Assembly: GCA_004153385.1 (NCBI GenBank)
Contig: SDAL01000001.1
Span: 2,003,492 to 2,067,491 of the forward strand
Source: Paracoccaceae bacterium
GTDB taxonomy: Bacteria; Pseudomonadota; Alphaproteobacteria; Rhodobacterales; Rhodobacteraceae
Direction of reading: 5' to 3'
DNA length: 64,000 nucleotides
In this document: one piece after another, positions 1-64,000 of the stretch
Position numbering within the stretch: position 1 is the first letter of the stretch
Layout of the letters: the number at the start of each line of letters is the position of its first letter
Position numbers and translations under genes: made by a program
The notes under the pieces: generated by a model
The model's input: only the letters and a program-made list of their open reading frames with translations
Databases searched by the model: none
What the model was told of the DNA's origin: nothing

Positions 1-603
1 CACCCCTGCAATCGCGACGATCTTGCCGTTGTGGCGTACGGGCACTGAAATCGCTGTCATCAGCACGCCCTTGGTCGAACGAAACGGCTCAGTCGTTACG
101 CTTTTTCCCGTCCGGATCGGGGCTTCAAACCAGTCGGCATCCTGCTTCACCTCATATGTTACAAAGTTTAGTTTCCCCGTTTCATCTTTCATCCAATAAG
201 GGGTGAATACGCCCTGTTCGTTACGGCCAGTGGTGCCGGTGATAAACAGATCCGTCGGCCCGTCAGGAAGCCCCGCCATCCACGCCGCATTGACGTTTTC
301 GTATTTCATAGGCACCTCCGAGAGCATAGAGATGATCTGGTTGGTCGTGGCCGCACCCGTATTGATGTACCCCTCCATCAGACCGGCCAGTGTGATCCCG
401 GCGGAGTTCGCCTCGGTAATATTCACCGCAACCTGACTGGCCGCCCAACTGGCCTTGCTATTGGCCAGCTCGCTAACCTGCTGGTTCACCTGAACGGTTG
501 TTCGCCATGCGGTAAAGCCAGTGTAACCCACAACAATAAAGGAAATCGCCAACCCGGCTGCCAGCAAAAGTTTTTGAGAAACCGTCAACGCTTTCTTTTT
601 CAT
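1..603 (-). CDS. Methyl-accepting chemotaxis protein, N-terminal part (cut by window edge)
   Basis: The reading frame opens with ATG at 603 and runs off the left edge without a stop, giving the first 201 residues. A short basic N-terminus is followed by one hydrophobic membrane segment (about residues 10-31) and then a polar extracytoplasmic region. Around residues 115-200 it resembles the dCache sensor domain of chemoreceptors: a block beginning YWMKDETG, then a stretch around DWFEAP and an ISVPV strand. The second membrane helix, HAMP and signalling domains would lie beyond the edge. The likely role is an inner-membrane chemoreceptor feeding CheA; the ligand cannot be told from this part. 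Other dCache receptors, such as histidine kinases or diguanylate cyclases, share such an N-terminus, so the MCP call is an inference from overall style. Confidence 0.7.
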   Translation of the reverse strand, partial: MKKKALTVSQKLLLAAGLAISFIVVGYTGFTAWRTTVQVNQQVSELANSKASWAASQVAVNITEANSAGITLAGLMEGYINTGAATTNQIISMLSEVPMKYENVNAAWMAGLPDGPTDLFITGTTGRNEQGVFTPYWMKDETGKLNFVTYEVKQDADWFEAPIRTGKSVTTEPFRSTKGVLMTAISVPVRHNGKIVAIAGV

Positions 604-923
604 CGTGCATTCTCACCCTGATAATATTGCTCCCAGAGTTACCTTCAAAACAAAAAAAATCCGTAAACCGTATCCTGTGGGTGCAAATCTTTAAAAGCGC
701 GGAACGCCTTTTGTCTGCTCGCGGTTTTCTATTTTAAAACAAGGCCTTTGATCGCCATCTCCCACGCGCGGCACTGCTGGAAGGCCTCAGCGGAGCCCAA
801 AATGGATCATGCCCTGATTGAGCACGGGCAATGAAAACCGGGCGCCCCCACCGAAGAGGACGCCCGATTCCCATACTCTGCACAATAATGCACAGCCGCA
901 GTGTAGATGGCCGCTCTGGCCCG
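604..923. other. Intergenic region upstream of the chemoreceptor
   Basis: This 320-base gap holds the promoter side of the leftward chemoreceptor and the 3' flank of the leftward aminotransferase. The part next to the receptor (about 640-745) is A+T-rich for this genome and contains runs of A and T. The terminator hairpin at 834-866 is listed separately. I see no credible small gene; the short frames here overlap the aminotransferase or have no ribosome binding site. Confidence 0.5.
834..866 (-). terminator. Rho-independent terminator after the aminotransferase gene
   Basis: On the minus strand a CGGGCG/CGCCCG stem with a partly paired interior is followed by GGTTTT. It lies 58 bases past the stop codon of the aminotransferase at 924 and would end the leftward AsnC-dehydrogenase-aminotransferase unit. 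Confidence 0.55.
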
Positions 924-2294
924 TTATCCCAATGTCGCCTTGACGGCTTTGGCGGTGGCATCCACCACCATATCGGCCTCTGCCTGCGACAGGCACAGCG
1001 GGGGGGCAAATCCGAGAATATCGCCCTGCGGCATCGCCCGCGCGATAACCCCTTCGGCCAGAAGGGCTGCGGCCAGTTTTGCGCCGACCTTTTCATCGGC
1101 ATCAAAGAACTTGCGCCCGTCACGATCATGCACGAATTCCACCGCACACAGCATACCCTCTCCACGGACATCGCCCACATTCGGGTGATCGCCCAGCGCA
1201 TCTTTCATGGCCGCATTCAGATAGGCCCCTGTCTTGCCAGCATTTCCAACCAGACCCAAGCTGTCGATCAGCTTCAGGTTCGCAATCCCTGCTGCGGCGC
1301 CGATGGGATGCGCCGAATAGGTCCAGCCATGGCCGATGGGGCCGTTTTCGTCCGTGCCCTGCTCCAGCACCTTCCACATTTTATCGCCCACGATGGAGCC
1401 CGATAGCGGCGCATAAGCGGAGGTCAGGCCTTTCGCGATGGTGATCAGATCAGGTTTGATTCCGTAGTGATCGGAGCCGAACATCGTGCCCAGACGCCCG
1501 AAACCTGTGACAACCTCATCAGCGACAAGCAAAATGTCATGCTTTTGCAGAACCTTCTGGATTGCCTCCCAATACCCTGCAGGGGGCGGCACAATCCCGC
1601 CAGTGCCCAGAACCGGCTCGCCGATAAAGGCCGCGATTGTATCGGCGCCTTCACGTTCGATCAGCGCTTCCAGCTCTGCCACACAATGGGCGGTAAACTC
1701 CGCTTCGGAGTTGATCCCTTCGGGGCGGCGGAAATAATAAGGGGCCTCGGTATGCACAATCGGCGCCCGCGGCAGATCGAATTTGTTGTGAAACGCTGCA
1801 AGACCGGTAAGCGAGCCTGTCATCACGCCCGAGCCGTGATACCCGCGCCAGCGCGAAATGATCTTTTTCTTCTCCGGCAGGCCACGGATGTTGTTGTAAT
1901 ACCAGATCAGCTTGATGTTGGTTTCGTTTGCGTCCGATCCCGACAAGCCGAAATACACTTTGGACATGCCCGCCGGCGCGCGCTCCATCACCATTTGCGC
2001 CAGTGTGATCGACGCTTCGGTGCCATGCCCGACATAGGCGTGGTAATAGGCCAGCTCTTTCGCCTGTTCGGCAATCGCTTCGGCAATCTCGGGGCGGCCA
2101 TAGCCGACATTTACGCAATAAAGCCCCGCAAACGCATCCAGCATCCGGTTTCCGTCACGATCTTCGATATACACCCCGTTCGCAGTCTTGATGATACGGG
2201 TCGGGCTCTCACCGCGCGCGTGCTGCGCCAAGTGGGTCGAGGGATGGAAGAAATTCTCGCGGTCCCAGCGGTCAAGTTGGTCATTCGTCAGCAT
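924..2294 (-). CDS. Class III aminotransferase, DoeD-like (diaminobutyrate or omega-amine transaminase)
   Basis: A 456-residue fold-type I PLP enzyme. The PLP-contacting aspartate is D259 (LLVADEVVTGFGR) and the Schiff-base lysine is K288 (TIAKGL). The start at 2294 is chosen because AAGGAA sits five bases upstream; the longer frame overlaps the preceding gene. It ends a three-gene leftward unit after an Lrp/AsnC regulator and an aldehyde dehydrogenase. Known family: closest in style to DoeD and to putrescine/omega-amino acid-pyruvate transaminases (SpuC type). The same regulator-dehydrogenase-transaminase set occurs in ectoine catabolism, where the transaminase converts 2,4-diaminobutyrate to aspartate semialdehyde. 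With an ectoine hydrolase in the same window this is the favoured role (inference). Transamination of putrescine, beta-alanine or GABA remains possible. Confidence 0.75.
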   Translation of the reverse strand: MLTNDQLDRWDRENFFHPSTHLAQHARGESPTRIIKTANGVYIEDRDGNRMLDAFAGLYCVNVGYGRPEIAEAIAEQAKELAYYHAYVGHGTEASITLAQMVMERAPAGMSKVYFGLSGSDANETNIKLIWYYNNIRGLPEKKKIISRWRGYHGSGVMTGSLTGLAAFHNKFDLPRAPIVHTEAPYYFRRPEGINSEAEFTAHCVAELEALIEREGADTIAAFIGEPVLGTGGIVPPPAGYWEAIQKVLQKHDILLVADEVVTGFGRLGTMFGSDHYGIKPDLITIAKGLTSAYAPLSGSIVGDKMWKVLEQGTDENGPIGHGWTYSAHPIGAAAGIANLKLIDSLGLVGNAGKTGAYLNAAMKDALGDHPNVGDVRGEGMLCAVEFVHDRDGRKFFDADEKVGAKLAAALLAEGVIARAMPQGDILGFAPPLCLSQAEADMVVDATAKAVKATLG

Positions 2295-2344
2295 ATCGTT
2301 TCCTTTCAATCGTCGTTTGCGTCGCGAGCTTCGCGCCTGCGCCA

Positions 2345-3811
2345 TTAGGCCCAGTCGCGGCAGACGTATTTCAGTTCCATAAATTCCTGCATTCCGGTGC
2401 GTGCGCCCTCGCGCCCGAGGCCGGATTGCTTCACGCCACCGAAGGGAATGGGCGCGCCTGTTACCTTGGTGCGGTTCACCGCCACCATCCCGTATTGCAG
2501 CGCCCGTGTGGCACGGTAGATCCGGCGGGGATTTTGGGTGTGCACATAGGCAACCAACCCGTATTCGCTGGCATTGGCGCGCGCGATCACCTCGTCTTCG
2601 GTGTCGAACGGCGATATCGGTGCCACCGGACCAAAGGTTTCTTGCGACATGATCAGGGCGTCATCGGGCACGTCGGTTAATACGGTGGGGGCGTAAAACA
2701 GCCCATCCGCCGTGCCGCCACAGGCCAGCGTCGCCCCCTTGTCCAGTGCGTCCTGCACATGCTCGACCTGTTTGGCCACAGCGCGCGCATTCATCAAAGG
2801 CCCGATATCGGGGTCATCCATACCACGTCCCATGCGCAGGGCCTGCGTGGCCGCCACGAATTTGGCGCAGAACGCCTCGTAGATATCGCGCTCGACATAA
2901 ATACGGTTGGCCCCAAGGCAATCCTGCCCCGATGTTGCAAATTTGGCCTTGATCGTTTCTGCAACCGCCCGGTCCAGATCGGCGCCTTTGAACACGATCA
3001 CGGGCGCATGGCCGCCCAGCTCCAGCACCAGACGTTTCACCGTGCCGGCCGACTGCGCATAGAGCAGTTTGCCCACCTCGGTCGAGCCGGTGAACGACAG
3101 TGCCCGTACGCGGGCGTCTTCGGTCCACGGCTTCACGATCGTGGGTGCATCTCCTGTGATCACATTGAACACGCCTGCAGGAAAGCCCGCACGCTCTGCC
3201 AGTTCCGCGAGCGCAAGCGCACTATAAGGTGTCTCGGCAGAGGGATGGGCCACAACCGTGCATCCTGCCGCCAAGGCTGCCGCCGCCTTGCGCGTCAGCA
3301 TCGCGCATGGAAAATTCCAAGGCGTGATCAGTGCAGCCACCCCCATCGGCTCCAGCCACAGCTCCATCTCTGCATCCGGCAGATGGGAGGTCACGCTTTC
3401 CACATTGGGGCGCTTGGCCTCTTCGGCATAAAACTCGATGAACCTGGCGGCATAATCGATCTCGCCACGGGCCTCTGACAGGGGCTTGCCCTGCTCCAGC
3501 ACCATGATCCGCGCCAGATCCTCCTTGGCGGCGATCACCAATTCGAACCAGCGCCGCAGGATATCGGAGCGTTCTTGCGGCAAGGTCAGCCCCCACGACA
3601 AAAAGGCCTTTTGGGCGGCATCTACGGCTTGGGCCGATTGCGCAGCGCTCAGCCGCGCCACATCGCCCAGCCGTGCCCCGTCTGCCGGATCGGTTACGGC
3701 AAAGCTGGCACCTTCATCGCCCGCCACCCATTTGCCATCTACATAGGAAAATCCCCGCAAAAGACGCTTGTCGGCAATGTCAGCGCGGGCAGAAATAGCT
3801 GTGTCGAGCAT
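2345..3811 (-). CDS. NAD(P)-dependent semialdehyde dehydrogenase, DoeC/GabD-like
   Basis: An ALDH-superfamily enzyme of 488 residues, the usual length. It has the substrate-loop asparagine N166 (TPWNF), general base E264 (LELGG) and catalytic cysteine C298 (TSGQDCLGANR). The start at 3811 has a good AAAGGAGA site; the longer frame begins in the intergenic region. One oddity: the lysine normally found in the cofactor strand (VxKPxxxTP) is histidine here (VAHPSAETP), which may alter NAD/NADP preference. It lies 50 bases upstream of the aminotransferase whose aldehyde product it would oxidise. If the set is DoeX-DoeC-DoeD, the substrate is aspartate semialdehyde and the product aspartate; succinate semialdehyde (GabD) is the main alternative. 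Family membership is sure, substrate is inferred. Confidence 0.8.
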   Translation of the reverse strand: MLDTAISARADIADKRLLRGFSYVDGKWVAGDEGASFAVTDPADGARLGDVARLSAAQSAQAVDAAQKAFLSWGLTLPQERSDILRRWFELVIAAKEDLARIMVLEQGKPLSEARGEIDYAARFIEFYAEEAKRPNVESVTSHLPDAEMELWLEPMGVAALITPWNFPCAMLTRKAAAALAAGCTVVAHPSAETPYSALALAELAERAGFPAGVFNVITGDAPTIVKPWTEDARVRALSFTGSTEVGKLLYAQSAGTVKRLVLELGGHAPVIVFKGADLDRAVAETIKAKFATSGQDCLGANRIYVERDIYEAFCAKFVAATQALRMGRGMDDPDIGPLMNARAVAKQVEHVQDALDKGATLACGGTADGLFYAPTVLTDVPDDALIMSQETFGPVAPISPFDTEDEVIARANASEYGLVAYVHTQNPRRIYRATRALQYGMVAVNRTKVTGAPIPFGGVKQSGLGREGARTGMQEFMELKYVCRDWA

Positions 3812-3911
3812 ATCGGATCTCCTTTCTTCATCACAATGGCGCGCCATTGCCCGAAGGTGAGACCGTTGTGCACGTGTAACAGCTGTCATCCGGCCTGCAA
3901 TTGCGCGCGGA

Positions 3912-4394
3912 TCAGTCCATTTGGCCTGCCAGCAGATCCAGCGGTGGAAAACCGCGCTTTACCTGCTTGGTCACGATATAGGTGAAATACCGCCCTATCC
4001 CGATCCGCGCATCCAGCATGGAATCAATCAGCCGCTGATAGCTGTCGATATCGCGCGTGACGATCTGCAACAGATAATCGAACCCGCCGCCAAGCGCCCA
4101 GCAGTTGATCACCTCGGGGTGGTCTTGCACCGAGGTCTCGAATATCCTGAAGGTCGCAGCGGTATGATCAGCCAGTTCGGCGGCCACAAACACGGTGACA
4201 TGCGGGCCCAGTTTGCGCAGGTTGATATCGGCGTGGTAGCCTTCGATCAGCCCCGCGCGTTCCAGCTTTTTCAACCGGTCCCATGCAGGGGTCGGGGACA
4301 GATTGACCTTGGCGGCAAGCGCCGCCTTGGTGATCCGGCCTTCGCGTGCCAGCACCTGCAAAATTTCCAAATCTCGGGTATCAAGTCGGATCAT
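3912..4394 (-). CDS. Lrp/AsnC-family transcriptional regulator, DoeX-like
   Basis: A 160-residue Lrp/AsnC protein: an N-terminal winged helix-turn-helix (about residues 5-60, with ILQVLAREGRITKAALA and the recognition region LSPTPAWDRLKKLE) and a C-terminal RAM effector domain (about 68-145, including GGFDYLLQIV). It sits 100 bases upstream of the dehydrogenase on the same strand and probably controls the dehydrogenase-aminotransferase pair in response to an amino acid or degradation intermediate. In Halomonas ectoine catabolism an AsnC protein (DoeX) has this role, which fits the neighbours. There is no strong ribosome binding site; the start was taken from family length. The gap on its upstream side (4395-4601) is the divergent promoter region shared with the SDR gene. 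Confidence 0.8.
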   Translation of the reverse strand: MIRLDTRDLEILQVLAREGRITKAALAAKVNLSPTPAWDRLKKLERAGLIEGYHADINLRKLGPHVTVFVAAELADHTAATFRIFETSVQDHPEVINCWALGGGFDYLLQIVTRDIDSYQRLIDSMLDARIGIGRYFTYIVTKQVKRGFPPLDLLAGQMD

Positions 4395-4601
4395 GCGCCA
4401 AACCTACACCCGCTTTGCGCCATCCGCATCCCACAACTGCCATATCCGGATAAAATTCCTGCACTGCCCGACTGACCACTTTTTTGAACTTTTTCCGGAG
4501 ATTGAGGAAACAAGTTCGGCGCGGTTTCGTTGTGAGATCAGGACGCATGTGCTGTTTTCCTGATGCGGCAATTCACACTACCCTCTTTGAAAGGTTCCGC
4601 G

Positions 4602-5411
4602 ATGAAATACCCGGCCCCCTCCCCAAGCCCTGCGGCCAACCGTCTTGCAGGGAAAATCGCGGTTGTGACCGGCGCATCAAGCGGAATCGGCGCGGCCATT
4701 GCCGAGGCCTTCGCCGCGGAAGGGGCCGATCTGGTCCTGACCTATAATTCCGACGAGGCCGGTGCACGCAAAACTGCAGAACGCATCACTGCATTGGGCA
4801 GTCTGGCAGAGGTCGTGCAATGCGACCTTGGCGATCTTGACGATATCGAGGCGCTGTTTGCCGCCACTGCAAAACGCTTCGGCGCGGCCGACATTCTGAT
4901 CAACAATGGCGGCATGGACCCCGAACCGGTTGCGTTGAAAGATATGGACCCGAAAGATTGGGCGCGCATTCTGGCGGTCAACCTGACAGGGCCTGCGATG
5001 GCGGCGGCGGCGTTCGTGCGCCAGCGTCAGGACCAGACCGGTGGGGGACGTATCGTGACCATCAGCTCCGTGCACGAGGATGTGCCCCGCGCAGGGACCT
5101 CCGCCTATGACACGTCAAAAGGCGGATTGCGCATGCTGACGCGGACATTGGCGCTGGAGCTTGCTCTGGACCGGATCACGGTCAACAACATCCTGCCCGG
5201 CATGATCCTGACCCCGATCAATCAAGAGGCAATCGACGATCCGGTGGTACGCCGCGAGATGGAAGACAACATCCCGTGGAAACGCGCGGGTCAGCCTTGG
5301 GAGGTGGCCCGTATGGCAGTCTATCTGGCGTCTGACGATGCCGATTATGTCACAGGCCAGAGCTTTACCATCGATGGCGGACTGTCGATCAACCTTGGCC
5401 AAGGGGCCTGA
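4602..5411 (+). CDS. Short-chain dehydrogenase/reductase (glucose 1-dehydrogenase-like)
   Basis: A classical SDR of 269 residues. The cofactor motif TGASSGIG is at residues 23-30, NNGG at 101-104, the catalytic serine at about 155 and the YxxxK pair Y169/K173 (SAYDTSKGG). The start at 4602 has GAAAGG just upstream and removes a 13-residue unsupported extension. It is 12 bases ahead of the GH15 gene and surely cotranscribed with it. SDRs of this subgroup are often annotated as glucose 1-dehydrogenase or 3-ketoacyl-ACP reductase. Next to a glucoamylase-type enzyme, a sugar or sugar-alcohol substrate is a reasonable inference, but the sequence does not fix it. Confidence 0.8.
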   Translation: MKYPAPSPSPAANRLAGKIAVVTGASSGIGAAIAEAFAAEGADLVLTYNSDEAGARKTAERITALGSLAEVVQCDLGDLDDIEALFAATAKRFGAADILINNGGMDPEPVALKDMDPKDWARILAVNLTGPAMAAAAFVRQRQDQTGGGRIVTISSVHEDVPRAGTSAYDTSKGGLRMLTRTLALELALDRITVNNILPGMILTPINQEAIDDPVVRREMEDNIPWKRAGQPWEVARMAVYLASDDADYVTGQSFTIDGGLSINLGQGA

Positions 5412-5423
5412 AGGACAACATGC

Positions 5424-7286
5424 ATGAAAGATACCTCGCTCAGCGCCGATCCCAGCCATATAGCGCTGGCCGACCTGCCCGAACGTGCCGGCACCTATCC
5501 CGATATCAAGGATTTTGCGATCATCGGTGACCGTTCGACGGCGGCCCTGATCGCGCGCGACGGGGCGATCGAATTTCTCTGCCTGCCCCATTTCGATGAC
5601 ACGGCGCTGTTTTGCGGGCTGCTGGATGCGCGGCGCGGCGGGCGGCTTTATGCAGGACCGCTCAGCGCGGGGCGTGTGGAGCGGAGCTATCTTGAAGACA
5701 GTCCCGTTTTGCGAACCTGTCATCACGTAGAGGACGGCATTCTGGAAGTGACCGATTTCATGGTGGTGGGCAATAGCGGTGAAGGCCGCCAGCTTTTGCG
5801 CCTGATCAAGGCGGTACACGGCACGCCCGAGTTGGGCGTATCGCTTAGTCCGCGGCTGGACTGGGGCGCGGATCTGCCCGCATTCGACACCGCAGATCCG
5901 CATATATGGGAAATGGACTTTCACGGAACGCGGCTGCGGTTTTCCACCGATGTCGCGTTGCAAGCCGTGGCGCCCGGCACATTGGGCGGATCGGTCCGGC
6001 TGACCGAAGGCGAACGCAGGTATGTGCTATTGCAAACACTGCCCGACGGCGCCGATCACGCGCCCCATGCGCCGATGGACTGCAAGGCCCAAGACCACGC
6101 CTTGGCGCAGACATTATCACACTGGGGCCAGATCAATCTGGGCTGCAAGCCCGAAGGCCCGTTCAAAGACGCGGTGATGCGCTGTGCAATGATCCTGCAT
6201 CTGCTGCATTTCCAAGGCTCGGGCGCGCTGCTGGCCGCCCCGACTGCGGGCTTGCCGGAAACCATCGGTGGTGTGCGTAACTATGATTACCGGTTTTGCT
6301 GGATCCGCGATGCGACCTTCGTTCTGCATGCGTTTTTTGCCCTGAACCTGCCAGACTGCGCAGAGGGGTTCTTTAAATGGCTGATGGATGCGGCCTGCCA
6401 AACCGCCCCACGTCTGGGGGTTTTTTACGGCATTTCCAAAGACCAGACCCCCGGCACGCGGGAATTGCTCGCGCTTGAGGGCTATCGCGGCTCTGCCCCG
6501 TTGATCATCGGCAACGATGCCCATGGCCAGTTGCAGCTGGATGGATACGGCTCGGTTCTGGATTGCGCGCGGATGTATGTGAACCACGGTGGCAGTTTAT
6601 CACAACGCGAACAGGACCGGCTCAGGGGATATGCACAATCCGCGATGAGCGACTGGACCCTGCCCGATAACGGCTTGTGGGAAATTCCGGGGCCCCGTCT
6701 TCATCACACCTATTCCAAAGCCATGTGCTGGATGGCCCTGGATGCGTGGATCGATCTGATCGATATGGGCGCGGTCCAAGACGATCCTGCCGATTATGCC
6801 AATGAACACAAACGCATCCGCGACCATGTTCTGACACAGGCATGGAACGAGAAACGTCGCGCCTTCACTGGCGCATTGGGTCAGGACTGGCTTGATGCCA
6901 GCCTGTTGCTGCTGCCACGCATGGGCATCATTCGGGCCGACGATCCGCGCATGGTCCAGACCTATGAAACCATCAAGGCAGAATTGGCGACAGGGGTGCA
7001 TTTTCGCCGCTACAGCGACGGGGTCGATGGCATTGCGGGGCGCGAGGGCAGCTTTGTCGCCTGCGGGTTCTGGGCCGCCGACTATCTGACCCGTGCCCAG
7101 CGACTGGACGAGGCAGAGGCCCAGATCGCAGGCCTGTTGCAAGGTGCCAATGATCTGGGCCTGATGTCCGAACAGCTTGACGAAACAACCGGCGCTCAGC
7201 TGGGCAATTTCCCGCAGGCCTTTTCCCACGCCGGTCTGGTGGCCGCAGCCATCGCCCTGCAGGAGGCCCGCAGCACCACGCAGTGA
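5424..7286 (+). CDS. Glycoside hydrolase family 15 protein (glucoamylase/trehalase-like)
   Basis: A 620-residue protein with the two-part layout of bacterial GH15 enzymes: an N-terminal beta-sandwich domain (about 1-240, opening DFAIIGDRSTAALIARDG) and a C-terminal alpha/alpha-barrel. The barrel entry motif is at 282-297 (GGVRNYDYRFCWIRDA). There is no signal peptide, so it should act in the cytoplasm on intracellular glucosides such as trehalose or maltodextrin; members of this group include trehalases and glucoamylases. It follows the SDR gene by 12 bases. As trehalose is an osmolyte and the window carries an ectoine locus, a role in compatible-solute turnover is possible but unproven. Confidence 0.85.
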   Translation: MKDTSLSADPSHIALADLPERAGTYPDIKDFAIIGDRSTAALIARDGAIEFLCLPHFDDTALFCGLLDARRGGRLYAGPLSAGRVERSYLEDSPVLRTCHHVEDGILEVTDFMVVGNSGEGRQLLRLIKAVHGTPELGVSLSPRLDWGADLPAFDTADPHIWEMDFHGTRLRFSTDVALQAVAPGTLGGSVRLTEGERRYVLLQTLPDGADHAPHAPMDCKAQDHALAQTLSHWGQINLGCKPEGPFKDAVMRCAMILHLLHFQGSGALLAAPTAGLPETIGGVRNYDYRFCWIRDATFVLHAFFALNLPDCAEGFFKWLMDAACQTAPRLGVFYGISKDQTPGTRELLALEGYRGSAPLIIGNDAHGQLQLDGYGSVLDCARMYVNHGGSLSQREQDRLRGYAQSAMSDWTLPDNGLWEIPGPRLHHTYSKAMCWMALDAWIDLIDMGAVQDDPADYANEHKRIRDHVLTQAWNEKRRAFTGALGQDWLDASLLLLPRMGIIRADDPRMVQTYETIKAELATGVHFRRYSDGVDGIAGREGSFVACGFWAADYLTRAQRLDEAEAQIAGLLQGANDLGLMSEQLDETTGAQLGNFPQAFSHAGLVAAAIALQEARSTTQ

Positions 7287-7392
7287 TCCCACCGGCACCG
7301 GTGTGTGCAAACCTGCGGATTTCCCCACGCGCGACGGGCAATGGCAGGATCAGGCGAGCGGAATACAGGTTGTGGTGTTGGGGCAGGTGTCA

Positions 7393-8844
7393 TCAAAGCC
7401 TCGTGGCAACCTGCCCCAAACGCCTGACCCCCTCACCCACCGATTGCGTGGGTATGCAACTTAAACCCAGCCGGATAAACCGCCCCGCATTGCCGGGGGC
7501 GGTAAACGCATCGCCCAGCTCGAAGGCGACCCCTTGGGCCAGTGCGCCCTGCAAAAGATCGGTATTTGCCATGCCATCGGGCAGTTCCAGCCAGATACTG
7601 GAGCCGCCATGGCACGGCGCGGGTGGTAAAAATCCCGGTAGGTCTCGGGTCAGCTGCGCGTTGACCTGATGCCAGCGTTCGGCATGGGCGGACCGCAGGC
7701 GGCGGACCAAGGTCTGGTAATGCCCCTCCGCCAGAAAAATCGCGGTGGTGCGCTGGTTGTTGAGCGGGGCGGAGCGATGCATGATCCGGCGCAGCCAGCG
7801 GGCCTCCCTGACAAAGGCCGCAGGCGCCACCATAAAGCCCATACGCACCCCGGGCGCCAGAACTTTGGACAGGGTGCCCAGATAGATCACCCGCCCCGCC
7901 GCATCCTGCGCCTTGAGCGCGCGCGCGCTGGCAAAACCGACCTCGCCCTCGTAATCATCCTCGACGATCAGAAAATCGTCTTTCTGTGCGCGCTCCAGCC
8001 ATCGGGTGCGGCGGGCCGCGCTCATGGTGATCATTGTGGGGCATTGCGCGCCGGGCGTCAGCACCGCCAGATCCAGACCGCCCGCTTCACGGGCGCAGGC
8101 GGCATCTGGCACACGGGCGCCTTCGTTGTCCACTGGCAGATCAACGCATGTGCTGCCCGTCATCGCCACAAGAAACTGCGCATCGGGATATCCCGGTCTT
8201 TCCACACCGATCCGGCTGTCGGGGCCTGCCAACAGGCGGGCTGCCAGATACAGCCCTTCCTGAGCCCCAAGCGTGATCAGGATTTCCTCGGCACGCGCGA
8301 AAATACCCCGTTGTGGCAGAATCTGCCTGCGGATTTCCTCGATCAGCATCGGGTCATCTTCTACCGCACGATCTGCCGCCCACCAATCCAGCGCCGCACG
8401 CCCCATCATATCGCGTGAACACGCCCGCCATGCCGGCAGCGGAAACAGCGCGGGATCGACCTGCCCGTTGATAAACGGAAACGGGTAGGCCTGCCATGCC
8501 AGCGGCTTGCGGATATCCTCGAACCGCGACGGGCGAAGGCGCAGATGGCGCGCCCAATCCACCGACACCCCCTGTATGGCTTTCACAGGGGGCACGGGCT
8601 TTTGCGCCACAAAGATGCCGCGTCGTGCGCGCGCCTGCAGATAGCCGCGCGCGATCAGTTCGTCATAGGCGGCGGTCACCGTATTGCGCCCCACCCCCAG
8701 CCCTTGCGCCAGCACCCGCGAGGACGGCAACTGCTGGCCGGGCTGGATCCGCCCGTCATGGATGGCCGAAACCATCGCCTGACGCAGTTGTTTTTGCAAA
8801 GGCTCGGGACGGGTGCGATCAATCGCAATGGGCAGGATCTGCAT
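7393..8844 (-). CDS. tauR: MocR-type regulator (GntR HTH fused to aminotransferase fold), TauR-like
   Basis: A 483-residue chimera: a GntR winged helix at about residues 10-75 (GRIQPGQQLPSSRVLAQGLGV, then a conserved GRNTVTAAYDEL block) and a class I aminotransferase-like domain that binds PLP. The PLP lysine lies in GTLSKVLAPG near residue 325. It is transcribed away from tpa across a 187-base gap. In Rhodobacter capsulatus the MocR protein TauR activates taurine genes including tpa, so control of the neighbouring taurine aminotransferase is the likely job. PdxR-like control of pyridoxal synthesis is the alternative. The intergenic region contains a short palindrome, GGACC-AT-GGGTCC, whose role is unknown. 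The symbol is assigned from context. Confidence 0.7.
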   Translation of the reverse strand: MQILPIAIDRTRPEPLQKQLRQAMVSAIHDGRIQPGQQLPSSRVLAQGLGVGRNTVTAAYDELIARGYLQARARRGIFVAQKPVPPVKAIQGVSVDWARHLRLRPSRFEDIRKPLAWQAYPFPFINGQVDPALFPLPAWRACSRDMMGRAALDWWAADRAVEDDPMLIEEIRRQILPQRGIFARAEEILITLGAQEGLYLAARLLAGPDSRIGVERPGYPDAQFLVAMTGSTCVDLPVDNEGARVPDAACAREAGGLDLAVLTPGAQCPTMITMSAARRTRWLERAQKDDFLIVEDDYEGEVGFASARALKAQDAAGRVIYLGTLSKVLAPGVRMGFMVAPAAFVREARWLRRIMHRSAPLNNQRTTAIFLAEGHYQTLVRRLRSAHAERWHQVNAQLTRDLPGFLPPAPCHGGSSIWLELPDGMANTDLLQGALAQGVAFELGDAFTAPGNAGRFIRLGLSCIPTQSVGEGVRRLGQVATRL

Positions 8845-9031
8845 GGGGTGGGGTCACCTTTGGGCTGTGGGATGCCCCGCGGCTCGGGCCAGCTGATACC
8901 GGACCATGGGTCCACTGCGCGAAAATAGCAAGCCTCTGGCTCCATCAGATCGTGCCCGCTGGATCTGTGCACGGTCCTGCGCGCGGTGTTGGAATGAATA
9001 CCAGACCCAAGATCGCGAAGGACCGCGCCCG

Positions 9032-10408
9032 ATGACAGACCCCCGCCTGCCCAATGATCTGCACGCCACAGTGGAGGCCGACCGCGCCCATGTGTGGCAC
9101 CATATGTTCCAGCATGACGCGCTGAAATCCCGCGATCCACGGATTATCGTTGAAGGCCGCGGCATGTCGGTCTGGGATCAGAACGGACGGGAATATCTGG
9201 ATTCCGTCTCTGGCGGTGTCTGGACCGTCAACGTCGGTTACGGGCGCGAATCCATTGCCAATGCGGTGCGCGACCAGTTGATCAAAATCAACTATTTCGC
9301 AGGCTCCACAGGGTCCATTCCGGGGGCGGCCTTCTCGCAACGACTGACCGAAAAGACACCCGGCCTGACCCGTCTGTACTACGTCAACTCCGGCACAGAG
9401 GCCAACGAGAAGGCGTGGAAGATGGTGCGCCAGATCGCGCATAAACACCACGGCGGCAAAAAATGGAAAATCCTGTATCGCGAGCGCGACTATCATGGCT
9501 CCTCCATCGCGGCCCTTGCCGCCTGTGGCCAGCATCAGCGCGTGGAGCAATACGGTCCCTTCCCTGATGGGTTCGTGGCCGTGCCGCATTGCCTTGAATA
9601 CCGCGCGCAATGGGATGTGGAAAACTACGGCCAGCGTGCGGCAGATGCGATCGAGGAGGTTATCTTGCGCGAAGGCCCCGATACCGTAGGCGCATTGTGT
9701 CTGGAGCCTGTCACCGCGGGTGGCGGTGTGATCACACCCCCCGAAGGCTATTGGGAGCGGGTGCAGGAGATCTGCCGCAAATACGACATCTTGCTGCATA
9801 TAGACGAGGTTGTGTGCGGCATGGGGCGCACCGGCGAATGGTTCGGCTATCAGAACTATGGCATCAAGCCCGATTTCGTGACCTGCGCCAAGGGGGTGGC
9901 CTCTGGCTATGCGGCCATCGCCTGCCTGCTGACAACAGACGATGTGTTCGAGAAATTCCGCACCGACCCTGATGACGAGCTGAGCTATTTCCGCGATATC
10001 TCGACCTTCGGTGGCTGCACCGCAGGGCCTGCGGCGGCGCTTGAGAACATGCGCATCATTGAAGACGAAGGTCTTTTGGCCAACACCAAAGCAATGGGCG
10101 GCTACATGATGGAACGTCTTGAGGCGCTGCAGGAAAAGCACAAGGTGATCGGTGATGTGCGCGGCAAGGGCCTGTTTTGCGGTGCCGAGCTGGTGGCAGA
10201 CCGCACCACAAAGGAGCCGCTGGCAGAAAAACTGGTTCAATCGGTCGTGGCCTCTGCCGACAGCGATGGCGTGCTGATCGGGATGACATCACGCTCGTTC
10301 AGGGGTATGAACAATACGCTGTGCTTCAGCCCCGCACTGATCGTGGACAAAGACAAGATCGACCGGATCATCGATGCTGTGGATCGCGGGCTGGCAAAGC
10401 TGGCCTGA
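9032..10408 (+). CDS. tpa: Taurine-pyruvate aminotransferase
   Basis: A class III PLP aminotransferase of 458 residues with cofactor aspartate D258 (LLHIDEVVCGMGRTG) and Schiff-base lysine K287 (TCAKGV). The conserved blocks (N-terminal HVWHHM, SGGVWTVNVGYGR, ISTFGGCTAGPAA) match what I recall of Tpa from taurine-degrading roseobacters. Tpa converts taurine plus pyruvate to sulfoacetaldehyde plus alanine; the next enzyme would be Xsc, which is not in this window. The start at 9032 has GAAGGA about ten bases upstream; the longer frame would enter the promoter region. A MocR regulator gene is divergent. Other omega-amino acid-pyruvate transaminases are close relatives, so the substrate rests on motif resemblance and context. 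Confidence 0.8.
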   Translation: MTDPRLPNDLHATVEADRAHVWHHMFQHDALKSRDPRIIVEGRGMSVWDQNGREYLDSVSGGVWTVNVGYGRESIANAVRDQLIKINYFAGSTGSIPGAAFSQRLTEKTPGLTRLYYVNSGTEANEKAWKMVRQIAHKHHGGKKWKILYRERDYHGSSIAALAACGQHQRVEQYGPFPDGFVAVPHCLEYRAQWDVENYGQRAADAIEEVILREGPDTVGALCLEPVTAGGGVITPPEGYWERVQEICRKYDILLHIDEVVCGMGRTGEWFGYQNYGIKPDFVTCAKGVASGYAAIACLLTTDDVFEKFRTDPDDELSYFRDISTFGGCTAGPAAALENMRIIEDEGLLANTKAMGGYMMERLEALQEKHKVIGDVRGKGLFCGAELVADRTTKEPLAEKLVQSVVASADSDGVLIGMTSRSFRGMNNTLCFSPALIVDKDKIDRIIDAVDRGLAKLA

Positions 10409-10434
10409 GCCCCTGCGGCACCGCGACGCATCTA

Positions 10435-10493
10435 GGCCGCCAGACAAATGGCGGCCTGCCCCGCCCGCGCGCGCGTCCCGCCTGCGCGGGCGG
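10435..10493 (+). other. Two strong G+C hairpins after tpa
   Basis: Two perfect inverted repeats follow each other: GGCCGCCA with a 6-base loop (10435-10456), and CCGCCCGCGC/GCGCGGGCGG with a 13-base loop (10461-10493). They lie between tpa and the LysE gene. Neither is followed by a T-run, so they may stabilise the tpa mRNA 3' end or act as a weak terminator rather than a standard intrinsic one. Confidence 0.55.
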
Positions 10494-10523
10494 CCAAGAC
10501 CTGAAAGCAGTTGAAAACGCCCC

Positions 10524-11165
10524 ATGCCCTTGTCCGACATCATGACATTTTGCTTTGTGGCATCGCTTCTGGTGATGTCTCCCGGCCCGAACGGCATGTT
10601 GATTGCCAAAACAGTGCCGGCATCGGGACGCCGCGCGGGGTTTGCCACCGTGTTGGGGTTCGTGGGCGCGTTCTATTTGCACGGGGCGCTGTCGGTGCTG
10701 GGAATTTCGGTCTTGCTGATGCACTCCGCCATCGCCTTTGGCGTGGTGAAATATCTGGGCGTGGCCTATCTGACGTGGATCGGGGTGAAATCCCTGATCA
10801 GCGCATGGCGTCCGGCCGCCCAAACGGCACGATCGCCCAAGAAACCACCGCGCCTGCACAGTCCGCGCCGCGCTTGCCTTGAGGGGTTTGTGACAAACGC
10901 GCTGAATCCGAAAGTGTCGATGTTCTATCTGGCAGCCTTTCCCCAGTTTTTGCCCGAAAGCGACGCCGGATGGGCCGCGCCTGTCCTTTTGGTGGTGTTG
11001 CATTCGGCCATCAATGCGGTGTGGTTTGGAGGCATGGTCTTGATGGTCTCTACCCTGTCTGACGCGGTCCGCGCGCCACGTGTCCAGCGCGCATTGCGCG
11101 GGTTTACAGGGATGGTGTTTATAGGGTTCGGCCTGAAACTCGCCACCCTGCGCGCCACGCCTTAA
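10524..11165 (+). CDS. LysE/RhtB-family amino acid exporter
   Basis: A 213-residue membrane protein with the LysE fold: about six hydrophobic helices, the early family motif SPGPNGMLI (about residues 20-28) and the later [21 protein letters not shown] block (about 117-137). Members pump amino acids or their derivatives out of the cell using the proton gradient. It is 115 bases downstream of tpa, separated by strong hairpins, so it may or may not share a transcript. The substrate cannot be told. No clear ribosome binding site precedes the ATG at 10524, but the start fits family length. Confidence 0.8.
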
Positions 11166-11238
11166 AACCATATATCGCTCTGGCAATGCGCGCGGCCCCG
11201 CGTTAAACCCTGCGCAAACCCATCTGAAAGGCGGATAT

Positions 11239-12951
11239 ATGGCACGTCACCTCATCACCTCCGCGATTCCCTATATCAATGGTATCAAGCACCTTGGGAA
11301 CCTCGTAGGCTCGCAGCTTCCAGCGGATCTTTTTGCCCGCTACCAGCGCGCGCGTGGCAATGAGGTCATGTTCATCTGCGCAACCGACGAACATGGCACG
11401 CCCGCAGAGCTTGCAGCCCAGAAAGCCGGCAAGCCGGTCGCGGAGTATTGCGCTGAAATGCACGATGTTCAGGCGCGCATTGCGCAGGGCTTCAGATTGA
11501 GCTTTGACCATTTCGGTCGCTCGTCCAGCCCGCAAAACCGTGATCTGACCCAGCAGTTTGCCAAGGTTCTGGCCGAAAACGGCCTGATCCGCGAGGTCAG
11601 CGAAACCCAGATGTATTCCAAGGCGGATGGCCGGTTCCTGCCAGACCGCTATATCGAGGGCACCTGCCCCAACTGCGGCTTTGAAGACGCCCGCGGCGAC
11701 CAGTGCGACAATTGCACAAAACAGCTTGATCCGGTCGACCTGATCAACCCGCGCTCGGTCATTTCCGGCTCCACCGATCTGGAAATGCGCGAGACCAAAC
11801 ATCTGTTCTTGTGCCAGTCCCAGTTGAAAGACGTGATCGCGGAATGGATCGATTCCAAATCCGACTGGCCCGTTTTAACGACATCCATCGCGAAAAAATG
11901 GCTGAATGACGGAGACGGGCTACAAGACCGCGGCATCACGCGCGATCTAAGCTGGGGTGTGCCCGCACAGTTCGATGGCGCCCCGTGGGACGGGATGGAA
12001 GGCAAGGTCTTCTATGTCTGGTTCGACGCGCCGATCGAATATATCGCAGGCACTCAGGAATGGGCAGACAGCACCGGCGGAGACTGGGCACGCTGGTGGC
12101 GCACCGATGCCGGCGCGCAAGACGTGACCTATACCCAGTTCATGGGCAAGGACAACGTGCCGTTCCATACGCTCGGATTTCCGGCGACGATCCTTGGCTC
12201 CAAACAGCCGTGGAAGGTCGTGGATTATATCAAGTCGTTCAACTACCTGAATTATGATGGCGGCCAGTTCTCGACATCGCGCGGGCGCGGTGTGTTCATG
12301 GATCAGGCGCTTGAGCTGTTGCCTTCCGATTACTGGCGTTGGTGGCTGCTAAGCCACGCACCGGAATCGTCGGATGCGGAATTCACATGGGATAATTTCC
12401 AGGTTTCGACCAACAAGGATCTGGCTGATGTGCTGGGCAATTTCGTCTCGCGGATCACCAAGTTCACCCGTTCCAAATTTGGCGAGGCCCTGCCCGAAGG
12501 CGGCACATGGGGCGCGGCCGAAGAGGCGCTGATTGCCGATCTGAACACCCGCGTGCGCGAATACGAGCGCCTGATGGAGGCCAAAGAAGTGCGCAAGGCG
12601 GCGATGGCGCTGCGTGGCATCTGGGTGGCGGGCAACGAATACCTGCAATCATGCGCGCCGTGGACGGTGTTCAAAACCGATCCCGAACAGGCAGGTGCGA
12701 TTGCGCGCCTCGCGCTGAACCTTGTGCGGATCTATGCGATCCTGTCGGCGCCGTTTATCCCCGATGCGGCGAAAACCATGCTCGACGCGATGCAGACCAG
12801 CGATGACAGCTGGCCCGGCGAAATCGGCGCGGCGCTTGAAGGTCTGCCCGCAGGCCACGCCTTCATTACCCCCGAGGTCCTGTTTCGCAAGATCACCGAT
12901 GAGGAGCGCGACGCGTGGCAAATGCGCTTTGCAGGCACCCGCGCCGAATAA
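11239..12951 (+). CDS. metG: Methionyl-tRNA synthetase
   Basis: A 570-residue class I aminoacyl-tRNA synthetase that charges tRNA-Met with methionine. The HIGH-type motif is HLGN at residues 18-21, the zinc knuckle is [17 protein letters not shown] (about 143-159), and the KMSKS-type loop is FSTSRG (about 343-348). The C-terminal part is the anticodon-binding helical domain; there is no extra EMAP-like C-terminal domain. AAAGG lies just before the start and a strong terminator follows at 12985-13010, so it is probably a single-gene unit. This is a core housekeeping gene and supports a chromosomal location. Confidence 0.97.
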
Positions 12952-12984
12952 GCGACATCACTCAAAGACATCACTCACAGATCG

Positions 12985-13010
12985 AAAAGGGGCCGACAGG
13001 GCCCCTTTTT
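12985..13010 (+). terminator. Rho-independent terminator of metG
   Basis: A perfect 10-base-pair stem (AAAAGGGGCC pairing with GGCCCCTTTT, loop GACAG) ends in a T-run 34 bases after the metG stop codon. The A-rich 5' side could also let it serve the leftward LysR gene from the other strand. Confidence 0.9.
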
Positions 13011-13052
13011 CACACGTCTCGCAAGGGGGGAGGCCGATGTGAACGGCCCGCC

Positions 13053-13952
13053 TCAGGCAAGCTCTTGCTCTGCCCCGCAGATGTTTCGCAAGGTTTTCGC
13101 AAAAAAGCGCGCGGGTGCATTGGCCCGTTCTGCATCGTGAAACACCAGATCGAGTGACACACGTGATCGGTTCATGGCCCCTATATGCAGTGCCACAAGG
13201 GTTCCGGCCTTCAGATCTTCGGCAATCAACTGCTCCGGCAACCAGCCGAAACACGCCCCACTGCGCACCGAGGCCACCGCGCTTTCCAGCGAGGCCACCG
13301 CCCACACCTTGCCTGTTCGCAAACTGGGATCGCGGTCGGCGGAACGCAGATTACGCACAGCCACCCGCAAATGGCGCGCGGCATGGGCCTGCGTCATCGG
13401 GCCTGCGTCATTGGCCAGAGGGTGATCGCGATGGGCCACCTGCACAAAAGACAGATCGCAAAGACGCTCGCCGGCAATTGCGCTGCATTCCGTCAGCGAG
13501 ATCGCCAGATCATAGGGCCGGCTTCCATCTGCACGCAGCTCCTCGCGCACCGTTTCTTGCAGATCGATCATCACCCCGGGATAGGCGCCAGACAGCTGCT
13601 TGAGCGCTTTCGCCATCCACACTTTGGGAAACAGCGTATCCACCAGCAAACGGACCTGCAGCGGCCCTGCGCCGGCATTGGCGCGGGCATCCGTTTCGAT
13701 CGATACAAGCCCGTCGATCAGCGGTGATACCTCGGCCAGAAGCTGTCGGCCATGCCCGTTCAGCACCGCCCGCCGCCCCTGCATCTCCATAATCGGAAAT
13801 CCCAGCGTTTCTTGCAACTTTGCCACCGAGTAGCTGATCGCGGACTGGCTGCGTTTAAGGCTTTGTGCGGCGTCCGCAAAACTGCCGCAATCCACGACAC
13901 GCCGCAAAATCGCCCAGTGCTCCAAATTGGAAATCGGAATGCTTGATGGCAT
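13053..13952 (-). CDS. LysR-family transcriptional regulator
   Basis: A 299-residue LTTR. The N-terminal winged helix spans about residues 8-66 (ILRRVVDCGSFADAAQSLKRSQSAIS) and is followed by the linker helix and a periplasmic-binding-protein-like effector domain. The start at 13952 is favoured over the upstream one because AAAGGTG lies six bases before it. It is convergent with metG, and its upstream gap of 122 bases faces the 3' end of the MATE gene, so neither neighbour is an obvious target. The ligand is unknown. Confidence 0.85.
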   Translation of the reverse strand: MPSSIPISNLEHWAILRRVVDCGSFADAAQSLKRSQSAISYSVAKLQETLGFPIMEMQGRRAVLNGHGRQLLAEVSPLIDGLVSIETDARANAGAGPLQVRLLVDTLFPKVWMAKALKQLSGAYPGVMIDLQETVREELRADGSRPYDLAISLTECSAIAGERLCDLSFVQVAHRDHPLANDAGPMTQAHAARHLRVAVRNLRSADRDPSLRTGKVWAVASLESAVASVRSGACFGWLPEQLIAEDLKAGTLVALHIGAMNRSRVSLDLVFHDAERANAPARFFAKTLRNICGAEQELA

Positions 13953-14074
13953 ATTACACCTTTTATTAACCGCCAATCTGCGGACCTAGAGCCACAGCGC
14001 CTGTAACGGCACAGGGCGGACGACAGCGGGTCATAGGCGGGTCTGTCGCCCGGGGCCCTCCGCGCGCCGGTTGA

Positions 14075-15553
14075 TTACGCGCGCGATTGCGCCTGTGTCA
14101 GCGCGCCTGCCGCCGGGTCGGGATGATGATCGCAAGGCGTGGCTTGCGGCGCATGCGTCTGGCTTGTGACCACAGTCATCGTGGCCGCACTGCGCCAGTT
14201 GCCGAACCGGTGATACAGCATCGCGCAGATCATCGTTGTGATGAAGGCCACCGGAAAGCTCCACCAGATTGCATCCGTACCCAGACGGGGCTGCATCAGA
14301 TACACAAAGCCCAGCCGCACCGGATACAGCGAGACCGCCAGAATGATCAGTGGCCAGACCACCTGCCCGCTTGCACGCACCGTGCCAAACAGCACCTGCG
14401 TCACACCGAAAGCGAGAAACCCCCATGTCGCGACCAGCAGGATATGGGTGCCGATCTGCATCGCAGGCCCGTCGCCCTCCAGAAAAATCGCAAGCGCATA
14501 ACGGTCCAGCAGCAACAGCGCGACGATCAGCCCGCCGGTCAGCACCAGATTGAACACGATCCCGACCCGGGTGATCCGGCGCACGCGGTCCATGCGCCCC
14601 GCCCCGATGTTTTGCGCAGCCATCGCCGACACCGCAGCCCCCAGCGCCATGGCCGGCATCTGCACATAGGTCCAGATCTGTTGGGTGGCCCCGTATGCGG
14701 CAGTGGTATCCACACCTTCGCGGTTGATCAGTCGCAGCACGGTCAGGGCCGCCGTTGTCACCACCACCATCTGCAAACCGATGGGCAGCCCTTTTTTGAC
14801 AACCATCCGCAAGATCGCCATATCGGGGCGCAAATAGCCCAGCTCTGCCCCGCGCAACCGCAGCGGCAGATCACGCAGATAGATATAAGTGACCATCGCG
14901 ATCAACGAGACATAATTGGCAATACCAAGCGCCAGAGCCGACCCCCCGATCCCCAGAGCGGGCGCAGGCCCCAGCCCCAGTATCAGCACAGGATTCAACA
15001 CAGCCCCCAACGTGACCGCCAGCACCATGAAATACAGCGGCGTCACAGAATCGCCCGAACCGCGCAGGGTCATCATCAGCATCGTCTGCATCAAGATACC
15101 GGGCATCGCCACAAAGGTCAGTTGCAAATAGACACGGGCCAGATCCTCGATCTCGGTCGCGGTGCTGAGAAGCGAAAGCAGATGCGGGGCCAGAAAAAAG
15201 CCGCCACCTGCGACCACGGTGACGAGCGGCAGAAAGCTGCCCACTGCGGTGCCAACGATGCGGCGGGCGTTGTCCATGTTGTTGCGCCCGATGGCCTGCC
15301 CGATCAGTATCGTGGCCGCCATACCGAAGCCGAACACGAAGCTGGTCAGCAGGAACATGATCAGGTTGCCATTGGTGGTGGCCGCCAGCGCGGCCTCGCC
15401 CAGCAGGTTTCCGACCCACGCGCTGTCGATCGACCCACTGGCCGATTGCAGGATCGACGATCCCAGTGTGGGCAGGGCAAAGACCCAAAGCTGCCACGGG
15501 ATCGACCCGCTGACCAGACGGTTCTCGGACCCGCTAAGTTTGCTGTTTGCCAT
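14075..15553 (-). CDS. MATE-family multidrug/cation efflux transporter
   Basis: A 492-residue integral membrane protein with about twelve hydrophobic helices in two similar halves, as in the NorM/DinF family. Typical MATE signatures are seen: PTLGSSILQSASGSIDSAWVG near residue 30, a QAIG element in helix 3 and a second-half AAQNIGAG element. It would export cationic drugs or metabolites in exchange for protons or sodium. An AGGAA site precedes the ATG. It lies 134 bases beyond the last gene of the thiamine operon on the same strand; whether it is read through from that operon is uncertain. Confidence 0.88.
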   Translation of the reverse strand: MANSKLSGSENRLVSGSIPWQLWVFALPTLGSSILQSASGSIDSAWVGNLLGEAALAATTNGNLIMFLLTSFVFGFGMAATILIGQAIGRNNMDNARRIVGTAVGSFLPLVTVVAGGGFFLAPHLLSLLSTATEIEDLARVYLQLTFVAMPGILMQTMLMMTLRGSGDSVTPLYFMVLAVTLGAVLNPVLILGLGPAPALGIGGSALALGIANYVSLIAMVTYIYLRDLPLRLRGAELGYLRPDMAILRMVVKKGLPIGLQMVVVTTAALTVLRLINREGVDTTAAYGATQQIWTYVQMPAMALGAAVSAMAAQNIGAGRMDRVRRITRVGIVFNLVLTGGLIVALLLLDRYALAIFLEGDGPAMQIGTHILLVATWGFLAFGVTQVLFGTVRASGQVVWPLIILAVSLYPVRLGFVYLMQPRLGTDAIWWSFPVAFITTMICAMLYHRFGNWRSAATMTVVTSQTHAPQATPCDHHPDPAAGALTQAQSRA

Positions 15554-15687
15554 GTTTTTTCCTGAAACTTACCCGCGCAATGTGACAGGCTAAGGCGCGT
15601 TGGGCAATTGACCAGTTCCAAGAGATGATAATTTCGAAAAAACTGCCTGTCCGGCCATCGGCGGGTAATGTTTCAGCACAAGTGCTA

Positions 15688-16443
15688 TCAGGCGTCGGGC
15701 CCCACAGAACGGGTGCGCCGCGCCAGAAACCAGTCCGCTCCGCGATCCACGCCCCTGTGCAACAGCAGCGTAAGAACCGCCAGCACGATCAGGGCCGCGA
15801 ACATCAGATCCGCTTTGCCCCGCCCGTTGGCCAGAAGCATCAGATAGCCCAGACCTTTGGAGGCCCCCACCCATTCGCCGATGATTGCCCCGATGGGCGC
15901 GTAGACGGCGGCAAGTTTCAGCCCGGAGAGAAATCCGGGCAAGGCGGCTGGGATGCGCAAGGTGAACATGACCTGCCACCTGCGCGCGCCCATCACATGG
16001 GCCTGCGCAAGCCAAGGCGCGGGCACCCGCATCAAGGCATCAAAGAAAGAGGACGTGACAGGGAAATAGATAATCAAAAGCGCCATCGCGATTTTCGACC
16101 CCATCCCGTAGCCGAACCACAATGTGAAAATCGGTGCCAGCGCAAAGACCGGCACCGCTTGCGAAAACACCAGCAAGGGCCGCACAGCGTTGCGCGCCGC
16201 CACAGAGAACGCCAGCCCCACCGCCGTGATCCAGCCCAAGGCCGCCCCGAGCAGCAGCCCGATCACAACCTCCGACATGGTGATAAGCGCATTTTCAGCC
16301 AAAATCACACGCGCATGCCACAGCGCTCCGGCCACGCGCAGGGGGCTGGGCAAAATGAAACTTGGCATCTGCAGGATCCAGATCGCGCCCTGCCATAAAC
16401 CAAGCCCTAAAAACAGTGGCACAACGATGCGAAGATATCTCAT
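15688..16443 (-). CDS. thiX: ABC transporter permease for thiamine-pyrimidine precursor
   Basis: A 251-residue inner-membrane permease with about six hydrophobic helices and the binding-protein-dependent permease EAA loop (WLAQAHVMGARRWQVMFTLRIPAALPG region, about residues 143-165). It belongs to the SsuC/TauC/ThiX group. It is the last gene of the thiamine operon and overlaps thiZ by ATGA. With ThiY and ThiZ it should import formylaminopyrimidine, a thiamine breakdown product, for conversion to HMP by the neighbouring TenA. The substrate assignment rests on context. Confidence 0.88.
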   Translation of the reverse strand: MRYLRIVVPLFLGLGLWQGAIWILQMPSFILPSPLRVAGALWHARVILAENALITMSEVVIGLLLGAALGWITAVGLAFSVAARNAVRPLLVFSQAVPVFALAPIFTLWFGYGMGSKIAMALLIIYFPVTSSFFDALMRVPAPWLAQAHVMGARRWQVMFTLRIPAALPGFLSGLKLAAVYAPIGAIIGEWVGASKGLGYLMLLANGRGKADLMFAALIVLAVLTLLLHRGVDRGADWFLARRTRSVGPDA

Positions 16444-17207
16444 GTCAGGTCCAGTAGCATACGGGTCAATCGTCCGGTGGTGGCCAATGTCTGTGGCGCA
16501 TCTGGCGCGCGGGGGGTGGGCGCATCTGGTGGGGCGGCCTCAATCATCCCGCCGCGTGTCAGCACCACAATCCGGTGGCCCAAGCGGGCCGCCTCTGCCG
16601 GATCATGGGTCACCTGCAACACAGTGCGCCCCGCAAGTGACTGCGCCGCCAGATCCTGCATCCGCGCCCGCGTTGCCACATCCAGCGCCGAAAACGGCTC
16701 GTCGAGCAGCACAACAGGCCGGTCCTCGAACAGCACCCGCGCCAAGGCCACCCGCTGGCGTTGGCCGCCAGACAGATCCGCCGGCTTGCGATGGTCCAAC
16801 CCCTCCAGCCCGACCTGCGCGATCAGGGCAGCGGCACGTGCCCTCCCGGCCTTACCGGTGCGCTGGCCACGCAGCCGCGCGCCCAGCATGATATTTTGAG
16901 ACACCGTCAGCCACGGCAACAGCATATCGGACTGTGCCATCAGGGCGATGCGGCCATGCAGCGGGCGCCCGTCATCTGCCCGCGCCGCCCCGTCATGGGT
17001 CAGGGGGGCCTGCGCGTCCGTGCCTGCCCGAGCCTGCCCGGCAATGCCAGCCAGACACTGCAGCACTGTGGATTTCCCCACGCCCGACGGCCCGAGAAGA
17101 CAACACCATTGCCCCGCTGGCACCGCGACATCCAGCGGGCCGAACAGGACATTTGTCCCGAAACGGACCGTGCCGGAAAACACCAGACCCGGCGGCGCAA
17201 GGGTCAT
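16440..17207 (-). CDS. thiZ: ABC transporter ATP-binding subunit, pyrimidine import
   Basis: A 255-residue ATPase with Walker A GPSGVGKS at residues 39-46, the signature LSGGQRQRVALARVL, Walker B VVLLDEPFSALD, and the H-loop VLQVTHDPAEAARLG. The start at 17207 overlaps the tenA stop by ATGA; longer frames would run into tenA. It energises the ThiXYZ importer at the inner face of the membrane. A glycine- and alanine-rich insert (GIAGQARAGTDAQAP) lies between Walker A and the Q-loop, which is slightly unusual. Confidence 0.9.
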   Translation of the reverse strand: MTLAPPGLVFSGTVRFGTNVLFGPLDVAVPAGQWCCLLGPSGVGKSTVLQCLAGIAGQARAGTDAQAPLTHDGAARADDGRPLHGRIALMAQSDMLLPWLTVSQNIMLGARLRGQRTGKAGRARAAALIAQVGLEGLDHRKPADLSGGQRQRVALARVLFEDRPVVLLDEPFSALDVATRARMQDLAAQSLAGRTVLQVTHDPAEAARLGHRIVVLTRGGMIEAAPPDAPTPRAPDAPQTLATTGRLTRMLLDLT

Positions 17208-17875
17208 GGTTGCAAACCCATGGCCCAGAAATCGACCTCCAGCTGGCTGGCCTGACGGAAAATCCGGCACAATCCCGGCCAGCGCGGGCTGGACTGCGGA
17301 TCGGGCCCGAGACGGCGCAGGATGGCCGCGTCGATCATTGCGCCCACCTCGTGGCAGATGTCTTGGTATTGCGCCCCGCCATAGGTTTCGATCCATGCCA
17401 GATACTGCGGCGCGTGCGACTGCGCCAACAAACGCGCCCCGATCTCACCATAGCCCCAGACACAGGGCGCAAGCGCCGCCATCAAATCCAGAAAATCCCC
17501 CGCATGGCCGGTGGCCAGAACATAGCGGGTATAGGCCATGGTGGCGCTGCGTTCCTCGGTGGCAAACAGCGCCTGCTGATCGATACCGTGGCTGGCACAG
17601 ACATCCACATGCAAGATCATCTCTGCATTGACCAACCCCTCCACCGTGGCGGAGCAGGCGCGCATTTCCTCCAGCGTGTCGGCCTTGGTCACGCCCAAGG
17701 CCCATGCTTTGGCGTAATGCATCAGATAGACGTAATCCTGCCGCAGGTAATGCAGGAAACACGCATCGGGCAATGTGCCATTTTGCACCCCCTCGACAAA
17801 GCGATGATGGGTATACTCTTTCCACACAGGGCCTGCGGCCGCGCGCCAGAGCGGATGGGTGGTGCCGTAAATCAT
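17204..17875 (-). CDS. tenA: Aminopyrimidine aminohydrolase (thiaminase II)
   Basis: A 223-residue TenA-family protein. The active-site cysteine is C138 in the conserved block LAPCVWGYGEIG, and the N-terminal RFVEGVQNGTLP and YLRQDYVYL elements are typical. TenA hydrolyses 4-amino-5-aminomethyl-2-methylpyrimidine, from salvaged thiamine, to HMP. It sits between thiY and thiZ with ATGA overlaps on both sides, which ties import of the pyrimidine directly to its recycling. Confidence 0.93.
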   Translation of the reverse strand: MIYGTTHPLWRAAAGPVWKEYTHHRFVEGVQNGTLPDACFLHYLRQDYVYLMHYAKAWALGVTKADTLEEMRACSATVEGLVNAEMILHVDVCASHGIDQQALFATEERSATMAYTRYVLATGHAGDFLDLMAALAPCVWGYGEIGARLLAQSHAPQYLAWIETYGGAQYQDICHEVGAMIDAAILRRLGPDPQSSPRWPGLCRIFRQASQLEVDFWAMGLQP

Positions 17876-18837
17876 TGCGCGCCCTCCACCACGACCGCCA
17901 GATCGGACACATCGCGGGTGGCCTCGATCAGCCCTGCCTTTTGCAAGAACGCATCAAACCGCGCATAGCGGGCGGTATCCAGCGCGGCGGGCCGCAACGC
18001 GAAGCGCGCGACCGTATCGGCCCATGCCATATGGTTAAGCTCGTCGTCCAGCTCTGGCGAGGTCGCACGGAAAACATCCCAGCTGTCTTCGGGATGATTG
18101 ACGATATATTGCGTCGCGCGCTCGGTCGCCGCCAGAAACCGCGTCACTTTATCGGGATCCATCGTATCGGGATTGGCGACATAAATCAGTTCGTCATAGG
18201 CAGGCACGCCGTGTTCCTCGATATAAAAACACCGCCCCGGCACATCCTCAAGCTTCATCTGGTTCAGTTCGAAATTGCGATAGGCCCCGATGGTTGCATC
18301 GACCTGCCCCGACATCAGCGCAGGCGAGAGCGACCAGTTCACGCCGACCAGTTCGACATCACCCATGGTCATATCCGCGCTGGCCAGAATGGCAGACAGC
18401 AGGGCCTCTTCGGTGCCCGCGACCGAATAGCCGATCTTTTTGCCACGCAGATCGGCAATGGACTGGACCGGCCCGTCCTTTAGCACCAAAAGACAGTTGA
18501 GCGGGGTTGCGATCAATGTCCCCACCCGTTTCAGCGGCATCCCTTCGGCCACCTGCAAATGCAACTGCGGCTGGTAGGAAACCGCCAGATCCGCCTTGCC
18601 AGCCGCAGCCATTTTCGGCGGATCGGCGGGATCTGCGGGCGGGACAATGTTCACATCCAGCCCCACATCGTCGAAATACCCCAGTTCATCGGCCACGATG
18701 ACGGGGCCGTGGTCGGGGTTTATGAACCAGTCAAGAACCAGCGTCATTTTGTCATTGGCCGGTTTTGTGCGCTCTGGCGCATCGGCGAAAACGGGTGTGG
18801 CCGCCATCATAAAGGCAAGGCACAGGGCATGTTTCAT
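17872..18837 (-). CDS. thiY: Periplasmic thiamine-pyrimidine-binding protein (NMT1/THI5-like)
   Basis: A 321-residue solute-binding protein. A signal peptide (MKHALCLAFMMAATPVFA, cut after VFA) is followed by the NMT1/THI5-like fold with the opening LVLDWFINPDHGP (about residues 34-46). The start at 18837 overlaps the thiF stop by ATGA; the longer frame has no ribosome binding site. In the periplasm it would capture formylaminopyrimidine and deliver it to ThiX-ThiZ. The cysteine-rich motif of eukaryotic THI5 synthases is absent, so this is a binding protein, not an HMP synthase. Confidence 0.9.
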   Translation of the reverse strand: MKHALCLAFMMAATPVFADAPERTKPANDKMTLVLDWFINPDHGPVIVADELGYFDDVGLDVNIVPPADPADPPKMAAAGKADLAVSYQPQLHLQVAEGMPLKRVGTLIATPLNCLLVLKDGPVQSIADLRGKKIGYSVAGTEEALLSAILASADMTMGDVELVGVNWSLSPALMSGQVDATIGAYRNFELNQMKLEDVPGRCFYIEEHGVPAYDELIYVANPDTMDPDKVTRFLAATERATQYIVNHPEDSWDVFRATSPELDDELNHMAWADTVARFALRPAALDTARYARFDAFLQKAGLIEATRDVSDLAVVVEGAQ

Positions 18838-19820
18838 ATCGTGTTTCCTCCGGTATCGTCGCCCATGGCGACCAAGGTAATCTCGCCCGGCCAGACTGTG
18901 GCCAAACGTTCTGCGGCAGCCCACGAGCGCTGCCCCGTGCGGCACACCATCACCGCGCGCTGGCCGTCTGCGGGGCGCAGATCGGGCGATGCGATGTCGG
19001 CGACACGCGCGCGATGGGCACAGGGATGGGCCAGCTCCGCCTCCTCCGCGCCCCGCAGATCAATGATAAAATCGGTGATGTGCATATCTTGCGGGGCGAT
19101 AAAACGCGGACCGTGGGCCGGCTCGGGCGCGCCCAGAAACCCGAACCCGCCAAAGCGCCATTCAAGCCCGTCCACGCTGAGCACACGCCCCATGGGCGAT
19201 GCACCGATGCCGGTGAGAACCGTCAGCGCCATCTGGGCCTGCATCGCCCCGATGATGCCCACGACCGGCCCCAGAACACCGTCTTCGGCACAAGACCCCA
19301 ACCGTGGTGGCAAATCCGGAAAGATCGCGCGCAGGCTGGGGGCCGCGGCACAAAACCCGCCCACATAGCCCGAACTGCCCACCACAGACGCGCTGATCAG
19401 CGGCACCTGTGCGCAAAGGCACGCATCCGAAAGGATATAGCTGGCCGCGAAACTATCGGCGCAATCGAGCACCAGATCACAATCGCGCAGCATCGCATCC
19501 ACATTTGCAGGGGTCAGGCTCTTGGCCACGGGGCAAACCACGCAGTCAGGGTTGAGAGCGGCCACCGCTTCCGCCGCCGCCTGCACCTTCAGCCGCCCCA
19601 GATCTGCCTCGCGAAACAGGGTCTGGCGGTGCAGATTGGACAGGCTGACCACATCTCCGTCCATTACCCGTATAAAACCGGCACCCGCCCCTGCCAGATA
19701 CTGCAACACCGGCGCGGCCAGCCCGCCTGCACCAACCACCAGAACCCGCGCAGACGCCAGTCTGCTTTGGGCCTGTTCACCAAATTCGGGCACGGCGATC
19801 TGTCTGGCGTAGCGGCTCAT
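18834..19820 (-). CDS. thiF: ThiS adenylyltransferase with C-terminal rhodanese-like domain
   Basis: A 328-residue E1-like enzyme. The N-terminal adenylation domain has the nucleotide motif GAGGLAAP at residues 30-37, R65 region LHRQTLF, D119 (LVLDCADSF) and a conserved cysteine near C177. After about residue 240 a rhodanese-like domain follows (FIIDLRGAEEAE) with a putative persulfide cysteine C293 (MVCRTGQRS). ThiF activates the ThiS C-terminal glycine so sulfur can be loaded; the fused rhodanese may deliver that sulfur, replacing ThiI. It overlaps thiE upstream and thiY downstream by ATGA. MoeB-rhodanese fusions (MOCS3 type) look similar, but location in a thi operon decides the call. Confidence 0.9.
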   Translation of the reverse strand: MSRYARQIAVPEFGEQAQSRLASARVLVVGAGGLAAPVLQYLAGAGAGFIRVMDGDVVSLSNLHRQTLFREADLGRLKVQAAAEAVAALNPDCVVCPVAKSLTPANVDAMLRDCDLVLDCADSFAASYILSDACLCAQVPLISASVVGSSGYVGGFCAAAPSLRAIFPDLPPRLGSCAEDGVLGPVVGIIGAMQAQMALTVLTGIGASPMGRVLSVDGLEWRFGGFGFLGAPEPAHGPRFIAPQDMHITDFIIDLRGAEEAELAHPCAHRARVADIASPDLRPADGQRAVMVCRTGQRSWAAAERLATVWPGEITLVAMGDDTGGNTI

Positions 19821-20413
19821 GCCGTGGCCTCCAGCCAGTCGCGCAGCCGGTTCTCGGGGGTGCTGTGAAGGGTGATATCGGTCACCGCAGACACCACATC
19901 CGCCCCTGCCGCAAAAGCCTGTGGTGCGCGCGCCACGCTTAGCCCGCCAATCGCGATCAGGGGAATATCCCCGATCCGGTCTTTCCACGCACGCACACGG
20001 TCCAGCCCCTGTTCATGCCACTTCATCTTTTTCAGGATTGTCGGCCAGACCGGCCCCAAGGCAATGTAGCCGGGCGCACAGGCCAACGCGCGCTCCAGCT
20101 CTGCCTCGTCATGGGTGGAGATGCCTGTCTTGATCCCCGCCGCACGGATCGCCTCCAGATCGGCGGTATCAAGATCCTCCTGCCCGAGATGCACCCAGTC
20201 ACAGCCCAGATCAATCGCTATCTGCCAGTGGTCATTGACCACCATCACCACGCCTGCGTCACGACATAATCCGGCGCTTTCGCGCAGCAGATCGCGCAGG
20301 TCCGCCTCGGGGCGGTCCTTGATGCGCATCTGCACCAGCTTGACCCCGAGCGGCAGGGCGCGGCGCAGCCAGTCGGGATGGTCGAAAATCGGATAGAAAC
20401 GGGGCAGGCTCAT
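19817..20413 (-). CDS. thiE: Thiamine-phosphate synthase
   Basis: A 198-residue TIM-barrel enzyme that joins HMP-diphosphate to thiazole phosphate. Seen motifs are [11 protein letters not shown] (about residues 24-34), [23 protein letters not shown] (about 58-80, with the Mg-binding aspartates) and the phosphate-binding [10 protein letters not shown] region. ATGA overlaps join it to thiG and thiF. Length is near the usual 200-215. One compact barrel with no fused ThiD is present; ThiD is encoded at the head of this operon. Confidence 0.9.
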
Positions 20414-21183
20414 GACAACACCGCCAGTCCCAGAACAGGGGTGGAGGGGTGGGCCATATCGCGCGGCTCCATCGGATCGGCCTCATAGGCCAGACGCCCG
20501 GCCTCCAGCGCGCGCGCGAAGGCCTCTGCCATCTTTGCGGGGTCGCCCGCTTTGGCCACAGCGGTGTTCAGCAAAACCGCGTCAAACCCCATCTCCATCG
20601 CCTGCGCGGCCTGCGACGGCACTCCCAGCCCCGCATCGATCACCATCGGCACATCGGGAAACTGCGCGCGCAAGGTGCGCAGACCATAGATATTGTTCAA
20701 TCCCAACCCTGTGCCGATCGGGGCGCCCCACGGCATCAGTACCTCGCACCCCGCCTCCAGCAGGCGGCCCGCCAGAATGCCGTCCTCGGTGGTATAGGGG
20801 AATACTTTGAACCCGTCCGCGCACAGAATTCCGGCCGCCTCGACAAGGCCGAACGGATCGGGTTGCAGCGTGTCTGCGTGGCCCACGACCTCCAGCTTGA
20901 TCCAGTCCGTGCCAAACATCTCGCGCGCCATATGGGCGGTGGTCACCGCTTCCTTGACCGAATGGCATCCCGCCGTGTTGGGCAAAACCGGCACGCCCAG
21001 ATCGCGTATCAGTTGCCAGAACCCCTGCCCTGTGCCATCGCCCGCCGCCTCGCGGCGCAGCGACACCGTGGCCACCCCCGCCCCCGAGCGCACAAATGCC
21101 GCCTCTAGCGCCTTGGGCGACGGGTATTGCGATGTGCCCAGCATCAACCGCGAGCAGAGGTCGGTTCCGTAAAATGCCACCAT
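20410..21183 (-). CDS. thiG: Thiazole synthase
   Basis: A 257-residue barrel that builds the thiazole ring from deoxyxylulose phosphate, dehydroglycine and ThiS thiocarboxylate. Markers are the start [19 protein letters not shown], the catalytic lysine in WIKLEVV (about K105), the DPFGLVEAA block, and the C-terminal [20 protein letters not shown] and DPMEPRDMA region. The start at 21183 follows GGGAGG inside the end of thiS; the longer frame overlaps thiS and has no support. It follows thiS with a one-base gap, so synthesis of carrier and synthase is coupled. Confidence 0.93.
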
Positions 21184-21184
21184 G

Positions 21185-21385
21185 TCAGCCTCCCTGCCGC
21201 GGCGCGAGAATTTCCAGCCTGTCGCCGTCTGACAGCGCGTGCCTGGCCCGCTGGCCCGCAGGCACGAATGTTTCATTGATCGCTGTGGCCACACGGGCAT
21301 CCGGGCCATAGCCCAGTTCCACAAGGGCCGCAGCCAGATCACAGGCCACAATCTGCTGCGCTGTGCCGTTAACCGTCAGTTTCAT
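21185..21385 (-). CDS. thiS: Sulfur carrier protein ThiS
   Basis: A 66-residue ubiquitin-fold carrier that ends in the required Gly-Gly (PRQGG), the site made into a thiocarboxylate. It starts at 21385, overlapping the thiO stop by ATGA, and is followed directly by thiG. Confidence 0.93.
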
Positions 21386-22350
21386 GCGATAAGCTCCGGT
21401 GTTGTGCCTGCCAGCAGATAATCTGCTGCCATCACCGCCATCGCGGGTGACATCAGAAAGCCGTGCCGGAACAAGCCGTTGATATGCATCCGCTCGGGTG
21501 TGAGCGTGATACGCGGAATATTGTCAGGGAAAGCGGGGCGCGCATCGGCGCCAAGTTCGATGACCTCGGCCTCACCAAACGCCGGATGCAGGGCAAAGGC
21601 TGCATTGAGCAGCTCTACTGTCGAGCGCAATGTGACAGGCCCGCGATTATCCCCTTCAAGCTGGGTCGCGCCCAGCATGAAAACGCCGTCACCGCGCGGC
21701 ACGATATAAAGTGGATGGCGCGGGTGCAGCAACCGCACAGGGCGCGACAGCGTCACCTCGGGGCAGCGCAAAACCGCCATCTCGCCGCGCACACCGCGCA
21801 GGTCCGGCAGGCTGTCGCGGGCGTGCAACCCGCGGCAGTCGATGACGCGTCCCAGATGTCGGGCCTCGGGCTGGATCGTCACCCCTTTGGCGAGAAGGGC
21901 CTCGCACAAGGTGGCAAGCGCCACACGCGGAGACAGATGGGCCTCGGTCTCGAAAAACAGCGCGCGGTCATGGCGTCCCGCCAGATCCGGCTCCAGCGCG
22001 GCAATTTCTTCCGCATTCACCAGCCGGTGCGCAGTGGTGCGCCGCGCAAAACGGTCAAGCTCGCGCCGGTCGCGCGCCAGTGTTACCACCAACGAGCCGC
22101 GATAGGACAAAGGCACACCGGCACGCGCCCACCATGCTGCGGCCCCGCGCCCCAGACGCACGATCACCTCCTCGGTGACCTCGCCCTCGCAATGGGGCGC
22201 CAGCATACCGCCGGCCCACCATGAACACCCGTGCGGTCCGGGCGGGCCTGCGGGGTCGATGATCTGCACGGATGCCACGCGCGATGTCAGCTCGAATGCG
22301 GTGGCAAGGCCCGCGATCCCCGCGCCAAGGATGGTTGCATCGACTGTCAT
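21382..22350 (-). CDS. thiO: Glycine oxidase
   Basis: A 322-residue FAD amine oxidase of the DAO/ThiO family. The Rossmann motif GAGIAG is at residues 9-14 and the C-terminal FAD-contact region reads HINGLFRHGFLMSPA. It oxidises glycine to dehydroglycine (iminoacetate) for ThiG, the oxygen-dependent route; no thiH is seen. It overlaps thiD and thiS by ATGA. The usual length is about 330-370, so this is a compact member. Confidence 0.9.
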   Translation of the reverse strand: MTVDATILGAGIAGLATAFELTSRVASVQIIDPAGPPGPHGCSWWAGGMLAPHCEGEVTEEVIVRLGRGAAAWWARAGVPLSYRGSLVVTLARDRRELDRFARRTTAHRLVNAEEIAALEPDLAGRHDRALFFETEAHLSPRVALATLCEALLAKGVTIQPEARHLGRVIDCRGLHARDSLPDLRGVRGEMAVLRCPEVTLSRPVRLLHPRHPLYIVPRGDGVFMLGATQLEGDNRGPVTLRSTVELLNAAFALHPAFGEAEVIELGADARPAFPDNIPRITLTPERMHINGLFRHGFLMSPAMAVMAADYLLAGTTPELIA

Positions 22351-23153
22351 GGCCAGACCTCGTGGAAATGGTGCACAGGTCCGTAGCCGCGCCCCACCTG
22401 CAGCCGGTCAGCACAGGCAATGGCGCGCTGCAGCCATGCATGGGCCCGTTCCACCGCCTCGTATAACGGCCGGCCAAGCGCCAGCTCGGCGGCGATGGCC
22501 GAGGATAGCGTGCATCCCGTGCCATGTGTGTTTTGTGTAGTCTGGCGGGGGGCACTGAACTGCTGAAGCGCCTCCGCAGGCCCCACCAGCAGATCGCGGC
22601 ATACCGGCCCCGCGCCATGCCCGCCCTTCATCAAGACTGCGCGCGCGCCCATCTGGCACAAAGCACGCCCCTGCGCGGCGACCTCGTGTGAGGTCTCGGC
22701 CTGAGGCTGGCCCAGAAGCTGGGCTGCCTCTGGCAGGTTCGGGGTCAGCAGGTGGGCCAGTGGCAGCAGATGCTCACGCAGGGCCTGAACGGCGTCACGC
22801 TCCAGCAATGTATCGCCCGATTTGGCCACCATCACGGGATCAAGAACAACCGGCCCGCGAAAACCGGCCAACGCATCGGCCACAGCCCTGATCAGGCCCA
22901 CCGATCCCAGCATGCCGATTTTCACTGCATCCGCGCCGATATCGTCCAGCACAGAGGCGATTTGCGCCGCGACCAGATCAGGCTCCATCACGGCGACCCG
23001 CTGCACGCCCACCGTGTTTTGTGCCGTAATCGCAGTGATTGCGGTGCTGGCGTAGACCCCCAGCGCCGAGGCCGTTTTCAGATCGGCCTGAATCCCCGCG
23101 CCACCACCGCTGTCAGAACCAGCTATGATCAAGAGTTTCGCAACCGCGCCCAT
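22347..23153 (-). CDS. thiD: Hydroxymethylpyrimidine/phosphomethylpyrimidine kinase
   Basis: A 268-residue ribokinase-fold enzyme opening with IIAGSDSGGGAGIQADLKT and ending with the anion-hole/active-base block NTHGTGCTLSSAIAAELA. It phosphorylates HMP, then HMP-P. It is the first gene of the operon; GGAGGA lies six bases before the ATG, 87 bases downstream of the TPP riboswitch. That makes salvaged pyrimidine entry the first step encoded. Confidence 0.94.
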   Translation of the reverse strand: MGAVAKLLIIAGSDSGGGAGIQADLKTASALGVYASTAITAITAQNTVGVQRVAVMEPDLVAAQIASVLDDIGADAVKIGMLGSVGLIRAVADALAGFRGPVVLDPVMVAKSGDTLLERDAVQALREHLLPLAHLLTPNLPEAAQLLGQPQAETSHEVAAQGRALCQMGARAVLMKGGHGAGPVCRDLLVGPAEALQQFSAPRQTTQNTHGTGCTLSSAIAAELALGRPLYEAVERAHAWLQRAIACADRLQVGRGYGPVHHFHEVWP

Positions 23154-23239
23154 AGTATCCTCCGGTTTACGGGATACCCTTGGCGTGATGATCGGGAGAT
23201 ATGCGCGCGCAGCTTTGGTCGCTGCACCTCGTCATGTGT

Positions 23240-23323
23240 CCGTTTCCTACGCCGGCATTGCCCGGATCAGGTTCGATGGGTTAGCTTGCGCCTCTCAGCC
23301 CCATGAACGGGGCACCCCAACGG
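23240..23323 (-). promoter_or_regulatory. TPP riboswitch (THI element)
   Basis: Read on the minus strand, the element is closed by a perfect P1 stem CCGTT/AACGG. It contains the conserved GGGGTGCC start, the CTGAGAG sensor core (pyrimidine site), ACCC, and the GAACCTGATCCGGGCAATGCC pyrophosphate-sensing block, ending CGTAGGAAACG. All the invariant THI-box blocks are present in order. It sits about 87 bases before thiD and should shut the ten-gene operon when thiamine diphosphate is plentiful. The 87-base expression platform includes the thiD ribosome binding site. Confidence 0.97.
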
Positions 23324-23465
23324 ATTCGGCCTGACGCTAACCCAGCCGATCCCGCCTCGCAAGAGGCGATGATCAGGCGGGGCCTCTGTCAGGGCATCTG
23401 TTCCATTCGGGATATCTTTCCGGAATGGCGCGGGACGCGACGCGCCCGCCACACAGGCAGGCCCC

Positions 23466-23521
23466 AAGACACGGGCCTTAAGACACGAACCTCAAGACAC
23501 GGGCCTCAAGACACGGGCATA
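23466..23521. repeat. Four tandem 14-base repeats between thi and ect operons
   Basis: Four head-to-tail copies of a 14-base unit, consensus AAGACACGGGCCTC, lie at 23466-23479, 23480-23493, 23494-23507 and 23508-23521. They differ at only a few positions. They lie upstream of the thi riboswitch and just beyond the ect terminator. Units of one and a third helical turns with no spacers do not look like CRISPR. They may be a simple slippage-prone minisatellite or a protein-binding array. Confidence 0.85.
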
Positions 23522-23524
23522 CTG

Positions 23525-23554
23525 AAAAAGGCCCACCGGAACCGGAGGGCCTTT
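23525..23554 (-). terminator. Rho-independent terminator of the ect operon
   Basis: On the minus strand AAAGGCCC and GGGCCTTT form an 8-base-pair stem, with an inner CCGG/CCGG pair in the loop, followed by T5. It is 48 bases past the ask stop codon. Confidence 0.85.
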
Positions 23555-23601
23555 CGCCAGATAATCTTCGGTCAATGTAGCCTTCTGTCAGCGCAGGCGC
23601 T

Positions 23602-25044
23602 TCAGGCCGCTTTCAGCTTGGCCGCAGGGGCGGTGATGAATTCCTCGTGCAGCGCTGCGATCGCCGGTTTCAGGCACTCGCGCTCCAGCACGAACTGGAC
23701 ATCCACATTCCGCGGGCCCTGAGTTGCGCCCAGCGCAGAATAACCTGCAGCTGCAATGGCTTGCAGTCCTCGGGTCAGCGTGGATAAACCATGCAGGTCC
23801 CGCCCGATCACCGCTGCCATTGCAAGCGGACGCGCCGAGACCTTGGCCGACGGATAGATCTTGTTGATATCTTTCTCGACACGGCGCATCACCTTCAGCG
23901 AACTGTCGACGTAATGCGTGATCGTGTTGGCATTGGTCGCCTTTGAAACGATGCGCACGTTATGGCGTGTCAACGTATCAAGCACACTCGCGTCATAGCC
24001 TTTGACACCTACCATATCCTGCTCGAACACTTCGAGGGCAATGATATCCAGACCCGTTACGATTTCCACGGCGGGCTCGTCGGCGGGTTTGTCATCAATC
24101 AGCGTACCCGGATCTTCGGGTTCGAACGCATTGGTCACACGCAAAGGCACTGCAGCCTGACGCAAAACTTTAGCAGCCTTGGGGTGGATCGCCTCCATCC
24201 CCATATTCGATAACTGATCGGCCACGTCATAGTTGGTATGGCCCAGCTTGCGCACCGCATCCTGACCCACAAGGTTGGGATCAGCGGACGACAGGTGGAA
24301 TTCTTTGTGAATAATCGCCTCTTGGGCCCCTGTCAGCGCCGCAAGATTAGAGAATGTCACTTCGGAATAACCACGATCGAACTCTGCCATCAGACCTTCG
24401 ACACATTGCGCATAGCCTGTGACAATCGGCATTTCGCAGGTCAGATCAACATCCGACAGCCCTTGTTTCAGCCGGCTTTCAAGGCTGTGATCACGCTCGT
24501 CACGCCAGCCCGACAGATCGACAAAGCGGGCATTGACCCCCGAGCGCTGCAAAAGCAGCGTGGTGACGAAGGCGGAATGCGCCTCCCCCAATCCCGACAG
24601 CATCTCGCGCATCGCCAGCATGTGATCGGATAAACGGAAATGCCCGTAAGAGCACAAACGTCCCAGATCAATCAGGCAGTTGCGCGCGCCATCCACGCGA
24701 TCACGCACAAACGCATCCGCCTGCGAAAGATCGGCGGGATGATCCAGCACATCGTGATGCGCCTGAACCATGGCCTGCGACACGGCGTCGAGCGCCTCGA
24801 GCCATCCGTGATCGTTATCGGCGTTGGCGAAACGACCATACACACCGCTTTCACCCGATTTCTTATGCTCGAGCAAAAGATTGGTAATGCCGCCGAAAGC
24901 GGAGACCACGAAAACGCGCCCGTAAAGCGCGGCCCCTTCGCGGTTCCCGATGAACAGCGTGTCGCGCAATTCGCGCACGCGGCTCATCGAGGTGCCACCG
25001 ATTTTTTCAACGGTATGAGCGGGGTATACTGGTGTGTCAGTCAT
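23602..25044 (-). CDS. ask_ect: Ectoine-pathway aspartate kinase
   Basis: A 480-residue aspartokinase with the N-terminal motif KIGGTSM at residues 14-20, the FSNLAALTGAQEAI and KEFHLSSADPNLVG blocks, and ACT regulatory domains after about residue 320. It phosphorylates aspartate, the first step towards aspartate semialdehyde and diaminobutyrate. The dedicated Ask_Ect isoform, found downstream of ectC in many Proteobacteria, is longer than usual LysC and escapes feedback inhibition (known for the family). It starts 6 bases after the ectC stop, so it is in the ectABC-ask operon. The start has only a weak ribosome binding site, suggesting coupling to ectC. Confidence 0.93.
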   Translation of the reverse strand: MTDTPVYPAHTVEKIGGTSMSRVRELRDTLFIGNREGAALYGRVFVVSAFGGITNLLLEHKKSGESGVYGRFANADNDHGWLEALDAVSQAMVQAHHDVLDHPADLSQADAFVRDRVDGARNCLIDLGRLCSYGHFRLSDHMLAMREMLSGLGEAHSAFVTTLLLQRSGVNARFVDLSGWRDERDHSLESRLKQGLSDVDLTCEMPIVTGYAQCVEGLMAEFDRGYSEVTFSNLAALTGAQEAIIHKEFHLSSADPNLVGQDAVRKLGHTNYDVADQLSNMGMEAIHPKAAKVLRQAAVPLRVTNAFEPEDPGTLIDDKPADEPAVEIVTGLDIIALEVFEQDMVGVKGYDASVLDTLTRHNVRIVSKATNANTITHYVDSSLKVMRRVEKDINKIYPSAKVSARPLAMAAVIGRDLHGLSTLTRGLQAIAAAGYSALGATQGPRNVDVQFVLERECLKPAIAALHEEFITAPAAKLKAA

Positions 25045-25050
25045 ATCGGC

Positions 25051-25458
25051 TTACGCTTTCTGCAGCGTGTCGGCCGGCGCATAAGAACCGTCCTCACGGT
25101 GGACTTCCGTACCTGTGACAGGCGGATTGAAGCAGCAAGCCATAACCAGATCTGCGCCGTCATCTGCTATCAGGCGGTGGCGGTCATGCAGATTGAGCGC
25201 ATACATCACACCGGGCTGGATCTCATGGGTTTTATTGTCATTGTCCAACTCGATGATCCGGCCCTTGCCAGACATGCAATAGACGCTTTCGAAATGGTGC
25301 TTGTAATGGAACTCATGCTCCGAGCCGGCCTCGAGCGTCGTGATATGGAACGAGAAGTTCATATTATCATCGGCAAGCAGCATCCTCACGGACGTCCAAC
25401 GCTCGTTGGCCACGGCTTTGTCAGTATTCTTCAGCTCGTTGAAATCGCGAACAATCAT
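25051..25458 (-). CDS. ectC: L-ectoine synthase
   Basis: A 135-residue cupin that closes the ring of N-gamma-acetyl-diaminobutyrate to ectoine. The start MIVRDFNELKNTDKAVANERWTS is typical, as are the cupin segments HEFHYKHHFESVYCMSGKG and YALNLHDRHRLIA that hold the metal site. It lies 96 bases after ectB, a longer gap than elsewhere in the operon, and just before ask. No ectD (hydroxylase) gene is found nearby, so ectoine rather than hydroxyectoine is the expected product. Confidence 0.95.
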   Translation of the reverse strand: MIVRDFNELKNTDKAVANERWTSVRMLLADDNMNFSFHITTLEAGSEHEFHYKHHFESVYCMSGKGRIIELDNDNKTHEIQPGVMYALNLHDRHRLIADDGADLVMACCFNPPVTGTEVHREDGSYAPADTLQKA

Positions 25459-25554
25459 AATGTAATCCTGTTGTTTTCAGTTAGAGTGTTTGGTCTCCGG
25501 CAGGCGCGCGTCCAGAGATATCCTCGCCGCACGCCGCCGGAACACGTCTTGAAA

Positions 25555-26826
25555 TCATTTGTTTGCGGTGATCTCGCGGGTGGCGCTGATCAGGATGTTC
25601 AGGCCTTCGCGGAAGATCTCGTCGGGTGTGGTCAGCGGTGCCAGCACCTTAACCACCTGATCTTCACTGCCCGAGGTTTCGATCACTAGGCCGTTTTCAA
25701 AGCAGCGCTTACAGATTCTCTCTGCCAGCTCGCCACTGCCCACATCGACACCCTGCATCAGACCGCGCCCTTTGAGGAACGCGCCTTCGACCATACCGGA
25801 CACTTCATCCAGTGCAGTGGTCAGCATCATCGCCCGATCAGCCAACTTCCGCTGGAAGCTGTCATCCGACCAGAACTTGTTGATCGCAACCGTCGCGGTC
25901 AGGAAGGCATGGGTGTTGCCGCGGAATGTACCGTTATGTTCGGCAGGTCCCATAACATCGTATTCGGGACGCACCAGAACCAGCGCAAGCGGAAGACCCA
26001 TACCCGATACCGATTTTGCCATCGGGACCAGATCGGGGCTGACGCCCATTTCCTCGAACGAGAAGAACGTGCCGGTCCGGCCACAGCCTGCCTGAATATC
26101 GTCGATAATAAACAGTGCACCGTGTTTGCGGGCTACTTTCTCGACGCCGCGCACAAACTCTGCCGATGCGGCGTTCAACCCGCCTTCGCCTTGTACGGTT
26201 TCCAGCATGATGGCCGCAGGCGCATCCACACCCCCCGATGCATCCGAAAGCATCTGGTCCAGAAGCGCCACAGAATCCACGCCATTGGCATATTGGTCAA
26301 ACGGCAGACGTGTGACGCCTTGGGTCGGCATCCCTGCGCCACCGCGGTGATAGCCATTACCTGTCGCGGCCAACGCCCCCATGGTCACGCCATGGAAACC
26401 GTTGGTGAAGGCGATGATATTGGTACGTCCTGTGGCCTTGCGGGCAATTTTCATCGCCGCTTCAACCGCGTTCGTGCCGGTCGGGCCGATGAACATCAGC
26501 TTGTGGTCCATCCCGCGCGGCGCAAGGATCTTGTCTTGGAACGTGGTCAGGAACTCCGCTTTGGTGTCGGTGTGGAAATCCAGAGCATGGCCCAGTTTGT
26601 CACCTGTCAGGTGATCGATCAGCGCCTTTTTCATATCCGGATCGTTGTGGCCGTAGTTCAGCGATGAACAGCCTGCCAGAAAATCGATGTAACGATTGCC
26701 TTCGGCGTCAAACAGTTCCGAACCGCGGGCTTCGGTAAAAATGGTCGGGAAGCCGCGGCAATAGGAGCGGGCTTCGGATTCGCGTTGGGTAAAGATCGTA
26801 CGGTCGCTTGTTTTATCAAACGGCAT
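25555..26826 (-). CDS. ectB: Diaminobutyrate-2-oxoglutarate aminotransferase
   Basis: A 423-residue class III PLP aminotransferase that converts aspartate semialdehyde to 2,4-diaminobutyrate using glutamate. Recognised blocks: N-terminal FPTIFTEARGSELFDAEG, FIGPTGTNAVEAAMKIARK, the PLP aspartate in FIIDDIQAGCGRTG, and the lysine in MAKSVSGMGLPLA. It lies 56 bases after ectA with the ribosome binding site AGAGAGGTACTCTC region before the ATG. Placement between ectA and ectC leaves no doubt about its role. Confidence 0.96.
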   Translation of the reverse strand: MPFDKTSDRTIFTQRESEARSYCRGFPTIFTEARGSELFDAEGNRYIDFLAGCSSLNYGHNDPDMKKALIDHLTGDKLGHALDFHTDTKAEFLTTFQDKILAPRGMDHKLMFIGPTGTNAVEAAMKIARKATGRTNIIAFTNGFHGVTMGALAATGNGYHRGGAGMPTQGVTRLPFDQYANGVDSVALLDQMLSDASGGVDAPAAIMLETVQGEGGLNAASAEFVRGVEKVARKHGALFIIDDIQAGCGRTGTFFSFEEMGVSPDLVPMAKSVSGMGLPLALVLVRPEYDVMGPAEHNGTFRGNTHAFLTATVAINKFWSDDSFQRKLADRAMMLTTALDEVSGMVEGAFLKGRGLMQGVDVGSGELAERICKRCFENGLVIETSGSEDQVVKVLAPLTTPDEIFREGLNILISATREITANK

Positions 26827-26882
26827 GAGAGTACCTCTCTGGGGGTAGCTTTATAAGGGAATGAAGGGGGGCCGCGCCCGGA

Positions 26883-27410
26883 TCAGGCTGCGGCCTTCGC
26901 CTCTTCTTCGAACGTGATTGTCACCATGTGTTCGGTCGCGGCATGACCATCGAAGTGGTCGTCCTTGGTGAAATGCGCCTCGGATGTGAGGTCACCACCG
27001 ACCGAGCGGGCGAATGAGCGGAACAGAGCCCAGGATGCCTCGTTGGATTTCGTAATCGTGGTTTTGATCTGCGTGCATTCGTCGGCCTCACTGCGCGAAA
27101 TCAGATGCTTGAGCATACGTTTGCCAAGACCAAGACCACGCGCATCGGGCGATACCGCCACTTGCCACACGAAGAATGCATCGGGATCGGACGGGGTGAT
27201 ATAGCCTGAAACCCAACCGATGGGGGCGCCATCACGCTCCACCATGACACAGGTATCGCGGAAGTGATCGCACTGCAGCAAGTTGCAATACATGGAATTC
27301 TCATCCAGCGGCTTGCAGGTTTTGACGAGTTCCCAAATCGCTGAACCGTCTTCGGCATTCGGCTTGCGGAAGGTTAGCTCTGGTTTTTTCATCATCTTGA
27401 CTGTCGGCAC
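26883..27410 (-). CDS. ectA: Diaminobutyrate acetyltransferase
   Basis: A 175-residue GNAT enzyme that acetylates diaminobutyrate at the gamma-amino group. Acetyl-CoA motif A is seen as VSPDARGLGLGKRMLKHLI (about residues 87-105), and FFVWQVAV precedes it. The start chosen is a GTG at 27410 with GAGGG about ten bases upstream; the in-frame ATG pair five codons later has no ribosome binding site. It is the first gene of ectA-ectB-ectC-ask, divergent from ectR. Confidence 0.95.
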   Translation of the reverse strand: MPTVKMMKKPELTFRKPNAEDGSAIWELVKTCKPLDENSMYCNLLQCDHFRDTCVMVERDGAPIGWVSGYITPSDPDAFFVWQVAVSPDARGLGLGKRMLKHLISRSEADECTQIKTTITKSNEASWALFRSFARSVGGDLTSEAHFTKDDHFDGHAATEHMVTITFEEEAKAAA

Positions 27411-27440
27411 GATTCTGTTCCCTCAGTTGCTTCGAGAAAC

Positions 27441-27469
27441 TAAATAGTCCGGCTCTGGAAATATTTCAA
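27441..27469 (-). promoter_or_regulatory. Candidate sigma-70 promoter of ectA
   Basis: On the minus strand, TTGAAA and TATTTA are separated by 17 bases and lie about 30 bases before the ectA start. The surrounding 200 bases are strikingly A+T-rich for this genome. Transcription would start close to 27434. Confidence 0.5.
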
Positions 27470-27517
27470 CCTATCAAAGTAAATTTCTGCCTAAAAACCG
27501 AGTTTTTCCAGTTATAG

Positions 27518-27546
27518 TTGACAAAAATGCATATCAACCCTAAGTA
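27518..27546 (+). promoter_or_regulatory. Promoter of ectR with overlapping inverted repeat
   Basis: A consensus -35 TTGACA (27518-27523), a 17-base spacer and -10 TAAGTA (27541-27546) point towards ectR. The -35 is half of an imperfect inverted repeat TTGACA-N8-TATCAA (27518-27537), a size typical of MarR-family operators, so EctR may repress its own gene here and influence the divergent ectA promoter. Confidence 0.6.
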
Positions 27547-27645
27547 TCTTTGCTCAAATATCCTATAAACAACCAAAGGAACTCTGGATTGCGCCCTGTT
27601 TCAGCCTCTGCGATATTAAGCCAATCGAAGTTTTTAAGTGGAGAC

Positions 27646-28137
27646 ATGAACGGCATGAGCGAGAGCCGTACCGATATGAGCCTGATTGCCCTACGCCGCA
27701 TTCTTCGCGCGACCGAAATTTTCGGCCGCGATCTGGCCAAAGCTGCCGGATTGACCCCGGTCCAGTTCCGGGTCTTGCAAGTTGTTGCCGAAACGGACTG
27801 GTCCACGGCAAAAGCGATTTCCACACGCATGGGCGTCAGTCAGGCCACCGTCACCTCGCTTGTCGACAAGTTGGTGGACAAAGGCATGGTGAAACGCCAG
27901 CGGTCCGAAATCGACCGCCGTCAGACAGACATCGTCCTGACCCCTGCAGGGTCCTATGCGCTTGAAGAAGCCCCCGATGCACTGCAGCAGCGGTTTGTGA
28001 AGAAGTTCGAATCGCTCGAAGACTGGGAACAGGCGCAGTTGATCGCATCGCTGGAGCGCGTGGCCGGCATGCTTGATGCGCATGATCTGGATGTAGCCCC
28101 CGTGCTGCACGTCGGAGAATTGACGACCCGCCAGTAA
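27646..28137 (+). CDS. ectR: MarR-family regulator of ectoine genes
   Basis: A 163-residue winged-helix MarR protein. The recognition helix is in AISTRMGVSQATVTSLVDKLVDKG and the wing in RRQTDIVLTPAG. It is divergent from ectA, the position of EctR in methylotrophs and of related regulators in other Proteobacteria, where it represses ectABC until osmotic stress (known). The start at 27646 follows GTGGAG; the upstream TTG frame would place the gene across its own promoter. A terminator follows at 28186-28220, separating it from doeA. Confidence 0.85.
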   Translation: MNGMSESRTDMSLIALRRILRATEIFGRDLAKAAGLTPVQFRVLQVVAETDWSTAKAISTRMGVSQATVTSLVDKLVDKGMVKRQRSEIDRRQTDIVLTPAGSYALEEAPDALQQRFVKKFESLEDWEQAQLIASLERVAGMLDAHDLDVAPVLHVGELTTRQ

Positions 28138-28185
28138 TTTGACAGCAGTTTTTGCCCTTATAATGGGCTTTCTTGGCATAACATC

Positions 28186-28220
28186 CCCCGCGTCAGGCAT
28201 CTGGCGCGGGGATTTTGTTT
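28186..28220 (+). terminator. Rho-independent terminator of ectR
   Basis: CCCCGCGTCA pairs with TGGCGCGGGG (one G-T wobble) around a six-base loop, then ATTTTGTTT. It lies 48 bases past ectR and 77 bases before doeA, so doeA needs its own promoter. Confidence 0.85.
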
Positions 28221-28297
28221 GACGCAACCTGCACTTCGGGGTTCCCATGGGCTGCGCGCCTGTTCGCGCGCGCCCCACACGAAGAAACGGAGCCGCA

Positions 28298-29482
28298 ATG
28301 CCTATCGCCCATGCCCCCTTCACCTACGAGGAATACCAGCGACGCATCCGGCTTGTGCGTCGCGCCATGTCAGAGCGTCATATTGATGTGCTGTTCATCA
28401 CCAATCCCTCGAACCAGTTCTGGCTGACAGGCTATGACGGTTGGTCGTTCTACACCCATCAAGGGGTGATACTGGCAATGGACGGCGACCCGATCTGGTG
28501 GGGGCGCGGCATGGATGCAAATGGCGCCAAACGCACCGTGTGGATGGAAGATACGCAGATCCGCTGGTATGCCGACCGGATGGTGCAATCGGAAACGGTC
28601 CATCCAATGGAAGACCTCGCCTCGCATCTGCGGATCTTGGGCATGTCCCATAAACGGATCGGCGTCGAGATGGAGACCTATTTCTACACCGCCCGCGCCC
28701 ATGCTGTTTTGCTCGAAGGGCTGCCCGATGCACAGATTGTCGATGCAAGCGTTCTGGTCAACTGGCAGCGCCTGATCAAATCCGACGAGGAACTGCAGTT
28801 CATGCGCCGTGCCGCGCGGATATCCGAGCTGGTGATCGAACGCGCGATAGAGCTGATCGAACCCGGCTATCACAAACACGATCTGGTGGGCGAGCTCTAC
28901 AAAACGGCCGTGCAGGGCGAGGATGACAGTTGGGGCGATTATCCCGCCATTGTGCCGATGCTGCCGTCAGGGGCCGATGCCTCTGCGCCGCATCTGACGT
29001 GGAACGGGGAGGCATTCCGCAAAGACGAAATGACCTTCGTCGAACAATCGGGCTGTTATCGCCGCTATCATGCGCCGCTGTGCCGCTCGATCTATCTTGG
29101 CAAGCCGCCCCAGCACATGCTGGATGCTTCTGCTGCGCTGACAGAGGGGCTGAATGCGGGGATCGAGGTCGCCCGCCCCGGCAATCGTGCCTGCGACATC
29201 GCGCGGGCGCTGGATACGGAATTGCTGAAAGTGGGCATCGAACGTCCGGCCCGCTGCGGCTATGCGGTCGGCTGCTCCTACCCGCCGGACTGGGGCGAAC
29301 ACACCGTATCGCTTCGCGCAATGGATGAGACCATTCTTGAACCCGGCATGACATTCCACTTCATGCCCGGCCTGTGGATGGATGACTGGGGGATGGAGAC
29401 GACCGAGACGATCCTGATCCGCGAGGATGGCGCCGCCGAACCGCTGAGCAAAGTCTCGCGCCAGTTATTTGTGAAAGACTGA
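28298..29482 (+). CDS. doeA: Ectoine hydrolase
   Basis: A 394-residue protein of the M24 (creatinase/aminopeptidase) fold: an N-terminal creatinase-like domain to about residue 150 and a C-terminal pita-bread domain. The segment ITNPSNQFWLTGYDGWSFY, the MDANGAKRTVWM block and the ending FMPGLWMDDWGMETTETILI match the DoeA/EutD group that opens the ectoine ring to N-acetyl-diaminobutyrate. The start at 28298 has CGGAG seven bases upstream. It shares one base with the next gene (TGATG). Lying beside ectABC-ask, it shows that the cell can both make and break ectoine. General Xaa-Pro peptidases are the alternative, less likely in this context. Confidence 0.87.
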   Translation: MPIAHAPFTYEEYQRRIRLVRRAMSERHIDVLFITNPSNQFWLTGYDGWSFYTHQGVILAMDGDPIWWGRGMDANGAKRTVWMEDTQIRWYADRMVQSETVHPMEDLASHLRILGMSHKRIGVEMETYFYTARAHAVLLEGLPDAQIVDASVLVNWQRLIKSDEELQFMRRAARISELVIERAIELIEPGYHKHDLVGELYKTAVQGEDDSWGDYPAIVPMLPSGADASAPHLTWNGEAFRKDEMTFVEQSGCYRRYHAPLCRSIYLGKPPQHMLDASAALTEGLNAGIEVARPGNRACDIARALDTELLKVGIERPARCGYAVGCSYPPDWGEHTVSLRAMDETILEPGMTFHFMPGLWMDDWGMETTETILIREDGAAEPLSKVSRQLFVKD

Positions 29483-30648
29483 TGTCTGATCTTGCGCATG
29501 CCAAAGCGGTGCTGGGAGATCTGATCGCGTTTGAAAGCGTCTCGTCAAACAGCAACCTTGATATCATCGACTATATCGCCCGCCATCTGAAGGCGGCAGG
29601 CGCGCGGGTGGACATCTTGCGCGACCCAACCGGCAAGAAGGCCAATATCTGGGCGAGTATCGGGCCGGAAGGTGACGGCGGTCTGGTGCTGTCGGGGCAT
29701 TCCGATGTGGTGCCCGTGACCGATCAGGACTGGTCGCATGACCCGTTTCATATGCACGAGGCAGATGGCAGGCTATACGGTCGGGGCAGTTGCGACATGA
29801 AAGGCTTTATCGCCTGCTGCCTGACCAAGGCAGAGGACCTGGCCCGCATTGCGACCACCCGCCCGATCCATTTCGCCTTCACGCACGACGAGGAGGTCGG
29901 CTGTCTGGGCGCACGCGCGCTGGTCGAGACACTGCACGAGCGCGGCATACGCCCCGCGCTGTGTCTGATCGGCGAGCCTACGCAAATGCAGGTGATCGAG
30001 GGCAATAAGGGATGTTGCGAATATACCGTCACCTTCCACGGTCAGGAAGGGCATTCCTCCGCACCCGAGCGCGGGGTGAATGCCGTCGAATATGCCGCGC
30101 GCTATATCGCGCGCCTGCTGGAACTGCGCGAAGACCTGAAGGCCCGCGCGCCCGAAGACGGTCGTTTTGATCCGCCATGGACCACACTCAACGTTGGACA
30201 GCTGCACGGCGGGGTCGCCCATAACGTGATTGCCAATCATGCTGTGCTGGATTGGGAATTCCGCCCGATCAACGCGCAGGACATGGCATATGTGAAAACG
30301 CAGGTGGCCGAACATGTGGCCCGCCTTTTGCCGCAGATGCAGGCTGTGATGCCCGACGCCTCAATCAGCACCCAGACCATTGGCGAGGTCGCGGGGCTGG
30401 AGCCGATGCCCGAAAATACAGCCCGCGATCTGATGTTCCAGCTGACCGGCCAGAACACCGCCACATGTGTGCCGTTCTCAACCGAAGCGGGCCTTTTCCA
30501 GCAGTTGGGTACCGATGTTGTCATCTGCGGACCGGGCTCGATCGAGCAGGCCCACAAGCCCGATGAGTTCGTCAGTCTCGAACAGATGGAACAATGTTTA
30601 GAAATGTTCGATAGGCTGATCGAACGGGGGCTGGAGTGCGCTACATGA
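29482..30648 (+). CDS. M20-family deacetylase (ArgE-like), putative N-acetyl-diaminobutyrate deacetylase
   Basis: A 388-residue zinc amidohydrolase. Metal ligands and active site are visible: H73 and D75 (SGHSDVVP), D105 (GRGSCDMKGF), E137/E138 (HDEEVG) and a late histidine in EQAHKPDEF. The dimerisation domain begins at GHSSAPE. It resembles acetylornithine deacetylase ArgE. It overlaps doeA by one base, so its substrate should be the DoeA product N-acetyl-2,4-diaminobutyrate. The classical DoeB for that step is from the unrelated AstE/AspA fold; this would be an alternative enzyme (inference). True ArgE activity cannot be excluded. Confidence 0.8.
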   Translation: MSDLAHAKAVLGDLIAFESVSSNSNLDIIDYIARHLKAAGARVDILRDPTGKKANIWASIGPEGDGGLVLSGHSDVVPVTDQDWSHDPFHMHEADGRLYGRGSCDMKGFIACCLTKAEDLARIATTRPIHFAFTHDEEVGCLGARALVETLHERGIRPALCLIGEPTQMQVIEGNKGCCEYTVTFHGQEGHSSAPERGVNAVEYAARYIARLLELREDLKARAPEDGRFDPPWTTLNVGQLHGGVAHNVIANHAVLDWEFRPINAQDMAYVKTQVAEHVARLLPQMQAVMPDASISTQTIGEVAGLEPMPENTARDLMFQLTGQNTATCVPFSTEAGLFQQLGTDVVICGPGSIEQAHKPDEFVSLEQMEQCLEMFDRLIERGLECAT

Positions 30649-30751
30649 ATTCGGCGGAAAACCGATCATTCCAGCCTGCCAGATACGATCACGGCTTGTG
30701 GAACAACTCTGTGATCTATGTATTATAGAAATGAAGTCAAAGGAGTCCTCT

Positions 30752-30889
30752 ATGAAACGCATTGCCCCTGTTTTCGTTCTGCTTGCTTTGGGCGCACTGT
30801 CCGCCTGTTCGACCGTCCAAGGGTTCGGTCAGGATGTCTCGACCGCCGGCACGGTGGTTCAGCGCGAAGCGAACCAAGCCAAATACTGA
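30752..30889 (+). CDS. Entericidin-family small lipoprotein
   Basis: A 45-residue lipoprotein: signal helix, lipobox LSAC with lipidated C19, then TVQGFGQDVSTAGTVV, the entericidin EcnA/B signature. AAGGAG precedes the ATG at 30752. In enterobacteria entericidins form a toxin/antidote lipoprotein pair active in stationary phase; here only one copy is seen, as is common in alphaproteobacteria where its function is unclear. It stands alone between the doe genes and a membrane-protein gene. Confidence 0.85.
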   Translation: MKRIAPVFVLLALGALSACSTVQGFGQDVSTAGTVVQREANQAKY

Positions 30890-30944
30890 ACTTGGCTCTC
30901 TGCCTCGGTACACTCCGAGGCAGGCAATCAACTTACCAGTAACA

Positions 30945-30976
30945 TCACCCGGCCTACACATATGTGGGCCGGGTGA
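30945..30976. terminator. Strong hairpin after the entericidin gene
   Basis: A perfect 10-base-pair stem TCACCCGGCC/GGCCGGGTGA encloses a loop that holds CACATATGTG, itself self-complementary. A smaller perfect hairpin (TGCCTCGG/CCGAGGCA, 30901-30922) lies just before it. There is no long T-run, so termination is plausible but not certain. Confidence 0.55.
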
Positions 30977-31159
30977 CATTTGCGCATGATTTCAAACACC
31001 CCCACTGCCGCGCCGGACACGATCCGTCGATGTCGCACAAAACCCGCATCAAGCTGCAGGCATGGGTGTTTCAACACCGTCGCGGGTGTGCAAAAGTAAC
31101 CGCATCCGTGATGACTGACGGTCGACCTGACGATCAAACGAGACGAGGAGACGAGTACG

Positions 31160-31657
31160 ATGGCATGGTATGGACTTATTTTTATGGCACTGATCGGCTT
31201 TGCCCTGAGCCTTGGCACATTGCTTTGGGCCTGGAGCAAAAGCCCTGCCACGGACCGGCCTTCGCGCTATAGCAACCGGGTGTCCATTCTGGGCGGCACA
31301 GCCCTGATGACAACGGTCGTGATGTTTTTGTTCTTGGTCGCGGGGATCGGGCGCGCCACACCGCTACCGCAATATATGTTTTTCGTGCTGGGGATCTGCG
31401 CCACGATCGCGATCCTCTGGGCAGAAGGCCAACAACCCGCCGACGCGCGCAACTATCCCATGGGTCTGAAACTGGCCTCGGTCTGGGTCGTGATCGGCGC
31501 TGTGCATCTGGTTGTGGGTATCTTGGTCGCCATGTCGGGGGGAACTTTCGGCATGTCGGGGATGTTGTTTGTAGACTTCTTCGTTGTGGTCACGGTCGCG
31601 ATTTTCCGCAGCCTGATCATGGCAGGCCAGCACGAACACGATACGGCTGGCCACTGA
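31160..31657 (+). CDS. Hypothetical inner-membrane protein (four helices)
   Basis: A 165-residue protein with four hydrophobic segments (about residues 5-25, 45-65, 70-88 and 105-160 in part) and short charged loops; the C-terminus is histidine-rich (GQHEHDTAGH). GAGGAGACG precedes the ATG. I do not recognise the family. It is followed after 40 bases by a YrhK-like gene and then pheT, probably in one transcript. Confidence 0.7.
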   Translation: MAWYGLIFMALIGFALSLGTLLWAWSKSPATDRPSRYSNRVSILGGTALMTTVVMFLFLVAGIGRATPLPQYMFFVLGICATIAILWAEGQQPADARNYPMGLKLASVWVVIGAVHLVVGILVAMSGGTFGMSGMLFVDFFVVVTVAIFRSLIMAGQHEHDTAGH

Positions 31658-31697
31658 GCCGCACCCCCTACCCTGCACCAACCCCCAAGAGGCCCCT

Positions 31698-31991
31698 TTG
31701 AAATATCACGGAAAGCATCTGTTTCACCATGACCACCGCAACGATTCCCCCCAGAAACGGCGGGTCTTCGCAGGGTTCGAGGTCCTGTATACGTTCGTGG
31801 ATTTCGGGGCCGCTTTTTGTTTTGTCGTGGGATCGGTCATGTTTTTTTCCGAGGCATGGATGACCCCCGGCACCTGGTTTTTCCTGATCGGCTCGATCCT
31901 GTTTGCATTCAAGCCAACGATCCGCTTGGTGCGCGAGCTGCGGCTTTTGTCAATGGATGATACATCCGATCTGGCCCGAAAGCAGGAGTGA
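31698..31991 (+). CDS. YrhK-like domain membrane protein
   Basis: A 97-residue protein with two hydrophobic helices (about residues 28-48 and 55-72) in the pattern of the YrhK domain: FEVLYTFVDFGAAFCFVVGSV, then a TPGTWFFLIGSILFAFKP block, then RLVRELRLL. The start is a TTG at 31698 with AAGAGG six bases upstream; the first ATG lies inside helix 1 and would destroy the domain. Function of YrhK is unknown. It lies 75 bases before pheT. Confidence 0.75.
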   Translation: MKYHGKHLFHHDHRNDSPQKRRVFAGFEVLYTFVDFGAAFCFVVGSVMFFSEAWMTPGTWFFLIGSILFAFKPTIRLVRELRLLSMDDTSDLARKQE

Positions 31992-32066
31992 TCTTCCCAT
32001 CTTTGCGTCAATGGGCTAGGACGGGGCCGCATCCCGACACTTCGGGGAAAGACGAAGGGCTGATCC

Positions 32067-34475
32067 ATGAAATTCACGCTGAGCTGGCTGAAAGAGCATC
32101 TGGAAACCGAGGCTTCCCTCGATGATATCCTTTATGCACTGACCGATCTGGGGCTGGAGGTCGAAGAGGTTTTCGACCCGCGCGCGAAACTTGCCGCCTT
32201 TACGCTGGCCAAGGTGATCCACGCCGAACAGCACCCCGATGCGGATCGCTTGCGCGTGTGCCGCGTCGCCACCGACGAGGGCGAAAAGCAGATCGTTTGC
32301 GGCGCACCCAACGCGCGCGAGGGAATTACCGTCGTGCTGTGCAAGCCCGGTGATTATGTGCCCGGCATCGACACCACGCTGTCTGTCGGCAAAATCCGCG
32401 GCGTTGAAAGCCATGGCATGATGGCGTCCGAGCGCGAGCTGGAGCTGTCTGACGAACATAACGGCATTATCGAGTTGCCGTCTGGTGACGTAGGCGAGAA
32501 ATTCGTCGACTGGATGGCCCGGAACCGGCCCGCCGAGATCGATCCGGTGATCGACATCGCCATCACGCCCAACCGCCCCGATGCATTGGGCGTGCGCGGC
32601 ATTGCGCGCGATCTGGCGGCACGTGGTCTGGGCACGCTGAAGCCGCTGAGCGTGGCACCTGTCGCAGGACAGTTCGACAGCCCCGTCACCGTCAGTATTG
32701 ATCCCGCGTTGAAAGACAAAGCCTGCCCGGTCTTTACCGGACGCGTGATCCGTGGTGTGAAAAACGGCGAAAGCCCCCAGTGGCTGAAAAACCGCCTGCA
32801 AGCGATCGGACTGCGGCCGATTTCGGTCCTTGTGGACATCACCAACTATTTCACCTTCGATCTGAACCGGCCCTTGCATGTGTTCGATCTGGCAAAGATC
32901 ACCGGCAACCTGCGCATCGCAGCCGCCCAAGGTGGTGAAAGCTTCGCTGCCCTGAACGACAAAACCTATACGCTGGCTCAGGGCATGACGGTCGTGGCCG
33001 ATGACGCAGGCGTGGAAAGCCTGGCCGGTGTCATGGGCGGGGCCGCATCGGGCGCGACAGACGAGACCGTCGATGTGTTTCTGGAATCCGCATACTGGGA
33101 TCCGATCACAATCGCCACTACGGGCCGTGCGCTGAAAATCAACTCCGACGCGCGCTACCGGTTCGAACGCGGCGTGGATCCGGCCTTCACCCGTGACGGT
33201 CTGGAACTGGCCACGCAAATGATACTGGATCTGTGCGGTGGCACCCCCAGCCACGTGGTGATGGACGGGGCAATCCCTGCGGTAGATCGCTCCTATGCAT
33301 TCGATCCCGATCGTGTCGGGCGTCTTGTCGGGATGGATATTCCTGCAGACGGCCAACGCGATACACTACGCGCCTTGGGCTTCAGCTTTGATGGGGATCG
33401 TGTGACACCGCCCAGCTGGCGCCCCGATGTGCTGGGCGAGGCCGACCTGATCGAGGAGATCGCCCGTATCGCATCGCTGAGCAAGCTGGAGGGCAAACCG
33501 CTGGCGCGCGAAACCACCGGTGTGCCCGGAACAATCCTGACCCCGATGCAGCGCCGTGAAAAAATGGTGCGCCGCACCATGGCGGGCCTTGGGTATAATG
33601 AATGCGTCACCTACAGCTTCATCGACGGGCCATCGGCCACGCTGTTTGGGGGTGGCGAGGATGCGACCATGCTGCAAAACCCGATCAGCTCGGAGATGTC
33701 GCATATGCGCCCCGCCCTGCTGCCCGGCCTGTTACAAGCCGCCAGCCGCAATCAGGCGCGCGGTTTTGCCGATCTTGCGCTTTTCGAGGTCGGCCCCGCG
33801 TTCAGCGGTGGCGAGCCGGGTGAACAGTTTATCGAAGCCTGCGGCCTGCTGGTCGGGGCGACTGCGCCGCGTGATCCCTATGGGTCACGGCGTCCGGTCG
33901 ATATTTTCGATGCCAAAGCCGATGCCGAAGCGGTGCTGGGCGCAATCGGGGCGCCCGCGCGTATGCAGATCAACCGCAAGCTGGATGGCTGGTGGCACCC
34001 CGGCCGTGCCGGCGTCATGGCACTTGGCCCCAACCGCCTATGCGCCTTTGGCGAGCTGCATCCCAAGATCCTGCGCGAAATGAACGTAAAAGGCCCCGCC
34101 GTGGCGTTCTGCATCTGGGTGGAAAATGTGCCGTTCCCGAAATCGAAAGGTCCGGCGCGTCCGGCCCTTGCCACCTCCGATCTGCAAGCGGTGGAGCGTG
34201 ATTTCGCCTTCGTCGTGGATGAAAAGGTCGAGGCCCTGACGGCCGTGAACGCGGCGCTTGGTGCCGATAAGAAGCTGATCGAAGCCGTTCAGGTTTTCGA
34301 CCAGTTCACAGGTGCAAAAGCGCAAGAACAGATGGGCGCGGGCAAGAAATCCATCGCCTTGTCCGTGCGCCTGCAACCGACAGACAAGACCCTGACCGAC
34401 AAGGACATCGAGACTGTGAGCGCCAAGGTCATCGACAAAGTCACCAAGGCCACCAAGGGCGAATTGCGCACCTGA
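32067..34475 (+). CDS. pheT: Phenylalanyl-tRNA synthetase beta subunit
   Basis: An 802-residue PheT. Domains in order: N-terminal B1 and tRNA-binding OB domain (about 40-150), B3/B4 editing domain (about 210-385), B5 domain (about 400-470), catalytic-like core (about 490-680) and the C-terminal anticodon-binding FDX-ACB domain (about 705-800). It pairs with PheS to charge tRNA-Phe. pheS is not immediately upstream as in many bacteria; a YrhK-like gene is there instead, so pheS must be elsewhere. A terminator follows at 34503-34545. Confidence 0.97.
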   Translation: MKFTLSWLKEHLETEASLDDILYALTDLGLEVEEVFDPRAKLAAFTLAKVIHAEQHPDADRLRVCRVATDEGEKQIVCGAPNAREGITVVLCKPGDYVPGIDTTLSVGKIRGVESHGMMASERELELSDEHNGIIELPSGDVGEKFVDWMARNRPAEIDPVIDIAITPNRPDALGVRGIARDLAARGLGTLKPLSVAPVAGQFDSPVTVSIDPALKDKACPVFTGRVIRGVKNGESPQWLKNRLQAIGLRPISVLVDITNYFTFDLNRPLHVFDLAKITGNLRIAAAQGGESFAALNDKTYTLAQGMTVVADDAGVESLAGVMGGAASGATDETVDVFLESAYWDPITIATTGRALKINSDARYRFERGVDPAFTRDGLELATQMILDLCGGTPSHVVMDGAIPAVDRSYAFDPDRVGRLVGMDIPADGQRDTLRALGFSFDGDRVTPPSWRPDVLGEADLIEEIARIASLSKLEGKPLARETTGVPGTILTPMQRREKMVRRTMAGLGYNECVTYSFIDGPSATLFGGGEDATMLQNPISSEMSHMRPALLPGLLQAASRNQARGFADLALFEVGPAFSGGEPGEQFIEACGLLVGATAPRDPYGSRRPVDIFDAKADAEAVLGAIGAPARMQINRKLDGWWHPGRAGVMALGPNRLCAFGELHPKILREMNVKGPAVAFCIWVENVPFPKSKGPARPALATSDLQAVERDFAFVVDEKVEALTAVNAALGADKKLIEAVQVFDQFTGAKAQEQMGAGKKSIALSVRLQPTDKTLTDKDIETVSAKVIDKVTKATKGELRT

Positions 34476-34502
34476 GGCCTTGCCCGGCCCTGTCCCCTAG
34501 CG

Positions 34503-34545
34503 AAAAAGCCATCCTTTCTGCAATCAGGAAGGGTGGCTTTTTCTT
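34503..34545 (+). terminator. Rho-independent terminator of pheT
   Basis: AAAAAGCCA pairs with TGGCTTTTT, with an inner CCTT/AAGG pair, and ends TTTTTCTT, 28 bases past the pheT stop. Confidence 0.9.
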
Positions 34546-34709
34546 GCCCGCCCGATCCGGTGCGGCGAGCATCCCGCTGACGCCCGGCGTTGGATCGGGG
34601 GGCGCGCAGGCCCCCAAGCCCCACGCCCGACCGATCTGCATCCCGAGGGCTTGAGAATTTCTTGTCCGGGCTTACCTTTCCTACAGGAACGCAACAGGAG
34701 GGAAGACCC

Positions 34710-34979
34710 ATGGCAGGTGGCTGGGCACGCGACGGCGCGGTCAACGAACAGATCGATGCCTCTATCCAAGATGAACTAAGCCGCATGCGCGCACGGCGCA
34801 CCCCACAGGGCGAAAGTGCGGTCTTTTGCGTGGAATGCGACGAACCTATCCCGGAGCCGCGAAGACTCGCGCTGCCGGGTGTGAAGCTGTGTGTGGAGTG
34901 CCAGCAAAGCCGCGACAGCCGGAAAAACGGCGCGCGCGGCATGAACCGGCGCGCCTCCAAGGACAGTTTGCTGAAATAG
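34710..34979 (+). CDS. DksA/TraR-family C4 zinc-finger protein
   Basis: An 89-residue protein with an acidic-basic helical N-terminus and a C4 zinc finger: two CxxC pairs in CVECDEPIPEPRRLALPG and LCVECQQS. This is the short TraR-like form without the long coiled coil of DksA. Such proteins can enter the RNA polymerase secondary channel; for the short forms the target is rarely known. GGAGGG lies upstream of the ATG at 34710. Confidence 0.85.
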   Translation: MAGGWARDGAVNEQIDASIQDELSRMRARRTPQGESAVFCVECDEPIPEPRRLALPGVKLCVECQQSRDSRKNGARGMNRRASKDSLLK

Positions 34980-34995
34980 TGAGCTGGACTGGCCG

Positions 34996-35376
34996 TCAGC
35001 TGTCTGAAGGATGACTGACACCATCGACCCAGCGGATCGGCTCCCAATCGCGCGGGCTGATGCCCACAATCGCCCCCATATTCACCCCGTATTCATTTGG
35101 GTTGGATCGTCTGCGGTGATGCGTGTAAATCCCGCAGGTCTTGCAAAAATAATGCAGGGCCGTTTTTGTATTAAACTGGTAAAGTGTCAGATTATCCTCG
35201 CCAGAAGTGATTTTTAGGTCTTCCAGCTTGACCGACACCGCCGCCGCACCACGCCTGCGACAAAACGAGCAATCACACCGGCGCGCTGTAAACAGACCAT
35301 CGACAAGCTGCACCTCCAGCGTCACCGCGCCGCAGTGGCATTGCACAATCTGTGGGTCATTGGGATCAATAATCAT
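34996..35376 (-). CDS. GFA-family (CENP-V/GFA domain) zinc protein
   Basis: A 126-residue protein of the glutathione-dependent formaldehyde-activating family, with zinc ligands in CHCGAVTLEV, CDCSFCRRRG and FCKTCGIYTHH. The start at 35376 has AGGAG at the ideal distance; an earlier ATG is too close to that site. Most members are of unknown function and Gfa itself is probably not an enzyme for formaldehyde. It is convergent with the DksA-like gene. Confidence 0.85.
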   Translation of the reverse strand: MIIDPNDPQIVQCHCGAVTLEVQLVDGLFTARRCDCSFCRRRGAAAVSVKLEDLKITSGEDNLTLYQFNTKTALHYFCKTCGIYTHHRRRSNPNEYGVNMGAIVGISPRDWEPIRWVDGVSHPSDS

Positions 35377-35861
35377 CAGCATCTCCTGAAAAGGGGGCGT
35401 GTGCATATAGTTGGCGTTCGGCGGTCGAGGTTCAATCAAATATTCACCACCTGCACGGGCACGCGGGCCGGACGGGTCCGTGAACGCATGAAAATGGCGC
35501 GCTTATCGCGATCCTTTTTCGTCGAGGTTTTGTGGCTACGCTACGCAGGTGTGAAATATGTGCCCCACCCCGGGCCATCCCGAGCAGATGGGCGCGATGG
35601 TCAGGCTGGCCCACTGTAAATCCGCGTGCAAAAACGCCACTTACCGGCCCCCGCAGGCTGGGCCGCCAAAATCTGTAAGAAAATCAAGAAAACTGTGTTT
35701 CACACAGCGTGGCTTTCCCATGGTGCGGCGGCAGCGATACCGCATTGCCCCATGGGAAGAGCACGCGGGGCAAGGTCATTGTATCCTGAGACCACAATGA
35801 CATCCCTACCATGAATGGGTAATCACGGCCCCGACCAAGGCAGGGCCGCGCAGTCGATATA
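35377..35861. other. Intergenic region with a long imperfect hairpin
   Basis: This 485-base gap separates the GFA gene from the end of putA. No credible gene is seen. At 35715-35758 TTCCCATGG pairs with CCATGGGAA and an inner TGCGG pairs with CCGCA, making a stable stem with a small internal bulge. A shorter CTGTG/CACAG hairpin lies at about 35694-35707. Just past the putA stop on the minus strand, CGGCCC/GGGCCG (about 35832-35853) may be a weak terminator. The long hairpin could belong to a small RNA, but no promoter is evident. Confidence 0.5.
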
Positions 35862-38800
35862 TTATTCGCTACCGGCTGTGGCCAGAAGCTGGGCATTCCC
35901 GCCAGCGGCGGTTGTGTCGATGCAGATATGGCGCTCGTGGTAGATGTGGCCCACATCAGGTTTGCCGGTGATCAGCGGCAGGATCGGGCCTGCACGCTCT
36001 GCGAGAGCTTGCGCAAAAACGCGCGCCTCTTTGGCATCACCCCAGAACATCGCGCCCGAGATCCCCTGTTTGGTCTCCAGCGCCTCTGCTGTGGTCCGCG
36101 TGCCGATCATCGCCGCGCCCCCCAAAGCCTCGACCGCCTCTTTTTGTTCGGCTGCGATTTTCGGCCCCGGCCCCAGGCACAGGATCGGTTCACGCACATG
36201 CAGGGTCAAACGGTTCGATTCCCCCGTCGGCCCCGGCATGCTGCGCTCGGCCTCTGGCACACGGTCAGGCTGGGTTTTGGTAAAGCGCCACAGATAGTCA
36301 GGGCCACCCGCTTTGGGACCGGTGCCCGAAAGCCCCTCGCCACCGAAGGGCTGGCTGCCCACAACCGCGCCCACCTGATTGCGGTTCACATAGATATTGC
36401 CGCAATGCACGCTTTCGGTCACTTCCTGCACACGGTTATCAATCCGTGTGTGAAGGCCGAAGGTCAGTCCGTAGCCGGTGGCATTGACCGCCGCGATCAC
36501 ATCGTGGATCTCGTCGCTTTTATAGGTAGCGATATGCAGAACCGGCCCGAATATCTCGCGGCCCAGATCGGCAATCCCCTTGATGCGAATGGCCACAGGC
36601 GGGCAGAAATGCCCCTGATTTTTCGGAGCGGCGATTTCCTTCATGACACGCCCGCGTGCCCGCGCCTGATCCACATGGTCGCGAATGATTTTGGCGGCGT
36701 CTTCGTCGATCACCGGCCCGACATCGCTGGACAGATGCCACGGATTGCCCACGGTCAATTCGTCCATGGCGCCAAACAGCATCTCTGTCAGGCCTTCAAG
36801 AACATCCTCTTGCACATAAAGGCACCGCAGGGCCGAACACCGCTGTCCCGCCGATTGGAAGGCCGAGGCCAGAATATCGCGCACCGCCTGTTCCGGCAGG
36901 GCGGTGGAATCCACGATCATTGCGTTCAAGCCACCGGTTTCCGCGATAAGCGGCGCACCGGGGTCCATCGTCTCGACCATCGCACGGCGGATCATTTTTG
37001 CAGTGTCGGTCGAGCCTGTGAAAGCCACACCGTTCACCCGTGCATCCGAGGTGAGCGCCGCACCCACCGTTGCCCCGTCGCCGGGCAACAGCTGCAATGC
37101 TGCGCGCGGCACACCGGCCTCGTGCAAAAGCTGTGTGGCGTAATGCGCGATCAGGGGTGTTTGTTCTGCCGGTTTGGCCAGAACCGCATTGCCGGTGGCC
37201 AGGCCTGCCGTCAATTGGCCCGTAAAGATCGCAAGCGGGAAGTTCCACGGGCTGATACAGGTGAACACGCCGCGGGCTTCGGCCTCGGGGATATTGAACG
37301 CATAGTATTTGAGGAAGTCCACAGCCTCGCGCAGCTCTGCCACCGCGTCCATCAGGCTTTTGCCTGCTTCGCGTGCCAGAATGGCAAAGATTGCGCCGTA
37401 ATGCTGCTCGTAAAGGTCGGCAGCCCGCAACAGAACGCGGCGACGTTCCTCGACCGAGACGTCCCAGGGTTCGGCTGCGGCAAGGGCGGTTTGCACATCA
37501 GCGGCAGAGGCGTTGAATACATCGCCGATTTTTTCGCCCGTTGACGGGTTGATCGCATCACTCGCGGCCTCCGGCGCAGTCTCGCCTGCGATCAAGGGAC
37601 GTGCCTCTGGCAACAGACCTTCGGCGAAGGGCGCGCGCGCGGCCTCGATTTCAGCGATGCTGGCACGGTCCGTCAGATCGAATCCCTTGGAATTGCCGCG
37701 CTTGCCGAAAATCTCGGAGGGTTTGCGCAGGATCGGGTTCTCGATGCTCTTGTAAACGGCAACTTGCGCAAACGGACAGGCGGCCACCTCTTCGGGGGTG
37801 ACATCCTCGTCAACGATCTGGTTGACGAAACTGGAGTTCGCCCCGTTTTCCAGCAAACGCCGCACCAGATAGGCCAGCAGGTCGCGATGCGCCCCGCAGG
37901 GTGCATAGATCCGGCAGCGGGTTTTGTGATCGCCCAGAACGATATCGTGCAAACGCTCGCCCATCCCGTGCAGGCGCTGGAACTCGAAATCACGACGGGC
38001 TTCGCCATCGGTCAGTTCCAGCACGGCCGCGACCGTGTGCGCATTGTGGCCTGCGAATTGCGGATAGATCCGGTCGCGCATGTCCAGCAGCTTGCGTGCG
38101 TTGGAGATATAGCTGACATCGGTCGATGCCTTGCGGGTGAACACCGGAAAATCTTCCAGCCCTGCCACCTGCGCGCGCTTCACCTCGGCATCCCAATAGG
38201 CCCCTTTGACAAGGCGCACCATGATCTTGCGATCAAGGCGCTGTGCCAGATTGTAAAGCCAGTCGAGCGCTTGCGAACAGCGCCGGCCATAGGCCTGTAC
38301 CACAACGGCGAACCCGTCCCATCCTGCAAGGTCGGGATCGGCAAGAACCGCCTCGATCACCTTGAACGACATCGTCATCCGGTCGACTTCTTCAGCGTCG
38401 ATTGTAAAGCTCATATCAGCGGCGGCGGCTTTTTTGGCCAGACGCACCACCATTGGCACCAGTTCGGCCATGATCCGGTCTTCATGCGCGAATTCATACC
38501 GCGGATGCAGCGCCGAGAATTTCACCGAAATGCCGGGATTGTCGTACAGCTTGCCCTTCTTGCAATTGCGTGCAATCGCTTCGATCGCCTTGGCATAGGC
38601 TTGCTCGTAGCGCTTGGCATCAGCCATGGTGCGCGCAGCCTCCCCCAGCATGTCGTAGCTGTAGGAATACCCTTTTTCTTCTTGTTTGCGGGCCCGCTCC
38701 ATCGCGCTTTCGATGGTCTCCCCCAGAACGAACTGGCGTCCCATTTCCTTCATCGCGCGACCGACCGCACGACGGATCACAGGCTCGCCCAGCCGGCGGA

Positions 38801-39245
38801 TCGCGCCTCGCAGATGGCCTGCGACCCCTTGGGACCGGTCGTCCAGCACCTTGCCCGTCAGCATCAGACCCCATGTCGACGCATTGACCAACGGCGAGGC
38901 CGAATGACCCATATGTTTGGACCAGTCCGACGGCGCGATCTTGTCTTCGATCAGCGCATCCATCGTATCGGCATCCGGCACGCGCAGCAGCGCTTCCGCC
39001 AGACACATAAGTGCGATGCCTTCTTCTGTTGACAGACCGTATTCCGCAAGGAACACTTCCATCAATCCGGGACGCGAGTCTGCGCGGATACGGCGCACCA
39101 GATCTGCGCCACGCGCGGAGATTTTACGACGGGTCACATCGTCCAAAGCCGCCTGCGCCACGAGGCGGTCAAGCAATGGCTTTTCGGGTTGCAAGGTCAA
39201 CGCGTCGATTTCTTCGAAGGTCAACGGATTGGCGGAATGATTCAT
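35862..39245 (-). CDS. putA: Bifunctional proline dehydrogenase / glutamate semialdehyde dehydrogenase
   Basis: An 1127-residue PutA that oxidises proline to glutamate in two steps. The N-terminal half is the FAD proline dehydrogenase barrel (about 130-480; blocks FSALHPRYEF, FTIDAEEVDR, VRLVKGAYWD). The C-terminal half is the NAD aldehyde dehydrogenase (about 550-1000; CISPWNFPLAIFTGQ, general base in AETGGLNAMI, catalytic cysteine in SAGQRCSALR). It lacks the N-terminal ribbon-helix-helix DNA-binding domain of enterobacterial PutA, so it should not repress itself; the divergent Lrp-type gene at 39343 is the probable regulator. Confidence 0.96.
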   Translation of the reverse strand: MNHSANPLTFEEIDALTLQPEKPLLDRLVAQAALDDVTRRKISARGADLVRRIRADSRPGLMEVFLAEYGLSTEEGIALMCLAEALLRVPDADTMDALIEDKIAPSDWSKHMGHSASPLVNASTWGLMLTGKVLDDRSQGVAGHLRGAIRRLGEPVIRRAVGRAMKEMGRQFVLGETIESAMERARKQEEKGYSYSYDMLGEAARTMADAKRYEQAYAKAIEAIARNCKKGKLYDNPGISVKFSALHPRYEFAHEDRIMAELVPMVVRLAKKAAAADMSFTIDAEEVDRMTMSFKVIEAVLADPDLAGWDGFAVVVQAYGRRCSQALDWLYNLAQRLDRKIMVRLVKGAYWDAEVKRAQVAGLEDFPVFTRKASTDVSYISNARKLLDMRDRIYPQFAGHNAHTVAAVLELTDGEARRDFEFQRLHGMGERLHDIVLGDHKTRCRIYAPCGAHRDLLAYLVRRLLENGANSSFVNQIVDEDVTPEEVAACPFAQVAVYKSIENPILRKPSEIFGKRGNSKGFDLTDRASIAEIEAARAPFAEGLLPEARPLIAGETAPEAASDAINPSTGEKIGDVFNASAADVQTALAAAEPWDVSVEERRRVLLRAADLYEQHYGAIFAILAREAGKSLMDAVAELREAVDFLKYYAFNIPEAEARGVFTCISPWNFPLAIFTGQLTAGLATGNAVLAKPAEQTPLIAHYATQLLHEAGVPRAALQLLPGDGATVGAALTSDARVNGVAFTGSTDTAKMIRRAMVETMDPGAPLIAETGGLNAMIVDSTALPEQAVRDILASAFQSAGQRCSALRCLYVQEDVLEGLTEMLFGAMDELTVGNPWHLSSDVGPVIDEDAAKIIRDHVDQARARGRVMKEIAAPKNQGHFCPPVAIRIKGIADLGREIFGPVLHIATYKSDEIHDVIAAVNATGYGLTFGLHTRIDNRVQEVTESVHCGNIYVNRNQVGAVVGSQPFGGEGLSGTGPKAGGPDYLWRFTKTQPDRVPEAERSMPGPTGESNRLTLHVREPILCLGPGPKIAAEQKEAVEALGGAAMIGTRTTAEALETKQGISGAMFWGDAKEARVFAQALAERAGPILPLITGKPDVGHIYHERHICIDTTAAGGNAQLLATAGSE

Positions 39246-39342
39246 GGCGGCCCCCCTGAATGAGCATTTCGCCTACACTAAGGCTTTTCAAATGGACTTT
39301 TCGCCCATTTATTATAAAAAAGCTTAAAATAAGACCAAATAT

Positions 39343-39834
39343 ATGGAAAAAAATATGCCGAATGACCTGTCAGACCTTGATAACTATGATCGGAAGATTC
39401 TGGCGGCGCTTTCGGAAGAGGGGCGCATATCGGTGACAGAGCTGGCGCGGCGCGTCGGTTTAACAAAAACGCCCGTGCAGGCGCGCGTCAAACGGCTGGA
39501 GGATATGGGCGTCATCACCGGATATCGCGCGGTGCTTAGCCCGATACGGATGGGGTTAAGCCATGTGGCCTTTGTCGAGGTCAGGCTGGTTGATACCAGA
39601 GAAGTGTCGCTTGCTGCCTTCAACCGTGCCGTGCGTGCCCTGCCGGAGGTCGAGGAATGCCACATGATCGCAGGCGGCTTCGACTACCTTCTAAAGGTAC
39701 GTACCCGTGATATCATGGACTACCGCCGCGTGATGGGCGAGCGGATCTCCTCGCTGCCCCATGTGTCGTCCACCACAACTTATGTCGCGATGGAAACGGT
39801 ACAGGAATCAACGGCGATCAGCCTGCCGGCCTGA
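39343..39834 (+). CDS. Lrp/AsnC-family regulator, probable activator of putA
   Basis: A 163-residue Lrp/AsnC protein: N-terminal helix-turn-helix (YDRKILAALSEEGRISVTELARRVGLTK, about residues 15-42) and a RAM domain (about 75-150, GGFDYLLKV). It is divergent from putA across 97 bases of A+T-rich DNA, the arrangement of PutR, the proline-responsive activator of putA in Rhodobacter and Agrobacterium (known). Two starts are possible, 39343 and 39355; neither has a strong ribosome binding site. Confidence 0.85.
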   Translation: MEKNMPNDLSDLDNYDRKILAALSEEGRISVTELARRVGLTKTPVQARVKRLEDMGVITGYRAVLSPIRMGLSHVAFVEVRLVDTREVSLAAFNRAVRALPEVEECHMIAGGFDYLLKVRTRDIMDYRRVMGERISSLPHVSSTTTYVAMETVQESTAISLPA

Positions 39835-39957
39835 GCGGAGGGCAGAAATCGCGCGTTCACCGGCCACAAATCACAGGGCCGCGATGATCGTTTGCAGCAC
39901 CCTCGCATTTCGCCCACAGCCGGTATACTACGCGGGCGCAACAGGAGGCTTCCCCGT

Positions 39958-41922
39958 ATGATTGCCGAACTCGGTCATTTCGCCCTGATCCTTGCCTTTT
40001 TCGTGGCAGCGATCCAGTCCATCGTGCCGTTACTGGGCGCGCAGAAAAACTGGATGGGCTGGATGGCGGTGGGCCAACCGGCAGCGACCGCGCAGTTTCT
40101 GCTGATCGCAATCGCATTCGCGGCGCTTACCCATGCGTTTGTCACGTCGGATTTCTCGGTCGCGCTGGTCTATGAGAACAGCCACACCGACAAGCCGATG
40201 CTGTATAAAATTTCTGGCGTGTGGGGCAACCATGAAGGCTCGATGCTGCTGTGGGTGCTGATCCTTTCGCTGTTCGGGGCTGCCGCGGCATGGTTTGGCG
40301 GAAACTTGCCGCCGCGGTTGAAGGCACGTGTACTGTCGATCCAGGGCCTGATCGGCGTGGCCTTTCTGGCCTTCATCCTGTTCACATCGAACCCGTTTAC
40401 ACGGATGGCGGATGTCGCAATGAATGGCCGTGGCCTGAACCCGCTTTTGCAAGACCCCGGCCTCGCATTCCATCCACCGTTTCTATATCTGGGCTATGTC
40501 GGCCTTTCGATGTCGTTCTCCTTTGCCCTTGCAGCCCTGATCGAAGGCCGCGTGGATGCCGCATGGGCGCGCTGGGTCCGACCATGGACACTTGCTGCGT
40601 GGATTTTCCTGACCATTGGCATCGCGCTTGGCTCGTGGTGGGCCTATTACGAGCTGGGCTGGGGCGGTTTCTGGTTCTGGGACCCGGTCGAAAACGCCTC
40701 CTTCATGCCGTGGCTTCTTGCCGCAGCGCTTTTGCATTCCGCAATTGTGGTTGAGAAACGAGAGGCGTTGAAAAGCTGGACCATTTTGCTGGCCATTCTG
40801 GCATTCGGGTTTTCCCTGATTGGCACATTCATTGTGCGCTCGGGTGTCATCACCTCAGTGCACAGCTTCGCCAATGATCCTGAACGCGGGGTGTTCATTC
40901 TGGCAATCCTCGCCGTATTCGTGGGCGGCGCACTTTGCCTTTATGCGGTACGCGCGTCAGCCATGCAGGCACGCGGGGTGTTTTCGCTGTTCTCGCGCGA
41001 ATCCGCGCTTGTGCTCAACAATATCCTGCTGGCGGTCGGGGCCTTGGTGGTGTTCGTCGGGACCATCTGGCCCTTGGTTGCCGAGATGTTCTGGGACCGC
41101 AAACTGTCCGTTGGGGCACCGTTTTTCAACAAAAGTTTTACGCCCTTTATTGTCGCGCTTGCGTTGATTTTACCCGTTGGTGCGTTTGTACCGTGGAAAC
41201 GCGGGCGGCTCGACCGGCTGATGCGCCCGCTTCTGCCGGCTTTTGGTCTGGCGCTTGTGATCGCGGGCCTTGTGTGGACTGTCTGGAGCGGGCGCACCAT
41301 CATGGCCCTGATTGCGAGCTTTCTGGGCGCATGGATCATTTTGGGCGTTCTGGCAGAGCTTTGGCAGCGCGCCGGACGCCGCGTTTCTCGGTTGCGCCGC
41401 CTGCCACGTGCGGATTGGGGCAAGGCTGTGGCGCATGCCGGATTTGGTGTGACAATCATTGGTGTCGGGCTGTTGCTTGCAGGACAGGTCGAAGACATCC
41501 GTGTGGCCAAAATCGGCCAGCCCTTTGATGTCGGCCAGTATCAGATCACGCTTGAGAATGTGGAGCAAACCGAGGGGCCCAACTACACCAGCACGATGGG
41601 GTTGATGCGTATCTCTCGGGGCGGTGATCTGATTGGGATGGTTCACCCCGAAAAGCGGATTTATCCGGTTGAAGGGATGCCCACGACGGAGGCCGCGATC
41701 AAGAGCGGCTTTTTTGGCGACATTTATCTGGTGATTGGTGACCAGCAAGCGAACGGTGATTGGGCTGTCCGAACTTACCTCAAACCCTTCGCGGACTGGA
41801 TTTGGGGGGGCGCCTTGTTGATGGCCCTCGGGGGGGCACTCAGCTTGAGCGACCGCCGCTACCGCGTATCAGCCGTGGGGCGCAAGCGCGCTGGCGCGCG
41901 CAAGACCTTGGTCAGGGAGTAA
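39958..41922 (+). CDS. ccmF: Cytochrome c biogenesis protein CcmF (heme lyase)
   Basis: A 654-residue membrane protein with about fifteen helices and the tryptophan-rich WWD heme-handling motif in GSWWAYYELGWGGFWFWDPV (about residues 221-240). With CcmH it attaches heme from CcmE to apocytochrome c in the periplasm. The start at 39958 has AGGAGG nine bases upstream. ccmH follows after 8 bases. ccmE, expected nearby in many roseobacters, is not in the window. Confidence 0.95.
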   Translation: MIAELGHFALILAFFVAAIQSIVPLLGAQKNWMGWMAVGQPAATAQFLLIAIAFAALTHAFVTSDFSVALVYENSHTDKPMLYKISGVWGNHEGSMLLWVLILSLFGAAAAWFGGNLPPRLKARVLSIQGLIGVAFLAFILFTSNPFTRMADVAMNGRGLNPLLQDPGLAFHPPFLYLGYVGLSMSFSFALAALIEGRVDAAWARWVRPWTLAAWIFLTIGIALGSWWAYYELGWGGFWFWDPVENASFMPWLLAAALLHSAIVVEKREALKSWTILLAILAFGFSLIGTFIVRSGVITSVHSFANDPERGVFILAILAVFVGGALCLYAVRASAMQARGVFSLFSRESALVLNNILLAVGALVVFVGTIWPLVAEMFWDRKLSVGAPFFNKSFTPFIVALALILPVGAFVPWKRGRLDRLMRPLLPAFGLALVIAGLVWTVWSGRTIMALIASFLGAWIILGVLAELWQRAGRRVSRLRRLPRADWGKAVAHAGFGVTIIGVGLLLAGQVEDIRVAKIGQPFDVGQYQITLENVEQTEGPNYTSTMGLMRISRGGDLIGMVHPEKRIYPVEGMPTTEAAIKSGFFGDIYLVIGDQQANGDWAVRTYLKPFADWIWGGALLMALGGALSLSDRRYRVSAVGRKRAGARKTLVRE

Positions 41923-41930
41923 CACACGGG

Positions 41931-42386
41931 ATGCGCGCGCTTGTTTTTATCTTTCTGATGGCCCTTTCTAGCCCTGCCTTGGCAGTGCTGCCCGACGAGG
42001 TGTTGCACGATCCTTCTCTTGAAGCACGTGCCCGCCAGATCAGCCAATTACTGCGCTGCCCCGTCTGTCAGGGGGAGAACATTGACGATTCCAACGCCGG
42101 TGTCGCGCGGGATCTGCGCCTCATGGTGCGCGCCCGGGTGTTGGCCGGCGACAGCAATCAGGAAGTTCTGGATTACATATCAGCGCGGTATGGCGAGTAT
42201 GTGCTATTTTCCCCGCAGGCCCGTGGGATCAATCTGGTGCTCTATCTTACGGCGCCGATTATCTTTGTGATTTCGCTATTGGGGGCATTCTTTTACCTCC
42301 GTCGCCGGCGTGGGGAGGCTCATCCGGGGGCTTCGGAGCTTTCGGCTGCGGAGCGTGCCAGATTGAAGGCGCTGCTTGAAGACTGA
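41931..42386 (+). CDS. ccmH: Cytochrome c biogenesis protein CcmH
   Basis: A 151-residue membrane-anchored thiol protein: signal segment (about 1-18), the redox motif LRCPVCQG (about 40-47) that reduces apocytochrome c cysteines, and a C-terminal membrane helix (about 102-125). It follows ccmF by 8 bases. It is the last intact gene before the decayed accessory stretch. The 290 bases after it (42387-42676) show no gene I can support. Confidence 0.93.
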   Translation: MRALVFIFLMALSSPALAVLPDEVLHDPSLEARARQISQLLRCPVCQGENIDDSNAGVARDLRLMVRARVLAGDSNQEVLDYISARYGEYVLFSPQARGINLVLYLTAPIIFVISLLGAFFYLRRRRGEAHPGASELSAAERARLKALLED

Positions 42387-42676
42387 CCGGCTGTCGGGCG
42401 TGTGATTGTTTGCATGCCCGCCCTGCGCCGGTTTTATCTGTGGTGTGTTGGCTGAAGGCAGGTGCGCGTCTGGGCGCACGAGACGCGATACGCCTTTTCG
42501 GTCGAGGTCTATGTTTTCCCGACAGGCCCGTGGCTGCAGCACCACCTTTGCCAGAATGATCGGCCCTGTTTACACGCGGCCTATGCAGGACATGCAGGTT
42601 TGCCTTTTCAGGGCGTAGATCCTGCGGAATAGAATGCAGGGACGGATTACGAGCACCACCTGTGCAAAGGTGAAAC

Positions 42677-43290
42677 ATGCGCTTGGGCGTACTGGAGTGG
42701 GCGGTCCGGTTGGAAAAGGCGCGGCTGGACCTGCCGCCGCCAGAGGATATCGTGGAAGAAGGCGTCGGATTTGACTTGGAATACGTCCTGATGCAGCACG
42801 CTGGGCTGCGTCAGGACGGCGGCCAGCACAAGACGGGCAGCTACACCCACGCCGACGCAGAGGTTATCGCGGCGACCGTGGCGGGCATGGCCGACAGTTC
42901 GGGCAGCACCCGACTGGCCATCCGCGTGGCAGAACTGGCCCGCGCCGGACGGATCCCTGACCGAATACCCGGCGTCGTGCCGGGCTGTATGACGGCGGAA
43001 ACGCCACAGAACCCTCATGGTGTTCGGGCTGTGACGCGAGGAGTGGGCACCGAACGGGTGCAACCCTAGGGCAAATGGCGCACGATAGAGGTCTTGGCCT
43101 GCCCCGGTCACCCGGCGGCCGCATCCGAACCAGATCGCCTTCGCCCAGCGCCGTTATGAGGATTGATGGCGAGCGCTTGAGGGGGTGCGCGATGCGCGGG
43201 CGGCGGGCGCAATGCTGCGGGCGGTGGAGGTGACAGCAGCGATGCCGAAGATACGGCCTTGGACTGCAAGCACGCCAGTAAGTAATAGAG
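42677..43290 (+). pseudogene. Broken conserved hypothetical of mobile regions
   Basis: The first part is an open frame of 130 codons with AAAGGTGA before its ATG and the block FDLEYVLMQHAGLRQDGG followed by HADAEVIAATVAGM. After about 43100 the homologous-looking reading continues in another frame (HPNQIAFAQRRYED, an in-frame stop near 43170, then WRALEGVRDARAAGAMLR and AMPKIRPWTAS), so at least one frameshift and one stop have broken it. I recall similar proteins of unknown function in plasmid- and island-borne DNA of Rhodobacterales, but cannot name a family. It is the first of several decayed genes. Confidence 0.55.
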
Positions 43291-43305
43291 GAAAGTATCC
43301 CAACT

Positions 43306-45364
43306 CTATGCGAACTTGATGAACAGCTCGTCCTCGAGACCCAATTCGGTCAGGATGAATTTCATCCTCTCGAATTTGGTCGTTGAATCGATGTTGCCCT
43401 CGACGAAATAGCCCTCCGCAACCTGAACCGACTGGCGAAGGGTCGCAGGATCGGCTGCCAGCTGGATGCGATCCCCAAGTTTCGTGCCATGGAAAGCGTC
43501 AGGTTGCCCAGAAAGCAGGCACTGGATGACTTCAACGTAAAGACGGCTGACCTGTGTCACCCAGAGCCGGTTTCCGAGGAAAACCGCATATTCCAATTTT
43601 TTGAATTTTGGCTCTTCCGCCTCAAAGATATTGACCTGATCATGTTTCGAGCCGGCCAGCACGTCCACGCTGGGGGCGGGCCAGACCTCAAGAAACCGCT
43701 GTGCGATGCGCTCTGCCCGCGCTTCGATCTGTGCCACGTTCCAATGATCAAGGGTCTGCAGGTCGCGATTGAGCCAGAGCCGGCTGTAGCGGTAGCCTTG
43801 TTCACCACCATCGTGGTTCATCTCCCGCTTTGCGGTGAATGTCCTGTTGCCAAGTCGACCGTTGTTGCCTGACAGCGTCAGGTTGCCGATCGTGTTGAGG
43901 TAGTGCTCCCCCAATCGCTGCATAGTCGTCCTCGTCGAGGATGTTGCGCCATTCCGGATCAGGGTTTTGCGGGAATATATGCTCGACCGTGATTTCCGGC
44001 ACCGTGACATCGACGGTCTCGCGGTTGTTGTGATTTTCGAGCCTGTCGAAGAAATAGGTACGCGTGCGTCCCTTCACGCTGTACATATCCTTTTCCTTCA
44101 GGACAGCCAGCACCTCGGGGTCGCGCGGGAAACGCTGTGTACCGCCACGCTGCATCAGCGCGCGCTGGATCGACTTGAGGTATTCCTCAGGGTCCACCCG
44201 ATCATAAAGGCCCATGAATATCTTGTTGAGCGCGTTGGTGGGCAGGCCAAGGATTGCGCGGCGCCAAACATAGCTTTGCAACAGACGCAGCACCTCAGCA
44301 TAGTCGTCTTGGGAAATGACACCGGCTTGGAAATCCCGATAGACCGGCATCAGAAACGGATAGGACACGTTGATCTCAAGCGTGCGGATATAGCCAAGCT
44401 CGCGCGCGATCACGGTGTCCGTTTCCAGATCAGGATTGAGCAAACGCGCGTAAACATTCGACAGATCGCGGATCTCGACAAGCGCATCCATCAGTTCGGG
44501 CGAATTTGGTGTGGGAAAGCGCTCTTTGAACTTGGCGTACACCGCGCCCTTGTTCGGAATCTCCTTCTGCTTCAGCGTCAGATAATCCCGAATAAAATCC
44601 GACACGCGGCTTTCATTCACGTCGAGATTGCGCGCGTTGCGCTCGATTGGCTCCCAGAACTTGCGGAACACCTGTTCCTGCTCTTTGCGCGGCAATCCCA
44701 TCAGGATGTAGTTGCGGATAAGGTCAGCCTGCGCCAGCTCCAGACCCGTCGAATTCAGGCTTTCGAAGATGCGCTGCGGATTGTCCTTCTGACGGTCCAG
44801 CGCAATGTCGACAAAAATAAGCTTGGACAGCCCCTTCTGGACAATTGCTACGTTGGACGCGTCGATCCTGCTCTGAAAGAAGCGGAAATTCTCGACCAAC
44901 CGCGAATACCCGCTGATCTTAACTGCTTCCAGCGGATCCATGAGCTGCGCCAGCGCGGCCTTGTTGTTGTCGGTGGGTTTCAGCTTCAGCTTCTCGGAGT
45001 CTTCTGCAAATTCGTTTATCAGGAAGGTCTTGTAAACGCGCTGAGCTTCGCGATTTTCGCCCGCGTCGACCAGATAACGGAAAATGGCGATGTAGATCAG
45101 CGTGAGGGTGGTCAAGCGCTGTTGACCATCAATGATCGTAAATTCGCGAAGGCCTGCGACCGTGTAGACATCATCATGCACGTACACGACGCTGCCAATG
45201 AAATGTCCGGACAGATCGTCACTGTTCCCGACCTCCAGAATATCCTTGAACAACTGGGCACATTGCGCCTTCGCCCAATCGTAGTTTCGCTGATAGACCG
45301 GAATCGCGAATGACGTCTCGTTGCTGGCCAGAAAACGATCAACCTTGGTCTCTGCTGCCTTCAC
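43306..45364 (-). pseudogene. GmrSD/DUF262-DUF1524-type restriction protein, frameshifted
   Basis: Two overlapping frames make one gene once a single base is removed from the C5 run at 43908-43912 (G5 on the coding strand); the corrected length is 686 codons including the stop. The N-terminal part has the DUF262 nucleotide motif TIIDGQQRLTTL (about residue 75-86), the C-terminal part a DUF1524 HNH-type nuclease (VEHIFPQNPDPEW, then HYLNTIGNLTLSGNNGRLGN). Such proteins are type IV restriction enzymes that cut modified phage DNA using NTP. The start is a GTG at 45364 behind GGAGG. The break is a one-base change in a homopolymer, so it may be recent, phase-variable or a sequencing error. Confidence 0.8.
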
Positions 45365-45611
45365 TGCGTGCCTCCCAAGCCACGACCCACGCGTGACGCT
45401 ATGAGATCGCGGCTGGAGAGCCACGCAGAGCTTGTAAGGTTTTTGCGCCAAAAGCCCGCTATGGTTGAACATTATTTGAGGCGACGCGACGAATATTTGG
45501 CACCCAGACCCGACCATATCGGATCGCCGGGTCTGGAAAACGCGGTTAGATCACGCTCAAAGGGCAAGGTGATTTTAAGACCGCAATAGACTGCATGGCG
45601 TAATCTTATCA

Positions 45612-47740
45612 CAACGCAGCTCATACCGAACGCGAAAAGGGTACGTACGTCGAACACCTTGCCTCTGCTTTCTTTCTGAACAACCCCGTCCAAGCCGGAG
45701 GATACAAAGCGGTTTGGTCGTGGTCCGAATGGGCGCAGGACAGCGATTGAGGCGGCAAGGATGCCGGGATCGACCTTGTCGCCAAATGGCGCAACGAGAA
45801 TGGCTTCGCTGCGATGCAGGCCGCGAACTGGTGCTGGCCGATGACGCCAAGATCATCGGCTGTTACAAGGCGCTGACCAAGATCGACCTCACCCCAGATC
45901 TCCATCCGATGCAGCGCGCGCTTGCATGCGCCACAGACATCTGAAGTTTCAAGCTGATCTGCGATGAATTCAGCGCGGTGGTTGATGAAGACTTTGACCA
46001 AGACAGCTTGATCGACGATGAACCTGCCTCAGACCCGAGGCTGAACACGTCGACAGTTCCTTCAACGCCAAAACGCGCAGTGCCCTGCTGGATGGGCTAA
46101 GGCCGACGCCGGTGAAAACACCTGCGATATGCTGACGAACGCGGGCGGCCTTTCTGAGGGTGTCGATGTGCCCGCCTTCGATGCGACCATGATATTACAC
46201 CCGCGCAAACGCCAGATCGACGTGGTGCGATCGGTTGGCCGCGTCATGCGCAAGACCGATACCAAGAAGAGGCGCTATGTCATCTTTGCGGTCGGTGTCC
46301 CCGCCTAGATGCCCCCGAACAGCGCTTGGCCGACACTGAGCATTAGCGCCTTGTCTGGAAGGTCCCGAATGCCCTGCGCGCCCATGATCAACGCTTTGAC
46401 GGCACCATCACCAAGATATCTCTGCGACAAGATATCAACGATACCGTCGAACGCACCGGCATCAACGCCGGGTTCGAAGACCTTCAATCCGTGAGCGCCG
46501 TTGTCGACACGCGGCCCGCCCAGACCAAGGCCGCCGGTGCAGGCATCGGCTTGGGCTGCGGTGGCAACGGCGATGATGTCATCAAGGGGCCGGAACCGAC
46601 CCAGACCGAGATGACCTTCTCCATCGACGAATTCTTCCGCGCCATCATCGCCAAGCTCGTCAGGACAGGCTGTACCCGCGACTATTAGAAGGATTGGTTG
46701 GCCTCCACCGCCGGGATTGCCCAAAGCCACATCATCCGCCTGACCGCGCTGTTGAAAGACCCCGACAGCGACCCGCGCCGCGCCTTTGGCGGAGTTCTGT
46801 CCGAACTGCGCGACGATCCGAACACCACGATCCCGGGAGCCGATGCCATCGAGATGCTGGCCCAGCACATCATAACGCAGCCCGTGTTCGAGACCCTGTT
46901 CGAAGGTCATGAATTCACCGCTGGAAACCCCATCTCGCGCGCCGTGCAGCGCGTGCGGGATGTGTGAAACGAGGCCAACCTCGACAAGGAACCAAGCCCC
47001 TCGAAAGTTCCACGCCAGCGTCAGGATGCGCGCGCAGGGCATCTGCCTGACCCACACCTTCCAGATGTATGAGGGCGACGACAAACTTGCGCTCTACATG
47101 CCCGACACATCCGCGCGCCGGAAACGGAAGAAGAAGGTGGATATCCGGGTGATCGTGGGCACTCCGCCCTATTCCCCGATGCAGAACAGCGCCAACATGC
47201 GCGATCCGAGCCTGGACGAGAAGATCCGTAGCACCTGCGCCACGAGATCAAACCACACGCCTGTCATAAATCTCTACGACAGCTATATCCGAGCCATCCG
47301 ATGGTCGTCGGACCCGAGCGGGTATGCGGGTATCTTGGCTACGTCAGCAATGCGGGATGGGTCGAGGGAAAGGCGGCGGATAGGTTGCGCGTCTGGCTCA
47401 TGGAAAAGTTCACCGACCTTTACGATTTCCATCTTTGCGGCAACCGGTGCACCAGCCAAGAGCGCGCGCGCAAGGAAGGCGTCAAGATATTCGGTTCGGG
47501 CCGCCGCGCCCCATCGCCATCAGCGTGTTCGTCAATCCCCCCAACGCGGCAGAACATGGCCGTATCGTTTTTTCACGACAGCGGCGACCACTTGGACCAA
47601 AACAGAAGCTGTCGATCATCCGCGACGCCGGGGCAAAGAACGCCATCAGCCACGTGAATGGCTGGGAACAGATCACGCCAGACGATCAAAATGACGGACT
47701 GAACCAGCAGGACGCAGGCGGCGCGCGATGCGTCTCTCTC
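45612..47740 (+). pseudogene. Eroded type ISP restriction-methylation helicase
   Basis: Fragments in several frames line up in the order of a COG4889 / type ISP restriction enzyme: N-terminal nuclease-like part (EREKGTYVEHLASAFF, YKAVWSWSEWAQD, GIDLVAKW; 45630-45800), coupler part (AKIIGCYKALTKID, 45850), helicase motifs V-VI (LSEGVDVPAFDATMILHPRK, QIDVVRSVGRVMRK; 46150-46260), helical part (IRLTALLKDPDSDPRRAFGG; 46730-46790), the methyltransferase motif TPPY instead of NPPY (47164) and target-recognition remnants (YVSNAGWVEGKAADRLR, 47340; GWEQITPDDQND, 47660). Stops, frameshifts and large deletions (intact proteins are about 1500 residues) make it nonfunctional. It is divergent from the GmrSD-type gene, so a former defence cluster is likely. 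Confidence 0.75.
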
Positions 47741-47921
47741 TACCTCTACACCCAGTTCGAGCGCCCTGCCCGCGCCCACCGCGCCCCCTATCGCGATCTG
47801 TTCGAGAAGCTGGCTGCACATCTTGTCGCGCAGCGTGAACTGGAGGAGGCTCCCCCCTTGCTGCGCGCAGTCTGGGTTGTTTTGTTGACGGAGTGTTGAG
47901 CTGGGATTTGAACATCCCAAA

Positions 47922-47955
47922 AGCCCCGCGTTTTGCGGGGGCTAATGGATTTTTT
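47922..47955 (+). terminator. Terminator-like hairpin after the restriction relic
   Basis: AGCCCCGC pairs with GCGGGGGCT (one bulged G) around a T-rich loop, with a T5 run eight bases after the stem. A neighbouring TGGGAT/ATCCCA hairpin lies at about 47902-47919. Confidence 0.5.
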
Positions 47956-48273
47956 ATCAATTTGATTGCGGGGAGCCCGCATTGGCCCCTGTTTCAGTCC
48001 AACAGGAGAGAAGAATGCCAGACCTCACTTGCTCTAAGTCCAGCGAGATATGGTGTCAGCCCGAAGCGGACACCCTATCAACAGACTTGGCGCGTAGACC
48101 GCGCATGGCGTTGGGCGGGTTGCTGACTTTCGCTACGTCTGGGACGAACGGCCGCTAAGCGCAGAAACTGCTTTGGATATTTGCCAGCATGTCACACCGC
48201 CGCAAGTCCGGTCCGAATTCGAATTCGACTTCGCGATTGCCTACCGATGTTCGGCGCACATAGGCATCCCCCT
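47956..48273. other. Intergenic region without a recognisable gene
   Basis: I see no supported gene here. A short segment, CACCGCCGCAAGTCCGGT at 48195-48212, is found again at 53264-53281, suggesting fragments of a dispersed repeat. The region is the 3' flank of both the restriction relic and the leftward AraC gene. Confidence 0.45.
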
Positions 48274-49191
48274 TCAATTCTGCAGCCTGTCCTTGTTCGC
48301 GAAAACCCCAGGCGACAGGCCCTCATGGCGCACGAAAGCAAGTCCGAATGCGCTTGCCGACCCGTATCCGACCTTGAGGGCGATCTCGGTATTGGTCAGG
48401 CCGCCCTGCCGCAGCAAGGTCTTGGCGATGGCCATGCGCCAGTCGGTCGCGTATTCCATTGGCGCGCGGCCAACCTGCTTGCGGAACCGCTCGAAAAAGC
48501 CGGAGCGTGACATGCCGGCCTCTTTGGCCATCTTTGAAACCGAAAGGGTGCCGCCCGCCTCGGCGTGGATCCGATGCAACGCACCCGCCAGTTGCGGATC
48601 TGACAGGCCGCGCAGCAGTCCCGGCGGCAGGGTCGATGCCGGACCCGAACGCAGGGCCTCGATCAACAGCACCTCCAGCAACCGCTCAAGAACCATCCCA
48701 CGCCCCGGCCGGTCGGCGCGGGTTTCCTCGTGTATCACCGGCACCAGGGCTGTAAGGCGGCTTTGCCCCGAAACATGGATCATCTCGGGCAGCAGCGATA
48801 CGAGCAGGTCACTGGCTGGCGTCCCGAAGCGGCAATGCCCGACGAGGGCGCGAACATCGACCGGGGCCTCTGGAAGGCCAAGCCGGAAACGTCCGGGGCC
48901 GGTTTCCAGCGGTAGGTCCGGCATATGCGATGGCGGAGGGACCTCACTCGACATGGTAAAGCTCTGCAGGTGGGGGATCAGCACGAAATCTCCCGCTGAC
49001 AGCGTGATCGGATCGCGCCCGGTGACCTGCAGCCGGCACCGCCCTTCGACCATTGCGCAATAGAAGGGACTGGCCATATCGCGGCGCTCCACCAACCAGG
49101 GGCCACCCGCCTCGACCATCTTGGAGATCGAGACCGCCGGCTTGAGCAGGGTCACGACGCTGGAAAGGGGATCTGCAGGGTGGTCGAACAT
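48274..49191 (-). CDS. AraC-family transcriptional regulator with cupin-type sensor
   Basis: A 305-residue regulator: an N-terminal cupin sensor (about residues 10-185; motifs FYCAMVEGRCRLQV and LSAGDFVLIP) and a C-terminal pair of AraC helix-turn-helix motifs (about 200-300; LSVSKMAKEAGMSRSGFFERF and TEIALKVGYGSASAFGLAF). The start at 49191 was chosen because upstream ATGs would put the gene across the divergent SDR start. It faces the SDR/hydrolase pair over 97 bases and probably activates it. Confidence 0.85.
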   Translation of the reverse strand: MFDHPADPLSSVVTLLKPAVSISKMVEAGGPWLVERRDMASPFYCAMVEGRCRLQVTGRDPITLSAGDFVLIPHLQSFTMSSEVPPPSHMPDLPLETGPGRFRLGLPEAPVDVRALVGHCRFGTPASDLLVSLLPEMIHVSGQSRLTALVPVIHEETRADRPGRGMVLERLLEVLLIEALRSGPASTLPPGLLRGLSDPQLAGALHRIHAEAGGTLSVSKMAKEAGMSRSGFFERFRKQVGRAPMEYATDWRMAIAKTLLRQGGLTNTEIALKVGYGSASAFGLAFVRHEGLSPGVFANKDRLQN

Positions 49192-49288
49192 GGATCTGGA
49201 CGCTTGATATATTATTTCGGATTTCTGAATATAGGATGATCGAAGGCGGTCGTCTATCTCCTTGCCATAGCAGACAAGGAGATCTGAC

Positions 49289-50047
49289 ATGCCCCGCATC
49301 CTCATCACCGGTTGTTCCTCCGGTTTCGGCCAAGCCATCGCCGCGCAGTTCCTCGATCAGGGGTGGGAGGTCATCGCGACAATGCGCAAGCCTTCTTTCG
49401 AAGGGTTGCCCGCGTCCGACCGTTTGCAGGTGCTGCCGCTGGACGTGACCAACCCCGAAAGCATCGCTGCTGCGATTGCAGGAACGGGGCAGATCGACGC
49501 GCTGGTGAACAACGCCGGTGTCGGCATGCTCAATGTGCTGGAAGGCGCTGACATGGCGCGGGCGCGCGAGCTGTTCGAGACCAACGTGCTGGGGGCCATG
49601 GCGATGACCCGCGCGGTGATGCCGGCCATGCGATCGCGGCGCAGTGGTGTCATCGTCAACATCAGTTCCAGCGTAACGCTGCGTCCTCTGCCCGCCCTGT
49701 CGATCTACAGCGCCAGCAAGGCCGCGCTGAATGCCTTCACCGAAAGCTTCGCGCTGGAGGCGGCTGAATTCAACGTCCGCGCCCGGCTTGTTCTGCCGGG
49801 CAGCGCGCCGTCGACATCTTTCGGACGCAATGCCGTGGCGCGGATGGGTATGGATGTGCCACAGGCCTACGGCCCGTTCGTGCAGGCCTATTTCCAGCGC
49901 CTCCAGTCCGCGACAGAAAAGACCCAGGCACGAGATGTCGCCCTAGCTGTCTGGCGTGCCGTCACGGACGAGACCGCGCCCGTGATGCTGCCCGCAGGCG
50001 CGGACGCAGAAACCTGGTTCCGCGACGCAGGTCTTGTCAACGCCTGA
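49289..50047 (+). CDS. Short-chain dehydrogenase/reductase
   Basis: A 252-residue classical SDR: cofactor motif TGCSSGFG (residues 7-14), NNAG (about 73-76), catalytic serine in VNISSSVTL, and YSASK (about 151-155). Its long C-terminal tail is typical of the 17-beta-hydroxysteroid-like group. AAGGAGA sits before the ATG. Next gene: an alpha/beta hydrolase 40 bases on; both are divergent from an AraC regulator. The substrate is unknown. Confidence 0.85.
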   Translation: MPRILITGCSSGFGQAIAAQFLDQGWEVIATMRKPSFEGLPASDRLQVLPLDVTNPESIAAAIAGTGQIDALVNNAGVGMLNVLEGADMARARELFETNVLGAMAMTRAVMPAMRSRRSGVIVNISSSVTLRPLPALSIYSASKAALNAFTESFALEAAEFNVRARLVLPGSAPSTSFGRNAVARMGMDVPQAYGPFVQAYFQRLQSATEKTQARDVALAVWRAVTDETAPVMLPAGADAETWFRDAGLVNA

Positions 50048-50087
50048 CCCGCACGCTTGCGCAATTCCATCCAAAAGGAAACACCCC

Positions 50088-51026
50088 ATGAACAGACTGA
50101 TCAGCCTGTCGCGCGCCCTGCCGACACCAGAGCCTGACCTTACCGTCGCCTACACCCCCATCCGGCTGCCCATGCCGCAGCGCCAGCCGCTGGAGCTGCG
50201 CCTGACCGCACCGGCGGCGGGGACCAACCTGCCCATCGTGATCCTGTCGCATGGTTTCGGTCCCTCGAACTACATCCCCTCAAAGGACGGCTACGCCCCG
50301 CTTGTACAATTCTGGGCCGAGCGTGGGGTGGCCGTCCTCCAGCCGACGCATGCCAGCTCCAGGGTCGGCGGTCTGGCCCCCGATCTGCCGAACGGCCCCT
50401 TCTTCTGGCGCGAGCGTGTCGCGGAAATGCGCGCCGTCCTCGACCAGCTTGCCGAGGTCGAGCGGCAGGCTCCGGCCGTGGCAGGGCGACTGGATCACGA
50501 CCGTATTGCTGTGGCCGGACATTCCTTCGGCGGTTTCACCTGCAGCCTGCTGCTTGGCGCGCGCTTGCACGACGAGGATTTTTCCGACCCGCGCATCCGT
50601 GCCGGTCTCCTGTTGGCCTCTCCGGGCCGTGGCGGCGCAGATCTGACCCCCGAAAACGCCGCGCGCTTTCCCTTCTTCGACGTGGACTTCAGCGGAATTT
50701 CCACCCCGATGCTTGTGGTCTGCGGTTCCGACGACGATCCCCGTTTTACACCCCGTGGACCCGAGTGGCATGCAGATCCCTTCCATGACGCACCCGGGGC
50801 CGATGCCCTGCTGACGATCAACGGCGTCGGCCATGGCTTGGGCGGCATCGCCGGTTGGGACGCACGCGAAACCGAAACAGAACACCCCGACGCGCTGGAG
50901 GCCACGCGGCGGCTGAGTTTGGCATGGCTGAGAACCGCGTTGTCCATCAAGCCCGACGCCTGGACACAAAGCCGCTCCGTACTGGAACAAAGTGCGGGTT
51001 CCATTGCGGAAATCACCTCAAAATAG
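50088..51026 (+). CDS. Alpha/beta-hydrolase (platelet-activating-factor acetylhydrolase-like)
   Basis: A 312-residue hydrolase without an obvious signal peptide. The oxyanion region is ILSHGFGPSNYIP (about 62-74), the nucleophile serine lies in AGHSFGG (about 140-146), and a late histidine in NGVGHGLGG (about 259-267) completes the triad. The start at 50088 has AAAAGGAA. It is probably cotranscribed with the SDR. The family includes dienelactone hydrolase- and PAF-AH-like esterases; the true substrate cannot be told. Confidence 0.8.
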   Translation: MNRLISLSRALPTPEPDLTVAYTPIRLPMPQRQPLELRLTAPAAGTNLPIVILSHGFGPSNYIPSKDGYAPLVQFWAERGVAVLQPTHASSRVGGLAPDLPNGPFFWRERVAEMRAVLDQLAEVERQAPAVAGRLDHDRIAVAGHSFGGFTCSLLLGARLHDEDFSDPRIRAGLLLASPGRGGADLTPENAARFPFFDVDFSGISTPMLVVCGSDDDPRFTPRGPEWHADPFHDAPGADALLTINGVGHGLGGIAGWDARETETEHPDALEATRRLSLAWLRTALSIKPDAWTQSRSVLEQSAGSIAEITSK

Positions 51027-51207
51027 GAATGAAATTCGGCGGCGGCAGGCTCGCCCGGCTGCCAGTCGGCGGCGCTCGGATACTGTCGCTGCGACGAGCA
51101 GCCGCTTTCGAGCCACGCTTCGGAACCTGAAACCGCGTTCAAGCCTCTCATAAGGATGAGGTGTAATCGCCGGCAATCCGCCCGTCGTGACCTTCGCACG
51201 TAGCGCA

Positions 51208-51468
51208 TCATGACGCGTGCCGCCGACACTGAACGGGCGGATTATGTTGAAAAACGCGGCCTGAGAACGCATTTTGGGCTGTCCTCAGGTTCGGGGGGGG
51301 GCGCCGTTTGGCTCGGGCAATCGCCCGTCGCTCCGACTTGCCGGTCACCGGGATGAAGGGGATGCCGCTGCGCGGCTCAACCAGCCATCTGAAGTTCTCG
51401 GCATAGGCAGTGTCAGCCGCACGCCAATCCGGTCTGATCCCGAACCGTTTCTCGGTTCTGTCAAGCAT
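51208..51468 (-). pseudogene. IS1182-like transposase fragment (N-terminal/central part)
   Basis: A frame of 86 codons contains MLDRTEKRFGIRPDWRAADT, then AYAENFRWLVEPRSGI and FIPVTGKSERR, which matches the catalytic-domain segment (..DRLAADTAYGSAE..W..) of IS1182-family transposases from memory of the family. The rest of the protein is missing and the sequence around it (51027-51720) shows no other gene. It is an insertion-sequence relic. Confidence 0.65.
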
Positions 51469-51720
51469 CGTGTGCGACGTCAGGGCTTCAGTCTCCGGCT
51501 GCGATTGACCGGACCTTGTTGGCGTCAGTAAAGATCAGACTGGCCTCCACGGCAAAGCCCTCGCCGGTTCAACAGCACGGGCGGGGGGGACCTTAGCTGC
51601 ATCTGTGAAGGGTTCTGTGCCAGAATTTCAAAGCTGCCATTCAAGCCCATGCTGCGCGCCATAGGCAGCAATGCACAGATTGCGTCCTTTGCAAAGTCCA
51701 GCCCATATGGCCTCACTGGA

Positions 51721-51753
51721 TGGCAATCTCGGCCCGAAGCTGCCGGTCGGGAT
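51721..51753. repeat. Copy 1 of a 33-base dispersed repeat
   Basis: Positions 51721-51753 and 53342-53374 are the same apart from one base; both carry the core GGCCCGAAGCTGCCGGTCGG. They flank the DUF1348/TetR pair in direct orientation. The core contains imperfect GGC/GCC symmetry. Their role is unknown; they could be fragments of an insertion element. Confidence 0.75.
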
Positions 51754-51874
51754 CATGCCCACGCGGCGGTGTGGCCCTCCCGAAGTGGTCGAAAAGGGCG
51801 CGCGCGCATGCTGCAAAACTACCTTCCCGAAGCTTTCCTAGGAGTGCCGCAATCTGTGCGGGCAGGACTACCTG

Positions 51875-51932
51875 TTGACACTTTACGAAACAGGCTTTAC
51901 CGATCAGTACAAGATTGTACTGATCGGTAAAT
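51875..51932 (+). promoter_or_regulatory. Promoter with a perfect 17+17 palindromic operator
   Basis: A -35 TTGACA at 51875-51880 is followed after 17 bases by TACCGA, which lies inside a perfect inverted repeat: TTTACCGATCAGTACAA, two bases (GA), then its exact complement (51897-51932). It is 82 bases upstream of the DUF1348 gene. The position over the -10 and the size fit a TetR-family operator, and a TetR gene is second in this unit. Confidence 0.8.
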
Positions 51933-52014
51933 GTATGTTTGATCTGGTTCGGTATCGGCATGCTCGTCGAAGCTTCCGCTGCGCCAGCACGCGCGCATCA
52001 AAAAAGGAAATGGA

Positions 52015-52479
52015 ATGCCCCGTCCACCGCTGCCCCCCTTCACCTACGAAACTGCTGTCGAGAAGGTTCGCTTGGCCGAAGATGGCTGGAACACGCGCGA
52101 TGCTGCGAAGGTTGCACGCGCATACACGCCCCATACGCGCTGGCGTAATCGGGTCGAATTTGCGACCAGCCGGGAAGAGGCTCAGGCCTTCTTGCAGCGC
52201 AAATGGAACAAGGAACACCAATACCGGCTCATCAAAGAATTGTGGGCCTTCTTGGGCAATCGGATTGCCGTACGCTATGCGTACGAGTATCACGATGACA
52301 ATGGAGTATGGTTTCGCGCTTACGGAAATGAAAACTGGCTTTTCGCCGAAGATGGTCTGATGTCAAACCGCTATGCCAGCATCAACGAGAAACCGATTGC
52401 CGAGGAGGAGCGCTTGTTTCATTGGCCTCTTGGGCGGCGTCCGGACGCGCATGCGTCGCTGAGCGATCTGGGTCTTTGA
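52015..52479 (+). CDS. NTF2-like protein of the DUF1348 family
   Basis: A 154-residue SnoaL/NTF2-fold protein with the DUF1348 pattern: [21 protein letters not shown] near the start, [17 protein letters not shown], and the [10 protein letters not shown] strand. The fold is a cone that binds small molecules; no enzyme activity is established for this family. It lies 5 bases before a TetR gene and under a palindromic operator, so its level is probably set by a ligand of that repressor. Confidence 0.85.
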
Positions 52480-52484
52480 GAACC

Positions 52485-53051
52485 ATGCGTGTTCTCACCA
52501 ATCGCGCCAGCGCAGTGCCCGCACTGGCGGAGGCTTTTCGCGAGCATGGCTTCGAGGGCGCCAGCTTGGCGGTGCTGTCGAAGGCGACCGGTCTTGGCAA
52601 AGGCAGCCTCTACAACTTCTTTCCCGGGGGGAAGGAAGAGATGATGGAGGCAGTCCTTGCCGACATAGACCACTGGTTCTGCGAAAAGATCTTTTTGCCA
52701 TTGGAGCGCGCAAATGATCCGGCTACGGCAATCTCGTCCATGTTCGAATACGTCACAGCCTATTTTCGTTCGGGCAGACGAGTATGCCTGCTTGGCTGTT
52801 TGACTCTGAACACCGCGGGTGTGGAGTTCGCCGTTATCGTGAAGGAATACTTCGCACGGTGGATTTCGGCGCTGTCCCATTGTCTTGAGGTCGGGAAGGT
52901 TTCCCGTGATTTTACAAGGCAACTCGCGGAAGAAACGGTGTCCGGCATACAGGGTGCGATCGTCTTGGCTCGTGCCTTGGATGATGACGCGACCTTCAAC
53001 CGGGTTCTTCGCAGGCAGCATTCGGCCCTGATCGACGCGATCACGGCCTAG
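52485..53051 (+). CDS. TetR/AcrR-family transcriptional regulator
   Basis: A 188-residue TetR protein: N-terminal helix-turn-helix at about residues 8-55 (AFREHGFEGASLAVLSKATGLGKGSLYNFF) and a C-terminal ligand-binding domain with a C-x-x-x-C pair (RRVCLLGCLTL, about 105-115). The chosen start at 52485 is 5 bases past the DUF1348 stop; the longer frame overlaps that gene. It is the best candidate to bind the palindrome at 51897-51932 and so repress its own operon. Confidence 0.87.
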   Translation: MRVLTNRASAVPALAEAFREHGFEGASLAVLSKATGLGKGSLYNFFPGGKEEMMEAVLADIDHWFCEKIFLPLERANDPATAISSMFEYVTAYFRSGRRVCLLGCLTLNTAGVEFAVIVKEYFARWISALSHCLEVGKVSRDFTRQLAEETVSGIQGAIVLARALDDDATFNRVLRRQHSALIDAITA

Positions 53052-53680
53052 GGGGCTGCCGCTAGCCACCGCATAAGTGACATTTTTTCCGAGTTCGCTG
53101 CGGCTGTCGCGCCGTGGTGCCATAAGTCGGCATTCCGCCGATCTGCATGAGTAGACTTCGCGTCAGAGCGGCGAGTGACGGGTCTGCTTTGGGCTGACAA
53201 CGGTCACCCCGAAGCGGCGCCGAAGTCGGATGGGTGACAGCCCAAAACGAAGATCGGTTGCTGCACCGCCGCAAGTCCGGTTTGGGCTCGGACGACCGCC
53301 TGCCCTTGGTGCAGCATTGCGCAGGTCCGGAAGGGCTGTGCTGGCAATCCCGGCCCGAAGCTGCCGGTCGGGATGCCGCCTCGGCAGCAACGCGGACTTC
53401 AGCTGTAGGTCTTTATGCGTTGCCCCCTGAAAATTGAACCGTTCACAGCTTGCGTTTTCAGCTCGTCTTTCTTGGCTGGAAGGGGACCTGAAACGCGTGA
53501 AAGCATCAACGTTCACTGCGGCGCAAAAGCGGTTTATCCCGAAAGATGGCACGCAGCGCATTCCCCAGCAAACTGTCCGTCAATTCGCAGGCAAAGTCGG
53601 GGTTCAGCCCAGCCGAATGCTGGTGATCGGCTAGGCCGTGGGGCTGCGGTCGGAGGGGCGTCTGTGCCAAGAAGTTCACC
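53052..53680. other. Intergenic region with repeat fragments and a possible transposon relic
   Basis: This 629-base stretch carries the second copy of the 33-base repeat (53342-53374) and a second copy of an 18-base segment (53264-53281). A rightward frame at 53434-53634 (LSWLEGDLKRVKAS, then QQTVRQFAGKVGVQPSRM) has a vague resemblance to the N-terminal DUF4158 region of Tn3 transposases but stops after 66 codons. Nothing here looks like an intact gene. Confidence 0.4.
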
Positions 53681-54679
53681 TCACTCTCGCCCATCGCCCG
53701 TTTTGTAGGCGCGGTTCATGGCGTTCTTCACGCCATCTAGGTGTTCGCCATGCCGGAGCCTGCTTTCCAGACGTTGGGCAGACCGCTCGGACGCCTTTGC
53801 TTCCGAGGAGAGCCACTCCCGGAACTTGCGAATTTTTGCACCATTGGCGCGCTCGGGAGGATAGACGATCCAGTAGCCGCGTCCATCTTGAGCGAAGACA
53901 GATGAGAGGCGAACAAGGCGACCTTCGGCGATTTCGCGGTGAAAAACCGCCGGGGTCAGGAGCGCGACCCCCTGCCCCCTGATCGCGGCGGTCGCCTCGA
54001 GATTCTGCGCATCAAGCGTGATATCCGGCCCGTTGGGGACCTCCCGGTCTGGATGTCCGGCCGCGATAAGCCATAGCCGCCACCACGGGTCACGGCTTGC
54101 GATGAGCGGCGCTGAAAGAAGTGTGTCGATATCCACGATCGGGCCGTATTTGTGCAGGAATTCCGGACTGCACATGGGGGTGAAGGCCATCGGGAAAATC
54201 AGCTCTGCGCTGAGCCCCGGCCACTGGCCGACCCCAGCCCAAATCCCGACATCACATCCCGACCGATCCAGATTCTGATCCGTATCGGCGAGGATTCGAA
54301 CCGGAGGATTATTGGCCATCGCCTGAAACTTCGAAAGACGCTCTGTTAGCCATGCAGCCGCGAAACTGGGCAGCACGGAAAGCCGCAGGCTGTGTTCATG
54401 TTCCATGCGGATCTCGCGAACGGATTGGCGTATCCCTTCGAACCCGGTGGCAACGCTCCCCGCGAGCTTTCTGCCGGCAGGTGTCAGATCACAGGCCTTA
54501 CGACCCCTGATCACGAGCGTCACCCCCAACTGCGCCTCCAAGGCCTTCACCTGTTGGCTCACCGCGGCTTGGCTGATCCCGATCTCCTCTCCGGCGAGAG
54601 TGAAATTCAGGTGGCGTGCAAGCACTTCGAACGTCCGCAGATAATGGAGTTGCGGGAGTCTCTCCTGCGGATGCTGCAT
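53681..54679 (-). CDS. LysR-family regulator (GcvA-like), divergent from the ATP-grasp operon
   Basis: A 332-residue LTTR with the N-terminal helix-turn-helix at about 12-70 (LNFTLAGEEIGISQAAVSQQVKALEAQLG) and a GcvA-type effector domain (about 95-300; TPMCSPEFL, DPWWRLWL, GQGVALL). The last 35 residues or so, after FREWLSSEAKAS, are longer than usual and may have been added when the 3' end was joined to other DNA. It faces the ATP-grasp gene across 136 bases that hold a palindromic T-N11-A box, so it almost surely controls that operon and itself. Confidence 0.87.
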   Translation of the reverse strand: MQHPQERLPQLHYLRTFEVLARHLNFTLAGEEIGISQAAVSQQVKALEAQLGVTLVIRGRKACDLTPAGRKLAGSVATGFEGIRQSVREIRMEHEHSLRLSVLPSFAAAWLTERLSKFQAMANNPPVRILADTDQNLDRSGCDVGIWAGVGQWPGLSAELIFPMAFTPMCSPEFLHKYGPIVDIDTLLSAPLIASRDPWWRLWLIAAGHPDREVPNGPDITLDAQNLEATAAIRGQGVALLTPAVFHREIAEGRLVRLSSVFAQDGRGYWIVYPPERANGAKIRKFREWLSSEAKASERSAQRLESRLRHGEHLDGVKNAMNRAYKTGDGRE

Positions 54680-54719
54680 ACTCTAAACTCGCTTTGAAAC
54701 GCCGCTTCCAGATTACTTT

Positions 54720-54740
54720 TGCATAAGTCAGACTTATGCA
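54720..54740. promoter_or_regulatory. LysR-type operator (palindromic T-N11-A box)
   Basis: TGCATAAGT and ACTTATGCA form a perfect inverted repeat with a three-base centre; inside it TAAGTCAGACTTA is an exact T-N11-A LysR motif. It lies 41 bases from the LysR start and about 75 bases before the ATP-grasp gene. A further perfect palindrome, TTGCAATTGCAA (54791-54802), sits just before the ATP-grasp ribosome binding site. Confidence 0.75.
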
Positions 54741-54815
54741 GACCCGCAAGTAATTTTTTGGTCTTCTCGCTCCGCTTTGCGCAGTCTCCATTGCAATTGC
54801 AAACGGAGATTGATG

Positions 54816-56117
54816 ATGACTGCGACATTTCAGGTTCCCTCCTTCAGATCGGAAGATACGGCTGCTGTCACCGAAGCTGTCATTCTTCTGTGTCCAACCA
54901 AGATTCTGCTTGAGACGCCTGAAGAGGACTGGTTGGCAGCGTTGGGCACGGCCCCTTACATTTTCACGGACGCACAGTCCCGCGATCTGGTCTTGCGGCA
55001 TTTTCCACGCATCGGGCACCGCATCCGCTTCTACCCGTCCTTTAACGACAACGCGACGGTCGAGCTTGACGTGTATGAACTTGCGCGGGAACTTCACACC
55101 GACCAAGTGATCGCGCTTGCGGAGATCGACCTTCTACGCGCGGCGCGCATTCGTGATCATCTGAACCGCGGGGAGACCTGCTACGAGGCACGGACGATCT
55201 TTTACCGCGACAAATTCCTGATGAAGCAACGGCTCGCCGAATACGGGATACCCGTTCGACCGATGGCACCATTTGCCTCGGCGCTTGAACTGAAAAGTTT
55301 CATCGATAGGGTCGGCTATCCGGTCATCGTCAAACCGCGTGACGGCCGCGGGTCGCTTGGGATCACGACCCTGAGGTCAGACGCGGATCTGCGAACCTAT
55401 GTATCAAAGGCGGAAAGCTCGACATTTTACGCCATGATGGTCGAGCAGTATGTCGATGCGCCGATGATCCATGTGAATGGTCTTTATCGCGACGCCCTTC
55501 CCGCTTTTATCACACCGGTCATGGCGAACGTCGGTTGTCTTGAGTTCATCGAAGGGAAAAGCTTGGCCGTCGCCATGCTGGATCTGGACAGCGACCTCTA
55601 CCGCAATGTGATCGCCTTGGCTCGCAAGATCATCGAGCAGGCAATGCCGAGCATTCCGGAGATGCTGTTCTACCTCGAGCTTTTCGTTGACACGGACGGC
55701 ACTCTTGTCGTCTGCGAAATCGCTTGCCGCCTTGGAGGCAATGGCGCCTGCCAAGAGGCCATCGAGGCATTTGGCTTCAACCCGAGGCTGGAGTACATCA
55801 AGGCCGTCCGTGGCCTTGATGGCATACATGGTCATGACGGGCTCCATCGCCCGAAACGGCATGTTGGCTATATCGCCATCCCCCCCACGCCCGGTCGACT
55901 TGTTTCCATGCCAGACCCATCCGGCGTTAACGGCCTTCTACATTACATCGAAACAGGCATCCCCGGCCAAACATACTCGGCCATGAAAATGAGCAATGGC
56001 GAAATTGTTTGTGCCGTGATCGGCGGGCGCGACAATGCCGAGGTCGCAGAAAGGATGCGCGCGTTCGACGAGTGGTTCCGACGTGAAGTGGTCTTTGCCC
56101 GTGGAGATGCGCAATGA
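54816..56117 (+). CDS. ATP-grasp ligase of unknown substrate
   Basis: A 433-residue protein. The first 120 residues are a poorly conserved preATP-grasp domain. The ATP-grasp fold follows: RDKFLMKQRL (K133), IVKPRDGRGSLGI (K173, then the glycine-rich loop), the hinge VEQYVDA (about 209-215), and the metal-binding strand CEIACRLGGNG (E301, R305). ATP-grasp enzymes join a carboxylate to an amine or thiol through an acyl-phosphate. Start 54816 has GGAG seven bases upstream; ATG 54813 is equally in frame. The stop overlaps the next gene by ATGA. Within the operon it would make an amide or dipeptide-like compound (inference). D-Ala ligase and carbamoyl-phosphate synthase are excluded by overall sequence, not by test. 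Confidence 0.85.
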   Translation: MTATFQVPSFRSEDTAAVTEAVILLCPTKILLETPEEDWLAALGTAPYIFTDAQSRDLVLRHFPRIGHRIRFYPSFNDNATVELDVYELARELHTDQVIALAEIDLLRAARIRDHLNRGETCYEARTIFYRDKFLMKQRLAEYGIPVRPMAPFASALELKSFIDRVGYPVIVKPRDGRGSLGITTLRSDADLRTYVSKAESSTFYAMMVEQYVDAPMIHVNGLYRDALPAFITPVMANVGCLEFIEGKSLAVAMLDLDSDLYRNVIALARKIIEQAMPSIPEMLFYLELFVDTDGTLVVCEIACRLGGNGACQEAIEAFGFNPRLEYIKAVRGLDGIHGHDGLHRPKRHVGYIAIPPTPGRLVSMPDPSGVNGLLHYIETGIPGQTYSAMKMSNGEIVCAVIGGRDNAEVAERMRAFDEWFRREVVFARGDAQ

Positions 56118-57514
56118 AACTGCATATAGCAATCGTCGGTTTTGGCTACGCCGGAGCGGTCTTGGCGGATCGTCTCCTTCGTCAGCACCCGGCAGGCGTG
56201 TCCATCAATATCTTTGACAAATGCAGGAGCATGGGAGAGGGCCGTGCCTATCAAGGCGATCTGCACACGAACCTGCTGAACCGGCCTGCGGAGTTGATGT
56301 ACCTTCGGGAGCCTCAGGATTTTCTGCATGCGGCAGGAGTACCTTTGGGTTCGTTCGCGCCCCGTCCCGTCTTCGGTGATTTTCTCCGAGCAGAAATGAA
56401 GAAGATGCTCGCCGAGCATCGAACCGTCGCCAGATATACACCCTCGGAAGTGATATCGATCCGACCGGATGGCCTTTCCCATATCCTCAAGACAGCCGAC
56501 GGCAATGAATGCAAAGCCGATATTGTCGTTCTCGCCATTGGCAGCCAGGCGCAGTCTCTTCCTTACGTCATCACCAATCGGGACCGCTACACGTCCGATC
56601 CTTATCCTGTCAGCCGGCTGCTGGCCCTTGACGCGCGCCAGATCGGGATCGTGGGCACCCGACACTCGGCCGTCGACGTGGCGCTGGGGCTCCTCGAACA
56701 TCGCGATGATATCGAGGTGGTGATCACCTCAAGACGGTCGCGAATTCCTGTTGCCAGTGGGGCATATACCCGCGTCGAGCCGCGCGTTCTCAGCGAGGAC
56801 TATCTCAAAGGCGCGCTCGGATCCTGCGAAGGTGGTTTGCGAGGTATCGTGAGGCTAATAGATAGGGAGTTGCGCGCACATGATATCGACTGCACGCTGA
56901 TTGAGTTTCTCAGGACACGTCTGGACACCACCAGTATGGCGGATCGGGGGCGGCTTTTCGGGGTGATCAGCTCATTGAACGCGCAGTTGGCCGTACTGTG
57001 GTCCAGATTGACACCGCTCGAACGAGAGCGGTTCGATATGCTCTGGCGCCACTATTGGGCAGACGCCCGCGTCCCTATTCCTGCATGTAGAGTAGAGCGT
57101 TTGACCGAGATGCAACGACAGGGACGTCTGTCGATATTTCCGGGTCTGAAAGACGTCAGGGAAACGGTTTCAGGTCTGGAGCTCGTCAGTGAAAGCGCCT
57201 CGGTCAACGTCGACCACTTAATCAATGCGGCAGGACCAGGCTCGCAGCATCACTCGACACTCGTGGACGACCTGATGCGGTATTACGGGGGGGGGCTCCA
57301 CCCACAAGGCGGCCTTTGCTGCGATTTCGAGACATGCCTGCTTTCAGGGCAACAGGCTCGATCCAGCATATTCGTCACGGGCCAGTTGAGCAGCGGAACG
57401 TATTTCGGGGTGAGCAGTATTGACGCCATCCAAGACCAGGTCCGAAGGATCAGCTCGGAAATTCAAGGACGTTTCAAGCTGCTCGCGGCTTCTGGCGCGC
57501 CCGAGGCTGCCTGA
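56114..57514 (+). CDS. YdhS-like FAD/NAD(P)-binding protein
   Basis: A 466-residue flavoprotein-like protein of the NAD_binding_9 / COG4529 type. An FAD Rossmann motif GFGYAG is at residues 9-14; VVLAIGS (about 138-144) is the usual second FAD strand; a second nucleotide region reads VGTRHSAVDVAL (180-191), where relatives as I recall them have GTG at the place of GTR. The C-terminal part includes INAAGPGS (about 370-377) and a GVSSIDAIQDQVRRI tail. Family members are uncharacterised oxidoreductases related to N-hydroxylating monooxygenases. It overlaps the ATP-grasp gene by 4 bases and the AbrB-like gene by 1, so the three proteins are made together. Confidence 0.82.
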   Translation: MKLHIAIVGFGYAGAVLADRLLRQHPAGVSINIFDKCRSMGEGRAYQGDLHTNLLNRPAELMYLREPQDFLHAAGVPLGSFAPRPVFGDFLRAEMKKMLAEHRTVARYTPSEVISIRPDGLSHILKTADGNECKADIVVLAIGSQAQSLPYVITNRDRYTSDPYPVSRLLALDARQIGIVGTRHSAVDVALGLLEHRDDIEVVITSRRSRIPVASGAYTRVEPRVLSEDYLKGALGSCEGGLRGIVRLIDRELRAHDIDCTLIEFLRTRLDTTSMADRGRLFGVISSLNAQLAVLWSRLTPLERERFDMLWRHYWADARVPIPACRVERLTEMQRQGRLSIFPGLKDVRETVSGLELVSESASVNVDHLINAAGPGSQHHSTLVDDLMRYYGGGLHPQGGLCCDFETCLLSGQQARSSIFVTGQLSSGTYFGVSSIDAIQDQVRRISSEIQGRFKLLAASGAPEAA

Positions 57515-58581
57515 TGCCGCGCCCGACCCGAAAACTGGGGGCAATGCTCATCCCCCTTGCGATTTGCACGGCTGCTGGAAGCGCCCTGCAACTCGCCGGG
57601 GTCGCGAACGGGATGCTCGTTGGCGCCTTCGTTGCCGCCCTTTTTCTCAGTCGGACATATCCGGCGATGGAAGAGGTTCCGGGGGGGGTGATCGTGATGC
57701 AGATCATCGTCGGGCTTTCTGTCGGTGAAAGCCTGCGAAATCATCTGGGAATGGAAAGCGGGAGCCTTGCGCTGCTTGTCGTCGGCACGCTGATTGCGTT
57801 GGTAATCCAGTGGCTTGCGTCATTCAGTTTCCTGAGGATTTTCCGATGGAGACGCGCCGACGCGGCACTTGCGGCCTATCCTGGCGCCATGGCCAGCGTC
57901 TTGGAACTCACGGACAGGAATGACGTCAACCCATCCGTTATCCTTGTTCATGTCGTGAGGGTGTTTGTCATCGCAACAGGAGCATCGCTCATGATGAGAG
58001 AGCAGAGCCAAGTCGTCTGGACAGCCCCCGGAACTGTAGAGGGCTTGTTGATCATCGCTTTGAATGTGATTGCCTGCCTGACCTTTGGCAAGCTCCTCGC
58101 GATGGCGGCGATGCCAGCTCCTTTTCTGCTAGCCGCAGTCCTGACAACACTCGCAGCAGGTCACCTGTCTCCGCAGTATTCGTTCTCGCCCCCACCGATC
58201 GCGCTCAACGTCGCCGAAGCATTGCTCGCGGTTGCCGTTATGATCCGGTTGAAGAAGGTGAATCTCGAACAGGTGAGAGGTCATATGGTGTCGATCTTCT
58301 TGGTCATCTGCGTGATGGCTGCAGTTTCCATCCTGACGGCATTGTGCTTGACCAAATTCAGAGGCGGAGGTTTTGAAGAGAATGTGCTTGGGATCGTTCC
58401 GGGCGGGATCGAAAGCGTTGCGATCATTGCCGTGGGCGCTGGCTTGAACGTCGCCGCGGTCATGAAAATGCACCTCATTCGCCTGATAGCCGTGCAGGTC
58501 ATTCCGACGCTCATCATACAGGGCGGTCGCGCCTGTCAGTGGTTTCGAGGCCGCGCACAGCCGAAGGAAAATCCAGACTGA
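57514..58581 (+). CDS. AbrB-type (COG3180) inner-membrane protein, putative transporter
   Basis: A 355-residue polytopic protein with about ten hydrophobic helices in two repeats (about residues 8-170 and 180-345), each with a glycine-rich VGLSVGE- or GIVPGGIE-like re-entrant element, as in the AbrB_dup family. Databases often call these 'AbrB transcriptional regulator' or 'ammonia monooxygenase'; neither is supported, as there is no DNA-binding domain and no metal-enzyme motif. A carrier role is inferred from the fold. It is last in the operon, starting within the stop codon of the YdhS-like gene, and would move the operon's product or substrate. Confidence 0.8.
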   Translation: MPRPTRKLGAMLIPLAICTAAGSALQLAGVANGMLVGAFVAALFLSRTYPAMEEVPGGVIVMQIIVGLSVGESLRNHLGMESGSLALLVVGTLIALVIQWLASFSFLRIFRWRRADAALAAYPGAMASVLELTDRNDVNPSVILVHVVRVFVIATGASLMMREQSQVVWTAPGTVEGLLIIALNVIACLTFGKLLAMAAMPAPFLLAAVLTTLAAGHLSPQYSFSPPPIALNVAEALLAVAVMIRLKKVNLEQVRGHMVSIFLVICVMAAVSILTALCLTKFRGGGFEENVLGIVPGGIESVAIIAVGAGLNVAAVMKMHLIRLIAVQVIPTLIIQGGRACQWFRGRAQPKENPD

Positions 58582-58863
58582 TCCGCCATGAGGAATGTGC
58601 TACGCGAGTGCCGCGAACGGCAGCTATCGAATATCGATGATCTTTTGTGCTGTTCATTCAAGAGCGGATTTTGAGGTCGCCGCGAAGGTCTGGTTTGAGC
58701 CTAAACTTCTCGCCTTGGAAGAGGTCGACTTCGCAAGTCCAACAACTGACGCGACGCAGTAGCGACGTTCGTTTGACCCAAGCCGGGACCAATGCTGCGC
58801 TACCGGCGAAAGGCGGTGTCTGTTCCGGAGGCTTCGAACGCGAGCGGCTCCGACTGGAGGCCT

Positions 58864-60384
58864 TCAGTGATGGCCGACGCTGACTGAGCGCGTCTGACGC
58901 AGCAGGACATAGACGAGGATGCTCAGCAACGCCATCAGCACCGCCGCGGCTGTCAGCAGAATCGAATGGGTCGCGGAAAACGCGGCCTTGCCGGCGGCGA
59001 TCATCGCGGCCCCATCATCCGCATCCAGCTGCTGGGCAGTGATGTAGACATCGCCCATCGAGAGTGCGGCCCGTTCGGTCAGACTGTCGCGCAGGCCGTC
59101 GGGCAGAACGAGATTGTGACCGAAAACCACCGACATGAAGACGCCGAACAGGGTGATGCCCAAACCGCTGCCCAGCTCGTAGCCGGTCGCCTCGAGCGCG
59201 CCTGCCGCGCCGGCTTCGCGCGTATCGGCAGCGCCCATGATCGCAATGGAAGACGCGGTAAGCCCAATGCTCAGCGCAAGACCGAGGGCCGCCAGCAGCA
59301 TGGGCACGATCAGGCCGGGATCGTGGAAGTCCGCGATGGCGAGCCCCGCGAGCGCCCCCGCCGAGATGGCCAGAGACAGACAGGCCACCGGCCTCAGACC
59401 GAAGCGGGCGGAGAGCCAGCCCGCGACCGGCCCGCCTATGGCCGCCGCCGCCATAATCGGGACCATGAAGAGCCCCGCCTGAAACGGGGTCTTGTCCAGC
59501 ACGTATTGTAGTTCCTGCGCCAGCGTCAGCTCGACCCCGGCCAGCGATCCACTGGCCACGATGGCCATGACGATCCCCGCGATGATGGCCGGGCGCGCAA
59601 AAAGCGACAGGTCCAGCATCGGTGCGGCGCTGCGCAGCTGCATGCGGATGAAGAGCCACAGAAGGGCGACGCCGGTGGCCATGACCGACAGAACGAGCGC
59701 CGGCGGCTGCCGCCCCGCGAACCCGGCCTTGATCGCGTAGACGGTCGCGATCATGCCGAGGATCAGCAGCATCGCCTGCCCGATGGGCCAGTGTCCGTGG
59801 GTGATTTTTTCCCGCCGCGACAGCAGGCACCAGCAGGCTGGCAGGACCACCGCCATTACGGGAACATTGATCAGAAAGACCGACCCCCACCAGAAGTGTC
59901 CCAAAAGCGCGCCGCCGATCAGCGGGCCCACCGCGGCGCCGGCCGCGCCGACCGTTCCCCAAAGACCGAGCGCGACGCCGCGCTCGGTCTCGTCCTCGAA
60001 CGTGCGGCGGATGATGCCAAGCACGCACGGCATGATCATCGCCCCGCCCACCGCCAGCAGCATCCGGGTCGCAATCAGCAGGGGCGCGTTGGGCGCGAAG
60101 GCCGCCATCGCCGAGGCGAGGCCAAAGATCGTGAGCCCGGCCAGAAGGATGCGCCGGTTGCCAACCCGGTCGGCCAAGGTGCCCATCGGCACCAGAAGTC
60201 CAGCCATCAGCAAAGGATAGATGTCGATGATCCATAGCACCTGGGTGTTCGACGCGCCGAGCGCTTGGGTCAGCGTCGGCACCGCCACGTGCAATATGGT
60301 CATATCCAGCACCACCGGTAGAAATGCCAGCATCACGGCGACCAGTACAAGCCAGCGCTTCGGATCAGATTGATGGACAGACAT
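58864..60384 (-). CDS. MFS multidrug exporter (DHA2/SmvA-QacA type)
   Basis: A 506-residue transporter with fourteen hydrophobic helices. Family motifs: LDMTILHVAVPTL (motif D1, about 27-39), GTLADRVGNRRIL (motif A, about 68-80), and GPLIGGALLGHFWWGSVFLINVP (motif C and beyond, about 153-175). This is the SmvA/QacA group that exports quaternary ammonium compounds, biguanides and dyes by proton antiport. A TetR gene is divergent, as with SmvA-SmvR. The 282-base gap at 58582-58863 on its 3' side shows no gene. Confidence 0.9.
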   Translation of the reverse strand: MSVHQSDPKRWLVLVAVMLAFLPVVLDMTILHVAVPTLTQALGASNTQVLWIIDIYPLLMAGLLVPMGTLADRVGNRRILLAGLTIFGLASAMAAFAPNAPLLIATRMLLAVGGAMIMPCVLGIIRRTFEDETERGVALGLWGTVGAAGAAVGPLIGGALLGHFWWGSVFLINVPVMAVVLPACWCLLSRREKITHGHWPIGQAMLLILGMIATVYAIKAGFAGRQPPALVLSVMATGVALLWLFIRMQLRSAAPMLDLSLFARPAIIAGIVMAIVASGSLAGVELTLAQELQYVLDKTPFQAGLFMVPIMAAAAIGGPVAGWLSARFGLRPVACLSLAISAGALAGLAIADFHDPGLIVPMLLAALGLALSIGLTASSIAIMGAADTREAGAAGALEATGYELGSGLGITLFGVFMSVVFGHNLVLPDGLRDSLTERAALSMGDVYITAQQLDADDGAAMIAAGKAAFSATHSILLTAAAVLMALLSILVYVLLRQTRSVSVGHH

Positions 60385-60392
60385 GCTTTACC

Positions 60393-60441
60393 TTGGCTTC
60401 AGGAACAGCTGTCGATATAAATACGTTCGTATGGATTTCAA
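60393..60441. promoter_or_regulatory. Overlapping divergent promoters with a TetR operator
   Basis: Rightward: -35 TTGGCT (60393-60398), 17 bases, -10 TATAAA (60416-60421) for the TetR gene. Leftward: -35 TTGAAA (60441-60436), 16 bases, -10 TATATC (60419-60414) for the exporter. The inverted repeat ATACG-TT-CGTAT (60421-60432) lies in the leftward spacer and just past the rightward -10, so one bound repressor would block both. Confidence 0.65.
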
Positions 60442-60469
60442 TGTCCAAACGCCGGTGTCAGGAGGTCGC

Positions 60470-61006
60470 ATGGGAAGAAAGTCGAGCATTTCACGCGAGG
60501 GTTTGCTGAACGAAGCCGAAGAGATCGTGCGCACAGGTGGTGGAGCGGCGCTGACCATCGGTTCGCTCGCGCAGGCAGCGGGGATTTCCAAGGGTGGGGT
60601 GCAATACTCGTTTGCCACTAAGAACGACCTTGTGCGCGCCCTTGTCGACCGCTGGACGGAGCAGTTCGATGCCATGCTGGGAGCGCACGAGGAGGCCGAC
60701 CCCGTTGCCTTCGTCAGGCGTTACATCGCGGCAACCCGTGCCTCGCAACAAGTGATGAATGCCAAGATGGCGGGCCTGCTTGTCAGCTATCTGGAGAGCC
60801 CGGACAATCGGCGCGAGACCCGTGACTGGTATCGAGGCATCTTCGAACGACTCGGCGGTGGCTCGGATACAGCGCGCGCGGCGCGTGTCGCGTTTCTGGC
60901 TGTAGAAGGGCTTTTTCTCATGCATATGAACGGTATCGACGAAGACTGCGAGTGGACGGCCTTCCTAGATGACGTCGAATCTGTTCTGGCACGGCTGACC
61001 GATTGA
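60470..61006 (+). CDS. TetR-family repressor of the SmvA-like exporter
   Basis: A 178-residue TetR protein: helix-turn-helix at about 8-50 (GAALTIGSLAQAAGISKGGVQYSF) and a C-terminal ligand pocket domain. The ribosome binding site AGGAGG is perfect for the ATG at 60470. It is divergent from the MFS exporter over 85 bases containing the operator, so it should release the exporter gene on binding a cationic compound, like SmvR (inference from context). Confidence 0.88.
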   Translation: MGRKSSISREGLLNEAEEIVRTGGGAALTIGSLAQAAGISKGGVQYSFATKNDLVRALVDRWTEQFDAMLGAHEEADPVAFVRRYIAATRASQQVMNAKMAGLLVSYLESPDNRRETRDWYRGIFERLGGGSDTARAARVAFLAVEGLFLMHMNGIDEDCEWTAFLDDVESVLARLTD

Positions 61007-61058
61007 ACGCCACCCAGAATACTGACCTGATCTATTTGGCTGACACGTTCAGGCGGAT

Positions 61059-61640
61059 CTAGCGGAGGCCCCCCGGAGGCGCCTGTGGCAGCCACTGTGC
61101 AGGTGCGGCGAACGGCAGAAAGGTCCTGAATGCTGTTGAAAACTCGTCGGAAATTTCTGCTCGGAAGGACGGCGCGGTGGCCGTCGGGGAATGGCCTGCA
61201 TGTTTGGTGCGCGCATGTTTGGCTGTCTCAGCCAGCCACCGTTGTCGGGGCCATCTCGGGGTTGATTTTTGCCAATTTTCGAAGGTTCCGGGCAATTGCC
61301 GCCTGCGTAAATGCGTCTTTCACGCCCAATGGCCCTCTCAGCCGCAGACGGGTGAGGCGACGAACGCGCTTGAGGCATCTCGACCTTCTTGCGCGCCTCG
61401 TAGCCGTCTCGTTGAAGGGGGTCGCTGTGCAAGTTCGGGCGACATCCCGCACGATCTCAAACGGACCGCGTTGAAGGCTGCGCGTTTCGCTGTTCGGGCA
61501 GCACTGCGCCTTCAACGGGCAAGACTGGCGATCAGCTGTCACAGCGCGATGCCGGAAGCGAAGGGCGCGCGGCGCAGGGTGATCGACCGCATCGTTGTCA
61601 CACCGACAGGCCCCGACGGCAGGCTTGCGACCGGGTCGGC
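61059..61640 (-). pseudogene. IS1182-like transposase fragment (C-terminal part)
   Basis: Read leftwards, in at least two frames: CPLKAQCCPN (the cysteine-rich CxxC block of the DDE_Tnp_1_6 family), RGPFEIVRDVARTCTATP, ARKKVEM, then RLTRLRLRGPLGVKDAFTQA and AIARNLRKLAKI. These match the last third of IS1182-like transposases, with the LFAHLKRIL-type segment disrupted by frameshifts. It is a relic with no intact copy nearby. Together with the 51.2-kb fragment it brackets the 52-61 kb genes. Confidence 0.7.
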
Positions 61641-61775
61641 AAGGATCATCAAAACGCCGACATCCGCGCACTCGGATGACCCATCAAAGACCCTTGGCAC
61701 CCGGTGAAGGCTCAGAAGCGATATGTGAGCTTCACCAAATCATGGATGGCTTGTCCGCGGGATGCGAGCGCCATG

Positions 61776-62252
61776 TCAGGGCGCCGAGGTATACGTGAAG
61801 ATACACTCGATCTCGCAGGTCCCGCCATCGGGAAGCGACGACACTCCAATGGCGGTGCGCACGAAACTGCATGTTTCCCCCAGCACCGCATCAAGTACGG
61901 CAGAAGCGGAATCAAGCACCCGGGAATGCGCGGTGAAATTGACCGTGCTGTTTACGAACCCCCGCATTTGCAGAACGCCAGTAATGGCGGTGCCCGTCGG
62001 AAGAACGGACGCGGCGGCGGCCAGGCAGCGCCCTGCACAGAGCTCTGCCGCCTGCCGGCCCCGGTCGATCTCGTGGTCGCCGTGCAGCGTGCCGCTGATG
62101 ACGCTATCTTCACGGCGCGAAAGTTGCCCGGCTGTGAAGATCAGCCCGCCCCCGGTCTTTGCCGCGGCATAGCGGCCCTTCGGGGCTGGCGCCTCGACCG
62201 CCAGCCCCAGCCGTTGAAGGCCGCGCGTGATCGCCTCCGCGCTCGCCATCAT
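61776..62252 (-). CDS. RidA/YjgF-family protein
   Basis: A 158-residue member of the Rid superfamily: GLIFTAGQLSRRED (about residues 35-48), the ILQMRGFVNS strand and the substrate-carboxylate arginine in FVRTAIGVSSLPDGG (about 130-144). RidA proteins hydrolyse reactive enamines and imines made by PLP enzymes; more distant Rid groups have other or unknown roles. It overlaps the PhzF gene by ATGA and is the last gene of the TRAP-PhzF-RidA operon. Two ATGs (62252, 62249) are possible starts. Confidence 0.82.
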   Translation of the reverse strand: MMASAEAITRGLQRLGLAVEAPAPKGRYAAAKTGGGLIFTAGQLSRREDSVISGTLHGDHEIDRGRQAAELCAGRCLAAAASVLPTGTAITGVLQMRGFVNSTVNFTAHSRVLDSASAVLDAVLGETCSFVRTAIGVSSLPDGGTCEIECIFTYTSAP

Positions 62253-63106
62253 GCGGTGACCTCCGGCTCCAGCGTGCAGATGCCCCGGATCCAGCAGGTT
62301 CCGGCAGCGGCATCGACCTCGACTTCGATCTCGGACGGGCGGCCCATCGCCTCGCCCTGCCGAACGCGCAGCACGCCGTGGGACCGGGGCAACTCCCCCG
62401 CCAGCGCCAGCGCACAGGCAAGCGCCGCAGCGGCGATGCCGGTCGCGGCATCCTCAGGGTAGCCGGAGTTGCGGGGAAACTGCCGCGCATGGACCAGCCA
62501 AGGATCCTGCCCCCAGGCGAACGGGTAAAGACCGGTAGTCTCGAGCTTTTCACAGAGCTGGCTGACCGTATCCCAACGCGGTTTTAGCGCCTGCAACAGC
62601 TTTTCGCTTTCAAGCCGGATGACGGTCTTCACCCGGCTTGTCCGGGCATTCGCCGCTTCCCCGATCTGGCCAGGGGCAACATTCAGCACCTCTGCCAGAT
62701 CGGCTTTGTGATCCGGAGCCAGCACGTCCCGACATCCCCAAGGTTGTGAAATCGCGATTGGCCCGCCATCTGCGGGCACCCGCGCATGCACGAGGCCCGA
62801 GGGCGTCTCGATCCTCAACACCTCCGTCACCGGAAGACGCCCCAAGGCGCGCAGCACCCACAGGGCGCCGATCGTCGCATGACCGCACATCGACATTTCA
62901 TGTTCGGGCACGAAGAAGCGCAGGCGCAGGTGGTTCGCGGGGTCCTTCGGCTTCAGGACAAAGCCGCTCTCGTAGCCCTGCTCTTTGGTCGTGGCCAGCA
63001 TCAGTGCGGGTGTCAAGCCATCGGCGTCCAGCCAGATCGGAGCGGGGTTCCCGCCGTTGGGGCCGGAGGCAAAGACGGAAGGAAGGTACATGGTGGTCTT
63101 GGTCAT
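62249..63106 (-). CDS. PhzF-family isomerase/epimerase
   Basis: A 285-residue protein with the diaminopimelate-epimerase-like PhzF fold in two halves: MSMCGHATIGA (about 72-82) and EDAATGIAAAALA (about 218-230) line the active site. PhzF isomerises a dihydroanthranilate in phenazine synthesis, but most homologues act on unknown substrates. The glutamate usually found as general acid-base near the N-terminus lies in the KEQGYESGF region. It overlaps the TRAP permease and the RidA gene by ATGA on each side. Confidence 0.88.
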   Translation of the reverse strand: MTKTTMYLPSVFASGPNGGNPAPIWLDADGLTPALMLATTKEQGYESGFVLKPKDPANHLRLRFFVPEHEMSMCGHATIGALWVLRALGRLPVTEVLRIETPSGLVHARVPADGGPIAISQPWGCRDVLAPDHKADLAEVLNVAPGQIGEAANARTSRVKTVIRLESEKLLQALKPRWDTVSQLCEKLETTGLYPFAWGQDPWLVHARQFPRNSGYPEDAATGIAAAALACALALAGELPRSHGVLRVRQGEAMGRPSEIEVEVDAAAGTCWIRGICTLEPEVTA

Positions 63107-64000
63107 CTGTCAGATCTTTTCATAATGGAAGTCAGGAATTTACGAGGAGCGACGCGTCCGGCAAGGATCAGACCGGTCAGGAGGACCACGCCCGTCACCT
63201 GCACCCAGAGCACCGGCCAGAGGATCAGGACAGCGCTGCCACCGACTGCGAGGCGCGCGATAAGCCCCAACCGGCGCAGCGTCTGCCCGGTACTGGCCAT
63301 CGCGATCGCCGCCAGCGCCAGAATGCCGGTCAAGGTGCCCAGCATCGCCTGTCCCACGCCTTCGTCGAACAGCAGCCCGTGAAAGATAAACAGCAGCGGC
63401 ATGACGTAGAGACCCTTGCCGAAGATCATCGCCTTGAGGCCCGTCAGCGACGGGTTGCCCCCGGAAATGCTGGCGGCGGCATAGGCGGCCAGGCAGACCG
63501 GCGGCGTCAGCAGCGAATCCTGGCTGAGCCAGAACATGGCCATGTGCGCGGCCACGGGATTGACCCCGAGCGATATCAGCGCCTGCGCGCCGAAGCTGGC
63601 CACGATGATGTAGGACGCCGTCACCGGCAACCCCATCCCCAGAAACAGCGAGATCACGGCCAGCAGCGCGATGATCAGCAGCAGGTTGCCCTGCCCCAGC
63701 ATGTTCAGCGACTGCGCCATGGCGACGACAAGGCCCGAGGTCTCTACGCAGGTGACGATGATGCCGGCGCAGATCAGCACGGCAGCGGTCGGCAGCAGCG
63801 TGCGGAAAGTCTCGGCGCAGATGTGCGGCAGTCGCGCCGCCCCGATCCGCTGGGGGCCGAACCAGCTGCAGACGATCACAGCGGCGCAGGACCAGCCGGC
63901 GGCGTAGACCGGCGAATAGCCGACAATCAGCAGGCCCACCAGCAGCACAATGGGGCCGACGAAGGACAGTCCCTCGACGAGGTTGATCCGCTGGGCAGGT
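63103..64000 (-). CDS. TAXI-type TRAP transporter fused permease, C-terminal part (cut by window edge)
   Basis: The frame is open to the right edge and ends at 63103, giving the last 298 residues or so of a larger protein. It has at least seven hydrophobic helices, with the DctM-type motif FLGMGLPVTASYIIVASF and SQDSLLTPPVCLAAYAAASISGG. This is the fused 4TM-12TM permease of TAXI-TRAP systems, which with a periplasmic TAXI protein imports carboxylates or amino acids using the sodium or proton gradient. The binding protein would lie beyond the edge. It overlaps the PhzF gene by ATGA, so transported substrate and PhzF/RidA chemistry are likely linked. Confidence 0.88.
   Translation of the reverse strand, partial: PAQRINLVEGLSFVGPIVLLVGLLIVGYSPVYAAGWSCAAVIVCSWFGPQRIGAARLPHICAETFRTLLPTAAVLICAGIIVTCVETSGLVVAMAQSLNMLGQGNLLLIIALLAVISLFLGMGLPVTASYIIVASFGAQALISLGVNPVAAHMAMFWLSQDSLLTPPVCLAAYAAASISGGNPSLTGLKAMIFGKGLYVMPLLFIFHGLLFDEGVGQAMLGTLTGILALAAIAMASTGQTLRRLGLIARLAVGGSAVLILWPVLWVQVTGVVLLTGLILAGRVAPRKFLTSIMKRSDR

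Follow-up and report, generated by a model that had tools for sequence, protein, structure and literature searches.

Gene content and surroundings of the locus

We analysed a 64,000-nucleotide stretch of a Paracoccaceae bacterium genome (contig SDAL01000001.1), referred to throughout as the window, in which three genes follow one another on the forward strand and face away from the gene of a LysR-type regulator. These genes and the features around them are as follows.

51329..51479, no strand: relic of an IS5/IS1182 transposase, on the upstream side of the accessory stretch
53681..54679, minus strand: LysR-type regulator, divergent from the trio; resembles GcvA but scores below that model's cut-off; position varies across relatives
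54721..54739, no strand: inverted repeat GCATAAGT-CAG-ACTTATGC, 19 bp, candidate LysR site in the divergent intergenic region
54813..56117, plus strand: ATP-grasp ligase, L-amino-acid-ligase-like, 434 aa (Pfam models; nearest solved relative RizA, 4wd3)
56114..57514, plus strand: flavoprotein (PF13454) of 466 aa and candidate N-oxygenase of amines; by profile its closest solved relative is the FzmM-type aspartate N-hydroxylase, 8cp2
57514..58581, plus strand: membrane protein of 355 aa, AbrB type with internal duplication (PF05145/TIGR03082); candidate transporter of the CPA/AT type
61228..61671, minus strand: weak DDE transposase remnant (E 2.2e-4), downstream of the accessory stretch

The open reading frames and the sequence together confirm the layout originally predicted, with a divergent LysR gene, a palindrome between it and the trio, and gene overlaps of 4 bp (ligase end 56117, flavoprotein start 56114) and 1 bp (flavoprotein end and AbrB start both 57514). 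All three frames are open in the window, and the ATP-grasp gene likely starts at ATG 54813 or 54816, directly 3' of GGAGA, rather than at TTG 54777. The three genes look like the core of an unstudied small-molecule pathway, combining amino-acid-like coupling, nitrogen oxidation and membrane passage. The accessory stretch in which they lie is a mosaic whose flanks resemble plasmids of other genera, and third-position GC in the trio is 0.64-0.67, below the 0.73 found in two genes taken as housekeeping. The proposed bracketing by IS relics holds upstream, where the relic is 85% identical to annotated transposase DNA, and is weak downstream because the remnant there, at 21.9 bits, falls short of the 25.1 cut-off. 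None of the three proteins has a defence match in PADLOC at E 0.001, and a reading of the trio as a defence system was rejected on this result.

Family assignments of the three proteins

The window ligase exceeds the cut-off of three Pfam ATP-grasp-type models, and this family membership supports the ligation step that had been predicted. Its closest solved relatives are L-amino acid ligases, the best of them RizA, which leads in both phmmer (6.4e-12) and profile searches (1.5e-19) and also ranks first in Foldseek, where the best TM-score of the ligase model is 0.3; the structure models of the two enzymes, ligase and flavoprotein, have low confidence (mean pLDDT values of 57.5 and 60.9). Residues K138, K174, E289, E302 and R306, which we take to belong to the nucleotide and Mg site, are invariant in 6 of 6 alignment rows; in a 20-row alignment K138, K174 and E289 are still invariant and E302 and R306 vary. 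LAL_C2 (PF18603) is absent from the window ligase (Pfam, E 0.001) and present in the second Leisingera ligase; because PF18603 finds no match in the window protein, we describe the latter as a putative L-amino-acid-ligase-like enzyme and not as a member of the LAL_C2 subfamily. The window genome holds no second match to the ligase at E ≤ 0.001. RizA, BL00235 and BacD/YwfE are L-amino acid ligases with an ATP-grasp domain that act in dipeptide pathways. The window ligase shares this domain with them and is likewise freestanding in a compact cluster, but it is only a remote relative and differs in its partners, a flavoprotein and an AbrB protein.

The second protein belongs to the NAD_binding_9 family (PF13454, 79 bits). 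Its earlier description as YdhS-like was dropped, the protein scoring 24.2 bits against the curated cut-off of 783 for the equivalog PRK09897, a model that we take to stand for YdhS. The predicted redox step was kept and sharpened, as the protein is nearest in profile to an amino-acid N-hydroxylase: FzmM-type 8cp2 is the top match in two alignments (9.8e-9 and 1.4e-9), with the next-best entries well behind (0.029 and 6.6e-4, respectively). This match is composed of two colinear stretches, each weak alone (E 0.054/0.0018 in one search and 0.00065/0.049 in the other). Foldseek ranks the N-hydroxylases PvdA, KtzI and SidA first for the flavoprotein model, with 8cp2 at rank 49 but with the highest query TM-score (0.58) among the 50 matches listed, which also include the disulfide reductases MerA and RclA. 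The usual NADPH motif of class B N-hydroxylases is GxGxSA, and the window protein has GTRHSA at its place, keeping the first Gly and the Ser-Ala with Arg for the second Gly; the GxGxxG FAD motif is present as GFGYAG (residues 9-14). FzmM Asn62, critical in class B monooxygenases according to the available text of PMC10404684, aligns with N56, which is invariant in 18 of 18 rows. The profile residue aligned with the Asp-binding Arg13 of FzmM is not Arg in the flavoprotein, and an identity as an aspartate hydroxylase proper was rejected on that residue; the FzmM pocket residues Asn413, Arg416 and Arg577 fall outside the aligned stretches. The protein is like FzmM, CreE and AlnM, which the accessible part of PMC7347517 names as aspartate N-hydroxylases, in the colinear profile over both halves, the catalytic Asn and the GxGxxG start, but it is about 135 residues shorter than the 601-residue FzmM-type chain and lacks Arg13, and no lyase family was found among the scanned ORFs neighbouring the trio.

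The third protein scores 123.2 bits with PF05145 (cut-off 29.2) and 121.3 bits with TIGR03082 (cut-off 94.7), the latter in two stretches that mark an internal duplication, and its family membership supports the transport step of the original prediction. No solved relative was found by sequence up to E 1. The available text of PMC8396727 assigns AbrB to the CPA/AT transporters, near glutamate symporters, and that of PMC8562792 makes PF05145 an outlier on a branch of its own; neither text, as far as available, names a substrate for AbrB-type membrane proteins. The other AbrB gene of the window genome lies near genes for a FAD_binding_2 flavoprotein and a TctA-type tricarboxylate transporter.

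Recurrence in other genomes and phylogeny

Adjacency in this genome alone would, by the original prediction, have refuted the proposal; this condition does not hold, the trio recurring in both Pseudomonas and Phaeobacter/Leisingera. The ligase was matched in at least 16 of 398 Pseudomonas genomes searched, 13 of these 16 having all three families in one cluster, and in at least one of 16 genomes of the window's own genus; these multi-genome counts are lower bounds, as in many genomes only part of the first-look candidates was scored (e.g. 4/12). Four Pseudomonas loci (L008, L048, L049, L050) carry the same bare trio in the same order as the window, with the AbrB frame broken in L048; ten more have extended clusters (L009-L014, L044-L047), and three of the 16 ligase matches (L051, L052, L053) are without an intact set. 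Distant ligase relatives (L053, L054, L073) are placed in other clusters or surroundings. The best ten plasmid matches of the ligase are the best ten of the flavoprotein, in the same Phaeobacter/Leisingera records, and the two genes are neighbours by coordinates in each of at least 10 such plasmids. Elsewhere, an ATP-grasp protein and a full-length flavoprotein homologue (126/478 columns identical) are encoded as a pair on a Streptomyces plasmid; two of the three additional plasmid surroundings viewed for the flavoprotein show no annotated ATP-grasp gene in the part covered; and at L074 the sole ATP-grasp gene seen belongs to a different type and lies roughly 3.3 kb off on the opposite strand. 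Across six genomes, at E ≤ 0.001, AbrB occurs in 2-3 copies per genome and PF13454 in 3-6; the three families nevertheless recur together in distant taxa, and the gene set is more than chance. The combination of ligase, flavoprotein and AbrB protein was not found among matched titles in the open-licence literature, among the matches listed, and the available parts of PMC4010436 and PMC8719888 hold nothing on the trio module.

In the five Phaeobacter/Leisingera plasmids inspected, the ligase and flavoprotein genes are followed by genes for AbrB, a second ligase, an aldolase, an acetaldehyde dehydrogenase and an aminotransferase, and the Leisingera aldolase and acetaldehyde dehydrogenase exceed their equivalog cut-offs (329.2 against 286 and 317.7 against 282.25, respectively). 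The larger Pseudomonas clusters encode a 276-aa protein that matches nothing significantly in Pfam, NCBIfam or the PDB sequences (chance-level best E 0.62 and 0.15), and an identification as an HDO was tried and found no support in these three collections. According to the available text of the mangotoxin paper (PMC13185094), an HDO and an ATP-grasp ligase occur together in at least 25 clusters, among which there could be a relative of these larger Pseudomonas ones.

In the ligase tree (92/96, just below the tool's star) and the AbrB tree (96/92), the window falls together with the four bare trios of Pseudomonas, and in the flavoprotein tree (100/100) with these and Leisingera/Phaeobacter. The ligase and AbrB trees agree, and the flavoprotein tree agrees with them for the window but disagrees for Leisingera/Phaeobacter, whose ligase and AbrB proteins group with the extended Pseudomonas clusters and whose flavoprotein groups with the bare trios; the flavoprotein of the extended Pseudomonas clusters is of another subclade, encoded at the cluster's far end. 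Values of dN/dS were 0.08-0.14 in 8 of 15 gene pairs, every pair being between relatives, with the synonymous distance not computable in five pairs and two dropped for the broken AbrB frame. The trio genes are under purifying selection in the relatives.

Comparison with known pathways

Aldehyde dehydrogenase, 4-hydroxy-2-oxovalerate-type aldolase and aminotransferase yield a gamma-hydroxy amino acid for ATP-grasp coupling in the logic of NikA/NikB/NikS and RhiG/RhiM. The window ligase shares 30-31% identity with plasmid proteins that carry the annotation NikS, but genes for the gamma-hydroxy amino acid of nikkomycin and rhizocticin occur only in the extended sister clusters and not in the window trio. 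A nikkomycin-type pathway was rejected for the trio, which contains no aldolase; the Leisingera aldolase has three distant matches in the window genome (best 29% over residues 3-238) and no close homologue.

Freestanding ATP-grasp ligases offer an NRPS-free route to small bioactive peptides, and mangotoxin mbo (MboA-F) makes an NRPS-free tripeptide with two ATP-grasp ligases and oxidative tailoring (both from the available text of PMC13185094). The trio shares this logic of ATP-grasp ligation and oxidative tailoring, but, as far as that text describes mbo, the latter relies on a diiron HDO, the redox partner of that enzyme and an arginine deiminase, where the window trio has one ligase and a flavoprotein. 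With one ligase and no other gene inside, the trio was not accepted as a mangotoxin-type cluster.

Proposed pathway and alternative explanations

Our leading reading, to which we give somewhat less than an even chance, is that the trio is the core of a minimal pathway, independent of NRPS machinery, in which an amino acid undergoes amide coupling and N-oxygenation and the product is exported. The ATP-grasp enzyme would activate a carboxylate as an acyl phosphate and couple this to an amino acid's amine group; the flavoprotein, dependent on NAD(P)H and O2, would oxygenate an amine nitrogen of substrate or product (to the N-hydroxy, oxime or nitro level); and the AbrB-type protein, with its CPA/AT fold, would carry the resulting amino-acid-like anion over the membrane, most probably outward. 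In the extended clusters, the acylating aldehyde dehydrogenase, 4-hydroxy-2-oxovalerate-type aldolase and aminotransferase would supply a dedicated gamma-hydroxy-alpha-amino acid building block, which the bare trio would draw from general metabolism. We infer here the reactions, substrates, step order, direction of transport and role of the product (antimetabolite, signal or metal ligand). Because synteny is conserved and the sister clusters are richer, it is likely that all three proteins act on one molecule.

The same biosynthetic pathway might instead use the flavoprotein as an oxidase, reductase or electron donor on the ligated product, an option we regard as rather unlikely: PF13454 members occur in varied contexts, neither Arg13 nor the second Gly of the motif is conserved and MerA and RclA are among the structural matches, but an aspartate N-hydroxylase is the well-separated top profile match in two alignments and the aligned catalytic Asn is invariant. 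We find it improbable that the trio is a catabolic or detoxifying module, in which an amino acid or an organic anion would be taken up through AbrB and modified by the flavoprotein and the ligase, and the aminotransferase, aldolase and acetaldehyde dehydrogenase of the extended clusters would degrade a 4-hydroxy amino acid to pyruvate and acyl-CoA. The surroundings of the window genome's other AbrB gene fit such a module, as do the aldolase and acetaldehyde dehydrogenase, known mainly from catabolism, and the divergent LysR gene, control of this kind from a divergent promoter being common there; one or two ATP-consuming ligase-like enzymes with an oxygenase-like flavoprotein would, however, be unusual in catabolism, the bare trio has no carbon-releasing enzyme, and the nearest solved ligase relatives are L-amino acid ligases. 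That accessory genes without a common function gathered by chance in an IS-marked stretch, as its mosaic nature, plasmid-like flanks and the lower third-position GC of the trio might suggest, is very improbable given the same trio, in conserved synteny, in another class with other neighbours, the agreement between the trees of ligase and AbrB, and the purifying selection seen among relatives.

A more specific form of the N-oxygenating pathway, possible but doubtful, is a three-gene, NRPS-free route from ordinary amino acids to an N-oxygenated amide-linked antimetabolite (a peptide at the N-hydroxy, oxime or nitro level), equipped with a dedicated exporter of the AbrB type and carried on marine Rhodobacterales plasmids and by a minority of Pseudomonas. 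If true, it would be among the smallest complete N-O natural product pathways and would provide the first transporter of the AbrB family whose substrate is known; we know of none so far, and the trio would offer a handle on these membrane proteins. The core occurs both bare and within larger clusters, across two proteobacterial classes, and one ligase, a putative N-oxygenase and a transporter make a set small enough for in vitro reconstitution.

The LysR regulator and the intergenic repeat

The overall proposal that the locus ligates, oxidises and transports one metabolite is supported in part, for the ligation and transport families and with a sharpened redox step, and LysR as a fixed part of the set is not supported, as only L048 among the four other bare trios has a LysR gene nearby, about 1.4 kb upstream of the trio with a glutaminase gene between. 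The window regulator has LysR_substrate and HTH_1 domains and is GcvA-like only, its 236.1 bits falling below the curated GcvA cut-off of 288. The repeat GCATAAGT-CAG-ACTTATGC is made of two 8-base arms that match perfectly, with 3 bases between them, and its pattern, at up to 3 mismatches, occurs twice in the window against a mean of 0.10 in shuffles, a comparison for a pattern derived from the repeat itself and not a test against any palindrome; the second copy (53071-53089) has 3 mismatches. LysR control may recur across relatives in other forms, because the Leisingera cluster is flanked by a LysR protein with 30% identity to that of the window and the extended Pseudomonas clusters by LysR of another type.

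Architecture of the locus

Inspection of open reading frames and sequence in the window confirmed the reading frames of the three-gene set, the overlaps between its genes and the divergent LysR gene, all as originally predicted, and Pfam was consistent with the protein families named there. The features are:

53681-54679 (-), LysR regulator gene
54721-54739, inverted repeat between the LysR and ligase genes, both 8-base arms perfect
54813-56117 (+), ATP-grasp ligase gene
56114-57514 (+), PF13454 flavoprotein gene
57514-58581 (+), AbrB-type membrane protein gene

No second ligase match was found in the window genome at E <= 0.001.

Conservation of the gene set

Comparative genomics lends good support to the hunch that these genes form a coupled module. 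All three families, ligase, PF13454 flavoprotein and AbrB, share one cluster in 13 of the 16 ligase-matching Pseudomonas genomes. Four of these carry the ordered trio alone (the bare trios L008, L048, L049 and L050, the last a 7.5 kb contig); in the other nine the cluster is extended by genes for an aldolase, an acetaldehyde dehydrogenase and an aminotransferase, and the flavoprotein gene lies at its distal end. A single scan of genome contigs returned seven loci, every one from Pseudomonas, and supplied a tenth such extended cluster (L010). The AbrB frame of the L048 trio is broken; the gene reads in two frames (L048:11793-12813), an apparent frameshift or sequencing error. The intact set is absent from three of the 16 genomes: L051 and L052 hold LysR, MFS, a 276-aa protein and the ligase, with an AbrB fragment at most, and L053 is another cluster. 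Elsewhere, the Pseudomonas sp. GM80 genome (L074:5600-11275) has a PF13454 flavoprotein; the ATP-grasp gene that lies about 3.3 kb off on the other strand is of a different type (ATPgrasp_Ter, with a PylC-like N domain).

Among plasmids, ligase and flavoprotein have their ten best matches in one and the same set of records, six from Phaeobacter and four from Leisingera, and the coordinates place both genes side by side in every one. Annotation, inspected for five of these ten, gave ligase, flavoprotein, AbrB, a second ligase, aldolase, acetaldehyde dehydrogenase and aminotransferase every time. A Photobacterium plasmid carries ligase, MFS transporter and flavoprotein, so the ligase-flavoprotein pair occurs with another transporter type too. 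Counting against the pairing, two of three other flavoprotein plasmid contexts inspected had no annotated ATP-grasp gene within the stretch covered. A further pairing of the two types lies on a Streptomyces anulatus plasmid (L079:4923-8560), with ATP-grasp, methyltransferase and PF13454 flavoprotein genes consecutive.

The position and presence of the LysR gene are not fixed across relatives. One of the four other bare trios has LysR near by (L048, where it lies ~1.4 kb upstream and a glutaminase gene intervenes), and the extended Pseudomonas clusters have a LysR of a different kind. The LysR protein flanking the Leisingera cluster (L004), 30% identical to that of the window, may be a relative or may simply reflect how large this family is.

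The 276-aa protein (L009:7026-7856) adjoins the ligase in eight of the ten extended Pseudomonas clusters, with homologues in L010-L014, L044 and L047 and also in L051 and L052. It had no significant match in Pfam, NCBIfam or PDB; H181, E182, H186, E190, H193, E226, H229 and H232 are invariant in all five aligned rows, a His/Glu pattern that suggests a metal site.

The module is rare and accessory. At E <= 1e-20 the ligase query matched at least 1 of 16 genomes of the window's genus and at least 2 of 394 of its family; an alignment query (A1) matched at least 3 of 398 genomes of the phylum (1e-40) and, at 1e-60, at least 3 of 367 of the class, at least 16 of 398 in the genus of its Pseudomonas seed and at least 1 of 350 in that seed's class (the seed itself), all lower bounds because many genomes had only part of their first-look candidates scored. 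The genus, family, phylum and class search sets overlap, and the third matching genomes of the phylum and class searches (L054, L073) each have a ligase relative in other surroundings.

Phylogeny and selection

The window groups with the bare Pseudomonas trios in the ligase (92/96) and AbrB (96/92) trees. In these two trees Leisingera/Phaeobacter sequences join those of the extended Pseudomonas clusters (98/99 for the ligase, 96/97 for AbrB). The flavoprotein tree differs, uniting window, bare trios and Leisingera/Phaeobacter (100/100) apart from the extended clusters; the flavoprotein was therefore probably exchanged in one lineage. Exact placements are unsure because the trees are rooted at their midpoints and the branches leading to the window proteins are long. 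A stray AbrB gene elsewhere in the L048 genome (L072/L076) is likewise placed within the trio clade; the surroundings of this gene (L072) include LysR and no ligase.

Window proteins share 37-45% (ligase; 30-31% with L006, L051 and L052), 25-33% (flavoprotein) and 24-28% (AbrB) identity with relatives. dN/dS was 0.08-0.14 in the eight of 15 gene pairs yielding a value, all pairs being between relatives.

Predicted chemistry

The trio was first proposed to ligate a carboxylate to an amine, perform a redox step and transport the product; its predicted chemistry is now narrower, and we file it provisionally as an ATP-grasp-based, NRPS-free pathway. The ligase, whose nearest structurally solved relative is the L-amino acid ligase RizA, would couple an amino acid through an amide bond. 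The flavoprotein would N-oxygenate the amino acid or product: in two different alignments its nearest solved relative by profile is the FzmM-type aspartate N-hydroxylase (8cp2), each matched stretch being weak alone, ahead of weak matches to ferredoxin-NADP reductase, NADH oxidase and ornithine hydroxylase, and N-hydroxylases rank first in Foldseek searches with its structure models, which are of low confidence. FzmM has an Asn over the flavin and an Asp-binding Arg13 (PMC10404684). This Asn aligns with an Asn invariant in all 18 aligned rows, and the aligned profile has no Arg at the Arg13 position; the substrate is therefore probably not aspartate.

The AbrB protein, which has repeated hydrophobic stretches, would export the product. 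PMC8396727 places AbrB among CPA/AT transporters, near glutamate symporters, and PMC8562792 makes it an outlier on a separate branch. The window genome has one further AbrB gene, which scores far higher with the family model (257.9 bits; the trio gene, 122.9). A TctA-type transporter gene lies near this second AbrB gene and would suit a catabolic module, a reading we consider less likely than the biosynthetic one.

For a biosynthetic module, the extended clusters would offer a building block. In the Leisingera cluster, aldolase and acylating acetaldehyde dehydrogenase score above curated cut-offs; working synthetically alongside the aminotransferase, in the logic of nikkomycin or rhizocticin, they would yield a 4-hydroxy-2-amino acid. 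No close aldolase homologue was found in the window genome, which means that the bare trio has to draw on a different one.

Genomic setting

The stretch around the trio is bordered upstream by an IS1182-type relic and downstream by a weak remnant of a transposase. The three genes of the trio have lower third-position GC (0.64-0.67) than two genes taken as housekeeping (0.73). The downstream MFS transporter/TetR pair (58686-61010) is an independent passenger: its DNA is 79-80% identical to that of such pairs on plasmids of Paracoccus and Qingshengfaniella. The segment 52003-53000 matches a Novosphingobium plasmid at 76% identity.

Ectoine genes span 23602-30648 in the window:

23602-25044, aspartate kinase, score over cut-off
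25051-25458, ectoine synthase, score over cut-off
25555-26826, EctB, score over cut-off
26883-27410, EctA, score over cut-off
28247-29482, strand opposite to the synthesis genes, ectoine-hydrolase-like gene, below the DoeA cut-off
29482-30648, strand opposite to the synthesis genes, acetylornithine-deacetylase-like gene

The DUF1348/TetR genes immediately upstream of LysR are enclosed by the two copies of a 33-bp direct repeat (51721-51753 and 53342-53374, 97% identity).
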